64,000 bases of DNA from positions 1,364,001 to 1,428,000 of the forward strand of contig JBCAMK010000020.1 of the NCBI GenBank assembly GCA_038503065.1, written 5' to 3'. The position numbers and the translations under genes are program-made. The notes beneath the pieces are model-generated. The model did not search any database, had not been told where the DNA came from, and saw only the letters and a program-made list of their open reading frames with translations. The DNA is from Paragyromitra xinjiangensis. Lineage: Eukaryota > Ascomycota > Pezizomycetes > Pezizales > Discinaceae. Positions 1-64,000 of this stretch are shown piece after piece. Positions within the stretch are counted from its first letter, which is position 1, and every line of letters starts with the position of its first letter.

Positions 1-513
1 AGAGAGGATGCACATTACTTCTATAACGCATGTACTACTATACACTTTTATCCCCATGAGTGGGGGCAAGGAAGGGAGGGCCGGGTGTTAATCACATTTA
101 ATATAATCGAGTGCAACCTCTGATTGATCGATTAGTTGACCAATTCATCACTTACATCCAACAACCTAGCTAGGTTATGGCACTATCGCACCTGGTCTTG
201 GGTATATGCATATGTATATTCGCCAGTAAGACATGAAGTTAAAGTATTTGAGTGTCTATACCCGAAAACGAAAACGAAAATAAAGCACTGAAACAAAAAA
301 TCTCATAACAGAAATCAAATACAACCACTAAGGTCGAACGATCTAATAGCAAAAACCAAACAATACAATTAAATTAAAGCTGAACGATCTAACAAAAAAT
401 ACAACTAAAGTCAAACAATATAATAGCGAAAATCAGACAAAAACAACAATTCGACTTCTATAGATATATCTTTGTCCCTCTATCTCTGGGCTTCAATCTC
501 GCTATACACACTG
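1..513. repeat. A-rich degenerate tandem repeat in gene-free sequence
   Basis: No gene is visible. Between about 240 and 450 the sequence is A-rich and repeats a diverged unit containing GAACGATCTAA and CAAACAATA about three times, so it reads as a decayed minisatellite. I see nothing else in this stretch. Confidence 0.4.
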
Positions 514-1080
514 CTAGTAATCTATAGCACCAAGGAAAGCCATAATCTTATGTCTGCGTTTCGGGTTAGTACCAGCATTAGCATACGCAAGCCATGGCAC
601 ATTGATGAGATCATAGAACCCAGCGAATGCCACAATCTCCGCAGGGGTCATGTTCATAACGTCTTTCGCATGGCGAGGGTGTGTGGGTCCGATGGATGAG
701 CTGTCTTCACGCTTGAGAGGGATAAAGACGTATTTTGTATGGGAAAGATATAAGATGCGATTTATTCTGCGCGCCTCCGTGTTGCTGTGGTTGACTTCCT
801 GCTGAATCAGACGGTTCTCCATGCGTTCGTCGAAGGTCAAGCCCATAAGCCCTAGAGGTGAGTAGTCGGGGTCGGCGGCGAAGACGATTGGATGGGGGGG
901 ATGTGCGACCATTTTGTGTAGTTTGTAGGATGGGAATAAGTGTTTTGGGACGTGTGTGATTGCTGGAGGTGTTTGTAGGATGCAGATCAATGGACGTGGA
1001 TTTCTTGCTTCTTGCAAAATCAATAACCCGACGGATAAGCTGTAATTTATATGCGTGGAGTCTATCGCTAAAGACGACAT
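514..1080 (-). CDS. uncharacterised protein, possible ORF of 188 codons
   Basis: This is an uninterrupted minus-strand reading frame. The C-terminal two thirds look protein-like, with balanced composition and charged helical segments such as FDERMENRLIQQEVNH, followed by a region rich in Ala, Phe and Pro. I do not recognise a family. The first 50 or so residues are less convincing, so the real start may be an internal Met or an upstream exon. There is no signal peptide or membrane segment. It could be a chance ORF or a gene fragment; I rate both about as likely as a real small gene. Confidence 0.35.
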   Translation of the reverse strand: MSSLAIDSTHINYSLSVGLLILQEARNPRPLICILQTPPAITHVPKHLFPSYKLHKMVAHPPHPIVFAADPDYSPLGLMGLTFDERMENRLIQQEVNHSNTEARRINRILYLSHTKYVFIPLKREDSSSIGPTHPRHAKDVMNMTPAEIVAFAGFYDLINVPWLAYANAGTNPKRRHKIMAFLGAIDY

Positions 1081-2973
1081 CTTGAAATCGGGTACACAAA
1101 AAGTATTTTACAAAGATGGTATCTTGAAACTTGGGATTAAAAGTGGCGTACTTGAAACAAAAACACTCGAAACGGATCATCAAGGCTTTCATAAGTACTC
1201 TGCCAGCGCTTCTCTGCATGAAGTACTAGTCGGGTATCAAATTGCTGCTGGGATGAATTCCTATCCTAGGAGATGAAACGGGTTTCACAATTTTCCTACC
1301 TGATAAAGGGGAATTCTGATATCCTATCTTCATACCCCTGACCCAAGTATGGAGAAGGTGGTCTCGTGCGGTACCCTTTCAAATAAAGAAGCGAGCCCTA
1401 ACCTTAAACTGGCCTTACCAACAGTGAAGGAAACGCAGCATTGAGGGATACCTACACAGTATCTGGTATGTACGTAAACAGCCTACATCTGTTTACTTCG
1501 GCTTATGTTAAATCTCCTAGTATCTTATAAGATCAAGTCATGTTCAACTTTTAGTCATATTCCCCCCCGTGTCCTGAAACCGCTAGGAAAGATAGATAAA
1601 ATAACAGAATAGCGAATATAGTAGTTAAGTTAATGTATTAAGTTACCCGTTGAACTCCAATAATAGTAGCATGCGGCTAAAACCACCTAACTTGACTTGC
1701 TTAGTACTCGTTCTGGTATCTGCTAACGCTGACACGATAGCCGCGCGCTTAGAGTTCTTTATTGCTTTCGGAGAAAGCTGTTACTTCCTGGTCTCCTAGG
1801 CCTGCAGCTGTCTAGTATGCTACGTACGCGTATCAGGATGTTTTGATTGATAAAATAGCGAGACCAGAGAACAAAACCGTGGGCTCAATACAAGCCAAGG
1901 TTGAGTAAAAAACGTCTTTCCGCCGTATAATGGTAGCGCAGTACTCCGAATCCGCTCTCCAGAGGAAGTAAGCTATTTGTGTGGAAAAGATCAGAGTTAA
2001 AATTCTCCAGGATATTTTTTTGCATCAAATAGGTTTCGGTGATTTGGGTAAAATGGTGTGACGATAAGGCGATAGCGGAAGATGCTAAGGATCGTAGTGG
2101 AAGAACAGCAAGAGCGATGAGTCTCTTGTGTAATCGTATAGGAGGAAAGCAAGAAGAAAGTCTATCAGAGATAAGATATAAGCGAGAAAAGGAGGTTTCA
2201 AGCTTAGGTCTAAAGTGTCTGTTCTGTATGATTGCTAATGATGATGTAAAAATGAAAGGAAAGACAGGAAAAACAGCTATATTTACAGTAGGAGGCGAAA
2301 TTTCTGCTCTCCTTCCTCCTCTCCTCCTCGTCCTCCGTATTCTCCTCAACATCCTCTCCATACTCCTCACGTTTATTTCCTCCTGCTCTTCCCCCTTTCC
2401 CCCCTCCCGCCTCTAGCTCTGCCCCCAGCTCCACCCCCACCCCAACATATCATCGGCGTCACTCCACATCTTTATCCCCACTGCCTCTCCCTCCTCTCCC
2501 TCCTCTCCCAGTCCGCCCTCCTCTAGCCCCCCTAACATACTACCCCCCTCCTAGTCTCGACGACCGTCTCTTCCTGTTGCTATTGTTGCCTTTGTTGTTC
2601 GGCTGCCCTTTCTCTGGCGAGTCTCTTTCTCCTATTCTTTTTCCCCGGATTTTCCCTCCCGTGATGCGCCATTGATAAGTCGTGATGACATTTTTACTGG
2701 GTTCCTGAGTGGTCTGCTGCTCAGGCCGTCGAGCTCCAAGATCCTGTTTCCCATGGTGGCGAACCAAATTCGTAGAATTTTGAAAGTAGAGATGAAGATG
2801 ATAAAATAAACAGACGTTGTATCGAGCGGTGGTTTGAGCGAAGAGACGTGAGGTTGCAAGTACAGCCACTAGTCCCCCGCTAGTGGCCACACTAAGATAC
2901 CTTCCAGAATATTTACAACAGCTACAAACTTCAGTAATTCTATCTTGTCGGCTTCATTCTCAAATTTATTTCT
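1081..2973. other. gene-free stretch with a pyrimidine-rich tract
   Basis: No convincing gene is seen. From about 2290 to 2640 the plus strand is strongly CT-rich (runs of TCCTCCTCTCC type), which produces artefactual open frames on both strands. Nothing else stands out. Confidence 0.4.
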
Positions 2974-4632
2974 ATGCTCAGTGCGGGTAATTCTACAGTG
3001 GTTATTCCAAGATTCAGCATCTCCACCGCTCTCCATGCCCCAAATTCTCCTCCATCTACAGACAAACTTCATCAGAACCCAGACTCCCTCTATCCCATAC
3101 CACAAACCCACTACCCCGTAGTAATGGCCTCACCTAACTGCCCTTCCCACGAACACACCTCCAACTCCGCCAGTGCGTCAAGCCATAAATTCCTCGGCTG
3201 CCTATGCGGACTATTCCACGAACAGCACGAGAAGTACCCCATCCCATCCCTCCACCCTCCCAGCCAACTTTCCTAACCAGCTAAAACAGCGCCTCAACCC
3301 AAACAGCACCACCCGCCCGCCAAACCCCCATCCCCCGTGTCCCAACCGACCAAAAAGCCTTCCGCGGGCGTCCAGCCAGCCGTATTTTCACCCCACTCGA
3401 CATCCCCACCGGACACCCGAATTTCACCGCTACTCATTGGATTGCTCCTCCGTCGGTGCCGGAGGAGCCGGCGGCCAAGCAGCTTGAAAATGGGCTTGAA
3501 CAGGTTGCTGAGGGCGGTGTGGAGGGGTGATCGAGGGTGTTTCTACACGCTTGGGTGTAGTAGGTGGGGTTTTCTTCGTTGGGTGGTTGGGTGCGGGGTT
3601 GAGAGGTTTTGTTTGTTGTGTAGAGTAAATATAGCTGTGTTATCAATGGTGGTATTGCATGTTCGTTTGGGTTTGGTTAATAGGTGCCGGGTTAGTATCG
3701 TATACTTGGTATCTTGTATGCATCGTGGTTTCTTGAATGTGATGTTTACTGTACGGGGGTTTGTTTCGGTGGTGGTGGGTTTGTGGCGGAGGGGCTTTAA
3801 TGTGTGCTGGTGAAGGTTGGTGGCGGGCCTCGTGACAGTACGGCAGCATAACGTCTACGCCAGCTCATGTCGTAACACTACAGCACATCGTGAAGGTATT
3901 CCCATACGGTTTGAAAGCTCTACTTATGTTCCAAATAGACTATCATCAATTCCCACACCGATGGTGAAGAGTTTCACGTACTAGCATCCATGCTCAGCGC
4001 ACATGAGCGTTAGTTCTAGCCTGTGGTACAGACTCTGATTTAGATGAAGTATACAGAAACCAGATGTTAAAAACTGAGTAATGACATTGCGGTAGGGTTG
4101 AGGCTTGATTGTAGAGAGCTCACTGACGATGATTCGATGGTATATCCAAGACTACACCACATGGCTGCAAATGGAGGTTATCAATCATATCTTCTTTCAG
4201 TGGATCTACCGTCGAGTTTTACCATAGTTTCTCAGGAGTTCAACCTTAGATGATGGTGTTCCTCGGATCTTCACTTCATCTACATAGCAACTCAAACCGT
4301 CTTGAAAATAGTCCAGGGGCATAAGTACTTGAGATCTCTAGATAATGCAGCTCCAGAACCAGGTTCGTAAAACTATCGCAGCCCAGTAATGAAAACATCA
4401 GCGGGAACTCCTACCCTTGTAAGCCCCCACTCAGCCCCAACCATGTCGCGCATCCGATCTTCATGCATAAGCCCTCGATCGTACCAAGATCCAAGTCTCA
4501 GAACCGCAGAAAGCGACGTTGAAATAAGCAGCACGCCAAGACCCTGTTAACACGTGTCCAGGGCCAGGGTTACCCACAACTCTATCCTTATCGCCAAACC
4601 CATCACCACCACCTCCGCAACACCGCCTCACT
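2974..4632. other. gene-free or decayed sequence
   Basis: Several Pro/Ser/Thr-rich frames overlap on the plus strand between 2974 and 3490, and GT-rich sequence follows to about 3810. None has a family signature or a consistent exon structure. A decayed small gene at 3120-3490 is possible. From 3850 to 4630 I see nothing. Confidence 0.3.
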
Positions 4633-6851
4633 ATGTTCGGACACTGGCTCCTCCCCTTCATCCCCTTCTGGCTCGCATTCAGTGACTTTTTCGCATCATT
4701 ACTACCCTCCAAAACAACTCACTGTTACGCGCGCGTTGAGACGAATCCAGACATCGCTCGGTTCCCTAGCGGGGATCATCACCTGCATAAGCCCCTGGTG
4801 AGCAGCGCTGGTACGGACTACAACTGCATCCGTGTTTCCCAGGGAAAAATCAAGAGTTTATTCCGCGGCAAGGAGAGGCCTGCTGCGGCGGGATATGCAT
4901 TCCCGGCTTTCTGGGACGGCCATGGACATGTGTTGGGATACGGCGAGATGCTACAGAGTGTTAAACTTTATGGCGCTGGGAGTATAGAAAGTATTATACC
5001 TACTCTATTTATAGGGTTTGAATGAACTAACGATACAGAGGTTAAAACACGGATCAAAGAATACCTTGTCGCCCACCCCGGCTATGGGACGAGAGAGAAA
5101 TGGATACGGGGTATAGGATGGGACCAGGCAAACTTCGATGGCGTGATGCCAACGGCTGTAATAACTCAACCCCTCATAGATGTAGCACACTGCTTACGGG
5201 ACGCGAAATGCGGGTGTGTGTAGAAAGTATTTGAACAAGATCCGGAGCTGAGGGGACTATATATCATGGTTGATCGGGTTGATGTGCACTGTACTTGGGT
5301 CTCAGGTATGTCCCTTCTGCTGCAGGGCTGGGATGTTGCTGACGCGAGGTAGAATCGGTGCTTGCGCTGCTGCCGAGTCCGATTCCGGGTGTTCCTGGAG
5401 GTGAGGTTGTGGTGGATCCGGGGATGGGCGTGTTTTGTGATAATGCGATGGATCTTCCGCTTGAGGTGTGGCCGCGGCCGAAGAGAGTGGATAAGTTGGG
5501 GTTTGTGAAAGGGGCTATGGAGTCGTTGCATTCTGCGGGGATAGTGGGTGTTCATGATGCGGGGGTTTTGCCGGAGGATGTTGAGTTGTATAACTGGTAG
5601 GCTTCTTAGCTGCTAAATCGTTGATTGTGTTGAGCTGACTGGTATAGGATGGCGGATGTAGGGCTACTCACTTTGAGAATCTACGGGATGTATGAGTGTC
5701 CTGTGCGGAACACGTTTTGTGGGAATATCACAAGGAAGATTAACCGCGAGGACGGGACGTTGAGTGTCCGTTCTGTTAAGCTGTTCGCTGGTACAACACT
5801 CAAACCACCACCCAGCCGAAAATATTGCACAGCTAACAACCGAAATAGACGGCGCCCTCGGATCCTGGGGAGCCGCAATGCTAGAACCCTACACCGACAA
5901 ACCCTCCACCAGCGGCACAATGCTAATCGAAGAAACTCCCCTCATCTCAGTCGTCAAACAGGTACCTCCCCCCTCTCCCACCCCGACACCAACTAACCCC
6001 ACCAGTGGTACGCAGCAGACTACCAAATCAACATCCACGCCATCGGCGACCGCGCCGCCCGCGCCGCCCTCACCGCATTCCAAACAGTCCTCACCAGCTC
6101 CTGCCCACCACGCGACTACATCTCCTCCCCACAGCACCTTTCCACAGCCCTAACCACCTGCATCTCCACCACCCAAAACACCCGTCGTCTCCGCCTCGAA
6201 CACAGCCAGATCATCCACCCCGACGACCAGCGCCTCATGGCGCAAATGGGCATCATAGCGTCTATCCAGCCTACCCACGCAACGAGCGATATGGCATACG
6301 CGGTTGACCGGCTTGGTGAGACACGGCTGCAGGAGCGCGCGTATAGGATGCGGAGCTTCCTGGATATGAACATGACTGTGGTTCTTGGCTCTGACTTCCC
6401 GGTCGAGCTGCCGGAGGTGTTGGGTGGTGGGGTTTATGCTGCTGTGACGAGGCAGGATCCGAATGTGCCGTTTGTGCAGGGGAAGGGGTGGTATGATGGG
6501 GAGGCGGTGGGGCTTGGTGATGCGTTGAGGGGGTTTACGACGGGGCCGGCGAGAGGGGGGTTTATGGAGGGGGTTGGAGCGGGGGTTTTGGTGGTGGGGG
6601 GGTGGGCGGATTGGGTCGTGTTGGATGTGGATGTTGAGGGGTTGGATGTGGTGCGTGATCCGGAGGGGTTGAAGAGGGTGAGGGTGTTGGAGACGTGGGT
6701 TGCGGGGAGGAGGGTGTTTTGTAGGGAGTGTGGGGGCGTGTGGGGATGGTGGAGGGATGTTAAGGCGTGGAAAGGGTGGTGGGGGTGGGGGTTGAGGGTG
6801 GAGAAGGTTATGGGGGAGGTGGAGAAGGTGTTGGGGCAGCATGGGTTGTGA
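4633..6851 (+). CDS. amidohydrolase family 3 (Amidohydro_3) protein, seven exons
   Basis: This is a metal-dependent hydrolase of the Amidohydro_3 (YtcJ-like) group; its substrate cannot be told from sequence. The N-terminus is hydrophobic (FGHWLLPFIPFWLAF), suggesting a signal anchor. Family motifs in order are AFWDGHGHVL (metal-binding HxH), VDVHCTWVS, GVHDAGV, INIHAIGDRA (metal His), RLEHSQIIHPDD (metal His region) and VLGSDFPVE (catalytic Asp). The reading frame needs six introns that all have GT..AG ends and restore family motifs: 4991-5038, about 5157-5223, 5306-5352, 5597-5647, 5792-5848 and 5962-6005. No stop or frameshift remains after splicing, so it looks functional. The start at 4633 is the first Met of the open exon; the first 50 residues are poorly conserved, so the exact start is less sure. 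Confidence 0.85.
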
Positions 6852-7448
6852 GTTGGTTGGTTGGGGTTTCTTATGGGATAGAGTTTGGCGGGGGGTTATA
6901 GATATCCGGTGTTTACTGTTATTCGTGGGGGGGTACAAGTCTGTCTGCCTGTCGGCTTGTATCGTTTCTTTTCATTGACCTTGAGTACTCATAGCGACTA
7001 CCGCTGCTGCTGCGATATAATTCCCTTTGTTTTGAGTATCTATCTCTCCTTAATCCCTGGTTTGTAAATTTCATTTGTTTCCCCCGTAAAGTATACAGAA
7101 ATAGATTTCGTTTTTTTAGACCGTGTGATAGGTGACGGCCAATCAGCGAAAGGGCGACTAAGGATTAAATATGAGTTTATACCGCAATGAGGCTCTGAAT
7201 AGTAGTTAGCCAAGCTCTTGCTAATACACGAGTAGACTGCAACTATCCAGAGATTATTCGCTGACATGTCAGCAATACCCGGTTGGATAGGGGAGTACTC
7301 ATAGAATCTCACTCGGACGCCAAGACTCCACCCATCCCATATCTGGCTGTAATAAATTGCAGGTGGTATCAATACATTAAATTGATCAAGAAGGTTCTAA
7401 AACTCTCTTGCTTTTTGAAAGGTTTTCGGATATGTGCTGTAGGAGCTA
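6852..7448. other. intergenic, nothing recognised
   Basis: No gene or structured repeat is seen between the amidohydrolase stop and the MITE that begins at 7449. Confidence 0.4.
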
Positions 7449-7656
7449 CCGCTGTATTTGGCGAGTAAAGCCCATGGGCTTAAAGTAAGGTGGTGAGGAC
7501 GAAGGCGTTAAAACAAGCCAATTAGAATCTCAGGGTTGAGGTTACTACCAACACTTTCCTGTTTCAATGGAGTCAATGCTATTTGATTGACTCTCCGCCG
7601 CCCTCTCTTTCACCGCTTTAACTTAAGCCCATGGGCTTACCCGCCAAATACAACGG
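7449..7656. mobile_element. 208-bp MITE with about 45-bp imperfect TIRs and TA target duplication
   Basis: The left end reads CCGCTGTATTTGGCGAGTAA and the right end, reverse-complemented, reads CCGTTGTATTTGGCGGGTAA. Both continue into the palindrome AAGCCCATGGGCTT. The element is bounded by TA at 7447-7448 and 7657-7658, as expected for a Tc1/mariner or Pogo-type non-autonomous element. There is no coding capacity. Confidence 0.85.
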
Positions 7657-7658
7657 TA

Positions 7659-8786
7659 TGTGGCTTCGCCACAATTATATGAGGCTTGGTTATCAACCTT
7701 ATATATCGGAATCCAGTCGCGCCTAAGATTTTCTTAACATCTTATTTTCTAGACTATCTCCGAATGCATGGATTCGTAGGTTGCCATGTCCATGGTTCGG
7801 GTGTTCGGGAAAAATTCGCATTTCGGGAGTGCCTCTAGCCTCACTGTGGCACGTCTAACCTAAGCCTCAACCTTGTATCAGGTTTGATATCTGGTGCTTA
7901 TGGAAATAGACGTATTGAATGAAATCGTAAAGGATGAGATCTTCCTAAGTCTCTGGTTTCTAGATTCTGGAGTTGCACGTGGAATAAGAGGTTATTATAC
8001 TGCCTATAAAATATGAGTTATGTTTTCTGAATGCATGCACACGAGGATCCGTACTCCGGGGTTAATGTAACCCTACTACCGAGATTTCTTTACGGCCTTT
8101 TTCCTTTTAAATCATGTCTACTACCGTATTTCCTCGTTAATAGCGAATACAACTAGACTGGAGGTATTGGTAACTGGCCCACCCACTGATAGGTCAAATC
8201 GACGCCACTCGAAGCAAGATGACAAGGATGGGGTATGAGCTTGAACCCAACTAAGCTCTGAATACCACTATCCCGAGCACTATCAGAGCAATGCCTTCAT
8301 AGCGACCTAGGTCAAAGCAACTCACTACTGATAAAAGACTTCAGCATTTGCGACCCTGCAAAAATAATGCAGAACCCCTCAAACAAGACTTATTTCATCA
8401 ATACATAGTACTAGAGAAGGCATCTACAAAGTCTCGCTAATTTAGAGGCACTTAAGGTTGAGATTTATAGTACCTCCCTCACTCTGTTGCTAGTATACTG
8501 CCCAGTGTTTAACCCTAACCTTGATCTTTATATTCCCATGCAGGCCAATTAACAATATCTCCAGTCCAGTTGTATTCTCTATTAGCGAGAAAATACGGTA
8601 CTAAACTTTGGTCTTATTACACAGCAGACGTGTATCCAATAAGGCAGTGATGATGAGTCAACCACGCCAAGACACCAGAGGTCAGCCTTGGAGTGAACTT
8701 CAGCTTCTCGCTCTGACGAGAGCCTTCTTTATCACATATTTCTCTACTGGGTTCCTTGATCCTCAAAGAACACACTAACTACCTCA
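7659..8786. other. intergenic, nothing recognised
   Basis: No supported gene or RNA is seen. A single telomere-like AACCCTAACC lies near 8511. Confidence 0.4.
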
Positions 8787-9580
8787 ATGCACACCATGAA
8801 GCTCAAGTTCCGCCGGAACCCATTCTCACACCGATCATGTAAGGAGACACACCCACGGGCCAATAATCCAGAACCGGGCGCCAAGGCGCCCAATCCAGTA
8901 ACTTCGCTCCCTTCACAAAAATGGGCACTTTTCCAGAAGAAAAGCGCAATCCCTCCTCCACCTCCGACAATCTCACCAGCTATGTCACTAACTATACTCC
9001 CCAACGAGTTGATTCTTATCATCGCCGAAAACCTCAGCGCGAAGGCTGTTAACTTACTTCTCCGAACCTGCCACAGGTTCGCTATGCTCTTGACCCCGCT
9101 GCTGCATAATCTAGCACTTAACGACCATAATGGGGTGCCGTCTCTCATACTCGCCGCGGAAGGTGGATATGAACCTCTTGCTCGGTTACTCCTACAGAAA
9201 GGGGTGGATATTGAGTGCACGTCATTTCGACGTCGTGGCCATGGGGAAAGGTAAATTCATTCTTATAACCGGGTGGTATCATTTACTGATTCCTAGGTAG
9301 AACACCGGATTACGGAAATGTAACACCGCTTCAACAAGCAGTAGCGTTCGATCATGAGGGGGTGGTGAGGCTTCTGCTTGATAATGGTGCGAGGGTTGAA
9401 ATGGATAGTTACCTGGAGTATCCGCTGCTTCGGCTGGTGAAGAGTGGAGCGGTTGCACGGCTACTGGGGAGGCGTGGGTTGAGGATTACAAAATTTGAGG
9501 ATATAAAGTGGTTGAGTGGTGGTGGTCAACGGACTTGTAAATGGTGTGCTTGTAAATGGTGTGCTAAGCGTTCTAATTAA
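8787..9580 (+). CDS. F-box and ankyrin-repeat protein, two exons
   Basis: The protein starts with an F-box-like segment (LTILPNELILIIAENLSAKA) followed by ankyrin-like repeats (SLILAAEGGYEPLARLLLQK and TPLQQAVAFDHEGVVRLLLD). A tail with two repeats of CKWCAC type follows. The exons join across an intron at 9251-9300 (GT..TAG), which keeps the frame as ..GER/TPDYGN... F-box proteins recruit substrates to SCF ubiquitin ligases, and ankyrin repeats would provide the binding surface. The Met at 8982, just before the F-box, is a more natural start than 8787, because the 65 residues between them are Pro/Lys-rich and not conserved in type. The ankyrin part is short, so the protein may be a truncated family member. 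Confidence 0.7.
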
Positions 9581-10953
9581 CTTCGTTGGGGCGGGTGTTA
9601 TTCCCGTTTTTTCTGAGGGGATGTGCGTTTTTTACGATTAGCTATAGTTTTTAGGAATTAGTTGGAGACGGTAGTTAGCGCAGGCTCGGGAACTATCAAA
9701 GCACAGAGAAATAAACATAGTATTTTCATCCTTGTAGTAGGAGAAGAAATCTCGTATCGCAAGTACTGATGGATAGGTCTTCAGAAGGAACGGAAAATAT
9801 CATGTACAAAAATCATGGTGTTTTTGTGTTTTACTTAATCCGGAATCTCTTTATCACTACTAAACCCACCATATGCACGGCCACGTTCACCCTCCAATCG
9901 CTGGTACCTACGTCACCCAGCACGGGGTTCTTCACACCCACCCTCGCTGTAGCAACGTAATAGATAGGCCACAATAAAATACTTCTATTGTCAAACGATG
10001 ATCCACTTGCTTGTAACCCCACTACTATGTTGCCGGATTTGGCGATAGTTCTCTAGTCGACGACATGCTGTAGTGTTGACTAATCACCCTGAGACAACGC
10101 TGCTAGCCATATAGTACAAGGCCCAGGCATAAAGCCACCGAACGGTAGGGCCGGCATGCAGGACTGGAGAGCATAAGGACGGCTGATAATAGTGAACAGC
10201 CGCAGTCATAATTTTCTGTTGAGACATGCAGATCCTGAGCCACAAGTGGCACAGTGACTTTGCCTTCGTGGCCGAGTCACTCAACCGCAGTGAGCACTTT
10301 GAGATTAACTAAAGGATAATCACAACAATAGGATGAAAACTGTAGCCTTTTTTCCCTGCTTCCCTCTGAGTTCATCCATGATGTGCCTATACTAAGCAGT
10401 AAGTTTTCTATCGATTCTTTCTTGGTTGGCAGCATTAGGGTGCAGAAAGAGTCACTTGACTTGTTCTCCTCGATGTTTGGTGGTGAGTTGAGATCACCCT
10501 CGCCTACGTACTTTTGCTGCAGGCCCATGCCCTTTCGCTCACTTTATGCCTGGGCCTTGTAAGTTCCACAGGTCGCTTTAGTTAAGACTTTTGACCCCGA
10601 AAAAATACAGCGAGCTTATATATTAGAAATAAGTTCGCAAATTACTATCACTCAGTCACTCATACACTCTACTTCCTTTCTTGGTCTTACCTATCGTTTG
10701 TGAAGGAATAGAGACATGATTGCTTGATTTCTCGAATGGGAGACTCCCAAGATTATATACCCAACTTCGGCCGCGGACAAACACCCTCCTGAGCCCCTTT
10801 CTATATTTCCACGCTCTCTACCTCATGAGCCGTTAGGGAGTTGTATTCCATTACCAAACCCTTTGCGGTCGAGTGATATTCGATGATGGCTGACTTCTTC
10901 CCGTCACAGACCATTCACTAAACTCCCATCTAGCATCAAAAAGAGCTTCTCGC
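9581..10953. other. intergenic, nothing recognised
   Basis: Several frames of 60-85 codons exist on both strands but none has a domain signature or matched splice sites. No repeat structure is seen. Confidence 0.35.
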
Positions 10954-12000
10954 TTATCTTTTAGACCACCATTCTGATATGTGGTATAACCGATGGAAGA
11001 ACAACCGAAATTTAAAGCCTGGGTTAGGCGTGAGAAGGTACTGCCGGAGAGCTTGGCCGAACTCCACAAAGAGCACCCAATACTCTGGTAGCATCTTCAG
11101 AGTCTCCCAAAAGGCCGTTATCTCGACAGCAGCTATCGTCAAGGGCATAGCAATCGCGAAGAAGGTTAAAATATTTGGCTTTCCATCTAGGGTTTCGACA
11201 ACATTCATTCCAAAACATGTCTCAATAGATTAGTATGACTTTCGGTAGGATCATAGTATATTCACTTACTCCAATGAAGGATAGCGGGACGAATACTGAA
11301 GCGAGGATAGTTAAACGTCGAACTTGACGGGTTTCCGACATAGTAATTAGGGTGATTATCTACTTGCCGCATTCACGAACTATTAGATAAGGTCTTGCAT
11401 CCGATTATTAGGGGAGAAAATCGACACACATAGTCCTTTAACTTGTCTGCTGTTTTTTCGCATGTTAAGATTTGACTTTTCACACACTTGACTATATCGT
11501 CAGATCTTGGCAGCAGTGACGACCAACTATCCCGCATAAATACGGCTTCCAAAGTGTGAATATTGTCGTCACAGTAGGGAAGAGCGAAAGATAATTTGGA
11601 TATTCGTTTCAGAGAGCTTATCGTTCTGGGTTCCATATCCTGCTGCATGATCCGCAATTGGATCAACTTATAAGCCTAGAAACATCCTTACGCCAAGGGA
11701 ATGTTTAATAATACCCAGCGTATATAATCCAAAGTTCTATTGAAGACTCTTGAGTCGTGCTTTACCGACTGTGTCACAAAGTGCCGAAATGGATACGAAA
11801 AATTAGAGGCACGTTGCTCGAGATCGGCTCCCTCATCTTCAAGCATTATCCGGGTTGTAGTCAAGTCGAGCATGTTTCTTTTAAATCATCCGAGCTTCAG
11901 CCTTCAGAATTTAACCAAGTACTCAAACTCTGCACGTACTTCGTTGTAATCTTTGAGCGGTGACGGCCTATCTGCTTTGTGTTGGTTTCGATGCTACCTA
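10954..12000 (-). pseudogene. CorA-like Mg2+ transporter family protein, decayed
   Basis: The C-terminal exons encode the two membrane segments typical of fungal CorA-like proteins: RLTILASVFVPLSFIG, then the family's GMN signature in CFGMNV, then ILTFFAIAMPLTIAAVEI. They join across introns at about 11221-11269 and 11360-11429, both GT..AG and in phase. The preceding exon (11430-11666) is a helical cytoplasmic region. Upstream, a further coding stretch (about 11688-11980) shares one frame but is broken by TGA codons that look like CGA-to-TGA changes, and the junction near 11690 has no usable intron. The upstream limit is approximate. I infer a pseudogene. A real gene with unusual splicing is less likely. 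Confidence 0.6.
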
Positions 12001-12883
12001 TGCTCAAACCCCACCAGTGAATCTTCTGCTTAACGTATCACTACGGGAAATGATGAGTTTTCAGAAAATTCTTAGTTAATTGCATGGGCTACTGTCGATT
12101 TACAGACAGCACCTCTTGGTACAAGAGCTCTGTATTTGCCATTCCCCCCCATTCATAGCAAAAACCTTCAGTGCTAATACGTAATTTAGTTCCTTTGAAA
12201 AAACCAATTATTCTCTAGTACCTTCAACATATCACCCACTTCCACAAAGCAAGCTGCGCCGGCAACCAGTCCCCACTTCCGAGAAAAAATCAATTTCCAG
12301 TTCAAAACCGAATAGGGTTCCAAGCCTTAACAACTAGTTCCATTCAATATAATCTTTTCTGGCCGATATCTATAGAGACTATTGATAACCGGACCAGCCT
12401 AGACTATATCTGGAGAACAGTCCAAACCTAAACTTAAATTCAATACCGGGACCCTCAGAGAATCAAAAATTCGATACTGCCCCATTGGGCTGAATAGCCA
12501 CGGGAAGAGGGGGAGTACCTAAGCTTACCGGCGCGAATAGGATACGCAAAAACGTGATAAAGCAGCTGCAGGGTGATGGAACACATAGACCTGAACGATA
12601 TAAATTATCGGGAGCGCTAGTCTACATCTAGTTACGTCCAAAATAAAAGCCAGGAAGCTTAAGACCATAAAACTCCGCACTGAAACAGTTAACAACTCGT
12701 TCCATTCTAAAGCTAACCACGCTCTAGTCAACCCCAAAAACTAGCCCTAAACTCTAATACTAAAGACAAACCCGGCTATAAAATAACTTCAATTCTCCTC
12801 TTTCTAACTCCTGGACAAAACCGACCTCAAGTCTCTGAAGTTTTACCCAATCTTCTCCCACGCGGAAAAAAACCTCCACCGCA
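12001..12883. other. intergenic, nothing recognised
   Basis: No gene is supported. A 70-codon minus-strand frame at 12525-12737 contains one hydrophobic stretch but no family signature. Confidence 0.35.
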
Positions 12884-13722
12884 ATGAAATTCCAGCTTCT
12901 CTTTTTAATCATATCCCTCTCCTCCATAGTTATCTCTCTCCCTGTATACCCCGGACCTCAACTCCACACATTCGACACGAATAGAAAAAGCGGTACGAGC
13001 CCCCCACCCACCACCCCCGATAACCAAACATCTCTACCATCCTACACCAGAAAACCCACTAACCAAAAAAACAGAAAACGACCTCTACCTCGAACGCTGG
13101 CAAAAAAACTTCGGCAACCGCTTAATCAAACCCCCAACCTACCTCCCTCCCACCTCCCTCCTCACCAAACCCACCAACCCCAAACCCGCTGCAGCCGGAG
13201 CCATATCCGACATCCTCAATTCAGTAAACAAGCCAGCTCCTCAAAAAAAGGACGAGGAACCCGAAACCCTTTTCACCAAATCTATTTCACTCAGCTACAT
13301 ACCCCCCACAAGCTCCATCCCACTCAGCCCAGTGCCAGCAGCAGGTCCCATATTCATGCACGGTGCACTCAGCTTCTTGAAACCGAAAACCCCTGATCCA
13401 ATCCCTCCGAGCCCGAAGCCGGCGTTTGTGATGCCTCCGAATACTATGACGAAAGCGGACCTGGTGAACCAGATTGCTTCGCAGGTGTTGCAGGATTGCC
13501 CGGGGTGTGGGAGGTATTTGAAGGCAGGGAGAGGTATGTTAGTTCTTGCTATAATTATAGTGATGTTGCTGATGAAGGAATATAGGAGGGTGGAAGACGC
13601 GCTTTGCGGCTTGGATTAAGGAGGTGTGGAGGAAGGTTTATGAGGCGGTTCATCCGGCGAAGAAGATTCATAGACATCCTGAGTTGCCGGGGATTTGGTG
13701 GGTTGATGGAGAGGGGTTTTAA
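12884..13722 (+). CDS. small secreted or membrane-anchored protein of unknown function, three exons
   Basis: The first exon begins with a clear signal peptide (MKFQLLFLIISLSSIVISLP). Splicing at 12993-13074 (GT..CAG with a CTAAC branch site) moves into a frame reading ENDLYLERWQKNFGNRLIKP, followed by a Pro-rich stretch. A second intron at 13534-13585 leads into a C-terminal exon rich in Trp, Lys and His ending VDGEGF. The middle contains a DCPGCG motif with closely spaced cysteines. Both introns are supported because the frame stays open through all three exons. I do not recognise the family. Codon use and GC rise strongly along the gene. It is probably a lineage-specific extracellular protein. 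Confidence 0.65.
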
Positions 13723-15104
13723 ATGGCGGGGGGGTTGGTAGTACTGGGTTATCTTGGAAGGCTTTTGTGGTTGGAGAGAAAGGTAAAGTAGGTGTTTGGG
13801 GCGTTTATGTATGAAGTGTTTTTTATTACGCGTTATGATGTAAAGATTAGAGGTGTATATTTTCGTTTCCTTTTAACTCGCTTCGTTAGGTCCAGACTTG
13901 TAGATATTTCCTTTAAATAATTTTTTTTATCTGGCTAGATAAAAAGCAGATGTTGTAATATTGGGGCGCGTAGGGAGAAATAGAAGACTCGATTACTTGC
14001 TTGGTAGAGGTGGGCATACGGCCCCGTATTAGGAAGCATCTCCAACAGCAGAAATTTATTTAAGCCGAGTGATCAGACATGACCCAAAAACCAGTGGCGT
14101 AGGCTCAGGAAAAAAGGTATCCCAACACCCAGCACCTGATGTCTCCGGCGCGCGTAATTCAGGTGTGCAAGGAGGAATTACCTACCGTTCCTCTCATCGG
14201 AATCTAGATCATCCAGGCGATGCAGGGGTTTTCTTGCGATTTTAAGAATAACCATCGAACGAACAATCCTAACCGTCAGAAGGCCGTCGGTTCAATTTAG
14301 GAGCCTCCTCCACACGGCATTGAATTAACGAGACTGGCTTCTAGGCACTGGACGAATAGTTTGAGTGGCAAAAGGCGGCAAAAAAAAGAGTTCAGTAGCT
14401 CTCACATGGTCACTCACTGCAGTACTAACCAGACGATACGATGCTTGAATAACAGTGTGTCAGGACCAATAGGCTCTGCTTTACAACGAATACCATGCGC
14501 CTAGTTCTAACAGCGTATCCGGTTGTTTTGCTTTGCATCACAGCAGCCAATGTCGGCGTTGATTAAGTGCGAGTGGATTTTTGGAGACGCCCCCAATTAC
14601 AAAGACAAGGTGTGAAACACAGAAGAGGCGGAGATTTTCAGAAGTAAGCGAGCACATACCCAACTAGATCTACGCATTTGTGGGTCTCTTTTTCCGCGCC
14701 TGAAAGTGTCTTACAGCGTGGCCGGCCTGCAAACAACTGCCCTCTAGTCGGCACTCCCATGTGAACCCAGGCCAGTTCGGAAACGCCACGAGAATGTGAG
14801 TACCTATCAATACCTATCCCATAGTCCGGTAAAAAATGCTGACCCCCCTTGTCGCTGTGGCTCAGCTGAAGATTGTGTACACTAACTAGATATAGTAGGC
14901 ATAATCTACCCAACGCTGGTAATGTAGGTTAAGGTTTTGTTTGGGGTATAAAGGGCTATGCTCAGGTGCTTCGTTCCCCAAGTTCAACGTATCATACCTC
15001 CTATGTCCAGTTAGTAGCCTCAGTTTTGTTCACTCGACCAATAAGAAGACTCGCCCCCGACAGGGGGGTCAGCTTTACCGGACTACCTATGGGATACCTA
15101 CATC
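13723..15104. other. intergenic, nothing recognised
   Basis: No gene is supported. A 91-codon minus-strand frame at 14638-14913 has no family features. Confidence 0.35.
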
Positions 15105-15223
15105 TACTCGTAAATGACTGACGTTCGTCCACCGAGCTGGGCCCATGCCCCATACGCGTCCTATTATTTTGTATTGTATGCAGGCCCAGCCCGATGCACA
15201 AGCGTCAGTCAATTACGAGTACT
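15105..15223. repeat. about 120-bp fold-back repeat
   Basis: Two imperfect arms of about 40 bp face each other: TACTCGTAAATGACTGACG on the left and CGTCAGTCAATTACGAGTA on the right, with CTGGGCC/GGCCCAG continuing inward. No target duplication is clear. It may be a tiny MITE or a hairpin. Confidence 0.55.
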
Positions 15224-15698
15224 TAGAGTACATTACCGCACATCACAGGCACCTAACCTATCAACTATAATGAATGACCCCTTAAAGAGTCTATTTCTGC
15301 CTATCACATGATATACCGTATCTCCCCACAGATAACGAATAATATTACTGGGTGAGGTAGCAGAATTTTTGCTTCTATGCCAAACCTGAGGCTCTCGATA
15401 TCTATTCACTGGTTGTAGTTGAGCCTCAAAATCTATTCGGCTAACCCAAAAGCAAATCTCATCCTGTGGGCCTAGTCTAGTTAGTTTCGTTATTTAAAGT
15501 AAAACCACGGTACCTGACAATAAGTTTTATCCGCAATACCCCCCCCAACACTAACCTCCCCCCTCCGAGCTTGCCTAGAGAATGAGCCGATTATAACACC
15601 TACCCCGCCATCACTACCACCATAACCATCACCATCAACGCGAGACTAGCGATTACCACTACTTTATCCACCATAGCCACACAACCCCCATTCCGCCA
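15224..15698. other. upstream region of the membrane protein gene
   Basis: No gene is seen. A CA/CC-rich stretch (15540-15690) lies directly before the start codon at 15699, as is common for fungal 5' leaders. Confidence 0.35.
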
Positions 15699-16853
15699 AT
15701 GCATTACATATTAATCGCAGCTTCCTTCGTTTTAAACTTCCGCGGCATCTCTGCTACCCTCAACAGTACCGAATCAAGTACCCAATCTGGATGGTTCTCC
15801 CCACCAAACCTCCGAGGAACTGCAGATATCCTCTGGAATTGTCTTTCAACGTTGTTTATTTGTGTTTACGTTGTGCTACACCTCAATGTTCCAGCCCCTA
15901 GCGATGGAGAGCTTCGCATCATCTTGCGGAAGATAGGATTGATGTTTATCGGTGTGCTGGCCCCCGAGTTCATTACCTGGTATGCCGTAGACCAGTATTC
16001 CCGGGCACAGCGGTCAACAGAAGAGATACAAAACCTCCATCGAGGCCAATGGACCATCACACATTCATTCTATGCAAACATGGGGGGCTTTGTGGTACAC
16101 CCTCGGAACAGTCAAGACCCTTTAGTCCTCGATGCACAGGGCATCAAGAGTTACGTTACCGATGGTGTGCTCGAATTACCCACTATTAGCGAACATGAGA
16201 TTAAGGATAAGAGCAAGGCAGACCGCTTGGCTAAAGCGATTGCATGTCTTCAAGCTGCCTCGGTGGTGGTGCAATGTATCGCACGGCTTGCACAGCGACT
16301 TCCAATCTCGAGTTTAGAATTTGTTACTCTAGGTTACGTTTTGTGTGCCTTTGTCATTTACTGGTACTGGTGGGATAAGCCACTCGACGTGATGATACCT
16401 ACGACGATCACTGTGAACACGGATCTGGATCTTTCTAGACTCTATAAGGGGCCCAGGATACACAACACCGCGCTTGGCATGGGAAGCGATATAGCAATCC
16501 TGCCTTATTTAGTTGGGAATGGGGTAGTTCTAGTTTTGGGTGGGATACAGTGCATCGCGTGGAATTTCTGTTTTCCGAGCCCTATTGAACAGTTACTTTG
16601 GAGAATCTCCTTGGTCTTATCCACTTTTTTAGGTGTTGTACTATGTATCTGGCTTTGGGTGAGACGTTCCCATATTGAAGCTGGAGCCGGGAAGGCACTG
16701 GCCCCTCTGTCAGAAACAGCCTTGGACTTGACCATACTGCTGTACGCCATCGCACGTATCTACCTAGTTATTGAAATTTTCATAAGTTTTAGGCTGGCTC
16801 CAGCCAACCTCTATCAGTCTGTGGACTGGCTTGCTTTCGTTCCACATGTATAA
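15699..16853 (+). CDS. multi-pass integral membrane protein of a fungal uncharacterised family
   Basis: This is an intronless frame of 384 codons. It has a probable signal peptide (about residues 1-20), a short lumenal part with Asn-x-Ser/Thr, and about six hydrophobic segments near residues 45-64, 80-98, 205-225, 270-295, 300-322 and 340-363. Motifs such as WNCLSTLFICVYVVLHLNVP and YWYWWDKPLDV resemble fungal membrane proteins annotated only as hypothetical. The extramembrane loop at 110-200 contains HSFYANMGGFVVH. The frame is uninterrupted and amino-acid composition is normal. Its role is unknown; I have no basis for naming a substrate. Confidence 0.75.
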   Translation: MHYILIAASFVLNFRGISATLNSTESSTQSGWFSPPNLRGTADILWNCLSTLFICVYVVLHLNVPAPSDGELRIILRKIGLMFIGVLAPEFITWYAVDQYSRAQRSTEEIQNLHRGQWTITHSFYANMGGFVVHPRNSQDPLVLDAQGIKSYVTDGVLELPTISEHEIKDKSKADRLAKAIACLQAASVVVQCIARLAQRLPISSLEFVTLGYVLCAFVIYWYWWDKPLDVMIPTTITVNTDLDLSRLYKGPRIHNTALGMGSDIAILPYLVGNGVVLVLGGIQCIAWNFCFPSPIEQLLWRISLVLSTFLGVVLCIWLWVRRSHIEAGAGKALAPLSETALDLTILLYAIARIYLVIEIFISFRLAPANLYQSVDWLAFVPHV

Positions 16854-18129
16854 CTATTTCTTATTTTAATTTATTTATTCATTAAGCACATTATCTAGCT
16901 ATAGTCATATATGGAAAGGATTGGTAATATTGGAATGATGGGCCTAGAACATAGTTGTATCGGCTAGCAGCCAAATTTCTGTACTCATTTACATACTAAT
17001 TCCTCATTCATTCATCTTGAGGCGGGAAAGGGAATATCAAGCTTGGTTTTCTAGGTTCTGGACTTGTACATTAGTGAGATCCGAGCCCGTTTCCCCAGGT
17101 CCACTAAAACGCTAACAAACACCCTTCGGCCCCCCATACTGAATTACATAGGAGTGACGTGGATTTGAAGAATAATATGACATATTCTACACCGGGGTCT
17201 TTGGAAAACTTGCCACTTTCTTTGGGGTAACTTGGTAAGCAAGAATAAATTGTACTTATACAATTCAGGTCAAAGGGGATCATTTAGGATTCTTTAGGGC
17301 GAGTGAGAGCTTCGATCAGATGACTATGCAAATATTTTCCCTCTTCTCATGAGTTAGGAACTTGTTCCAGTATATAGGAATACTGGGCTCCTACCTTCCT
17401 GTCCACTATAACCAGCGCATCGTGATAAATTGATGGAGAAGGGTTTTAAACCCTTAGGAAGACCCTCTTCAAAATAGAGGCGTTTCTTTCGTGTTTCTCA
17501 AATGTATCGATATGACCGCCATATTGATACTTCTGATATAGTCGATCGGTTCAAGGCACTGGTGTACCTATATTTATACAAATGAGCGCCTACCTACACC
17601 GAGAGCTAGCCCGATATATAAGTGCATATGGTATGCAGCGTCTTTTGTAAGCAAATATAATAAAAACACCAGAGATAGTAACAACAAGTAGCCTGAAAAA
17701 ACAGCAAATAACCCCCTAAGAAACAGCAAATAACTCCCGGAAAAAAAGCAAACAACCTAAAGCAACTGAATACGGATCCATAGCTTAATCCCTACAAAAT
17801 TATATTTAATTTTTTTTAGATCAGCTTTGCAGCCTTGCGCTCTTCCACCACTCCCGTCCTTGCCGAGGCCATTTCACGCCAATTGATTGGATGCAGCAGA
17901 TCGCCGAAGTCTATAAAAGTTAGAAAAGAGCCCAAGTAAACCAAAAAGTGAGTGAAGGACGAAAGGAAGAGTATCTAGTTTCATACCAGAGTAAGCGATA
18001 ATAACACCGAGATTATTGCTCGCGGTCGAAAGATAATAACTCGACTGATCCCCCAAAGCAATCTATACCGAGAGCCCAAGCCGTCAGCAGAGAACACAAT
18101 TAAACTAGGGTCTAAGAATGCTCACGACC
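16854..18129. other. intergenic with a short A-rich tandem repeat
   Basis: No gene is supported. Around 17690-17755 a unit containing ACAGCAAATAAC is repeated about three times with a 26-28 bp period. The remainder holds nothing recognisable. Confidence 0.4.
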
Positions 18130-18816
18130 TTACTGCGTTCCCGCGGTGCAACTCTCTTTATCCTTCGTTTTCTGTCGTGAAACGCTCCCACCTTGAACTG
18201 GGTCGTGATGGTTGGTCTGGTCATGACGATTGAAGTGGTCCTTGATAGAATAAACGAGGAGCTGTGTATAATATTGTCAGCATTGGGAACCAGAGATTCA
18301 CAAAATTTTACTATACTCACTGCTCCCCCCCCGCCGACAATCCCGCTTACGATAATCGAGTAAAGGATAGCGGTCATCGTTTTAAGGGATCCGACATCCA
18401 CAGAGACCTGATCGAGTCTCGTATTTGTTTCTGCGTTGATCTAAAGTTCAAGTATGTTAGCCTTTCTGAACGTTAGCCAGGTCAGCAGGTAGTGGGTACT
18501 TACATCCAGGAGTTGAGCAAATTTTTGCTCGATTTTGATATCGAGCTTCTCGTTTTTACCTTCGACCTTGGTATATAGTCCGTACTATCGCTTCGTAAGC
18601 TCAGTTAGCAACCATTAATCACAGGCTCGTAATGCAGAAACAAACCTCCCTTGCAGGCAGGCTGCCGTTTTTCTCTCTGCTGGGCAGAGCTCCCTCTTCC
18701 TCATCCGGTACGAGCCCGCCTTTGGTGAACGTACGGCAAAAAACCGTAACGGAAACAGGGTTCAATATTGGCATTATTCTTTGGTGGATGGCCAGCCGGC
18801 CAATGTAGAAAGGCAT
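18130..18816 (-). CDS. small coiled-coil protein with one membrane segment, four exons
   Basis: Four exons (18646-18816, 18504-18584, 18321-18440, 18261-18130) join in phase 0 across GT..AG introns to give about 167 residues. After an N-terminal part come two heptad-like charged segments (KNEKLDIKIEQKFAQLLD and INAETNTRLDQVSVD), then a hydrophobic Gly-rich segment (TAILYSIIVSGIVGGGGALL), then a His/Lys-rich polar tail. That layout suggests a tail-side membrane anchor with an oligomerising coiled coil. No single frame shows it, and the agreement of three introns supports a real gene. The family is unrecognised. The start could also be the second Met, 14 codons later. Confidence 0.6.
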
Positions 18817-18819
18817 TTA

Positions 18820-19205
18820 GTATCCTATCGATGGGTTGTGTGGAGAAAGAGAGAAATAAGACAAAGATGCAGCTAAAGATAAAATCTTGTAGGTAGGTTG
18901 TAGGGGGAGAGAGGGCGATAAGACAACAATCCAGCAGAAGATGATAATCTTATGGGTAGGTTATATGGGGGGGAAAAGCAACACAAGGAGATGAAGCGGA
19001 AGATAACTATCTGTGGGCAGGTTATGCGAAAGATGGAATCAACAAGACAGAGAGATGCAGCGGAAGATGAAATCGTATAGGTAGGTTGTGAGGAAGAAAC
19101 AAAGCAACGAGCAGAGGATGATAACCTTATGGATGGGTTGACAAAGAGATGCAGTGGAAGATGATCGTCTTGAGTCTTACGGATGGTTGTGGGGAAAGAA
19201 AGTAC
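18820..19205. repeat. degenerate minisatellite, unit about 60-70 bp
   Basis: Roughly six diverged copies of a purine-rich unit are present. Each contains a form of GATGCAGCGGAAGATGA, then a CTTATRGGTAGGTTGTG block and a GGGGAAAGA run. No coding frame follows the unit. Confidence 0.75.
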
Positions 19206-19612
19206 GGGGGGTGGTGATTCGTTAGAGGTCTCAGTTTCTACAAGCTGTATAGTGATCTGCTAGTCGTCCGCTTAGTCATCGCCACTGTACTCATGTTGCT
19301 GATTTCCCGCTTGACCATGTGATCAGTCAATAGGCAGCTTGACTTATCACATGATCAAGTTGGAAATCGGTGACATGAGCTGTGATGTTCAGGCATCGGC
19401 ATCTGCTAGCGAATTCAACCATAATCCACACAAGTTGCCAGCCTGAGCCCACAACCTGCACCAGCATACATGTAATTTGCAATCATAGAACGCTGTATTA
19501 CAATTGATAGTGGCGATAGTTTTTATTCCTAGCTCACATTACATTTTCATTCTCATATGTATTCTTTAATTATTTTTCAGTGAAGCAGACTCGGTTCAGG
19601 GTCTCCCAGGCG

Positions 19613-20285
19613 TAGGTTAGGGTTTCCGGCTCGCTCAATACCTTTTGAATTCGCGAGTAGAGTGGAGTAAATGTACATCTTATGCTCTACCATAAGTACC
19701 TGAAGACAAGTATATGAGTTTGGCTAGCCAAACTGTGGAGCACTGCCGTAGGGCAGATTAAGGGATGTTGCCGCCAAAGGGACTTATGGCAGAGCACGAA
19801 TACTAAGGTATTGTAGTCAACTAGGGAGGTGAGTAGGCTCGTCCCCATCCCTAGCAAGGTGCTGAGTTGGGGCTGGGCACGAGACCAGGAGGTGAGGGTG
19901 GGAATAAAGTGTGGGTGGAGCCGGGGCCCAACTAGAGATTCCCACTGGCGAAAATTATCGAGGTCAAAAAGGTGAAAGAAAGTCACAAGTCCTTCCATTT
20001 TCTGAAGTGCTAGACGTCGCTAAAATCTATAAGGTCTCGTTTAGGGGAGTCTGGCGACGGGTGACGGTGCAGCTCTTTTCTCAGGGGGTTCAAGCTCGTT
20101 TGAACTTCAACCGACTTTGTTTGATGCTTAATACATAGCATTTTTGGTCTATTGGACATTTTTATTAGGCCTCTCGGGGTTTGTCAGCAAAAATAGCATT
20201 TTACTCCAGAAGCCGGGGAGGCTTGGGGTCAAGGCGAAAATGTACTGGAGTAGCTAAAGTATCAAGCGAGCCAAAACCCTAACCC
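19613..20285. mobile_element. putative non-autonomous element with TIRs starting GGTTAGGG
   Basis: The left end has GGTTAGGGTTTCCGGCTCGC and the right end, reverse-complemented, GGTTAGGGTTTTGGCTCGC; similarity weakens after about 35 bp but can be followed to about 60 bp. I could not find a convincing target duplication, so the outer limits are approximate. No protein is encoded. Confidence 0.5.
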
Positions 20286-22181
20286 ACACGAGTTGTCCCC
20301 AGCCTAACGTAACTTACCATCATGGAAAGTTAATAGTGGTAATAATCTTCATTCCTAGATCACTTTGTATTTATATTCTTACTGAATTGAAACAACTAGA
20401 TGCGTCGTTAGAAATACACGCGCATACCGCATGCGTTCGTCGTTGCGCAGAGCCTGTTGGAACTCCAGCACGTGCCTACAGAAGACAGCGCCTAGGTGAA
20501 AACTACGCCCAGAAAATGGGAACCCAAGAACAGGTTTCCTGCGACTGACTTAAGGTAAGATCGATCCCAACACACGTTACCCGAGCACCTTATCGCCTAG
20601 TTAGTACTGCAGTGGGTAACACCCAGAATCTACCCTTTCCCTTATTTTATATCATATAGACCTATTTCTGGGACGCAAATACGGTGGCGTATTGGCAAGT
20701 TTTAACAATCCTCCTGATATCGGTGCAATGACGGAGATTCGAGTGTCAGGGTGAATTTTCTAGAGCGGGTTTTCAGAAAGCAATCGAAAAGTATGGCCGT
20801 GGGAGACTACACATGAAGGATGGTTTCCAGTGTTTTTGATGCCTAATAGGAGAAAAGTTGTCAGAAAAACAATTTGCATCATAGCCATGAAATATCACTC
20901 GTATTATGAAGGGTTAGGGTTGTTTGGGATATCTTCTTAATATGGGAGACCTCCAGGAGTGACTTCGGAGAAAGCTTGGGGAAAGAGAATAGTGGCAAAG
21001 GCTCGAGCGCACAGGTACTCCGGAGGTCCTAGAGGCCTATTATACTATATGTAGTATTTAGACGGGGGCGCACTGAGACGCAAGCAACGTACATACAAGC
21101 AAAACAAGCAATCGACCCCGTTCGTCCTTATTATTACAACAAATGCTGTTAGAATACTGGGCACGCTTGGCGTTGCTTGCTTCTACTGCTTATATATTAC
21201 TCCTTTCTCTCACCAGGTTGGTAGTGTTCTAGAACCTCCGGGTGCCTGTGTACTCGGGTCTACACTTCTCACTAATATCCGTCTCCGGACCTTTTCGAAG
21301 CCACTCCAGGGGGCCTCCCATATTAGGAAGCGGTTCGAAACGAAGATCGTTGGATATGGGTTTTCAGGCCCCGTCCAACTCCAATTGCAATCGGCCGACC
21401 AACCGGCAGCCACGCAACTCTCGGCCCCAGGTCCACAGCATCTAGTAGTGGTACTGGAAAGACAGAGGGATAGTATATATCAATTGAGACATATAGGGAT
21501 CGTATATCATATAACAATCACCACTTCTTTTCTACTATTACAAGAAGAGTTTCTGTGCCTGCTGACTCGCTGTGCGCTGCTGGGGCCCTCTGATCGATGA
21601 ACTTAGTATAATAAGAAGAGTAATTCTTGGATGTCCCAGAGCGGACGAGATGGCTCACTCTCATCGTTCTATAACCGAACACATTTATTACTGCCAACAT
21701 AGCCTAGGTTGTGCGCTTATACCAATTATTTGGTAGCGAAACCCCCGGAGCAATGAAACGAGTACAAGGTTAACCCGGACACAACACCCACCCTCCCTTG
21801 TAGTGGATGCGGGATCTAGAGTAACAACAATGTATTTTACAGACGGTTTCTTGTAGCTAATGAGACAAGTAATTTGATAAATGGTAGCGGTGGGTAGTGC
21901 GACACAGCTTTTTCATGTAGTGCTCTTTGCCAACTCAACTCCCAGGAAACGCTCAATCGCCGTTCGTTTATTCTAACAGGGCCTTTCTAGCCGGCATAAT
22001 TCAGCAACTACTGCATTTTTTCCTCCATTGGGTTCACGAATGTTCTATCCTTCACTCTTAGTAGGCTTGACTGAAGGCCAATTTCTTTCAGTCACACAAG
22101 TCAGCCTGAAATTGGACTGCACTTTATTTCAAATTATACAACTACACAAGATCTCTAAGCTATAGTCGAGTAGATATACAT
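20286..22181. other. intergenic, nothing recognised
   Basis: No gene, tRNA or repeat structure could be supported. Frames of 60-70 codons on both strands around 21210-21700 overlap each other and lack family features. Confidence 0.35.
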
Positions 22182-23576
22182 TTAAACCCACAGCGGCGAA
22201 AGCGGAGGGTTAGCATTCTTAACTAGCGTCTGAGTAAACTCATCAAACCAAGATCCTGCCTCAGGCGCGGGGACATCTGCAACCGGGGAAACACACATGG
22301 TGTCGAAGCGAGGAGATGTGGGGTCGCTAGTTCCATCACTCTCACCACCTACCATAGAGTTAGCGTCACACGAAACGTAATTCTTATTTATAGAGGGACA
22401 TACCAGGTTTAACCCACACCAAGGCATCAACCAAAGGATCGTTAGTAGCAGTAGTAGGACGAATCCCGAAGCCGGAACCTTTGATGTTGCACCACTGACC
22501 CCACTCAGTTCTTGTACCGAGCTTGCCGGCACGTCCTTGGTCGATGATGAAGTGGGCTGGGAATCCCTCGGCGATAAGGTATGGAGCGAGTGAGTTGACG
22601 TAGTGGGATTCATCCCAGGAGTTGCTCCATTCGGTGAAGTTCTCACGTGGGACAGCGATGTAGGCTGTAGGGAGTTAGTATAGGCGGTCCCTGAGGCTTG
22701 TAGGGGGTGTGCTTACCGTTGTAGTTGGATACATTTGTTGCCAGACCCCGGACTTTAGCGGGGGTAGTAGCGTTGACGTTGGCAATAGCTAATACTTCAG
22801 CGAAGAGTTGGGCGGAAGGCGCCAAGTTATCATCCCAGCCCAACCAACCACCGTGAGCTGCATCCAGATAGAGAAAGACGTTCGAGAACTGTAGCTTCTT
22901 GATCGCATACGCGACTCCTTCCTTGTAGGCGGTGACGGCACCAGCGCACTTCTCAACAGACAGATTGGTGACCAAATTGGCAAGTGAGTCAGGCTCGAGG
23001 ATAACGGCAAAAGTCAGGTCCTTGGCCTTCTTGGTGGAAAGCTCCTTGGCAACCTCTATACGATGGATCAGTACAAGTATATCCCATGACAGGAGGTTTA
23101 GAGAAAACTTACTATCAATGAATTGTTTGTACTTGTTCAAACCATCGTCACTGATCTTAAGCTCACCGTCGGAGGCCTTCGCCGAACAGTCACGATCAGG
23201 TAAGTTGTAGACAACCAATTCAACGATTTGGGTCTTCCTAGTCAACTTCTGAACGAGAAGTGCTTCATCGATGTATGATGGGATAGTTGGGACCTATCTT
23301 ATCAGTCTATTATTCAATTCCTACGCACAAGAGTAGGGGGGTTACATCGGCGTTGGCACTAATCCAGGCAAAAGTTCCTGTGCGCTGAACAGTCGTTGTC
23401 CTCGCTGCATTCAAGAGATCACCCTTAAGAACGAAACTCTTGATGGTCTCCACGAGCTTCGCAGCATACTTGGAGTTGGCATAGAAGTCCTTTCCTTCAA
23501 ATGGATTCCCGGATGAGGTAGGGGCTGCAAGGACAGCAGGGATAGTAGCTAAAGCAAGGAGCGACTTGAGCAACAT
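22182..23576 (-). CDS. GH6 cellobiohydrolase, catalytic domain only, five exons
   Basis: This is a secreted exo-cellulase that releases cellobiose from the non-reducing ends of cellulose chains. The signal peptide is MLLKSLLALATIPAVLAAP, and there is no CBM1 cellulose-binding domain or Ser/Thr linker before the catalytic domain. GH6 signatures in order are VVYNLPDRDCSA (catalytic-loop Asp), ILEPDSLANLVTN (general acid Asp), YLDAAHGGWLGW, RGLATNVSNYN, IDQGRAG, EWGQWCNIKGSGFG and VWVKPGGESDGTSD. Both family disulfide pairs are present. Introns at 23294-23345, 23056-23112, 22665-22716 and 22349-22403 are all GT..AG and in phase, giving about 392 residues. There is no lesion; it looks functional. 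YNLPDRDC where most members have YDLPDRDC is a small oddity. Confidence 0.93.
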
Positions 23577-23640
23577 CTTGAAGGTCTAAGGAAGGTGCCT
23601 GAGGGTTGAGGTAGAGAATTATAGACGGCGGACAATGAGC

Positions 23641-23663
23641 TTTTTATATTCGTGAGCTTAGCC
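23641..23663 (-). promoter_or_regulatory. possible TATA box and GGCTAA site upstream of the GH6 gene
   Basis: On the minus strand a TATAAAAA box (23641-23649) lies about 65 bp before the start codon, and GGCTAA (23658-23663) about 85 bp before it. GGCTAA matches the consensus for XlnR/Xyr1-type cellulase activators. A six-base match alone is weak evidence. Confidence 0.35.
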
Positions 23664-25386
23664 CAGCGTAGAACATTTTCAGGTTAAATTCTAGGGCATC
23701 ACTAGAGGCGCGATTCTTCTCATGCGTGTCGGAAGATTATCCCAATACCCCGGTAATTTTATTTCCCCGGATTTAGATGGTACCTGCGTGCGGCGGAAGA
23801 TTAAGGTTAACGTTTTCCCCCGGGGGAATCGGGGAGAACTACCGCCTTGGCAAATTACAAAGTTGGCGAACCTTTCCCCAGGACCTAGTCGGTGCCACAA
23901 AGTAATTCTCCCTGTCAACTTTAAGCTATCCCATTTCTGGGGCGCTGGAAAGCCCTACATGAGGTTTCAAGCGCCTGCATCTTGCCGTGATTCCCCGTGG
24001 GCTTGAGCAAGTTCAGATTGCATTAGTCGTGGAGGTACGTACCATACATGAATTTACGGCGGTTGAAGGGGCCGTGCTCCCGATAAGGAACCTTGATGCC
24101 AGATTAACGAGGAATTTTAATTCAATTGAAGATGTCGTGACCGGGACGAGCCTCCCTTGTTGGAAATTGCCATGTTATTCAGACCTGGTCCCTGTCGTTA
24201 CTCCATAAACTAAAGCATAACTAACTTAGAACAGTCAGGAATGATTACTACTCGATATCGCAACAAGTCTTGTAAGATGACGAATAACTTCAGGAGACCG
24301 TATAGGAAAGAGACGGCTTAGGTTCCCCTTGGCTGCCCAATTGTGGTTTAAGAATAACTCACGGCATTGATCACTACACCGTGGCAAGGCACCCGCAGGC
24401 AATATAAGGGCTTGTTTTGCTAGATAACTCAGTGACCGTACTGTAATTCGGTTACCGCAAACTTCTGGGAAAGCGAAGAATCAGTCTTGAAGTATTATTA
24501 TGTAACTCCCCATGAGTAGGCAGGCCCGCTGGCCGAGTTTTTAGGGCAACTCGGTAAGATCCTTGTAGCTGCGGAAAAACTCTTGGTGTTGATACGTCTA
24601 TTAGTAAGTAGGGTTCTTTAGATAGAGTAGCGGGGTAACATTCATCCTAGTAAAGTACACTAAATTAACCAGCTGATGGTGAATAAGTTAACCGATCCAA
24701 TTTTAAATGATTCCATACCCGTTATCCCGTAAATCCTCATATCTTTACTTTCCGTCAGTCATTAACCAAGCTTACTATTTCAGCCGCAAACTCAATTCAA
24801 TGTAGAGCCATTACTAGCCGAATGCAATACGATTCTCGTGCGCGGCTTATCGGCATCTCACCAACACCACAAGCTTGATCTAACCAGTGAGCTAAAAGAA
24901 GCGGGGCATTTCACTATAGGTCTAATAGGCATAGCTTAATTCACATAACCTCTTCTTTAGCTCATCCTGGACGGGCTTTCCCGAGAGCACGCACGACAGC
25001 TATCTAATGGCGCCTCACTGAACGTTAACACAATGAAGTTCAATTTATCAAAAGATTCAAACACCAAAGCATAATGAAACGTATTTCACCCGAAATTATT
25101 ACATCGCTCACATTTGATATGATATCGCGCCATCATAAGCATGTACGCCATTTCCTCGCGAGAGCGATTACATTTAGGGAAAATAGGCCTGCTAGCCAAG
25201 AGCCCAGAGATATCGTTGCATCTAGAGTATAAGTACAGAGAACCCGCAGTACAAAGCAACGTTAGAGAAACGATCACCAAAGACCCAACAGCCAAGTTCC
25301 ATCCAAGCATTGGCGATATTCTTCGCTATTACTCAACTGACGATACCTTCGGGATTGCCGGCTTCTGCGCCATTTGAATATGAAGC
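23664..25386. other. intergenic, nothing recognised
   Basis: Short frames exist on both strands (for example 23722-24006 and 25086-25310) but none shows domain features or consistent splicing. No repeat is seen. Confidence 0.35.
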
Positions 25387-25698
25387 CTAATCGAAGAAGT
25401 AATAGGAAAGTCCATTGGATTTATCACCAAAAGCATTGATTTCCACTCGAAGGAGTAATGATGATAAGTTTCTTGTGTTCTCGAAGCTAGTGCTGTTAGA
25501 GCCGATATATGCTCACGAGCTCAGCGTGCTTGTACTACCAGAAGAACAATAAAGTACTACAATCATGCTAGCAACGGCCAGTTTCCAATCCTTCCACAGC
25601 CGGGGGGGACATTCACCTTACTGTTGGATAATCTTGGCGGATACCACAGCCGTTGATGTGCTGACAGCAGTGACGTTAACTATAGAGATTTGTGTACC
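25387..25698 (-). pseudogene. decayed paralogue of the locus at 54481-54840
   Basis: Read from 25698 on the minus strand, the frame gives GTQISIVNVTAVSTSTAVV then SAKIIQ, matching GTQ..IAN..SAKIIQ of the 54.5-kb locus. Similarity continues in the same frame through RLWKDW (RLWKSR there) and IGSNST (DFGNST there). Here the frame is broken by TAA directly after SAKIIQQ and by a TGA further on. The upstream intron end (..AG before GGTACACAA) is also shared. The function of the family is unknown. Confidence 0.5.
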
Positions 25699-25749
25699 AA
25701 GCGCTAGGTACAGAAATGTTACTAATGCAGTTAGGAATACGACATTTTA

Positions 25750-26181
25750 AGGGTCAATACAAAAATGAGATAATCACTGATAAGAGCCAGAGGATTTATT
25801 CCTTCTCGCTCATAACTCGCTGTCACTATCGCGCCCGTCTACTATACAAGCATACGTTTTTCTGGCCCCGATCGCGAGCGTATGCTTATATCGAGAGTCT
25901 ACTGTATTTAAGGTTTCATCATCTTTGTACGCGCTAAGATATAACAAGCCTTGAACGCGTTTTTGTAACAAGAGTATGCTATAGTATGATTTTTATTTAA
26001 TTGGCCTAAACGGTATCTTTAAAGTGATATCTCTGCTGCATTTCCGAACACGTAGTTTGATTATAAAATACATGTAACGATATGCAAAGCCCCAAAAATA
26101 CTTTACGATATTTGTATGCTTTGAAATCACGAAATATGTTAATTAAACAAAAATTGAATGTCTTAGGCGTGAAGACACTGA
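25750..26181. other. AT-rich intergenic, nothing recognised
   Basis: No gene is supported; the sequence runs up to the GTAATA target duplication of the next element. Confidence 0.35.
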
Positions 26182-26187
26182 GTAATA

Positions 26188-26956
26188 TACGGCGGCCCGT
26201 ACCTACCAAAGTCCGATCCGCAGTTTTTCACATTTCGGCTAAGCAACCACCACAATATTTTACTAAAAAAAGGGAAAAGAAAATCAGGAATAGTAGAACT
26301 AGTTAGGTAAAGCTTAACTATCAACTTCAATTGTTTTTAGGGGTGCTTGGCTGTTGCAGTTTGGTGGCATTTGGAAGCAAAGTGAGTATGGGGTTAGGGT
26401 TATAATTACAAGCGATGACTTTTTATTTATTTATTACAATAGCATGGAATTGTAACTACCACAATAGTATCAAACTGAATTCACCGCTCTCTTTGCCCAG
26501 CTCGCATATTTGCAATTATTTTGGTACCTTGATGTGTGGCACGCAAGTCAGTCAGCCTGAAGTACTGAAAGCGTGAAATCCAGAAAGCACGAAATCCAGG
26601 ATTTGATATCGCCACAGTCAGGCCCACCCCTTTGCCGCAACCAGGAAAAAAATCAGTGGAGAAAAAAGTGAAAAATTCAAGCAAAATCAATTATATTCTA
26701 CAATGCTTTTACTGTAGGCAGATGTATATTTTTCACCTTAACCCTTGGCCACTGGCGCCTGAGGCGCTGCTAAACTGCAACAGCCAAGTGCCCCTAAAAA
26801 CAACTGAAGTTGATAGTTAAGCTTTATCTAACTAGTTCTACTATTCCTGATTTTCTTTTCCCTTTTTTTAGTAAAATATTTTTTAATGTGGTGGTGGTTG
26901 CTTAGCCGAAATGTGAAAAACTGTGGATCGGACTTTGGTAGGTACGAGCCGCCATA
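26188..26956. mobile_element. 769-bp MITE, long TIRs starting TAYGGCGGC, 6-bp target duplication
   Basis: Long inverted arms of about 185 bp are present. The left arm starts TACGGCGGCCCGTACCTACC and the right arm, reverse-complemented, TATGGCGGCTCGTACCTACC; the arms differ by scattered substitutions and a short indel. GTAATA flanks the element at 26182-26187 and 26957-26962. TAY..RTA termini and a 6-bp duplication are shared with the large element at 31215-51701, suggesting the same transposase type. The interior carries no gene. Confidence 0.88.
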
Positions 26957-27366
26957 GTAATAGAATATAAGTTTGCTACAGTAAAACCTATCCAAATTCC
27001 AGCTGGCTGTTTTCTTGGTTCAGCTGGAAATATGATAGGTATGGAATTTGGAGAGGTTTCTTGGCGGTGCTTGGAGCCTCATAAACCCTAACCCTGCCGA
27101 GTGATCGTCTATGTCTCCGGAGGGGGGAGGTACGTAGATAGCTATTAATCAACAACCACCACTCAGGTCATAGTGATACTGATACGGAGTGTTTATTACT
27201 ATAGCAGGATGAAGATCCAAGTGAAAAAAGTTGAAAAAATGAAAAAAAAATTTGCGGTAAAATGAGCATTTCGCGTACAAGTAAAACCAGAGTTAAGAGA
27301 TAAAGAAGAGAGATACCAATGAGATCAAATAAAAAAAGAGATGAGATAAGTAAAAAGAAGAAGTTA

Positions 27367-29220
27367 TTAAACCGCCAGGCTGCCATTCTCACTTGGTGGT
27401 TGTGGCCTAAAAAAAGAGAGAATACTGCGCTGTGGCTGCAAGGCAACTTCCTGAATAAGCCTTCTTTGCCACAACCTTTCCAGGCCCCGAAGAGCACCCA
27501 ACATCTTAAAAGCTTCCTCAGGTGTTCCTTCTATATCCTCAATAATCTTTTTCGTCAATCCTCTTGAAGCTTCTAAAGCTTCCTTAGTAGAAAGTAAAGT
27601 CTTCTCCACTGCAATCAATGACCCATTTTGACCCTTTTCTCCAGGCCCCATTATATCTCCCATACCTTCCTTCTCTTGAATAGCTGCATGTCTACTCATT
27701 TCCATGATCTCTTCATCACTCAACTCGCCAGTAATGTATTGCTCTTCACCAAAGTTGAGAAATTTCCCCATTAACATAGGATCTTTAATTCTCAACTTTC
27801 CCATGTCTTCCTGCAAACTTAAACCAATTTTCTCTACCTCCATGCGAGCATCCTGTGCAAGATAATAGTTGTCAGGGTGGATCACTCTGTCTGCTTCTAA
27901 AGCTCGCCATTGGTCTGCTGCTGGTCCAATTTGAGGGACAATATCTTCTGGTCTAGGAGGAACAGGAAGCCCAGGACCAAAATTTCCGGCCAATCCAACA
28001 TGTTTCCAACAGTTCCTTATACAGGAAGCCGAAACCAGATCCCAAGCCTCTTGTGCAAGTTGCATAGCCTCTAACTGATCGATTTTGAAGGGGTCAATAG
28101 TGCTGTCTTCTTCATCTCTGGCTATAACACCATCAATAAAAAGCCACCGGTAGTGGGCCTTAAAACAGCGGATTATACCAGCATCTAGTGGCTGTAACTG
28201 AGAGGTAGAGTTGGGAGGAAGAAACTCTAAGTGTGTAGCCATTAGGTCGAAATCAGGGTGCAGATGTGCTGGGCAGTTATCAACTAAAAGTATGACCTGT
28301 CGTCCCTGCTTGGCCATATCTCTATCAAATTCCTTCAACCATTCTAACCAGATGACACCAGTCATCCATGCCTTTTTGTTCCACTTATAATCATACCCAA
28401 ATGAGTTAACAGAACGCCTGCCAAAGCATCTGGGGCGCTTGGCTCTGCCAATAACTAAAGGTACCCGCTTGTCTGTACCAGTAGCATTGACACAAAAGCC
28501 ATATGATATCCTGATTTTACTGCTCTTATGACCCAAGCTCTGTTCAGTAGCAAGTCCTACTGAGGGAGGCATGCGATAGAAAAGGCCAGTCTCATCAAAA
28601 TTGTACTGGTCCTCCTCAGAAAAGTTCAATAGAGCTTCATTAATCTCCTCCAAACAGTCCACAAAGGCAGCAGGATCCACTGATTTGGCTTCTCCATAAA
28701 ATCTCAATCGACGCAAACCCGCTCTCTTTTTAAACCCCATAATCCAACCTGAACTCCACTTTGGTTTCTCATTTCCAGGTATTCCAGCAAGATCACAAAA
28801 TCGATTGGCTTTTCCGCGTATAGCCCCTTCAGATATAACAATGCCCTTTCCCTCCATTTGTTGAACCCAAGTAATTAAAGACTGGTCAATCTCAGGTAAT
28901 TTAGGATGGCCTACACGCCGCTGCCTGAGTTCCATCTCACTCATTTTGGCCCAATGATGATAGCCATGATCGAGGATATTGGTGACTGTTTTGGGATCAA
29001 TTTTGTATTTGTTGGCTAGGGTTTTGTTGCTTGGAGTAGGTGGAAGGGAGCGAGGTGGTGTCATGCCATTGGCAATGGCTTCAGCTTGAGGATATTTTTT
29101 TTTATAGAGTTCAAATTTTGCCTCATTGGTAAGCGAGTTCTTTTTGTTGCGTATAGAGGATTCTTTGTGAAGGGCCCGCTGAGCTGCTTTGACTTGCCCT
29201 GGAGTGCGAATGGGTGGCAT
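27367..29220 (-). CDS. Pogo/Tigger-type DDE transposase
   Basis: The intact frame encodes 617 residues that would cut and paste the surrounding element. The N-terminal part holds helix-turn-helix DNA-binding modules of the psq/CENP-B (HTH_Tc5) type, including the segment from ITWVQQMEGKGIVISEGAIR to SSGWIMGFKKRAGLRRLRF. The DDE_1 catalytic core follows: YNFDETGLFYR (first Asp), VILLVDNCPAHLH (second Asp) and TSQLQPLDAGIIRCFKAHYR (third Asp). The C-terminus is acidic then basic (SFFRPQPPS). Length and order are normal for the family and no lesion is visible, so the protein may still be active. The start at 29220 precedes a conserved-type basic N-terminus and is the first Met. Confidence 0.93.
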   Translation of the reverse strand: MPPIRTPGQVKAAQRALHKESSIRNKKNSLTNEAKFELYKKKYPQAEAIANGMTPPRSLPPTPSNKTLANKYKIDPKTVTNILDHGYHHWAKMSEMELRQRRVGHPKLPEIDQSLITWVQQMEGKGIVISEGAIRGKANRFCDLAGIPGNEKPKWSSGWIMGFKKRAGLRRLRFYGEAKSVDPAAFVDCLEEINEALLNFSEEDQYNFDETGLFYRMPPSVGLATEQSLGHKSSKIRISYGFCVNATGTDKRVPLVIGRAKRPRCFGRRSVNSFGYDYKWNKKAWMTGVIWLEWLKEFDRDMAKQGRQVILLVDNCPAHLHPDFDLMATHLEFLPPNSTSQLQPLDAGIIRCFKAHYRWLFIDGVIARDEEDSTIDPFKIDQLEAMQLAQEAWDLVSASCIRNCWKHVGLAGNFGPGLPVPPRPEDIVPQIGPAADQWRALEADRVIHPDNYYLAQDARMEVEKIGLSLQEDMGKLRIKDPMLMGKFLNFGEEQYITGELSDEEIMEMSRHAAIQEKEGMGDIMGPGEKGQNGSLIAVEKTLLSTKEALEASRGLTKKIIEDIEGTPEEAFKMLGALRGLERLWQRRLIQEVALQPQRSILSFFRPQPPSENGSLAV

Positions 29221-29434
29221 GGTTACTGAGTGGTGGTGGTGGTGGTGGTAAAGGATGATAATATCTGAGTATTGGTAAAGGAAAAAAGGGTAAAAAAAGA
29301 GGGGATTTCGGGGAAATAGGGCAAAGGGATAGAGCTCGGTAGATAGATTGATATCTAGAGAATGTGTATTGATAGAGGTAAGAAAGGGCGAGAGGTCTTG
29401 AGCTTTATACAGATTTTTCAGTCTTCAATGTTCC

Positions 29435-30476
29435 TGTAAGACCGGTACTTCGCACCACTACTGAATTCTAAGCGAAGCTTTAGATAGCTCTCTAGACTCT
29501 GTAACTCGACCGGCTACTATCCGTAGCACAATACCCGAGCGCACGTCCTGACAACTTCTTATGAACCGCACAAAGGCAACGATAGTTAAAGCGAGATAAG
29601 GGTCGGGGCTGTTCCGTTGAAAGAACTTTCTCAATAGGAAGGACACGAGCATTGAAGCGCGAAGCTATGCTAAACAACTCGATACGATGGAGAATTTATC
29701 ACGGAACAAAATATGTTGGTAACAAAATAATATTGATAAGGCTCGTTCTTCCTCGATGATGATCGACTCAGAATTGACGTCCAATGCAAGAGTATTTATA
29801 TCCCGTCCTCTTTACTACTATGTGTTCTTTGTAGCTTGGGTCGACGGACTAAACTATCTACTATTACAAATTGAACTAACTCGCTTATCCATTTATCCGA
29901 CATCCTATCGGCGGTTCGATATCTCCAACTTCCGACGCTTACCCCTCGTTCAGTAATCCTCAGATCGCCTTGGTTCGACGTGGCGATGATACGGTTGCGA
30001 CGGTTGCGTTCGCCCGATCGAGTAGGTGGTTACACGATATCGTTTTGTTGCGACAGCTGGTGTTTGGAGCCCCGTAGCGCGGGCAGGAGACCTCTGATGA
30101 CTAATCCGAATAGCCCGCGTGACTCGGCGCCCCAAGTTGCCCTATGAAGACCTCTCATACATACCCTCCGGGTCACATTCCGCGGGAAGGGCGCCGTTGA
30201 CGACCCAGGGGTTACTTTTAGTCTCCGGGACGCGGATATTTTGCGGGTGTCCCCCCTTCTCGATCCAGCGCTGCAGGCAGCGCAAGCGAAGGCAGGGTAA
30301 CGGCCGGGTAACCGGGGAAGGCAGGGTAACTGCCTGGGAATAGGCTGGGAAGTCAATAGGCAGCCACAGAGGAGTCCAACAAAGACAGGAAGGTGACCAA
30401 ATGGAAGGTAGGGTAACTCCCTACGTAGGTAGGGTAACAGGGAGACCACTGCATGCCTATAGCCATAGGTATAACA
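29435..30476. mobile_element. solo LTR (1042 bp) inside the Pogo-like element
   Basis: The sequence begins TGTAAGACCGGTACTTCGCA and ends CCATAGGTATAACA, with TG..CA ends. A 5-bp duplication GTTCC lies on both sides (29430-29434 and 30477-30481). A near-identical inverted copy with its own duplication lies at 49882-50920. The right part contains short repeats of GGTAGGGTAAC and GGCAGGGTAAC. There is no internal retrotransposon sequence, so it is the product of LTR-LTR recombination. Confidence 0.93.
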
Positions 30477-30884
30477 GTTCCTAAATGACCCCAAAATTCC
30501 GCCAGTAATACATAATTTACTACAATTATTATAGCTACTTTTGGTTATACTAGACGAACTGGCCAGCTTAAATTATCTCTTGGTCCCTATTTGTGATTTT
30601 TTAAATGAGCTGTAGGTGGTGTATTTGAAATACTCGTGAGTCTCATTTACTCTTGTTGAGATCTCACCAACCAGTTGATTTTGTGGCGCAAAAATCATTT
30701 CCGAAGGTAGGGTAACCCTGGAAATAAGCGAAACCTTTGGCAAGCACCTGCTGGAAATGGAAATATGATAGGTCTGGAAATTAGACAGGTTTTTACCATA
30801 GAACATAATTTGCGGGCAGAGATGGCTGGAAATAAAATAGGTATGGAAATAAGATAGGCTGGAATTATGATATGTTTTACTGTA

Positions 30885-31208
30885 TATTGAACTTATAGTC
30901 GATGGATGAAAAAAAACCCCTATGTAACTCTGCACTACTAGCGAAAAAAATTAATATGGCTTGGGGGTACAAGCGTGTCACAACCAAAGTTGTCATCAAA
31001 ATTAGAGAATAAAAGAGCATCGAAGTCAACAACAAACCTCCAAGATGTTGGAAAATGGACTTATTCAAGTAAGCGAGTTAGCTTCTGTATTTTTTTGGCA
31101 GTTTTTGGAGTATGTTTTTGGTTTGGGGTTCATTTTGCTGTTTGAACTTTCATAGCCTCCTGTTGTTGCTTTGTACCCCAAGCCATATTTTATTTTTTAG
31201 CAAGTAGA
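30885..31208. other. spacer between two transposons
   Basis: A 63-codon minus-strand frame with one hydrophobic stretch (30877-31068) is the only open sequence; it has no family signature. Otherwise AT-rich and unremarkable. Confidence 0.35.
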
Positions 31209-31214
31209 GTCAAC

Positions 31215-31261
31215 TATGGCGGCCTATAGCGACCATCCCGCCATAATTCAGAAAGTCAAAT
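31215..31261 (+). repeat. left terminal inverted repeat of the large element
   Basis: It matches the right TIR over about 46 bp with one mismatch near the tip (TATGG against TACGG); similarity ends near GAAAGTCAAA. Confidence 0.9.
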
Positions 31262-31620
31262 TTACCCGAAACCACCCCAAAAAAAATATTTCCCAAAACC
31301 ACCAGTATGATAAATATAATACAGTAGAATACCCCAGGAGTATACTAGGACACATCAGCAAGTGAAATCACACCAAAACTGCCACCGAGATGGCCGAGTG
31401 ATATCCCATGATTCTTGTGTTTGTGATTTTTTTAATTTATGAAGACTGCATCAAAAAATCTGAATAAATCAGGATAAATACTTTAAGATATAACAAGTAG
31501 ATTCCCGCTTTTGTTCATGGGTTTTGAAGGCTTGGCGAAAACGCGATTTGATTTTGAGTGGAGATTGTAAGCTATTATGAAAAAAATACACCTGCTAGAC
31601 CTATACCCCTCTTCTCCTAA

Positions 31621-33119
31621 CTACTCCTCATCCTCTAAAACATATTCCTCACTTTTAATCTCGCCCTGAGCCCCTCCCTTTGCCTTTGCTTTCCCCTTTC
31701 CCAATTTTTTCCCCTCTACTGTGTCTTGAATCAAGTCCAAGTCTAAAACAATGGGTTCAGTAGGAGCATTCTCACAATCACAGGGTTGGTACTTTCTCCC
31801 CTCCTCAATCCAATCCTCGGTAGCAAAGTTCATAGCCTCTGCTAAATTCCAACCACTATTAATACCTGAGTGGTAGGCCCCTGGAAATAGTACCATCATA
31901 TCTCCTTTTTCCTGAGTAAATTGATGACATGGATAGCCACATTTCACCCAATCCTCAGGTGTTAAAGGAGGAGCAGAAAGCACAAAACCCTCATGACGAA
32001 GAGCAGGGGCAGGTGGTTAAGGTGAGTTCTGGTATAGTAGCTACAAAATTATATTAGCAAAAATTAAAAATTAAAATAGGAGATATACCTTTAGCTTGAG
32101 CTACAAATCTATGCATGGAATGACCAGGAATAACATGCCAGATTTTCGGAGCCCCATCCAATAAAGTATTTGCAGAATGACAGTGATAATCTTCCACATG
32201 CCAGGAAAAGGCTGTACCTGGTTGTCCAAAATAGACATAGGGGGTGGTAATACCAGGTATAAAAGTCAGGCCAGGTGTCAGAAGCAGGTTAAACTCGTCA
32301 TCAAATAGAGAGGTCCTGCTTTGCTCCATAGAAACCAAATGGGCTAAAAAATGTTAGTAAAATTAAATATTAAGAAAATTGGTATATCAAGTACTTACTT
32401 TCAATGTCAACCCCATAAAAGCGATTTTGTGAACTCCCTTTCTCCTCCACCTCTTTTGCAACCTGTGCCCAAAACTCCTGCATTGTACCAATGTATTCAA
32501 AATCCTCCTTTTTAACCATATGAGAATGCCAAAGGGACATGGGCTTTTTTTTGGGTAAAAAGGCAACCCTGTAAGCCTTGCTACCATTAGGGGCGTTACA
32601 TTCCAGCTCTTCAAACACCTGTTGCCTAACATCCAACTTGATAGTACTAAGTGGCTTGGAACTGGGTACATGGTACCAGGGATTGCCAGACTCAAGAGGA
32701 GGAAGATGCAACTTTAAAGCTCCATAATGACGTCCAAGTTGTGAAAGGATTTGCAGTAGCTTGGGGAAGTTCTCAAGACCATAGGGGGTGACAGTAATAG
32801 AGGGTGGGTGAAGGGTATTGGGATGGTGAATGGTAGCATATTGAGCAGGAATAAGGTGAAATCTGAATGGCCTGGGAGTGTAGGGATCTGGCAACAAAGT
32901 AGAACTCTGTGCGTCAGGTAGATTGATAGGCAATTTACCTAAGAAATAGTTATTATATGATAAAATTTAATGAAGGTAGAGGGGGGAAATACCAGTAAGA
33001 AGGGCTCTGGAAACCTGATTATATTTCCGCTTTTTTTGGAGTTTGAGGAGATCAGTCCCCTCTTTGACAGGTCTTTCTTTATTTTTGATAGACTGAGGAG
33101 TATAGTTGATAAAACTCAT
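31621..33119 (-). CDS. KDM4-like JmjN/JmjC histone demethylase-type protein carried by the transposon
   Basis: Four exons (32993-33119, 32399-32938, 32089-32343, 31621-32040) would encode about 446 residues of a 2-oxoglutarate/Fe(II) dioxygenase of the histone-lysine demethylase type. A JmjN-like stretch (TPYGLENFPKLLQILSQLG) precedes the JmjC domain: TPYVYFGQPGTAFSWHVED supplies the Fe ligands His and Glu (about 271 and 273), and FPGAYHSGINSGWN the distal His (about 364). The KDM4-type zinc site is also present: a Cys and His in CPALRH, and the CxC in YQPCDCEN. The tail is Lys/Gly-rich then acidic. One extra base in a G4 run near 32006-32009 breaks exon 4; without it the total length is divisible by three and the zinc-site Cys and His fall in frame. 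It is either a pseudogene or a base-call error. Confidence 0.82.
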
Positions 33120-33239
33120 GATGGCAGATGGTGGATGATGATATAAAATTGTGGTTGTGGTTGAGGTTGAACCGAGGGGGAAAAGATAAGGTGGAAAATG
33201 ACAACACATACTCCTCTTTTACTAGATATGGTATGGAGT

Positions 33240-34335
33240 GGCGCATTTTTTTAGTTACCCTACCTACTTTAACCTTATATCCTCACTTACCTAAAAAGGT
33301 AAATGGGGACTTTCACATAGTGGCGGGGTTTTTTTAGTTACCCTACCTTATCTTATTATGCTCATACTACATATTATTTAGCTGGCGGGTTTTTTTTGCA
33401 TTTATTATTAAAGGGCCTACCAGGTGTCCTCATTTACCTAAATAGGTAACTGAGGACTTTTATATAGTGACGGGTTTTTTTTAGTTACCCTACCTTACTT
33501 TAATATGCCCCTGGTATTAATTATTTAGCTGGCGGGTTTTTTTTGTATTTATTATTAAAGGGTCTACTAGGTGTCCTCAGTTACCCAAATAGGTAACTGG
33601 GGACATGTCCATAGTGACAGGTTTTTTTTAGTTACCCTACCTTATCTTATCCTGTTTCTAGTACCTATTATTTAGCTGGCGGGTTTTTTTTGTATTTATT
33701 ATTAAACGATTTATCAGGTGTCCTCAGTTACCCAAATAGGTAACTGGGGAATTACACATAGTGGCGGGTTTTTTTTTAGTTACCCTACTTTATCCCACTA
33801 TGCCACTAGTACCTGTAATTTATCTGGCGGGTTTTTTTGCATTTATTATTAAAGGGTCTACCAGGTCCTCAGTTACCCAAATAGGTAACTGAGGACTTCT
33901 ACCTGCTGGCGGGTTTTTTTAGTTACCCTACCTTACCTTGTCATGCTCTTACTAGATGTAATTAAACTGGCGGGTTTTTTTTAATTAATTATTAAATAGT
34001 TTACTAGTTGTCCCCAGTTGCCCAATTAGGTAACTGATAGCTTTTACATAGTGCAGGGTTTTTTTCTTGTTACCCTACTTTGCTCCAGTACCTATTATTT
34101 AGCTGGCGGGGCTTTTCTCATTTTTGTATAAAATGTCCTCATTTACTTAAATAGGTAACTGGGGACTTGTTAGATTGTAACGAGGTTTTTTTATAGTTAC
34201 CCTACCTTTCCACACATGTCCTCAGTTACTTGAATAGGTAAATGAGGACTTATTACATAGTATCGAGTTTTTTCTCAGTTACCCTACCTTTTTCTACCTG
34301 CCCTCAGTTACTAAATTAGGTAACGGATATCAAAT
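33240..34335. repeat. satellite of about eight 145-bp units, each with a hairpin
   Basis: Each unit contains GGCGGGTTTTTTT, then AGTTACCCTACCTTA, a second GGCGGGTTTTTTTT with a TTTATTATTAAA block, and a near-perfect inverted repeat GTCCTCAGTTACC..GGTAACTGAGGAC around a short CAAATA-like loop. Copies become shorter and more diverged towards 34300. The array fills the whole space between the start of the JmjC gene and the end of the integrase gene. Confidence 0.88.
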
Positions 34336-34365
34336 AAAATAAAATAAATAAACAAAAATTCTACA

Positions 34366-36226
34366 TTAATCCTCTAATCTATTCCCAATATCTTCTGCCA
34401 GCATATTCTCTTCCTCGTGATCTCCTTCGAGCATATCTTCTTCATCAATTTCTAGCATCAAATCCTCCCCAATATTTGATAGTGTCCAATCATAAGCTTG
34501 AGAAGGAACCTCAGAGAGGCTTAAATATCCTCCTTGGTCAAAAAATTCCAGTATAGCTACCCGTAAATGACAATAGGCTTTTAATTGTGGGGATACATTA
34601 ACAGTGCTTGGGCCATAATTATCTTGAGAAGATATCGCTAGCAATGTAGGAAGTTGAATATTTGTTGCTTCTAATTCTTCTTTGCACCATCTTATTGTTT
34701 CAGTTGGTAGGTATTCGTCTGGGTCTATGATTAATTAATTAATTATTTAAAATAACTATAAGCATATAACATGATATTTACCATATCCTTCAAGCTCTTT
34801 TCGTAACTCTGATATCAACTCAACTGGTGGAATCTGGCCATAATCTTTAATTCCCTCTGGTGGTGTATGATACATAACCAGTGGTTTACCAGTTGGTAAA
34901 TAAGTGTGACTGTGTTGGGCTCGAATTCTATGTGCATTCCACAATTTTGCAAACTCATAAATCTCCTGACGAATAATAGGAAGATATACATATAATAATG
35001 CAATTTTACATGGTGCATTATCAGTAAATAGACCTGAATCCCGAAGATGGTCCAAATGAGTCTATTGTTTTCTTAGTTATTGTTTTGCTTATCTTTTTAC
35101 TATGCACTTACCTTCCATGTAATTGTCTGGCTTTTACTCATCTGACGCCACCAACTTTCAATTCGAACATTAAGAGTTGAAGTACCAAACCAATAAACTT
35201 CATTGAATTTGACGTCCGGATCTAGAGCTTGATGTAGCTTCCAATGTGCATTGGCCATCATTGGAGTTTCAGTACCTCTATCAGACCTGATTGCATGGGG
35301 TAAAATGCCTGTATCTTCAATTGCATCAAGATATTAACATAATATGGCGACTGCAGTTCTAGTGGAAATCCCAACATGTATCCAAGTAATAAACCTGGTT
35401 CATGGCCATGTCATTAGTCGAGATTAAAATCTTGGTAAGACAGTGAGTTGGTTACCGTGAATACCCATCAATAGCCGCATAGATCTCGATCCCATACATA
35501 CTCATCTTATGATGACCATCAACTGACCACAGAAAATTTGGGCCAGGTACTGTGTATGTACTACGTGGCGTCTTCTGTAAACCGAAAGGGCGCTGTTGAA
35601 CCCCAGCTGGATCCAACTCGCGTAGGATGGTATACATTCGATCACGGGCTACTGGAAGCCCACTTTGTCTTAAAAACTGATATGAAAGACTTCGGCCATA
35701 AAGCACGCTTTGACCCGATTCAAGTTGCATTTTTAGTGCATGTCTTATAGCTGTATTGTGAGCTGTAAAATTTTGTCTCTCACTATGCCTAAACATGCCA
35801 CATGCAAGTCTAAATCGGATCATTCTATGTGCCATCAGTAATTAAAAAAGTAATGAAAATTGTGGCTTCTTACGTTCTTTTGGTAATTGCTGTGTTATCC
35901 TTGTTGATGAATCCCATGATCTCATCATCATTGAGACCATAGGTGTAAAACAGGACCCACAGACGTTGCATCAATTGATTTTTTTGTACTTCATTAAGTG
36001 GCATATTTTGTTTTTGGAAATCAGAACCCCATGACTGGATTGCTCGCTCTAGTGTGCGCAAAGATGGGTAGTCAGGCCGAGTAGTATTAACGATTTCTGG
36101 ATGATGCTCATGCAAAAGATCCCGTGTTATCTGAAGGGAGTGGTTATCTGCGATATACCAAGACCAAATGACAGTCTTGTAAGGTTCTAAGGAAAATGCT
36201 GGTCGTCCTGCAGGCATGTTGGGCAT
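34366..36226 (-). CDS. rve-type DDE integrase/transposase of the large element, one nonsense codon
   Basis: Five exons (35874-36226, 35456-35824, 35112-35394, 34782-35061, 34366-34724) join in phase to about 547 codons. The N-terminal part is helical and probably DNA binding. The catalytic core resembles retroviral/IS3-type integrases: FLWSVDGHHK (first Asp), AIRSDRGTET (second Asp) and STLNVRIESWW (Glu). The C-terminus is acidic (EIDEEDMLEGDHEEEN). A TAA stands in frame in exon 3 between AVAILC and YLDAIEDTG; a CAA-to-TAA change explains it, so this copy is probably inactive although the rest is open. It would be the enzyme recognising the TAYGGCGG termini. The start at 36226 is the first Met of the open exon. 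Confidence 0.85.
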
Positions 36227-36458
36227 AGATTGAAGTTAGAAAGATGGGTATTATAGAAGGGGCATGGAAAAATATCTTGTTATGATTAAGGGGCCAGCTG
36301 GTCTTTAAATACTTAAATTTTATGACCATCTCCTACTAATCTTCTTCATTAGCAAACATGATCTCCGAGTCCTCCCAGTCTTCTCACTCAAATTTCACAA
36401 TTCCATCAAACTGTCCTTCTTCTTATACTATATCATGTCACAACAAGAATATTGTCCA

Positions 36459-38739
36459 CATCAGCAAAAAAAAAATGTCGCCCCGACACTTTCCTGTCTT
36501 CTGGAAGGCCATATTCCGCCCGCTGAGTTTGTGGCCTTCCCGACCGCCTAGGCGAGCTGCTCCAAGCGCTGGCCTGTGTGGGCGCAACCTGCACACTGCA
36601 CCGACCTCCTGGCGCTCGGCTGCGGCCACCCGCGCCCAGATGTGGTACTTAGCGAAATCCAGCAGGTTGCCTGATTGAATTTTTTTTTTTTCTACAAGTC
36701 CCTGAAAACTCGGGACTTAGCAAAATTCACGTCGCCTCCCCCCAGGCACTTAGCGATTTTCAAAAATCTCCAGGTCGCTTAGTCATCGCTTAGTAGTCGC
36801 CATGCCGTCGCCAAAGCAACGCCTAATAAGACACCAATCTCCACCTCTCCCGTCCTTCCTACTATTGCTTCCCCCTATTCCCTCCCACCCTTCCCCTATT
36901 CCCTCCCACCCATTCTCAACCTCGCTGTACCGCTGACATCGTGACATTTAGGTTCGAAGTAACGAGCTTTGCTTGCAAAGAACCTCCCAGGTAACGTCTT
37001 GATTCCGTTTATTTGACTCCCGCTGATATGCCTCCTAGACTCGCTTCGATCCGCTGCTTCAGCTTCCTCTGCTTCCGCCTAAGCGAGCTCTATATGCTGA
37101 TCGATTCGCTGCTGCAGCCTCGGCTGCCTGAGCTTCTGCCGCCTCCGCCACAGCTGCAGCAGCCTCCGCTGCCTGCGCCATATGGTCGATTCGCTGCCTG
37201 AGCTTCCGCTGCCTCCTGGAGGTCGTCGATTCGCTGCTGCAGCCTCCGCTGCCTGCGCCATATGGTCGATCCGCTTCCTGAGCTTCCGCTGCCTCCTGGA
37301 GGTCGTCGATCTGCTGCCTGAGCTTCCTGAGCTTCCGCCAATTGGTCAATTCGCTGCAGCAGCCTCTGCTGCCTCCTGGAGGTCGTCAATCCGCTGCCCG
37401 AGCTTCCTCCGCCTCCGCCATATGGTCAATTCGCTGCTTGAGCTTCCGCTGCCTCCTGGAGGTCGTCGATCCGCTTCCTGAGCTTCCTCCGCCTCCGCCA
37501 ATTGGTTAATTCGCTGCCTGAGCTTCCGCTGCCTGGGCTTCCGCCGCCTCCTGGAGGTCGTCGATCTGCTGCCTGAGCTTCCTCCGCCTCCGCTATATGG
37601 TTGATTTGCTTCCTGAGCTTCCGCTGCCTGCGCCATATGGTCAATTTGCTGCCTGAGCTTCCGCCGCCTCAGTCAATTGATCGATTTGCTGCAGCAGCCT
37701 CCGCTGCCTGCGCCACATGGTCAATTCGCTGCCTGAGCTTCCGCCGCCTTAGTCAATTGATCGATTTGCTGCTGCAGCCTCCGCTGCCCCCGCCATATGG
37801 TCGATTCGCTGCAGTAGCCTCCGCTGCCTGCGCCATATGGTCGATCCGCTGACTGAGCTTCCGCCGCCTCAGTCAATTGATCGATTTGCTGCAGCAGCCT
37901 CCGCTGCCTGAGCTTCCGCCGCCGCCGCCTCCGCCACAGTTGCAGCAGCTTTTGCTGCCTGCGCCATATGGTCGATCTGCTGTCTGAGCTTCCGCCGCCT
38001 CCGCCACCTCCGCCACAGCTGCAGCAGCTTCCGCTGCCTGCGCCATATGGTCAATTCGCTGCCTGAGCTTCCGCCGCCTCCTGGAGGTCGTCAATTCGCT
38101 GCCTGAGCTTCCTCCGCCTCCGCCAATTGGTCAATTCGCTGCTGCAGCCTCCGCTGCCTGCGCCATATGGTCGATTCGCTGCCTGAGCTTCCGCCGCCTC
38201 AGTCAATTGATTCATTTGCTGCAGCAGCCTCCGCTGCCTGCGCCACATGGTCAATTAGCTGCCTGAGCTTCCGCCGCCTCAGTCAATTGATCGATTTGCT
38301 GCTGCAGCTTCCGCTGCCTGCGCCATATGGTCAATTCGCTGCTGCAGCTTCCGCTGCAGAAGCCTCCGCTCCCCCCTACCCCTAGGATACGAAGAACAGA
38401 TACATGTACATATAGAGCTATATAGAAATAATAGAACAATTGTAAACAAGAATATGGGTGAAAGCATTCAAACTAGACCACAGGGTGACCTGCTGAAAAT
38501 GTGTTTCTGTGGGCGCACTGCTCCCCTCCCGCTGTCCTCCAGACGCTCGTCAACCCTCCGTGGTCGCCCAGAGAATAGCCTCCTGAACCTAGGGCGCCCC
38601 CATGCCGACCTCTAGTAAGCTGTCGCCCAGACGTGAAGGGCAGAATTTACAGCCTGAGGGAGGGCTATATTCCGCCCTGACCGCCTGGGGCGCCTGATGC
38701 ATTGGGCGGACCGGGCGACAATCCGTTTTTTTGCTGATG
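36459..38739. mobile_element. element A: 2.3-kb non-autonomous element with internal minisatellite
   Basis: The ends are inverted: CATCAGCAAAAAAAAAATGT on the left, CATCAGCAAAAAAACGGATT (reverse complement) on the right, both followed by GTCGCCC-type GC-rich sequence. CA is duplicated at 36457-36458 and 38740-38741. Next to each end lies a block with ATATTCCGCCC. The centre is a long minisatellite. Element B (45270-47249) is a related copy in the opposite orientation. No transposase is encoded. Its insertion sits eight codons into the zinc-ribbon gene. Confidence 0.85.
37020..38375. repeat. GC-rich minisatellite of element A
   Basis: About 20-25 units of 50-60 bp are built from modules such as CTGCGCCATATGGTCGATTC, GCTGCCTGAGCTTCCGCCGC and CTCCTGGAGGTCGTCGAT. 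Unit lengths tend to be multiples of three, so long repetitive frames stay open on both strands; the minus-strand frames read RQRIDHMAQAAEA-type peptides. These are best seen as repeat by-products, not genes. Confidence 0.9.
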
Positions 38740-39726
38740 CAGCTTGTACTCATCCTTTATCCCGAAAACCTAGTTCAATTTTTCCCTTTTGTGGTAGCTG
38801 CAGAGTTCAACTTTATAATGATAAAGATGAAAGTCCTGCCATGGTAACTATAGGTACTTCCAGTAGTACATTATCTAATGTAGCTACAACTGCAACTTCT
38901 GTACCACCTACTCCTTATTTTCAGCGCCGTGAATCTTTTGCTCTACTTAAAGCTGGAGGAGCAGTTGAGATAGTTAATGCTGCACGGAAATCTGGTAAAA
39001 GGAATACTGGTTTAGAAATCCGCAACTCTTCACCATCTTTAAGGCAAAATCCTGCCATATCAACTCGATTTATACGTTGCATTCAACTAGTTCATGGCCC
39101 TGTGGGCCAACTGAATATCAACTACCGAAAATTCAAAATAATACCTGGTACTGATTTATGGTATCCTAGTGATACTCTCTTTGATCAAGAGATCTATCCT
39201 GACGAATTTTCTTGGACTCAAGTGCTGTGGAGTATGCTTATTGAAAGCAATCTTACAATATGGAAGGAGTTTACTCGTTATCAATGGAAGATGTTTGGAC
39301 AAGGTATGTATTTGCATCTGTATTTATTTTTTTAATTATTACTATAGTATTCTGACGCCTTTAAACATAGCTGGACCTGTTCCAGATAGATGTCAAATTA
39401 TTTCCAATTGGAATGCACATGCTGGACCCGACTATCTTGGAGATGCCATAGCTCAACCTATCTCCTAACCTGTAGCAACGCGATTTGGAGCCCACACGGG
39501 TGAAGATTTTTAATGAGGTAAATTGAGCCGTGTCTTAAGCACAAGCCCCCCAACAAAGCCGCGTCACTGGGGGCTTAGAATGAATTAGTATATGCTAAAG
39601 ATGAGGTCTATCAAAAGGATTGGCGTTCAGGGGCTTGTTGTTGGGGTAAATAAGTCCCCCAAAGTTTACTCTCCTCCTCCATACAAATCACCCCCCCTTC
39701 ATCAATCCTCACTACAGCACCATACA

Positions 39727-41619
39727 ATGTCCAGCAGAGTTCTTCGTACCCGTTCCCAAGATGTTTCCTATGCCCCCGAACCCCCCGAAACTCCACCTCC
39801 TCCTGCTGTACCCTCTCAGTCAAAATCTCAAGTCCCAAAATCGAAAAAATCGTCGATCACGAAATCTCACTCAGCCTCTCAAAGTCTTCAGTCCACGCTT
39901 CCCACATCAGCGATATTTAATCCCCTGCGTCACACGAAAGCAATGCGTGATGCAGCCAATGTTCTACCACGTAATGTAGCTCAAGCGGACTTTATTGAGC
40001 CTTCTACTATTGTCAACCTATTTTTTACCAACTCCTTAATGCAAGAAATGACAACGAACACCAATCTTTATGCAACGGGAAAGGGAGCAGGAGTAGATGG
40101 AAGAGAGTGGAAGCCAGTAGTGGTAGCCGAAATTAAATGCTGGATTGGCATTTTAATTTATATGGGCGTTACCCGAATGCCTGCTATCGAAGACTATTGG
40201 AAACATGATGGTCTTTATCCAACACACCACATCCGCGATTTTATGAGTTGTACACGATTTCAACAAATACGACGCTACTTCCACGTTGCCCATCCTGATG
40301 CCCCAAAAGAAACAGCTGAAGGACGTCGTTTATGGCACTCCAAGGTTGACCCTATTCTCGATCAACTGAAATCAGCTTCTCAAACTTATCGAAAGCCCTC
40401 CTCCCGTATTTCTATTGACGAAGCGATGATTCGATGTACCGGCCGATCAAAAGATACATACAAAATGCCCAACAAGCCTATTGATCAAGGTTTCAAATTC
40501 CATTGTCTCGCAAATGCCGGCTTTATCCTTGACTTCATTCCAACGTCAAATCAATGTGGTCCTGATCCAATAGCTGCATTTGGTTTTCCCGAAGTAGATG
40601 ATGTCATGAGTATGACAAGTCGTTTGGTATTTGGCCTTGTTCAACGCAACTGTCACTACTCAGGCTGTGACCAAGCCTTTGATGTTTTTCTCGACAACTT
40701 CTACGTCAATTTACCACTATTTTCAGCCTTACGCAAGCGGCTCGGCGTTGGAGCATGTGGTACGGCAAGAACAAACTCCAAAGATTTCCCTTCTGAGCTT
40801 GCAGTTCCCAAAAATGCCAAACTTGACTACCATTTCAAAACCGCGGTAGTAAAAGATGGTGTCGCAGTCATACTATGGATGGATAATGGTCCTGTGTGTG
40901 TAATGACAACAATTCATTTTGTCAAAGGTCGGAAATCTGAGGTGGATGCGTTGCGAAAAAAACCAGGTCCAAAAAGTACCAACGCTGCTGGAATTAAAAG
41001 ATCGGGAGAGACGGTGTGGAAGGTTGGTGAATGGGCTGCAATTATGAAAATTCCTACAGCTATCATGGATTACAACTTTCATATGAATGGGGTTGATCGG
41101 GCTGATTAATTGCGTTCCTACTATGAGGTTCACTTGAAGTCATGGTGAACCTGGTATTCAATTTTCTTTTGGGCTGTCGATACAATTCTGGGAAATTCAT
41201 TTATCATCTACAGCGACCACCCGAAAGCAGAAGAAGGTCTTGAGCACAAAGACTTCCGCATGCGCCTTGCCTGGGAGTATATTCTTGGGTGGACTGGAAG
41301 TGATGGTCAAAGAGTATCAGCGCCGAGCCAGAAGCGAAAAACCATGGAAGAAGCTGGTCTTGCAGCTCCAAAGCGGCAACGATACAAAACAAAAAACACA
41401 TCTGTACCCCCTTACCGAGGCATAGGAGAACATGTACCTGTTTATATAGAAGGTAGACAAGAGTGTGTTCACTGCAAGTGGATAGGTTGGAAGGGAAGAA
41501 GTGGTGGAAGTGTGAAGGTTGGGAGGACTCGCTGGAAATGTGTAACTTGCAACCACCCCCTATGTCTTTCACCTGAGCGCAATTGTTTTGTTACTTTTCA
41601 TTATTCCGATCCTGAGTAG
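39727..41619 (+). pseudogene. piggyBac transposase (DDE_Tnp_1_7) with two nonsense codons
   Basis: The N-terminus is basic and Ser/Pro-rich, followed by the catalytic core: RISIDEAMIRCTGR (first Asp), FDVFLDNFYVN (second Asp) and MDYNFHMNGVDRAD (third Asp region with the family's NxxxGVDxxDQ pattern). A C-terminal cysteine-rich zinc finger follows (CVHCKWIG, then KCVTCNHPLCLSPERNC). The frame is broken by TAA right after GVDRAD, where the family has Gln, and by TGA after LRSYYEVHLKSW. Both are explained by single C-to-T changes (CAA, CGA). The rest is open and otherwise full length, so it is a recently disabled copy. The Met at 39727 (MSSRVLRTRSQ) is a better start than the in-frame Met at 39592. 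Confidence 0.88.
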
Positions 41620-41631
41620 TTTTTGACCATG

Positions 41632-42040
41632 TTTCATGGATGGGGTCAAGTACATGTGCGGTGTTAAGGATTAGTCATTGTATTATTTCGTTGTGTTTCT
41701 TTGTGATTCGGTTGGGTTGCTTCGAATGGATGAGTCATGGAAAGGGGAAGATTGGGTATATAAGCGATGGATTTCCGCGGTTGTGATTGTTCTTTTCTTT
41801 CTTTCCTTAAGCAACGTCTCTTACTTTACTTCTACCATACTGTTATAGAAATACCATCTCTGTTTCTACCTCAGAAACATCATTGTCGCTGCCGCTGTCG
41901 CACTCCAGAATCACTTCGATTCTTACCTCACGTGAGGCCTGTGGAAAACATTGTATTATCATTGTAGCGAAGCCTCTTTCAAGTAGCACTGCTCACCTTT
42001 GGGGATACCGAAGGGCTTGACGAAACCTCGCTCCCTGAGA
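41632..42040 (+). repeat. 5' LTR of the Ty3 element
   Basis: It starts TTTCATGGATGGGGTCAAGT and ends CTCGCTCCCTGAGA. It differs from the 3' LTR by C in place of T at 41765. The ends are not the usual TG..CA, but the flanking CCATG duplication fixes them. Confidence 0.9.
41757..41763 (+). promoter_or_regulatory. TATA box of the 5' LTR promoter
   Basis: TATATAA lies about 125 bp into the LTR at the expected place for the U3 core promoter; the same box is in the 3' LTR at about 49334. Confidence 0.55.
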
Positions 42041-42262
42041 TTACGTTGCTTCCTCATCCACACCCCTCACCATAAGAACACACACTCTATGGGCATTGCA
42101 TCGCGGATTTACCAATCCATCCTTCACCTTTTCCCTTGCACAACTGCCCGAAGAACCCCTGAACCAACGCTAGTTGTACCCGACTGGTTGGACCACGAAT
42201 ACCTAAGGACCAACTCAACACACTCCACCATTTCCAAAATCACCTAAGGAAATATCTTTACC

Positions 42263-43547
42263 ATGTCGGCAGTACCTAACCCCGCGCCCTCCGATGCCCA
42301 AACATCCGCAACTTGGGATTTCCCAACCCAAGACCGTTTCGCCGAACTAGCTGGCACGGATATCGCTAGGCTTTACCAAGATACCCGCGCCTACATCCAT
42401 AGGCTTGAATTACAAATCGAAGCAAGCGACGAAGCCCGTGAACACGCAGAACAAACCCTGGGAACGACCCAAATACAGCTCACCAATGCCAATGCAACCC
42501 TCCAACAAGCCAACCAAACCACTGACCGCTTACGAAGGGAAAGGGATCAAGCTCGCTTGGGAGCACAAAGAGAATCACGTCCCCATTCCCCAGCACCACC
42601 TCCACCCCCTCCATTGGTAAGTCAACACCGGTCAGAAAAAATGCCCGACCCAGAGAAGTTCGATGGGTCTCGCGATAAACTCCCCGGCTTTGTTCTCCAT
42701 TGCCTGTTTATCGGTCAACAACGACCGCTTCACCAACGAGAATAATAAGATTCTCTATACCATCAATCGTTTGGAAGGGGCTGCTCTTGAACAAGTCCGT
42801 CATACTGTCCTCCCTAATGGGACAACCACTTGGACCAACGCCGCCGAACTCATTACTGCCCTGGAAACCGCCTTTGGCGACCCCGACCCAACCGGAACAG
42901 CGAGGAGGGAACTCCACCAACTGAAACAAGGAAAAAGGGAGTTCTCCGCCTACCTAGCAGATTTCCAACGCATCATGGGACGCCTTCAGTATGGGGAAAC
43001 CGCGAAAATGGACGCCTTGGAATATGGGATCTCGGAAGAATTAAAGGAAGCAATGGTTGTTATAGTAGATCCTCCTACCACCTTCAACACCTTCACTTCG
43101 CTCCTCCTTCGGTTAGATAATCGTATCAGGGCCCGCAAGGAGGAGAAGAAAAATACCAACCGAAACAACATGGGACAATTTGTCGCCCCTGCTCCTGCCT
43201 CCTTTACCCCCCATCCTTCCCACACCCCGGGAGGACTGGCCCCCATGGACCTTTCCTTTGGAAGAACCAGCAATATGGATCGCCCTGCACCAGACCAACA
43301 GTTCACCATGATTAACGGACGAAAAAAGCTTTCGGATCTCGAGAAACAGTGGCGTCGGTCCACTGGCAAATGTATGTTTTGCGCGGGAGAAAACCACTCC
43401 TACGCCAACTGCCCCTCAGCGCCAAAAAAACCCGTGATGAGGGGAGCCCTGGTTAATACGGCCCCCGCAGCGTCTTCCTCGTTGGGATCTGGTGATCCAT
43501 TACCTTCTTTCACGGCTGCAGATATTTCCCAGTCTTTAAACTTGTAA
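42263..43547 (+). pseudogene. gag polyprotein of the Ty3 element, one frameshift
   Basis: The frame from MSAVPNPAPSD carries a coiled-coil stretch, then the capsid-like retrotrans_gag region (YLADFQRIMGRLQYGE), then a CCHC zinc knuckle CMFCAGENHSYANC. A shift between overlapping frames near 42690-42720 (around LHC and VNNDRFTNENN) breaks the gene once. It ends with TAA at 43547; pol follows in a separate frame. Confidence 0.8.
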
Positions 43548-45269
43548 AACCAGAGTCGCTATGTGACCCTGCTCTGGTTTCTTTTTCTTCTTCTCTGTCT
43601 GTTTTTTCTATTTCGGGATTTTCGGTATCTGATGTGTGCGTGGAGGATAAATTGGATGGGGAACATTTTGTTATCTCTTGTAATCTTTCAAGTAACAATA
43701 AAACCATACAAACTCACGCACTATTGGACACTGGAGCCTCGGGATTTGCATTCATGGATGAAGAATTTGCGCGTCACCATAATTTCCCCCTTATTCCTCT
43801 CAAAGTTCCTCGCCAACTCGAGGTTATTGATGGCAGGCCCATTTCTTCGGGCGCCATTACTCATCTTGTACATTGCGGGCTTTCTATTCAAGATCATCAG
43901 GAAAAAGCCCCCTTCTTTGTGACACAACTTGGTCACTATCCGCTGGTCCTAGGAATCCCTTGGATGAAGCATCATGACGTTTTCCTACAATTCGCAGCCA
44001 ATAAAGTTACTTTTGGATCCGAACACTGCCGCACTCATTGCGCCCCCACCAAAATTCCGGTCACAACTCACGGCGTTCAACTCTCAAAAGAACTTAAAAT
44101 CCATTTCATCGGAGCTGCAGCTTTTAGCCGGCTAGCTAAGAAACGGACATCCCAGATTTATGCCATTTCCCTGCGTGAAATCAATAAAATCTTAGACAAA
44201 CAAGCCACAAAGGGAGAATGGAAACAACGGATCCCCCTGGAATACCATGAGTTCCTGGACATGTTTGATGAATCCAAAGCCAATGGACTCCCCCCACGCC
44301 GTTCTTATGATCATAAGATACCCCTTCTCGCCGGAAAAGAACCACCCTTCGGGCCTCTCTATGGGATGTCAAGAGAAGAACTCTTGGTATTAAAAGAGTA
44401 TATTGAAGATAACCTTGGAAAAGGGTTTATTCAAGCCAGCTCGTCACCAGCCGAGCCGGTTCTCTTTGTGAAGAAAGCTGATGGATCCCTCCGGTTGTGC
44501 GTGGATTACGCGGATTAAACAGTATCACCATTAAAGATCGCTATACTTCCCCTCATCCGCGAAACCCTGGACCGCCTGGCCAAAGCTAAATGGTATACCA
44601 AGTTGGACCTTCGCATGTTACAATCAAATACGAATGGGAGAAGGGGAAGAATGGAAAACGCCTTCCGTACCCGCTATGGCCTCTACGAGTACAAAGTTAT
44701 GCCCTTTGGACTCACCAACGCACCCTGGCACCTTCCAACGCTTCGTTAACGACTGCCTCACTGAATACCTGGATATTTTCTGTACTGCCTACCTCGATGA
44801 TATCTTAATTTACAGTGATAACCTGGAGGAGCATAAGGAACACGTTAATAAGGTACTTCAAGCTCTGAAACAGCAAGGAATCCTCCTCAAACCTGAGAAA
44901 TGTGAATTTCATACCCAATCAACGAAATATTTGGGATTGATCCTCTCCCCAGATGGCATCAGCATGGATGAGGAAAAGCTAAAGGCCGTAAGAGAGTGGG
45001 GTGTACCAAGATCGGTTAAAGATGTCCAGGCTTTCTTGGGATTTGCGAATTTTTATCGACGATTTATATTCGGATTTTCACGGCTTTCCTCCCCCCTTTC
45101 GGCATTAACAAAAAAGGATACTCCGTTCGAATGGTCCCCTAAGGCGCAGCAAGCTTTTGATGCATTAAAACTTGCTTTCACTACCGCCCCAATCCTCATG
45201 CACTTCGATCCCGATAAGAAAATCTTTGTGGAAACCGACGCTTCTGATTATGTATCAGCTGGTATTTTA

Positions 45270-47249
45270 CATCAGTAAAAATTGATAAAGCCGCCCCGGC
45301 CGCCTGGAGGTCAGGGCGGTCGGGCGGAATGTTACCCTTCTGTTAGGTTGCTGCAGCACCTCGGCGCGCCCGGGAGGCATGGTTTCTAGACCTTTGACCG
45401 CCTGGAGGAGGTCGTTTCCTCCTGTGGCAAGTGGTGTAGTGGGCAGCTTCTGGGCGTGGGTGGCTCCTCGCTGCCGCAGAATTTTGGCAGCAGTTCGCCC
45501 TGTAGAATGGATTTGCACAATATGCTTGTAGGGCCTGGAATATTCGAGAATCACTTGTATGGAACCAATATCATTGACAATTGCTTTATTCTATGTATCT
45601 ACATGTATGTATATATCTATGTACAAATATCGAGGGCGCAGCTATACTAGCTTCTGTGGAAGCTGCAGCAGCGAGTCGACGACCTGCCAGAGGCAGGCAG
45701 CGAATTGACCTATTGGCGCAGGCGCAGGCACAGGCTCAGGCTCAAGCAGCGAATCGACCATATGGCGCAGGCAGCAGAAGCTCAGGCAGCGAATCGACCA
45801 TATGGCGCAGGCAGCAGAAGCTCAGGCAGCGAATCGACCATGTGGCGCAGGCAGCGGAAGCTCAGGCAGCGAATCGACCATATGGCGGAAGCGGCGGAAG
45901 CTGCAGCAGCGAATTGACCATGTGGCGGAGGCGGCGGAAGCTCAGGCAGCGAATCGACCTATTGGCGCAGGCAGCGGAGGCGGCTGCAGCAAATCGACCA
46001 TGTGGCGCAGGCAGCGGAAGCTGCAGCAGCGAATAGACCATATGGCGGAGGCGGAGGAAGCTCAGGCAGCGGATCGACGACCTCCAGGAGGCGGCGGAAG
46101 CTCAGGCAGCGAATCGACCTATTGGCGCAGGCAGCGGAGGCGGCTGCAGCAAATCGACCATGTGGCGCAGGCAGCGGAAGCTGCAGCAGCGAATAGACCA
46201 TATGGCGGAGGCGGAGGAAGCTCAGGCAGCGGATCGACGACCTCCAGGAGGCGGCGGAAGCTCAGGCAGCGAATCGACCTATTGGCGCAGGCAGCGGAGG
46301 CGGCTGCAGCGAATCGATCAATTGGCTGAGGCAGCGGAAGCTCAGGAAGCGGATCGACCATATGGCACAGGCAGCGGAGGCGGCTGCAGCAAATCGACCA
46401 TGTGGCGCAGGCAGCGGAAGCTCAGGCAGCGAATCGACCTATTGGCGCAGGCGCAGGAAGCTCAGGAAGCAGATCGACGACCTCCAGGAGGCGGCGGAAG
46501 CTCAGGAGGCGGCGGAAGCTCAGGCAGCGGATCGACCATATGGCGGAGGCTGCAGAGGCGGAGGCAGCGAATCGATCAGCCAATTGAGCTGCCTCCTGAG
46601 CTCGCTTAGGCAGAAGCAGCGAAGCAGGCAGCCGGCGGAGGCAGAGGAAGCTGAAGCAGTGGATCGAAGCGAGTCTAGGAGGCATATCAGCGGGAACCAT
46701 ATAAACGGGAGTGAGACGTTACCTAGGAGTTTCTTTGCAAACAGAGCTTAGTATTTCGAGCCTAAAAGTCACGATGTTAGCAAAGTCCTATGGCACAGCG
46801 AGGTTGGGAATGGGTGGGAGGGAATAGGGGGAAGCAATAGTAGGAAGGACGGGAGGGAATAGGGGGAGGTGGAGATTGGTGTCTTACTAGGCGTTGCTTT
46901 GGCGACGACTAAGCGACGACTTGGCGACTACAAAGTGATGACTAAGCGACTACATAGTGATGACTAAGCGACCTCCAGATTTTTCGAAATCGCTAAGTGC
47001 CTGGGAGGCGAGTGAAGTGAATTTTGCTAAGTCCCGGGTTTTCAGGGACTTAGAAAAAATTCGATCGAAAATTTGCTAAGTACTCGAGCTGCCGCCCAGC
47101 GCTGCCAGATGGTGGGAGGTCGCCTGGGAAGCGGTACAGGCACCAAGCGGCGCCAGGGGGAAGCACAGCCTGCAGCTAGTTTCGCCCGGGCGCGGCAGGC
47201 GGTCGGGCGGAATATGTACCTACTGGGCGCAATTTTTTTTTTACTGATG
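45270..47249. mobile_element. element B: related copy of element A, opposite orientation, TA target duplication
   Basis: The ends CATCAGTAAAAATTGATAAA and CATCAGTAAAAAAAAAATTG (reverse complement) are followed by GC-rich GGCGGAAT blocks as in element A. TA is duplicated at 45268-45269 and 47250-47251. The right half (46840-47240) is an inverted copy of the 36470-36900 region of element A, including GGCGTTGCTTTGGCGACG. It lies in the RNase H region of the Ty3 element and is therefore the youngest layer of the nest. It encodes no transposase. Confidence 0.88.
45660..46690. repeat. GC-rich minisatellite of element B
   Basis: The same modules as in element A appear reverse-complemented, e.g. GCAGCGAATCGACCATATGG and CTCCAGGAGGCGGCGGAAGC. 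Three plus-strand frames and some minus-strand frames stay open for long distances. Confidence 0.9.
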
Positions 47250-49208
47250 TATCTCAATATGATGATAATGGAGTTTTACACCCGGTAGCCTTCTTTTCAA
47301 AGAAACATTCCCCCGCAGAATGCAACTATGAAATATACGACAAGGAACTACTAGCCATTATTCGCACATTCGAGGAATGGAGACCGGAATTGGAAGGGGC
47401 AGCACATCCCATCTCAGTTATTTCCGACCATAAGAATTTGGAATACTTCATGACCACTAAACAATTAAATCGTCGACAAGCAAGATGGGCTGAGTACCTT
47501 TCACATTTTAATTTCGTTATTACCTATCGACCAGGAAAACAAGGGGGAAAACCGGACGCATTGACAAGGAGATCAGGAGACCTCCCTGAAGAAGGGGATG
47601 AAAGATTCGCACACCAGAGTCAAGTGGTATTAAAAAAGGAAAATCTGGATCCTAAGCTAAGTTTGTTGGCGGGTTCTTTATCAAACGAACCCGCTGAAAT
47701 GGACGCCACCCTATTTTTACTATTTAAAGAAGGATATAAAGCTGACCCATTCCCGGAGAAAATCCTTACAGCATTAGAAAAAGGAGATAGACAATCAAAG
47801 GAAATTTCACTGGCCGAGTGCACTAACAGTAACGGACTCCTCAAGTACCGCCAATGTTTCTTCGTCCCCGATTTCGATCCATTACGCCTTGAAATCCTGA
47901 AGCAATATCACGATACACCGGCAGCAGGGCACTCAGGACGAGAAAAAACTTTCGAGCTGGTATCCAGGATTTCTATTGGCCAAAGATGAGGGAATATATC
48001 GGCCGCTACATCAGGAATTGCCATGTTTGTCAACGAGCAAAGCCAACAACGCAAGGCACGCAAGGAGTTTTACGCCCCCTACCTATTCCGAATAGACCTT
48101 GGGAAGAGTTATCAATGGATTTTGTGACAGGGTTACCGGAATCGGAAGGCTTTGATGCGATAATGGTTATTGTTGATCGATTGTCGAAAATGAGACACTT
48201 AATCCCTTGCAACACCACTGTGAATGCTCGACAAGTGGCTGATTTGTACCTCCTGAATGTCTGGAAAATCCATGGCTTACCCTCCCATATCACTTCCGAC
48301 CGTGGTACACAGTTCACTGCCAAGTTCTGGAAAGAGTTATGCCAACGGCTACAAATTAAGGCCAGGATGTCAACTTCCTTCCACCCAGAAACGGACGGAC
48401 AAACCGAGAGACTCAATGCAGTAATGGAACAGTATCTCCGGTGCTACGTGTCTTATCAGCAAGAAGACTGGGTTAAGTGGTTACCAATCGCGGAGTTCGC
48501 GGCAAACAATCAAGAGTCGGCAAGTACAAAGGTGACACCTTTCTTTGCCAATTACGGTTACCACCCTCGCTTTAACACCTTGATGATGCCAACATCCCGG
48601 GATCCACAAGCCCGCGACGCCAAGGACTTCGCCCAGCGCATGGAAGAACTTCGAAACTTCCTACGAACACAGATCCGGACGGCCCAAGATGTTTATGAAA
48701 TAAGCACCAACAGGCATCGAATCCCAGCCCCAGCCTATCGAGTCGGAGATCAAGTTTTTGTATCTACCAAAAACATACGCACCTCCCGGGCTTCAAAGAA
48801 ATTGGACTGGAAATGGATGGGCCCCTACCCGGTTAAAAGAGTCGTGTCACCCTATGCTTATGAGATTGACCTCCCTTCCTCAGTCAAATACCATTCTGTC
48901 TTTCACGTATCCTTGATAAAGCCAACCGCGACAGACCCCTTGCCGGGACAGATAATTCCACCACCACCTCCGGTACAAGTCAACGATCATGAGGAATACT
49001 ATATTGACGAAATCCTGGATTCGAGGATACAATATGGAAACCTGGAATACTTGGTCAAATGGACGGGCTATGCTCAACCTACCTGGGAGTCGGCAAAGGA
49101 TCATCAAGAAACACAGGCCGTGGAGATTTTTCACCAACGGTATCCCGATAAACTTAATGATACGGTACCTTAGGTTCGCAGGAGCTCACGCTTGAAGGAG
49201 GGGGCTAC

Positions 49209-49617
49209 TTTCATGGATGGGGTCAAGTACATGTGCGGTGTTAAGGATTAGTCATTGTATTATTTCGTTGTGTTTCTTTGTGATTCGGTTGGGTTGCTTC
49301 GAATGGATGAGTCATGGAAAGGGGAAGATTGGGTATATAAGTGATGGATTTCCGCGGTTGTGATTGTTCTTTTCTTTCTTTCCTTAAGCAACGTCTCTTA
49401 CTTTACTTCTACCATACTGTTATAGAAATACCATCTCTGTTTCTACCTCAGAAACATCATTGTCGCTGCCGCTGTCGCACTCCAGAATCACTTCGATTCT
49501 TACCTCACGTGAGGCCTGTGGAAAACATTGTATTATCATTGTAGCGAAGCCTCTTTCAAGTAGCACTGCTCACCTTTGGGGATACCGAAGGGCTTGACGA
49601 AACCTCGCTCCCTGAGA
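49209..49617 (+). repeat. 3' LTR of the Ty3 element
   Basis: It is preceded by a purine tract GAAGGAGGGGGC that suits a polypurine primer site, and matches the 5' LTR except at about one position. It ends CTCCCTGAGA, followed by the CCATG duplication. Confidence 0.9.
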
Positions 49618-49881
49618 CCATGTCTGTACACTCCTAAGTCATGTTCTGGGGTTCTTTTTCTGTTGTTCGTTGTCTTGTTGCTAGTAATAAATTCATACCC
49701 GATTGGGCGCCAATATCGCTACAGGTTAAGAGATAACCCTCCGAAAATTGCTTACAGAGAATTTTCCATACGACTCAACCAACCCTAAAGACAAAAAATT
49801 AGGTCCTCCAATTGTCCCAATCTTATTTGAGTACCGTTTAGATGATGACTCTGAGTCACAACGTGAGAAAGCTAAGATTGT

Positions 49882-50920
49882 TGTTATACCTATGGCTATA
49901 GGCGTGCAGTGGTCTCCCTGTTACCCTACCTACGTAGGGAGTTACCCTACCTTCCATTTGGTCACCTTCCCGTCTTCGTTGGACCCCTCTGTGGCTGCCT
50001 GTTGCAATAATGGCTTCCAGGCAGTTACCCTGCCTTCCCCGGTTACCCGGCCGTTACCCTGCCTTCGCTTGCGCTGCCTGCAGCGCTGGATCGAGAAGGG
50101 GGGACACCCGCAAAATATCCGCGTCCCGGAGACTAAAAGTAACCCTTTGGTCGTCAACGGCGCCCTTCCCGCGGAACGTGACCCGGAGGGTATGTATGAG
50201 AGGTCTTCATAGGGCAACTTGGGGCGCCGAGTCACGTGGGCTATTCGGATTAGTCATCAGAGGTCTCCTGCCCGCGCTACGGGGCTCCAAACACCAGCTG
50301 TCGCAACAAAACGATATCGTGTAACCACCTACTCGATCGGGCGAACGCAACCGTCGCAACTGTATCATCGCCACGTCAAACCGAGGCGATCTGAGGATTA
50401 CTGAACGAGGGGTAAGCGTCGGAAGTTGGAGATATCGGCTTCGCCGATAGGATGTCGGATAAATGGATAAGCGAGTTAGTTCAATTTGTAATAGTAGATA
50501 GTTTAGTCCGTCGACCCAAGCTACAAAGAACACACAGTAGTAAAGAGGACGGGATATAAATACTTCAGACGTGGACGTCAATTCTGAGTCGATCATCATC
50601 GAGGAAGAACGAGCCTTATCAATATTATTTTGTTACCAACATACTTTGTTCCGTGATAAATTCTCCATCGTATCGAGTTGTTTAGCATAGCTTCGCGCTT
50701 CAACACTCGTGTCCTTCCTATTGAGAAAGTTCTTTCAACGGAACAGCCCCGACCCTTATCTCGCTTAAACTATCGTTGCCTTTGTGCGGTTCATAAGAAG
50801 TTGTCAGGACGTGCGCTCGGGTATTGTGCTACGGATAGTAGCCGGTCGAGTTACAGAGTCTAGAGAGCTATCTAAAGCTTCGCTTAGAATTCAGTAGTGG
50901 TGCGAAGTACCGGTCTTACA
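49882..50920. mobile_element. second solo LTR of the same family, inverted
   Basis: It begins TGTTATACCTATGG and ends CCGGTCTTACA, the reverse complement of the copy at 29435-30476, with few differences. ATTGT is duplicated at 49877-49881 and 50921-50925. It interrupts the zinc-ribbon gene of the large element, whose frame continues exactly if the LTR and one ATTGT are left out. Confidence 0.93.
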
Positions 50921-51654
50921 ATTGTTCTCTCTAAAGGACATTTTAAGTCCACCAAAAACTCACATAAGTCAGCATCTGTTGTGAAGTTTTCAACCAATAC
51001 CAATGACAATAGTGGGCAAGTGGAAACTTTTTCTTTAGATAGTACAGATAACGAATCAACAATTCCGGATCCCAGTCCTAATTACACTTCTGGCAATGGG
51101 CCACAATTGATAGAGGATGATCAAAGGACAGATGATACTCAGGTTTTGGAGTCGGAAACTGAAGATAGAAGGAACTTACAAGGGAAAGATACTGTATTGT
51201 CATCGTCTACCCATAATAGAAAGGTAATATATCTTCTGGTTAATCAAATCTAAACTGCATACTAATTTACTTTATCTTTAGCGTTCTTATTCTATTATTA
51301 AGTCACCATCTCCAGTTGAATCAAGGGTGCAATCCTCAGAACACCCTGTCCCTCCTCCTGTGGGTCAGATAGTTAAAAAAACTAGATCTGGAAGATTATT
51401 TTATGTTTCTGGTTGATGGTTTTGGGAAAGTGGTGGGTAGCTTTAGGATATATGGAAAGAGCTTGGAGGGTTTTGGGGGTTTTTTTCTAACTATTAACGT
51501 CTCACTTCATGAATTATCACTTGGGGGTTTTTTCATTGTTATTTTATTTGTATGGGATTTTGTATCATGTGTCATGGTTTTCTAAAGGGCAGTTATTTTT
51601 TTTCTTATTTTGGAAGTGGTTCTGTGATTTTTTTTTTCGGGGGGTGAATTCAAA

Positions 51655-51701
51655 TTTTGACTTTCTGAATTATGGCGGGATGGTCGCTATAGGCCGCCGT
51701 A
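51655..51701 (-). repeat. right terminal inverted repeat of the large element
   Basis: On the minus strand it reads TACGGCGGCCTATAGCGACC and continues through CATAATTCAGAAAGTCAAA, matching the left TIR. GTCAAC follows at 51702-51707. Confidence 0.9.
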
Positions 51702-51747
51702 GTCAACAAACATATGCAAGCTTTCAAAGACTAACCGGCTCAGTTTT

Positions 51748-52986
51748 CTACGTTAAATCAACTGTTTCAGATTTTTTTCTGGCATCCCCATTCGAGAGTT
51801 TCCTGCGCTTGACTCGGGAATTTTCCGCTTCTGGAGTGTCCTCTCTGGCCACTTGCTTGACTTTGAGGTAACTCTCAAGGTAATTTGCCTGTGCCTAAGA
51901 GTCGAGAAATACGTTGTTAGCCCAGTTTTTGGGTTACATAAGCAGCCAACCAGTCAGAGATCTACCAACCTTAAGTCTCTCGACTTCCTTTAGTATAACT
52001 TTTTTTGAGAGCCCGGAGCCGAGTGGCTCTTGAGATGGGCTCAAGTCGCTGGCTCTAGGCTCTGCTACGGGGAGCAATGGTGTACGGGGGGTTTGGATCA
52101 ACCCAAGGCTTTTGAGGGCTCCTACATCGACGAACCAATTGTGAAAATAGGTTTAGGCAGAATAGGTGCCTCTAGGACTCGGCGACTTACTTTTGGATCT
52201 ATATAGAATCCGGAAATGCACGTATGGATCCGTGGTTTTGTCGAACCTCTTCGTTTTTACGTAGCGGAAGCTTTCAGCCTTTTCCCGTCTCTCCCGACGG
52301 CCGACACTAATTCGGATTATCACACAAACTTCAGTAATCTAGAATATTCAAATGGTAGGGGATAAACAAGGATGTATTAGTTTATACATACTTGGTTATA
52401 TATGTCAAATCTCCGCCTTTCAACTCCCTCTCGCTCAGAGATGAATCCTAATCAAACTTGAGCAATCCACCTCCACGTTTTGGCGTTAACTTATAATCAC
52501 GAAGGACCTAAGTGCGAAGAACATGGATAGATATCTCGCCAACCTTCGCCAGCGACTTTCTATCGAGACGTCCTTCTGCACCGTCGTCCTCAACTAGGAT
52601 ACCATATCATTATTGTACGTTATTTGAAGCCAAAGAAGTTAACACACAGGATCAATACCCAACGAAATTTCAGAGAATTTGAATGGCTTAACAAAAAACT
52701 TGGAAGAAACTCCTTCGACTTTAGCATTAGGCGTGTCTTTATTAAGCATTGCACTCGATGCGTATTTTCCATCTAAGTAGACTTGAAAAGACAGACTGTC
52801 ACCAATGGTGTATTGGTAGCCTGGTAACGTCTCGCACTCGATCCAAAAAGTTGTTGCGTCCTCGACCTGAGTGTAAACGGTCGTGCAAGACGGCAGCAAC
52901 GAAGGCTGAGCTTTGTCGTCACGGTACTCCTGCAATGGGCCGTCTTTGGTGCAGATCGTGCAGCGGATGTTCTTTGCAGTTGGCAT
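51748..52986 (-). pseudogene. DUF7918-like protein, paralogue 1, probably disabled
   Basis: The first exon starts MPTAKNIRCTICTKDGPLQ and encodes the beta-rich DUF7918-type domain (FQVYLDGKYASSA, then KFFVKPFKFSEISLG). Later exons give VGEISIHVLRT, SLSERELKGGDLTYITKY, DPYVHFRILYRSK and a C-terminal helix with SRVKRRKLSNGD ending ETVDLT. Exon 2 contains two in-frame TAG codons, at positions where CAG-to-TAG would explain them. The gene ends about 40 bp from the transposon boundary. Positions inside this gene may be off by a base. The family is common in fungi without known function; the basic stretch suggests nuclear location. Confidence 0.65.
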
Positions 52987-53256
52987 CGTCAGTTAATCCG
53001 CTGGTCTGGAGATGGAACTACTCTAGTAAGAGGAGTCTTTGGTGAAGTCTTATAGGACTGGTAGCGTGTTTGTATATAACGTCATGATACAACCCCTACT
53101 AGGATTCGCTTCGTATACAGCTAAAATATTGGCACATATGATATCAAGCAAACTATGGTTGAGATCGGGAAATTGAGACTGCCGCGTTTTGCGTAACGCA
53201 CGGCTACTATAAAGGGCTGGGAAGCATCCAAAATTTCAGATACCACAGATCTGTGT

Positions 53257-53550
53257 TTATATTACCAGCTTTAGGTAAGTAATTGTAAAATTTCCACCAT
53301 GGAATACCCCTAAACCCTCTCGGCAATGCCAGGGACCCCTTGTAAATATGTGTTTGTTACTGGTTAGATTTGCCGTCCCTATTCGGTTCGTTTGTCCAGA
53401 AAGTTGCTGATGATAGTACTCATATATATCCCAAAACTCTGGAACAGGCCACTTGGTAAGCCCGAGATCTAAAAACAAACTCTGCATGGAGCGGAAACCA
53501 TCAGCGATCCCACATCCCTGCTCGTGAATTCCACGGCCACGATAACGCAT
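53257..53550 (-). CDS. unknown ORF of 97 codons
   Basis: This is an uninterrupted frame with Trp/Tyr-rich segments (DLGLTKWPVPEFWDIYEYYH). A short stretch NRIGTANLTSN resembles NKIGTTSIKFLS in another minus-strand frame at 60206-60475, which lies at a similar place upstream of paralogue 3. It may be a remnant shared by the duplicated units. No family is recognised; the similarity is short. Confidence 0.3.
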   Translation of the reverse strand: MRYRGRGIHEQGCGIADGFRSMQSLFLDLGLTKWPVPEFWDIYEYYHQQLSGQTNRIGTANLTSNKHIFTRGPWHCREGLGVFHGGNFTITYLKLVI

Positions 53551-54480
53551 TTTTCACCCCCTAGCTTAATACTTATATACTAGTCCTTTACCGGTAGAAA
53601 CTCGACACGGCTGCCGACATACTTTGCTACCCTGATATACCACAAGCCTTGCGCCTAAAATTACGTGCTGCCAAGAAGTTTCAACCATCAGATCTCAGGC
53701 CAACACGACCACAAAGTTACGCCCCAAGTTTGCTCTATCGGGTTCTCTATACGGCCCCGTTCGCAAGATCTTCGCACTCCTCCTCACTACCCAGCACGGC
53801 TACTAGCGGATTGAGGCTGTAATTTCTATAGTGATGGATATACAAAGTTGTTGGATGTTATTTAGCATGTCAGTATTTACATATTTTTTGTTGTTTGAAC
53901 TTAAGACGAGATAGTATCAAGAAATAGATATGATGATTGAATGACGTATAGAGAAGAAGAAGCAAAAAAGCAAGCAAAGAAAGGTCATCTATATATACAG
54001 TTTAGAGCATAGGCTCGTTTCGTCATCTAGTATACTAGCCCCGATACATGGAAGCTTATTCATGTTTCAACATTTTTCTTCTCTTTTTCTTCACTGTTCT
54101 TTAGCTTGATCTAAAACTATTTGGTTCACTACCAACAGGTCGTAGGATGCCAGGACTAGCTTTACGACCACTCATTTGGGTGTTTGCCAACCCTCTGATC
54201 CCCACGCGTTACGGCATCACGAGTACTTTGGGATCAAAGGAGATTTTGCCTATTAGCAGATGATTCCTTTTGGAAAGATACAAGTCTACCTAAACAAGAA
54301 ACCTGTTACATCTACGCTTGCTGATGTGAGACAATATCATCAATTAGGAGAAATTGCTGAGCGAGGATATATATGAGCAGGTAACTAATAGTTCTATTAT
54401 CTGATAATAGAAATAGGGAAAAAGAAGAGTAAAGTACAAATATATAAGTAAATGGCCACGCAACTAGCGTACTCTTAGCC
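53551..54480. other. intergenic, nothing recognised
   Basis: No gene, RNA or repeat is supported in this stretch. Confidence 0.35.
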
Positions 54481-54950
54481 TCAATTATACGTGCATGAAA
54501 GCACTTCACGACAGAAATCTGTATGAGATCTTACCGGAGGTGTGCAGAGTTTGCTGCGGTTATTACCCAAGATACTGATCTTCGCGTGAGGGAGTAATGA
54601 CGAAGTTGTTACAATTTGGAGGCATGTGCTGTTACCGAAATCAGAGATACATGTATGCTCGTGGCCTTGGTACGTTTGTGTTACCGGGAGAGTGACAGTG
54701 TAGATACTACAGCGCTGCTTGTAACGACTTTTCCATAACCGGAGATGTTTACCTTGCTCTTGGATAATCTTGGCGGATGAGGTAGCCGTTAGAATTCGTG
54801 TACTAATGGTGGCGGTGTTTGCAATATAGTCTTGTGTACCCTAACACCAAGTAAAGAAGCGCTGAAGCAACTCGAAATACGATACGTTGCAGGAACTAAC
54901 CTTAAAAGTAGGCGGCCGAGATATCCAATCTCTTTCTCTACATACATATC
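54481..54950 (-). CDS. uncharacterised protein, paralogue of the decayed locus at 25.4-25.7 kb
   Basis: A last exon of 120 codons (54840-54481) is open without a Met and follows an intron at 54841-54900 (GT..AG) in phase with ..ISRPPTFK upstream; the true start is not identified. The protein has GTQDYIANTATISTR, SAKIIQEQGKHLRLWKS, and a cysteine-containing C-terminal part (CISDFGNSTCLQIV, then CREVLSCTYN). It is homologous over most of its length to the minus-strand sequence at 25387-25698. No family is recognised. The pair brackets the transposon block at about equal distances. Confidence 0.5.
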
Positions 54951-55541
54951 CTAGCTGCCGCTAATCTCCTCCAAATACTTTTTCGCCCCTCTCGTGCACC
55001 ACCTAGCCGACACACATTCTTTCGACGAGAAGATTTATATATTGTCGCGCCACCAGTTTAACTATAACTAAGTGACTGATGGGTAAAGGGATACATTTTA
55101 AAACCCCTAGACATCATTCGGGGTGATCAAGCCTGCCAATCCAGCTTAACGCAACGATTTCTTATTGCTTATAGGTTATTTAGGTTTGTTTAATGTTTAT
55201 AGGTTTTGGTTATTCAACGAGTATTAGGGTGGGCTATGCTAGATCAGCTGTCCAAAACTACATGTAGGCCCCAACAGTAGACTTAACTAGTGTGTTCACG
55301 TCATTAAGCTATTGGACGCTGGAGCTGCTTTGAGAAACTGGTAAGATATATAACGAGTCCCTCCTACTAACTGAAGCACTGTATAAAATTTCACAAACAA
55401 GAGACACAAATTACAAGATAGATTCGATTCTCGCTAATAGACATGCCTCAAAAAACCCCTAACAATATGCAAAGACGAAGCTGATAAAGAAATCGTCAAT
55501 GAATACAAAACGAATATGTTATGATATCCTTGGGAGACACG
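54951..55541. other. intergenic, nothing recognised
   Basis: No gene is supported between the two minus-strand genes. Confidence 0.35.
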
Positions 55542-56747
55542 TTAATCATCCACCGTTAAATCAATTGCGTTGTTTTTTTTGTTTTTATCACCGTTTGAGA
55601 GTTTCCTGCGCTTTACTCGCGAGTCATCCGTTTGTTCATCATGACTCTCCTCCAGTTTAACCTCTCGCTTAGCCTTGAGGTAGCTCTCAAGGGAAGCCAA
55701 CTGTGCCTGAAAAACAGGAAAGAAGGTATTAGCTTAGGTATACAAGTAATTACGTAGGATATATGCCAGCGAACTACAAACCCGGAGTCTTGCCATCTCC
55801 TCCGCTACGAAATTCGTAGGTAGCCCAGAGGCAGCAACTCCCTGAGATAATTTCAAGACGCTAGCTCCACTCTCCGGCACAGGAGAGGGCGGCGGTGTAC
55901 GAGGGATCAGTCTGAGATTCTGGAGGGCTTCTAGGTGCCAAACACAAACCAATCACCAAAATGTCCAACCGAAAGTCTCTAAGCGCCCAACCTTTTGATC
56001 TATATAAAATCCTGAAGTGAATGTATGGGGTTTTGGTCCTATCAAAATATTTCAGGTCCACAAGCCTCGGGCCATTGTATTCCTCTGGGTGGTCAAGCCT
56101 ATATAAGCCCTAACGTTAGCATAATACAGCACGAAATATCTGGATAATAGACATGAGAAACTTTTACGCTAAACATACTCAGTTGAATGTGTAATTTCTC
56201 TACCTTTGAGCGACTTCTCGTTCACGGATAACTTTTGGTCGAGTATGACCGGCTCTTGAGGGTGTTTGCTAGGCCCAATAAACCGACAACGAAGCACGTA
56301 TACGGATATCTCGCCAATACAATCAAGGGAGCCTTCATCGATACAGCTTGCAGGATCATAACCTTCAACTAAAATGCCTTGTCATTATGCATTATCCAAG
56401 AACCAAGAATGAAAAACAATACCCAGCAAGAGCTTTGAGAATTTAAATCGCTTGATGAAATTCTCATGCCAAACTCCATCGATGTTGATGAGGGGAAATT
56501 CCGGTTTAGCCACCCTGCCTTCTGCAAAATTCCCATCTATGTATACCTTGAAACATATCCTGTCGCCGAGGGTATATTGATAATCCTTTAGCACTTCACA
56601 CCTGATCCAAAAAGGCGATGCGTTCTCCGCTTGGATATAAACAGTAACGGGAGACGATACTGAAAACTGGCTTTGGTTATCGTGATATTCCTGCAAAGGA
56701 CCGTCTTTTGTGTGAACAGTGCAGCGGAAATCCTTTGTAGTTGGCAT
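55542..56747 (-). CDS. DUF7918-like protein, paralogue 2, apparently intact, five exons
   Basis: The start MPTTKDFRCTVHTKDGPLQ is shared in form with both paralogues, so 56747 is preferred over the Met 20 codons upstream. Exons (about 56423-56747, 56175-56368, 55991-56109, then two more) give about 316 residues. The N-terminal beta domain (CFKVYIDGNFAEGR) is followed by IGEISVYVLRC, SLKGREITHSTEY and YIHFRILYRSKEALQ. A C-terminal helix comes next, then RVKRRKLSNGDKN and the end NNAIDLTVDD. The basic run looks like a nuclear localisation signal, and IDLT followed by acidic residues resembles a SUMO-interacting motif. No stop or frameshift remains after splicing. The DUF7918 assignment is from pattern memory. 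Confidence 0.72.
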
Positions 56748-58689
56748 TTTAGGTAAACCTTTGAGATGCTTACTATCTAGAACTGAAGCTTTACTAGTGG
56801 GATGCATCCGTAGATTATAAAGGCGCAGTATCCTGAGTTTGCTATATCCTCTAAATAATATAAGGAGATAAAAATCGTATGCACTGTTAGTTTAATGGGT
56901 TCTCATTGGCCCGCTTGGGCTTAGCTGCATGCGGGGCTGATCTATGTAGAAAGTAGAAACTCGTGATGTAATACTTACCTTTCATCGTGCTTACAGGAGA
57001 GGTCGAAGCCCAAATGTGAGCACAAAAACATATTCCAGTCTTTCTAGATTTTCGAGAAACACTCCAAAGTTTCCATTTATTGACATGCATCTATCCCCTT
57101 TAAATCTAGCTACAGGCTAAACGTGGCTTGTATGTCATGTTAAGATCAATCCTCATCGATATCCTTTAGCTCCCGGCCCTCTACCGCACTATATATGTTC
57201 TAGCTTGAGTCAGTGTGCTCGGGCACCTTTGCGTGATCGCCCGAAACTAGGAAACCGCAAGCCGAAACCACCCCGCTACTTCTACCTTTGCTCTTAATAT
57301 GGGCCCTCCTCTTACATCCCAAGAGTCATTTCCAGTTGCACGTGCATATCACTAGACCTGCAGTTACTACCCGAGTGGCCGGTAATATTAACAGGTTTGT
57401 TAAAGTAGAACTAGGCTAGCTTTTCGTAAGGCAGGAATAGTTGAAATTAGTAAACCCAGAGCTCTGGAGCCATAAGCTGCACGAGACCATGCCTTCATGA
57501 TAAAGAATCACTGCTACCAATAGGTGCTGACGTCACTTCCAACAGCCTGAGCTAGCCCATGACGTGAGATGTACTACAAAGTTTGCGTTAACGCCCCAAA
57601 AGAAATTTCAAAGGAGCTGGAAAGGAGGCTCTAGCATATCCGATTTGAGAATATCAACATGCATACCAAATTAAGAAACCAACCTGCGCACGGACCAGAA
57701 TAAGATAAAGCATGAGACATTCAAGGGGAAGAAATCCGACTGCCAAGGCGTCTAGAAGCCAACATCAACCGGTGTAACAAAACTTCCATGTAGACAACCA
57801 CCATTAGTTGGCAAGATCCAAGGTGATGAAACCGCCAAAGGATGTGCGGACGGTTACTCCCACCAACGAACCCTGCCGGGCTTTGACAGCCTTTCTCCAC
57901 AAATGTATGGGATAGTACTAGATAGGCAGTGTAAGCAAGCTTGATGCTCCTCAACAGGTCCCTCAATAAACTTAGGCGGGACCGAACACACATTGGTGAA
58001 AGGGAAACGATCGACAATCCCCACGGGCCGCGATGGTACAGTCCCATTCCTAGAATTTATCTTTCTTTATCAGCCGAGGTTTGGCGATCTTCCCAGCGAA
58101 CAACGATGATCCGAGTTCTAGGATGCTGAGGCGGAACTTGTTATCTGCGGACCTTGACCTATGTTTACCACACATTTCTGGATCGCGATATTCCGGCAAC
58201 ATAACAGTGACAAACCTGCCTAATATCTAGGACCCCCGGCAGTTCATGATGACCGAAACGACGCAACGGAAATAGACATGGTTCCTATTAGGGAGCTGAA
58301 AACTGTAGCACGAAAACTACTAGTAGATGAAGATCACCATAGATTTATACTTACAACATCCCAGGGCAAGGATTGTCTTCAGTTAATCTAGGACTAATCA
58401 CGACACCAATGGCTTTTTTCATATTCGCGATTTTCAGGCAGCTTTATATACTCAACATCTGAGAAGTAATTCTCCTGAACCTGTTCCAATGTGTTTTCAT
58501 ACCCTCTAATATGTTTACCAGAGGTAGTTCGTTAGGGAACTGCACTCCACCAGAAATACGCCGTAGAAGATAGAGTAATAATACGTATACATGAAGCGGC
58601 ACAAAATTGGACACCGAAGAAACCCCAGTAATGAACTTCCAGTAGCTCCAAAAGGAATAATTTAGAACCTTAGTTTCCCGAAAAAGCTA
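56748..58689. other. intergenic, nothing firmly recognised
   Basis: A 108-codon minus-strand frame (57721-58047) and a 67-codon one (56887-57090) exist but show no domain or splice support. No repeats are seen. Confidence 0.35.
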
Positions 58690-59931
58690 TTTAGTCGACT
58701 TCAGTCAAGTCAATCACTCTGTCTTTACCTCCCCAGGAGATCTTTCTGCGTTTCTGTGAGTCCCTCGTTCCTTCATCAGAACTCTCGCGTTTATTCTCGC
58801 GCTCAGGCTTAAGGCATTTCTCGAGAGAATCCAACTGCTTCTAATAGTCGAGCGGCTGCAGTTAGTATTGGATGCACCAGTAGCAGATAGGCTTAGAAAG
58901 GTTATCAGACCCGAAGCCCAGCCACTGCCTGTACTACAGCCCTGCTAGGCAGCCTATAAATCACAATCTGTCTAGAACCTCCGAGACCAATTTTGTCGGC
59001 GACTGATAGCGGGGGTGGTAATGGTATGCAAGGCACCAACCCAAGGCGCCGGATAACTTCTACACGTAGATAGATTAACTATGAGGTGATCTTTCAGACA
59101 TTAGTACCTTTAAGGTTTCTCACGTGGTGACCTATAAAAGATTTGAAAACGGGCGTACGGATTGGTGATTGTATCTGAAGAGCGCCACGAGGAGTACTGC
59201 GCTTGAGGTCTGGGAAGCTGGACGCCAAGCCTGATTTCCGCAAGTGTTTGATGGTCAGCAGATAATAATAAAGGCGGAATTTTAGGGCTGCGGAAATGAG
59301 AAATGGGACTTAATCACGCACCTGACTGTATGTGTCACATCAGTGCCTTTTAAGTCCGCTTCACTTACTGCCTTCATGAACGATTTCTGAACAGATTCTG
59401 GCGATTTGAAAGTACGCTTCACCTCACCAAGCCACTGCACACGTCTGGCATAAATTATGATCCCACCGATTCCCGCCAATGAGTTTTCATCAACAGGCTC
59501 GTGTTGATCATTCCCTGGGACTAGTTTAATAATTAGAACTATTTGCCAACCCTAGACCAAAATCACAAGACAGGATACATACCTAACGGGACATGCGAGA
59601 ATTGAAATGGATGAACAAAGGTCCTCCCTAGCGTATTGCGACTAAATACACCCTCGAGAATTTCCTTGGGCCCGCCTTTCCTAACAATGCGGCTGCATCC
59701 TCCTACGCATTTCCCATCCAAGTAAAAAGTAAACCCAATCCTATCAACATCTGCAGTAAATGGGTAATCAGGTAGTGCCTCGCATTCAATCCGAAAGGTA
59801 GATGCGTTTTCAGCCGGAATATAAACAGCCCCGGGAGAGAATCGGGAAGCTCGACTCTTATTGCCTTGATATTCCGGTAAAGGACCGTCTTTACTATAAA
59901 ATGTACAGCGAAGGCCTTTGTGCGTGGGCAT
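58690..59931 (-). CDS. DUF7918-like protein, paralogue 3, possibly decayed in the middle
   Basis: Exon 1 starts MPTHKGLRCTFYSKDGPLP and ends near FVHPFQFSHVPLG. The next exons read AGIGGIIIYARRVQWLGEVK and SEADLKGTDVTHTV, then ITNPYARFQIFYR, matching the exon order of paralogue 2. The C-terminal exon reads KQLDSLEKCLKPER, then a basic RDSQKRRKIS run and the end RVIDLTEVD. The linker exon that should precede the C-terminal helix (about 58870-59010) could not be read in one frame, so this gene may be damaged or spliced differently; one proposed intron is only 34 nt. Paralogues 1 to 3 lie head to tail about 3-4 kb apart. Confidence 0.6.
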
Positions 59932-60895
59932 TTTGAACTGATTTCCAGAGTCGTTACTCTGGAGATGAATCTGCCAAAGTATGCAGCAATATAGAAACTT
60001 AGAGATAAGGCTTCATATACTGAAGCTCAGGCGTCAATACTATTTCGCACATTAGCATTCAGGTCGTGAAAAAATATATGACGTCAAGTTTGTTGTGAGC
60101 CAGGGCCTCAGACAGCTACTTCCGACATGAGCGCACGGTCCACAATATTAATATGCGAGGAAAACCTGATCGCGCAGAAGTTGATCAAAGTATCAAACTT
60201 TGCAATTATCTGCCTACTACCCAGGTTATCCTGGTAGGCTCACTTCTGGAAACCGCCCTCATAACTGGGACCAAGCGCAGCTTGCAATGACGTGTTGGAT
60301 GTAGGGAATGTGATACATCAATACCATGAACTTTGGTTTCGCATACTATTGGGTTTTCCGAAAGAAATTTTATCGAAGTGGTCCCGATTTTGTTACTACG
60401 CCTAGTAAAATTCCATGGACAAACCAAGAAGTCGTTGCTCCAATTATCTCTTGCCTCCCCAAAGAAACATAACAAGTGGCACTATACTGATTGCCATTCG
60501 AGCCCAGTTTTTTTCGGAGCGGGAACCCTCACTACATGTAGTTACTTGTAAATCTCATCAAAAGGCTTAGCCGAATTAGTAGGCCCAAGCCCAGCCTCGA
60601 CAGGTTAGTCAAAAGGAACTTTGAGGGATCCAACAATGCATGCGCATATGCTTTGAGTCAGGCCCAGTGAATTCTAGACTAAGTTTGATGCACTGATAGA
60701 ACGGCTCTTGCGGTCCAGTGCCTCCCAGAGGGATAGATATCGCTCTTAAACAGACATTACACCTAACCAGATGCGTATTAAAGATGACGTCTATTGAAGT
60801 TGAAAAATTCTCTCTTACCAGCCGGCCGGCCAATGACAAATACCCCGGGAAACCCAAAGCGGTCCCACAAAAAAGCACCCACCAACACCCCGCCA
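59932..60895. other. intergenic with two unexplained minus-strand frames
   Basis: Frames at 60206-60475 and 60609-60899 are open, but the second overlaps the last exon of the glutaredoxin-like gene in part. I could not join them into a gene. NKIGTTSIKFLS resembles a stretch in the ORF at 53257-53550. Confidence 0.3.
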
Positions 60896-61278
60896 TCACT
60901 TACGCTCATCCCCCTCACCTTTCACCTGATCCCAAACCCCTACAACTTCCTCCGGCGTAAACCGATGCATCAACTTCCTAACCTCCTCTGCCACGCCTCC
61001 CCCATGACTACCCACAGTTCGCGCAACGTGGATCACCGGCACATCAAACTCCTACCGCTCCCATCAGCCCCTCTTCACAAAGAGTTGCCCAACTTGACTC
61101 ATACATAGATATCCTTCCATCTTTCTTGGCCCTTCTCCATGACGTCGATCTCCTTGAATTCGAATGGCCGTAGTTTCCATGCTTTCGCAAGGTTGTCTCG
61201 TGCAGTCGTACAGAGGCCGCAGCTTGCGCGCGAGAAGAGTGTTATGTGGACTGGAAGGCGAGGGAGGATCTTCGACAT
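60896..61278 (-). CDS. glutaredoxin-like protein (DUF836/Glrx-like), two exons
   Basis: Exons 61105-61278 and 60896-61051 join in phase across a 53-nt GT..AG intron to give about 109 residues, a usual length for the family. The first exon has the thioredoxin-fold start VHITLFSRASCGLC with the CxxC active site, then FEFKEIDVMEKG. The second begins with the cis-Pro motif EFDVPVIHV and continues to a C-terminal helix (VAEEVRKLMHRFTPEEV). Members of this group (PF05768) are small thiol-disulfide proteins of unknown substrate, sometimes mitochondrial. No lesion is seen. The gene is not visible as a single open frame, but all landmarks fall in place after splicing. Confidence 0.8.
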
Positions 61279-61898
61279 GGTGGTAGGATCCTTGAAGCTG
61301 TTTGGTGGCTTAGGCGAGTATTTTTTTTACCAGAGACTTTGATGTTGGTCGTGATGCGTAACCCTAACCCAATGCCATTACATCTGTAGCCACGCAGGTC
61401 TCTACTCCTCCAATTCGGTTTCCAATGTCAAAATCCTCTTCGCAAAACTATGCGGTTCCACTAGTACAAGAAACTACTGATTTTTCGTGCCAATTCGGTC
61501 GTGTAGAGTATGTAGCCTGCCTAGTGGAGATAAGATGAGATGAGATAGGATAAGATCTTAAATGAACCGTATCAGATTAGTGTGGCTTGGCAGAACGCCA
61601 ACGTACAACTGTGTGAAAAAAAGGTCATTAGAAGTTCGTGCCAGCTCCAAATGTTCATCCGATATTAATGCTATCATAAGGAGTAAGAATATTTAACCCC
61701 TTCCCTTAAAAATACGGTGCTCTTGTGTTAGTGATTCCCGTGTTATCGTCACCGATAAGAGAAGAGGGCTCACCTGCCTCAGATGCAAAAACCTGGAGAA
61801 GAGAATAGGAGAAGATGAGATAAAAATTAGAAGAATAAAAGATAAGTTGTGCTAGGTTGCTGCGGAAGGTTAATGGATGGCAAGGTGGGGATGTCATT
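61279..61898. other. intergenic, nothing recognised
   Basis: No gene is supported. A telomere-like AACCCTAACCC lies near 61361, and GATAAGATGAGATGAGATAGGATAAG-type purine repeats near 61530. Confidence 0.35.
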
Positions 61899-61938
61899 CC
61901 CGCAGAGCCTCACTGCAGGGTGGATGCGGCTCTGCGGG
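61899..61938. repeat. perfect 11-bp stem hairpin
   Basis: CCCGCAGAGCC and GGCTCTGCGGG face each other across an 18-bp loop. No run of T follows, so it is not a typical terminator. Confidence 0.6.
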
Positions 61939-64000
61939 TGGCTTGATAAGCGAGGAAAGGAAGAAATGCGAGCCGTGCCTGAACGATACCCCATCCCCGA
62001 GAAACACACAGAATTGAGTTACCCTGATCACTAGTTTCAACATCCATCTCTTCTCCCCTCTATCATCTCTTATCCCTCATCTTCTCGTCCCACCTGCCGA
62101 ATAACCTTTTCCATCTCAACTTTCCAGACATTAAACCTCTCTCCACCCCTTCTTATTCACCAATAGCAAAATCGCCTTAGATGAATATGAAATTGGAGCT
62201 GACCTATTTTATGGAGTAGATGTTCTTACAGGGAAATAAAATAACCCTTGTTCGATTTTCCTCGGCGCAGGCATAATCAATCCATCAGCCTAACGCTAGA
62301 TGCTCGACGTTGTTTATTTCAACTGCTCCTGACTCTTGTGATCATTCTCGGCAGACTCTTGGTTTTCCCCCGAACCCCTCTCAACAATATATCCATCGGC
62401 GACAAAACTCGCAGTTGCAGTACTCTTAGCAGAATTCGATATTCACATCGCAACTCCAAAGTCAGCAACTCCTACGCAACTTAACATGTTACAGACTCCG
62501 CCTACAAGTCGTCGGCCCACATATTCTGATGAGGCGAATTTCATTGTGCCCTAAATTCTTATAAGGCGATTCTACTGTACCCCAGCCGTCCTATTTTTGC
62601 CTAGCTCTTGTTTGCTTGGTAACAGCCAAATCTAGCCCTGAGGTTTCCTATCGCTGTCAGCCCAAGACTCATTGAATTGAGACTGCGTCTTAACACGGAA
62701 ACTCAACAAGTTACCTCCGCTCCACCCACCTCCTCTGCCTCGCAGCCCTTCATACTACCAGTAGGACCATTAGGCACTGATACTTACCTCCTCGGACCTG
62801 TACCTCCGTGTACCCTACACATTTCATGAGCACATCACTCCGCATGCCATCAGCCGGATATAGGCCTTTTCCGCCGCTACCAGCATCGGAACCGAAAGCT
62901 GGAAATTCGAAGTTGCTCGATGGTCCCGTCTTCTGCTGTGGCTATGCATGAGTTACAATCCTCCACTAGACTATCTACTCCTAAAGCTTTTACTGGATTA
63001 TGGCCTAATAGGACCAGTCATGTTGAAACAGATGGCGTTGACTGCTTGCTTTTGAGCACTGTAAAGTCGCCGTCGAAGGTGTAGTCGGGTGGCAGCCTTA
63101 AGATCTACGATACGAACCAACCATTCCGGGCCGTAATAGGGGCTATATCGGAAGGGAAGTAGAAAAATAACAAAGACGCAGCGTTCCCTGACAAAGTAAA
63201 CTCACGGGCTCCACGTCTGTTTTCTATCGTCTTAAAGTTACCCTGGAAATCATGAAATGAGAGCCACGGTGGGTATGAAGAAGGTCTATTAAACGAATGT
63301 AAAAGGACAGCGACGCTGACCTTACTACCACTAATCCTACTACCGAAGAGAGTTCCAATAGCCGCGATTTCGAACCTAATAAACGCGTGCCCGAAACTGG
63401 TGTCACCCCAGTCTCCTCCTCTTTGTTGTCTTACTCATCCCCTCTACTCTACACTCTACGAATCCTTGGTAATTGCTCTGGAAGAGCGCATGGAATCTAT
63501 ACAATTCTACAGAATTTGAAATGGTACGGGCCTGCGAATACCACTCAATGAAAAAGATTCATGATGTTAAAGTCCTGCTTTTCAGAGCTTCGTACGTCAT
63601 ACCGGCTGGCCCCTTAGAGAACCACGAGTGCTGCAGTGGGTGGCTAGTATAGAAAGTGTGAGACCTAGACGTCGGAGCTGCCTTGAAATTACTGAAATGA
63701 AATTACTAGTTGCATAGCCGCCGCTTGTATGAATGGGCAGCATACGGCTATACCGAGCTGACGGTTGATTCGAATAATATCGGGCTAGAAGACATTGCAG
63801 ATATTCGAGACAGAGAACCCCACGGCATTTCTGCGGGAGAAACCAGTTCACTAGTCGTGGTAACATTCCCTCCTAGGGGTGATAATGCCCATTATTTAGC
63901 CAAAGAATGTCTATTGAAAGCGGTTTAGATTCTTTGCAAGGGAACGAGCTTTTCAGTAATTTCTTTGAGTATAGTAAGTATTGATAGATATTCCTTGGCT
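61939..64000. other. intergenic, nothing firmly recognised
   Basis: Frames at 62248-62484 and 63710-63928 (plus) and 63597-63866 (minus) are open but lack family features. The plus frame at 63710 has a fairly protein-like composition (ELTVDSNNIGLEDIADI) and might be an exon of a gene continuing outside the window. Confidence 0.3.

Follow-up and report, generated by a model that had tools for sequence, protein, structure and literature searches.

The question raised by this locus is whether a fungal DNA transposon has made a histone demethylase-type gene part of its own equipment and, if so, what that gene would do for the element. The locus is a DNA transposon with matching TIRs, filled with later insertions, at positions 31215-51701 of the window, the 64,000-nucleotide stretch of Paragyromitra xinjiangensis DNA that was analyzed. 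On balance, we think that an IS3EU-like DNA transposon family acquired a KDM4-class JmjC gene, which then became its stable third gene.

Boundaries and Gene Content of the Element

Within the window, the TIR 20-mer has exactly two occurrences, 31215-31234 on the forward strand and 51682-51701 on the reverse strand, and the scan, which allowed up to 3 mismatches, gave no occurrence in shuffled sequence. The 20-mer scan and comparison of the ends place the left TIR, which starts TATGGCGGCCTATAGCGACC, at 31215..31263 (forward strand) and the right TIR at 51653..51701 (reverse strand), and the two match at 96% across 49 bp. The initial annotation's claim that matching TIRs bound a single element was borne out by these data. 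The flanks of the window copy read ...AGAGTCAAC|TATGGCGG and CCGCCGTA|GTCAACAAAC, and therefore the proposed 6-bp target site duplication GTCAAC is real and present on both sides (31209..31214 and 51702..51707, from flank sequence). The 6-bp length holds for this copy and not for the TIR family generally, in which duplications range from 5 to 7 bp.

Comparison with a second copy, C14, showed that the original element consists of 31215-36458, 38740-39461, 49733-49882 and 50921-51701, with a net content of about 7 kb that comprises a JmjC gene, an rve-type DDE transposase gene and a zinc-ribbon gene. This is the gene content that had been annotated, except that the JmjN part of the supposed JmjN/JmjC protein had no Pfam or PDB sequence match.

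The JmjC gene is on the reverse strand, in four exons: exon 1 with the start codon (32993..33119), exon 2 with a linker and a possible JmjN (32399..32938), exon 3 with the HxE of the Fe triad (32089..32343), and exon 4 with the second Fe-binding His and the zinc ligands (31621..32040). A tandem array at 33240..34330, with units of mostly 145-147 bp that contain T-tracts plus GTTACCC / GTTACC..GGTAAC motifs, lies 5' of the start codon.

The integrase (transposase) gene, also on the reverse strand, has five exons (35874..36217, 35456..35824, 35112..35394, 34782..35061 and 34366..34724), of which the second encodes the first D and the third the second D and the E of the DDE triad. The protein is intact in C14 (544 aa), with catalytic residues D217, D276 and E317, and its Pfam matches are of the rve/rva_4 type (PF24764, E 3.5e-32; PF00665, E 7e-8), with a weak Clr5 match at the N end (E 0.024) and no Integrase_H2C2 match for an HHCC-type motif. 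Its named fungal relatives are from Eurotiomycetes and from the lichen fungus Usnea, which makes a filamentous ascomycete a likely host.

The zinc-ribbon gene, P2, is on the forward strand and survives in the window in pieces: the first codons (36435..36458), the rest of exon 1, intron 1 and the start of exon 2 (38740..39461), the middle of exon 2 (49733..49881), and the end of exon 2, intron 2 and exon 3 (50921..51413). It is intact in a third copy, C18. A CPAC...CGSC zinc-ribbon motif was recognized by eye in the 418 aa protein. A Pfam search by sequence (E up to 1) gave no match for it, so no alpha-kinase was recognized. Likewise, no Pfam match to TET/JBP was found among the element's three proteins at E up to 1.

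Copies of the Element and a Sister Element

Three full-size copies (window, C14 and C18) were found on three contigs, with 98.2-100% identity per aligned block outside the array. Each holds sequence of the three genes, arranged in the same order between the same TIRs, and the duplications are GTCAAC in the window copy and CTAGAGT and CATGATC in the two others. No copy in the assembly has all three genes intact, and the JmjC gene is broken in two of the three. The element's JmjC-side end holds the JmjC gene or part of it at all five loci found; a fragment at C16:1164302 retains of the gene only the end of exon 4, and a relic at C16:232 kb, approximately 80% identical, has JmjC exons 3-4 still adjoining a decayed TIR.

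A sister element was present in two copies (C18:1468395-1473289 and C7:1808306-1813186). Its TIR core is 19/20 identical to TACGGCGG..., and its transposase (32-65% identity per block) and zinc-ribbon gene (~26%) resemble those of the present element and have the same opposed arrangement. However, the sister element has no JmjC gene (best match E 0.14) and no tandem array, and it has another short zinc-finger-like ORF, identified by eye, near one end. Because the sister element has nearly the same TIRs and no JmjC, the gene was probably acquired, and is probably a part of one family rather than of the whole TIR group. The proposed tie between element and gene stood in part: none of the three full-size copies found lacks the JmjC gene, but it is missing from the two copies of the sister family and from short non-autonomous elements that share the TIRs.

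Both termini read TATGG/TACGG in the three full copies, in the two sister copies and in the five short elements shown; one lone TIR and the C16:232 kb relic had decayed ends. Ten insertions were read for their duplications. The window copy has 6 bp, as do one of the sister copies and one short element; C14, C18 and the second sister copy have 7 bp, two short elements have 5 bp, and two further insertions have no clear duplication.

The JmjC Protein

The JmjC protein is intact in C14 (447 aa) and has a Pfam JmjC match (E 1.9e-24) and no other Pfam domain. A phmmer search of the PDB gave KDM4 as the best match (E ~1e-30, up to 111 bits, the top row being labelled just 2-oxoglutarate oxygenase), followed by plant JMJ14 (E 1e-24, 90 bits), KDM5 (E ~1e-22, ~85 bits) and JARID2 (E 2e-10, 43 bits). 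By these scores KDM4 appears to be the JmjC class nearest to the transposon protein. Residues H271, E273 and H365 form the HxE...H motif of the Fe(II) triad, and three further KDM4 active-site positions, the 2OG contacts Y217, N281 and K289, are conserved. In addition, C318, H324, C395 and C397 align with a KDM4D chain from the PDB at the positions of the KDM4-type zinc site (C..H and CxC). The KDM4 likeness that had been annotated was thus supported by the best PDB matches and the retained active-site residues.

The protein shares with the KDM4/Rph1 H3K9/K36 demethylases a JmjC core, the HxE...H triad, 2OG-binding residues, a C-x5-H plus C-x-C zinc site and a homologous linker preceding the JmjC domain, but it is short (447 aa) and its JmjN is undetected by sequence. 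Pfam recognized no JmjN either in the whole protein (E up to 1) or in exon 2 (E up to 10), nor did PDB profile searches; modelled alone, exon 2 had a mean pLDDT of 55 and gave no usable structural match. A JmjN domain is therefore unproven. Demethylase activity is predicted from the sequence, from which substrate choice is not readable because identity to the host's own JmjC enzymes is only 31-40% over the matched stretches.

Relationship to Known Transposons

The ends and transposase type of the element fit the IS3EU superfamily, judged by sequence features. The fungal IS3EU families described in the available text of Kojima 2025 (PMC12730594) have TAYGG..CCRTA termini, and the IS3EU-like ends that had been suggested for the present element were seen as TATGG/TACGG at both termini of full copies. 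According to the same text, some fungal IS3EU transposons carry TET/JBP genes. These TET+ elements of rust fungi and Tuber have in common with ours the TAYGG..CCRTA ends, long TIRs, duplications of ~6 bp, a DDE transposase with an oppositely oriented second gene, and, as cargo, a 2OG-Fe(II) dioxygenase that would remove a silencing mark. They differ in that the cargo is TET/JBP instead of a JmjC protein of histone-demethylase type, in that the cargo gene is placed between transposase and second gene, whereas here it is flanked by the transposase and the TIR, and in that the second gene encodes an alpha-kinase rather than a zinc-ribbon protein without a Pfam match (PMC12730594).

The IS3EU/GingerRoot group, as set out in the available text of PMC10045372, shares the TA..TA ends, an rve-type transposase that lacks an HHCC zinc motif, and a first catalytic D within residues 100-300; its duplication, as described there, is usually 6 bp compared to 5-7 bp here. 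Ginger1 and Ginger2 have 4-5-bp duplications in the same account, and Ginger1 has an HHCC-type integrase (PMC10045372). Both were rejected on the 6-7-bp duplications in full copies (two short elements have 5 bp) and on the lack of an H2C2 match.

A precedent for a DNA transposon with a histone-modifying enzyme gene is provided by the SET-carrying HarbingerS/MuDR transposons of Phytophthora (cited in the available text of PMC12730594), although these belong to other superfamilies and their enzyme is a methyltransferase, a writer, whereas ours is of the demethylase type, an eraser. Literature searches covering titles and abstract starts, with Repbase and subscription papers outside their scope, revealed no transposon encoding a JmjC protein among the matches listed, and the term JmjC has 0 occurrences in the available text of PMC12730594 and PMC10045372.

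Selection on the JmjC Gene and Its Possible Role

Comparison of the JmjC gene with the C16:1164302 fragment gave a pN/pS of 0.225 (9 synonymous and 8 nonsynonymous changes, 134 codons, Fisher p 0.002), and with the relic 0.345 (45 and 57, 200 codons, p 9e-9), which indicates past purifying selection at the sequence level. The young copies show no selection signal because their substitution counts are too small: synonymous and nonsynonymous changes numbered 1 and 3 (window) and 5 and 8 (C18) in the JmjC gene, and 1 and 11 (window) and 5 and 10 (C18) in the integrase gene. In a protein collection, 3 of 17 candidates obtained with JmjC exon 2 were confirmed, all from other assemblies (65, 53 and 56% identity), and with the full-length query one of 3998, an Alternaria protein (31% identity over 35% of the query), so that close relatives came from the exon-2 query only. 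Viral contigs scanned with the JmjC and integrase, and bacterial/archaeal contigs scanned with the JmjC alignment, yielded 2, 0 and 166 pattern matches, none of which was confirmed.

We propose that the transposase, aided by the zinc-ribbon protein, would excise the element at the TIRs and insert it with a 5-7-bp duplication. The JmjC protein would demethylate H3K9 (or H3K36) near the element, so that the element would remain accessible and go on expressing its transposase gene. The JmjC protein would then be a histone counterpart of the TET/JBP dioxygenases of other fungal DNA transposons. Such an anti-silencing role, which we infer, is helped by the signs of purifying selection, as well as by the published precedent of TET/JBP genes within this superfamily. 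A silencing target in the host is likely, as its genome gave matches to Pre-SET and C5-DNA-methylase. A search of the host for chromo-shadow (HP1) was also made and had no match, and its control was equally silent. More tentatively, with the chances slightly below even, there could be a fungal IS3EU-like lineage in which a KDM4-type demethylase is maintained for anti-silencing, with 35-47% exon-2 protein divergence, presumably between species, and in which the 147-bp T-tract/GTTACCC array drives the gene from the promoter side.

The JmjC protein might instead serve the element otherwise, as a non-histone demethylase or hydroxylase, on H3K36 during transcription, or on target-site chromatin to steer integration. 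JmjC proteins include non-histone hydroxylases, and the divergence of this one from KDM4 is large. In addition, both H3K9 and H3K36 are targets of KDM4 enzymes (PMC4949671, available text). We nevertheless consider such roles unlikely, as the retained KDM4-type zinc site and inspected Fe/2OG residues, and the TET/JBP parallel, favor chromatin derepression.

Still more doubtful is that the gene was captured by chance (transduplication) and is carried without use. Fungal DNA transposons do pick up genes, the young copies have no significant synonymous excess, and their JmjC is broken in two of three. Against this, pN/pS was 0.23 and 0.35 relative to two older fragments, the gene's presence in the family predates the split of the ~80%-identical relic, open JmjC exon fragments with 53-65% identity exist in other assemblies, and none of the host JmjC genes found is its recent source (31-40% identity). 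There is almost no chance that a host JmjC gene merely lies between two TIRs, or that nested elements were misread as one, since, although the window copy is full of nested insertions, the same three genes, order and TIRs at three loci, each with a different duplication, rule out a nested-element artefact.

Fungal transposons with TET/JBP genes, which would erase DNA methylation, have been described. If the anti-silencing role is correct, a histone-demethylase transposon would extend this arms race to a mark upstream of heterochromatin in many fungi. It would also raise the testable question of whether a selfish element gains by opening its own chromatin, and whether host heterochromatin is opened too, and the JmjC protein would be a compact, ready-made demethylase for chromatin work.

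Later Insertions and Decay of the Window Copy

All three genes of the window copy are broken: the frame of JmjC exon 4 by a 2-bp deletion, integrase exon 3 by a nonsense codon, and P2 by three insertions. The first (36459..38739) is minisatellite-rich, with CATCA..TGATG ends and a 2-bp duplication, CA, and is a Plavaka-like non-autonomous element. The second (39462..49732) has a DDE_Tnp_1_7 (piggyBac-type) gene and is itself interrupted by a Gypsy LTR retrotransposon. The third (49882..50920) is a solo LTR-like repeat with TG..CA ends and a 5-bp duplication, ATTGT. Dinucleotide indices showed no signal of RIP as the cause of decay; among the changes in the window integrase, C to T was the commonest (10 of 23).

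Element boundaries, copies and later insertions

The matching TIRs and GTCAAC duplication described in the initial annotation were borne out. In a pattern scan, both 20-base TIR ends were exact at 31215 and 51701, with no third site in the window and none in shuffles, and the 6-bp target site duplication GTCAAC was present on both sides. Across the genome compared (48.2 Mb, 22 contigs), the TIR pattern TAYGGMGGCCTATAGCGACC, which also covers the TIR of a JmjC-less sister element, had 38 matches at three or fewer mismatches, 27 of them exact; the reversed control pattern had four.

Two other full-size copies were found, at C14:1413050-1421133 (8,084 bp, with one insertion and the 7-bp duplication CTAGAGT) and at C18:1315330-1341059 (enlarged by insertions, with the 7-bp duplication CATGATC). 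Identity to the C14 copy was 98.2-100% per aligned block, the tandem array being left out. Alignment to the C14 copy delimited the window element proper as 31215-36458, 38740-39461, 49733-49882 and 50921-51701.

Among the later insertions, that at 39462-49732 has CTCYTAACCTGTAGC ends and an apparent 2-bp duplication, AT, and contains a piggyBac-type transposase gene (DDE_Tnp_1_7, 39592-41109) as well as a chromodomain Gypsy retrotransposon nested as a secondary insertion. The duplication usual for piggyBac, TTAA, was not seen at its borders. A Plavaka-like insertion at 36459-38739 has CATCA..TGATG ends and the 2-bp duplication CA, and PlavakaB has been published with such ends and a 2-bp duplication (available text of PMC12730594). 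It is packed with 40-bp minisatellite repeats related to ones in the Gypsy element at 45626-46605. Solo LTR-like repeats of ~1.04 kb with TG..CA ends lie inside the element (49882-50920, 5-bp duplication ATTGT) and outside it (29435-30476, GTTCC); this repeat is also present at genome loci L009, L011 and L016.

Gene content and superfamily placement

With exon borders set by GT-AG sites and open frames, the JmjC gene (minus strand, four exons, 447 aa) and the integrase gene (minus strand, five exons, 544 aa) were open in the C14 copy, and the zinc-ribbon gene P2 (plus strand, three exons, 418 aa) was open in the C18 copy. All three genes were intact together in none of the three full-size copies: the window copy has a 2-bp deletion in JmjC exon 4, a nonsense codon in integrase exon 3 and three insertions in P2; P2 is interrupted in the C14 copy; and the C18 copy has a nonsense codon in the integrase and an interrupted JmjC.

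Pfam gave no H2C2 match in the integrase, whose catalytic positions are D217, D276 and E317. In the available text of PMC12730594, fungal IS3EU elements have TIRs >30 bp, TAYGG..CCRTA termini and 6-bp duplications, and some bear a TET/JBP dioxygenase gene; the accessible part of PMC10045372 describes IS3EU transposases without HHCC and with the first D at 100-300. As the absence of an H2C2 match and the first D at 217 agree with these traits, we call the element IS3EU-like, by comparison with published descriptions. Duplications in the TIR family, at 5-7 bp, are slightly off the published 6 bp.

The JmjC protein

The initial annotation had proposed a KDM4-like JmjN/JmjC protein, of which the JmjC domain (Pfam E 1.9e-24) and the KDM4 likeness stood. 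In a PDB search KDM4 was the top class, at up to 111 bits, followed by plant JMJ14 (90), KDM5 (~85) and JARID2 (43), the top row being labelled 2-oxoglutarate oxygenase alone. Also present are H271, E273 and H365 of the Fe triad; Y217, N281 and K289, the positions contacting 2-oxoglutarate in KDM4; and C318, H324, C395 and C397, the zinc ligands of KDM4 type. A four-sequence profile against PDB extended the match back across the linker preceding the JmjC domain. JmjN was not shown by Pfam, PDB profiles or a structure model, and is plausible from position only.

The element JmjC was 31%, 33% and 35% identical (36, 40 and 37% over shorter stretches) to host Rph1/KDM4 (C10:1304472; best PDB match RPH1, E 4e-82), to an orphan JmjC gene that is KDM4-like by PDB match but is neither the host KDM4 nor the host KDM5 gene (C3:2986406, within L022, C3:2984906-2988262), and to host KDM5 (C5:754673, assigned by eye), respectively. 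This low identity indicates that it is no recent copy of these three genes. Three proteins of other assemblies matched its exon 2 at 65, 53 and 56% identity.

Association of the JmjC gene with the element

The placement of the gene within the element held at the JmjC end and not across the wider TIR family. The gene, or part of it, was present at all five loci found to match the JmjC-side end beyond the TIR, a lower bound from this one genome. These include two with the JmjC end alone: a fragment at C16:1164302, 90% identical across window positions 31215-32031, and a ~80% identical relic with a decayed TIR at C16:232.1-233.5 kb (L076 1325-2726), which is useful for dating the JmjC capture. 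A lone TIR at C20:9846 had no other match to the element.

For the JmjC gene, comparison with the C16:1164302 fragment gave 9 synonymous and 8 nonsynonymous changes in 134 codons (pN/pS 0.225, Fisher p 0.002), and with the relic, which has decayed since, 45 and 57 in 200 codons (pN/pS 0.345, p 9e-9). Synonymous/nonsynonymous counts in the young copies, 1/3 and 5/8 for JmjC and 1/11 (window) and 5/10 for the integrase, are too small to interpret; the window integrase looks like a dead copy in its changes.

The sister element, with same-type TIRs (core 19/20 identical; duplications of 6 or 7 bp), comprises two ~97% identical 4.9-kb copies (C18:1468395-1473289 and C7:1808306-1813186), in which a search for JmjC gave nothing better than E 0.14. 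Its integrase is 32-65% identical per block (L077) to that of the studied element and its P2 relative ~26%, the two genes being opposed as in the studied element; the tandem array is absent. A third ORF, zinc-finger-like by eye, lies near the opposite end and is encoded on the same strand as the integrase (L077 7155-7502, C18:1472654-1473001), and cargo genes may therefore differ between families.

Further relatives of the integrase, most of them 30-57% identical, are dispersed across the genome, and among the matches listed none had a JmjC match within 50 kb except a diverged fragment with several stops (C14:1431991-1432742, 41-42% identical), ~11 kb past the end of the C14 copy, whose JmjC is the one concerned. 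Given that the sister and these relatives showed no JmjC match of their own, the simplest history would be that an element with integrase and P2 gained a JmjC gene adjoining its TIR.

The five short elements compared that have the same TIRs (1.2-2.3 kb) have interiors common to each other and not to the studied element. If a solo LTR carried by one of them is set aside, those at C16:214933 and C5:129729 share 99.6-99.9% identity, which indicates that the TIR family was mobile in recent times.

Proposed role and chromatin setting

The closest known system is the TET-bearing IS3EU element, from which the studied element differs in its eraser (JmjC) and in the location of that gene. No transposon with a JmjC gene was found among the papers listed from the open part of PubMed Central. 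The element, whose demethylase is predicted from sequence, would be a variant on known eraser-carrying (TET/JBP) elements.

The integrase probably performs cut-and-paste transposition, and P2 may assist it by binding DNA, as the pairing in two families suggests. As in the initial annotation, we infer that the JmjC enzyme probably strips H3K9 or H3K36 methylation, such that the element stays expressed. Kojima proposed the same derepression logic for transposon TET/JBP, describing it as untested (available text of PMC12730594). Searches of the host genome gave two matches to Pre-SET and four to C5-DNA-methylase, the latter at three places, and so the host is likely to have both H3K9 methylation and DNA methylation; dinucleotide indices gave no sign of RIP in element copies.

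Directly upstream of the JmjC start is a tandem array (33240-34330) of mostly 145-147-bp units. Its T-tracts alternate at ~62 and 85 bp, and the motif TTACCC has a density of 11 per kb, compared with 0.4 per kb in the first 20 kb of the window. Because the unit is as long as a nucleosome core and the motif is similar to the yeast Reb1 site, the array may act as a promoter kept free of nucleosomes.
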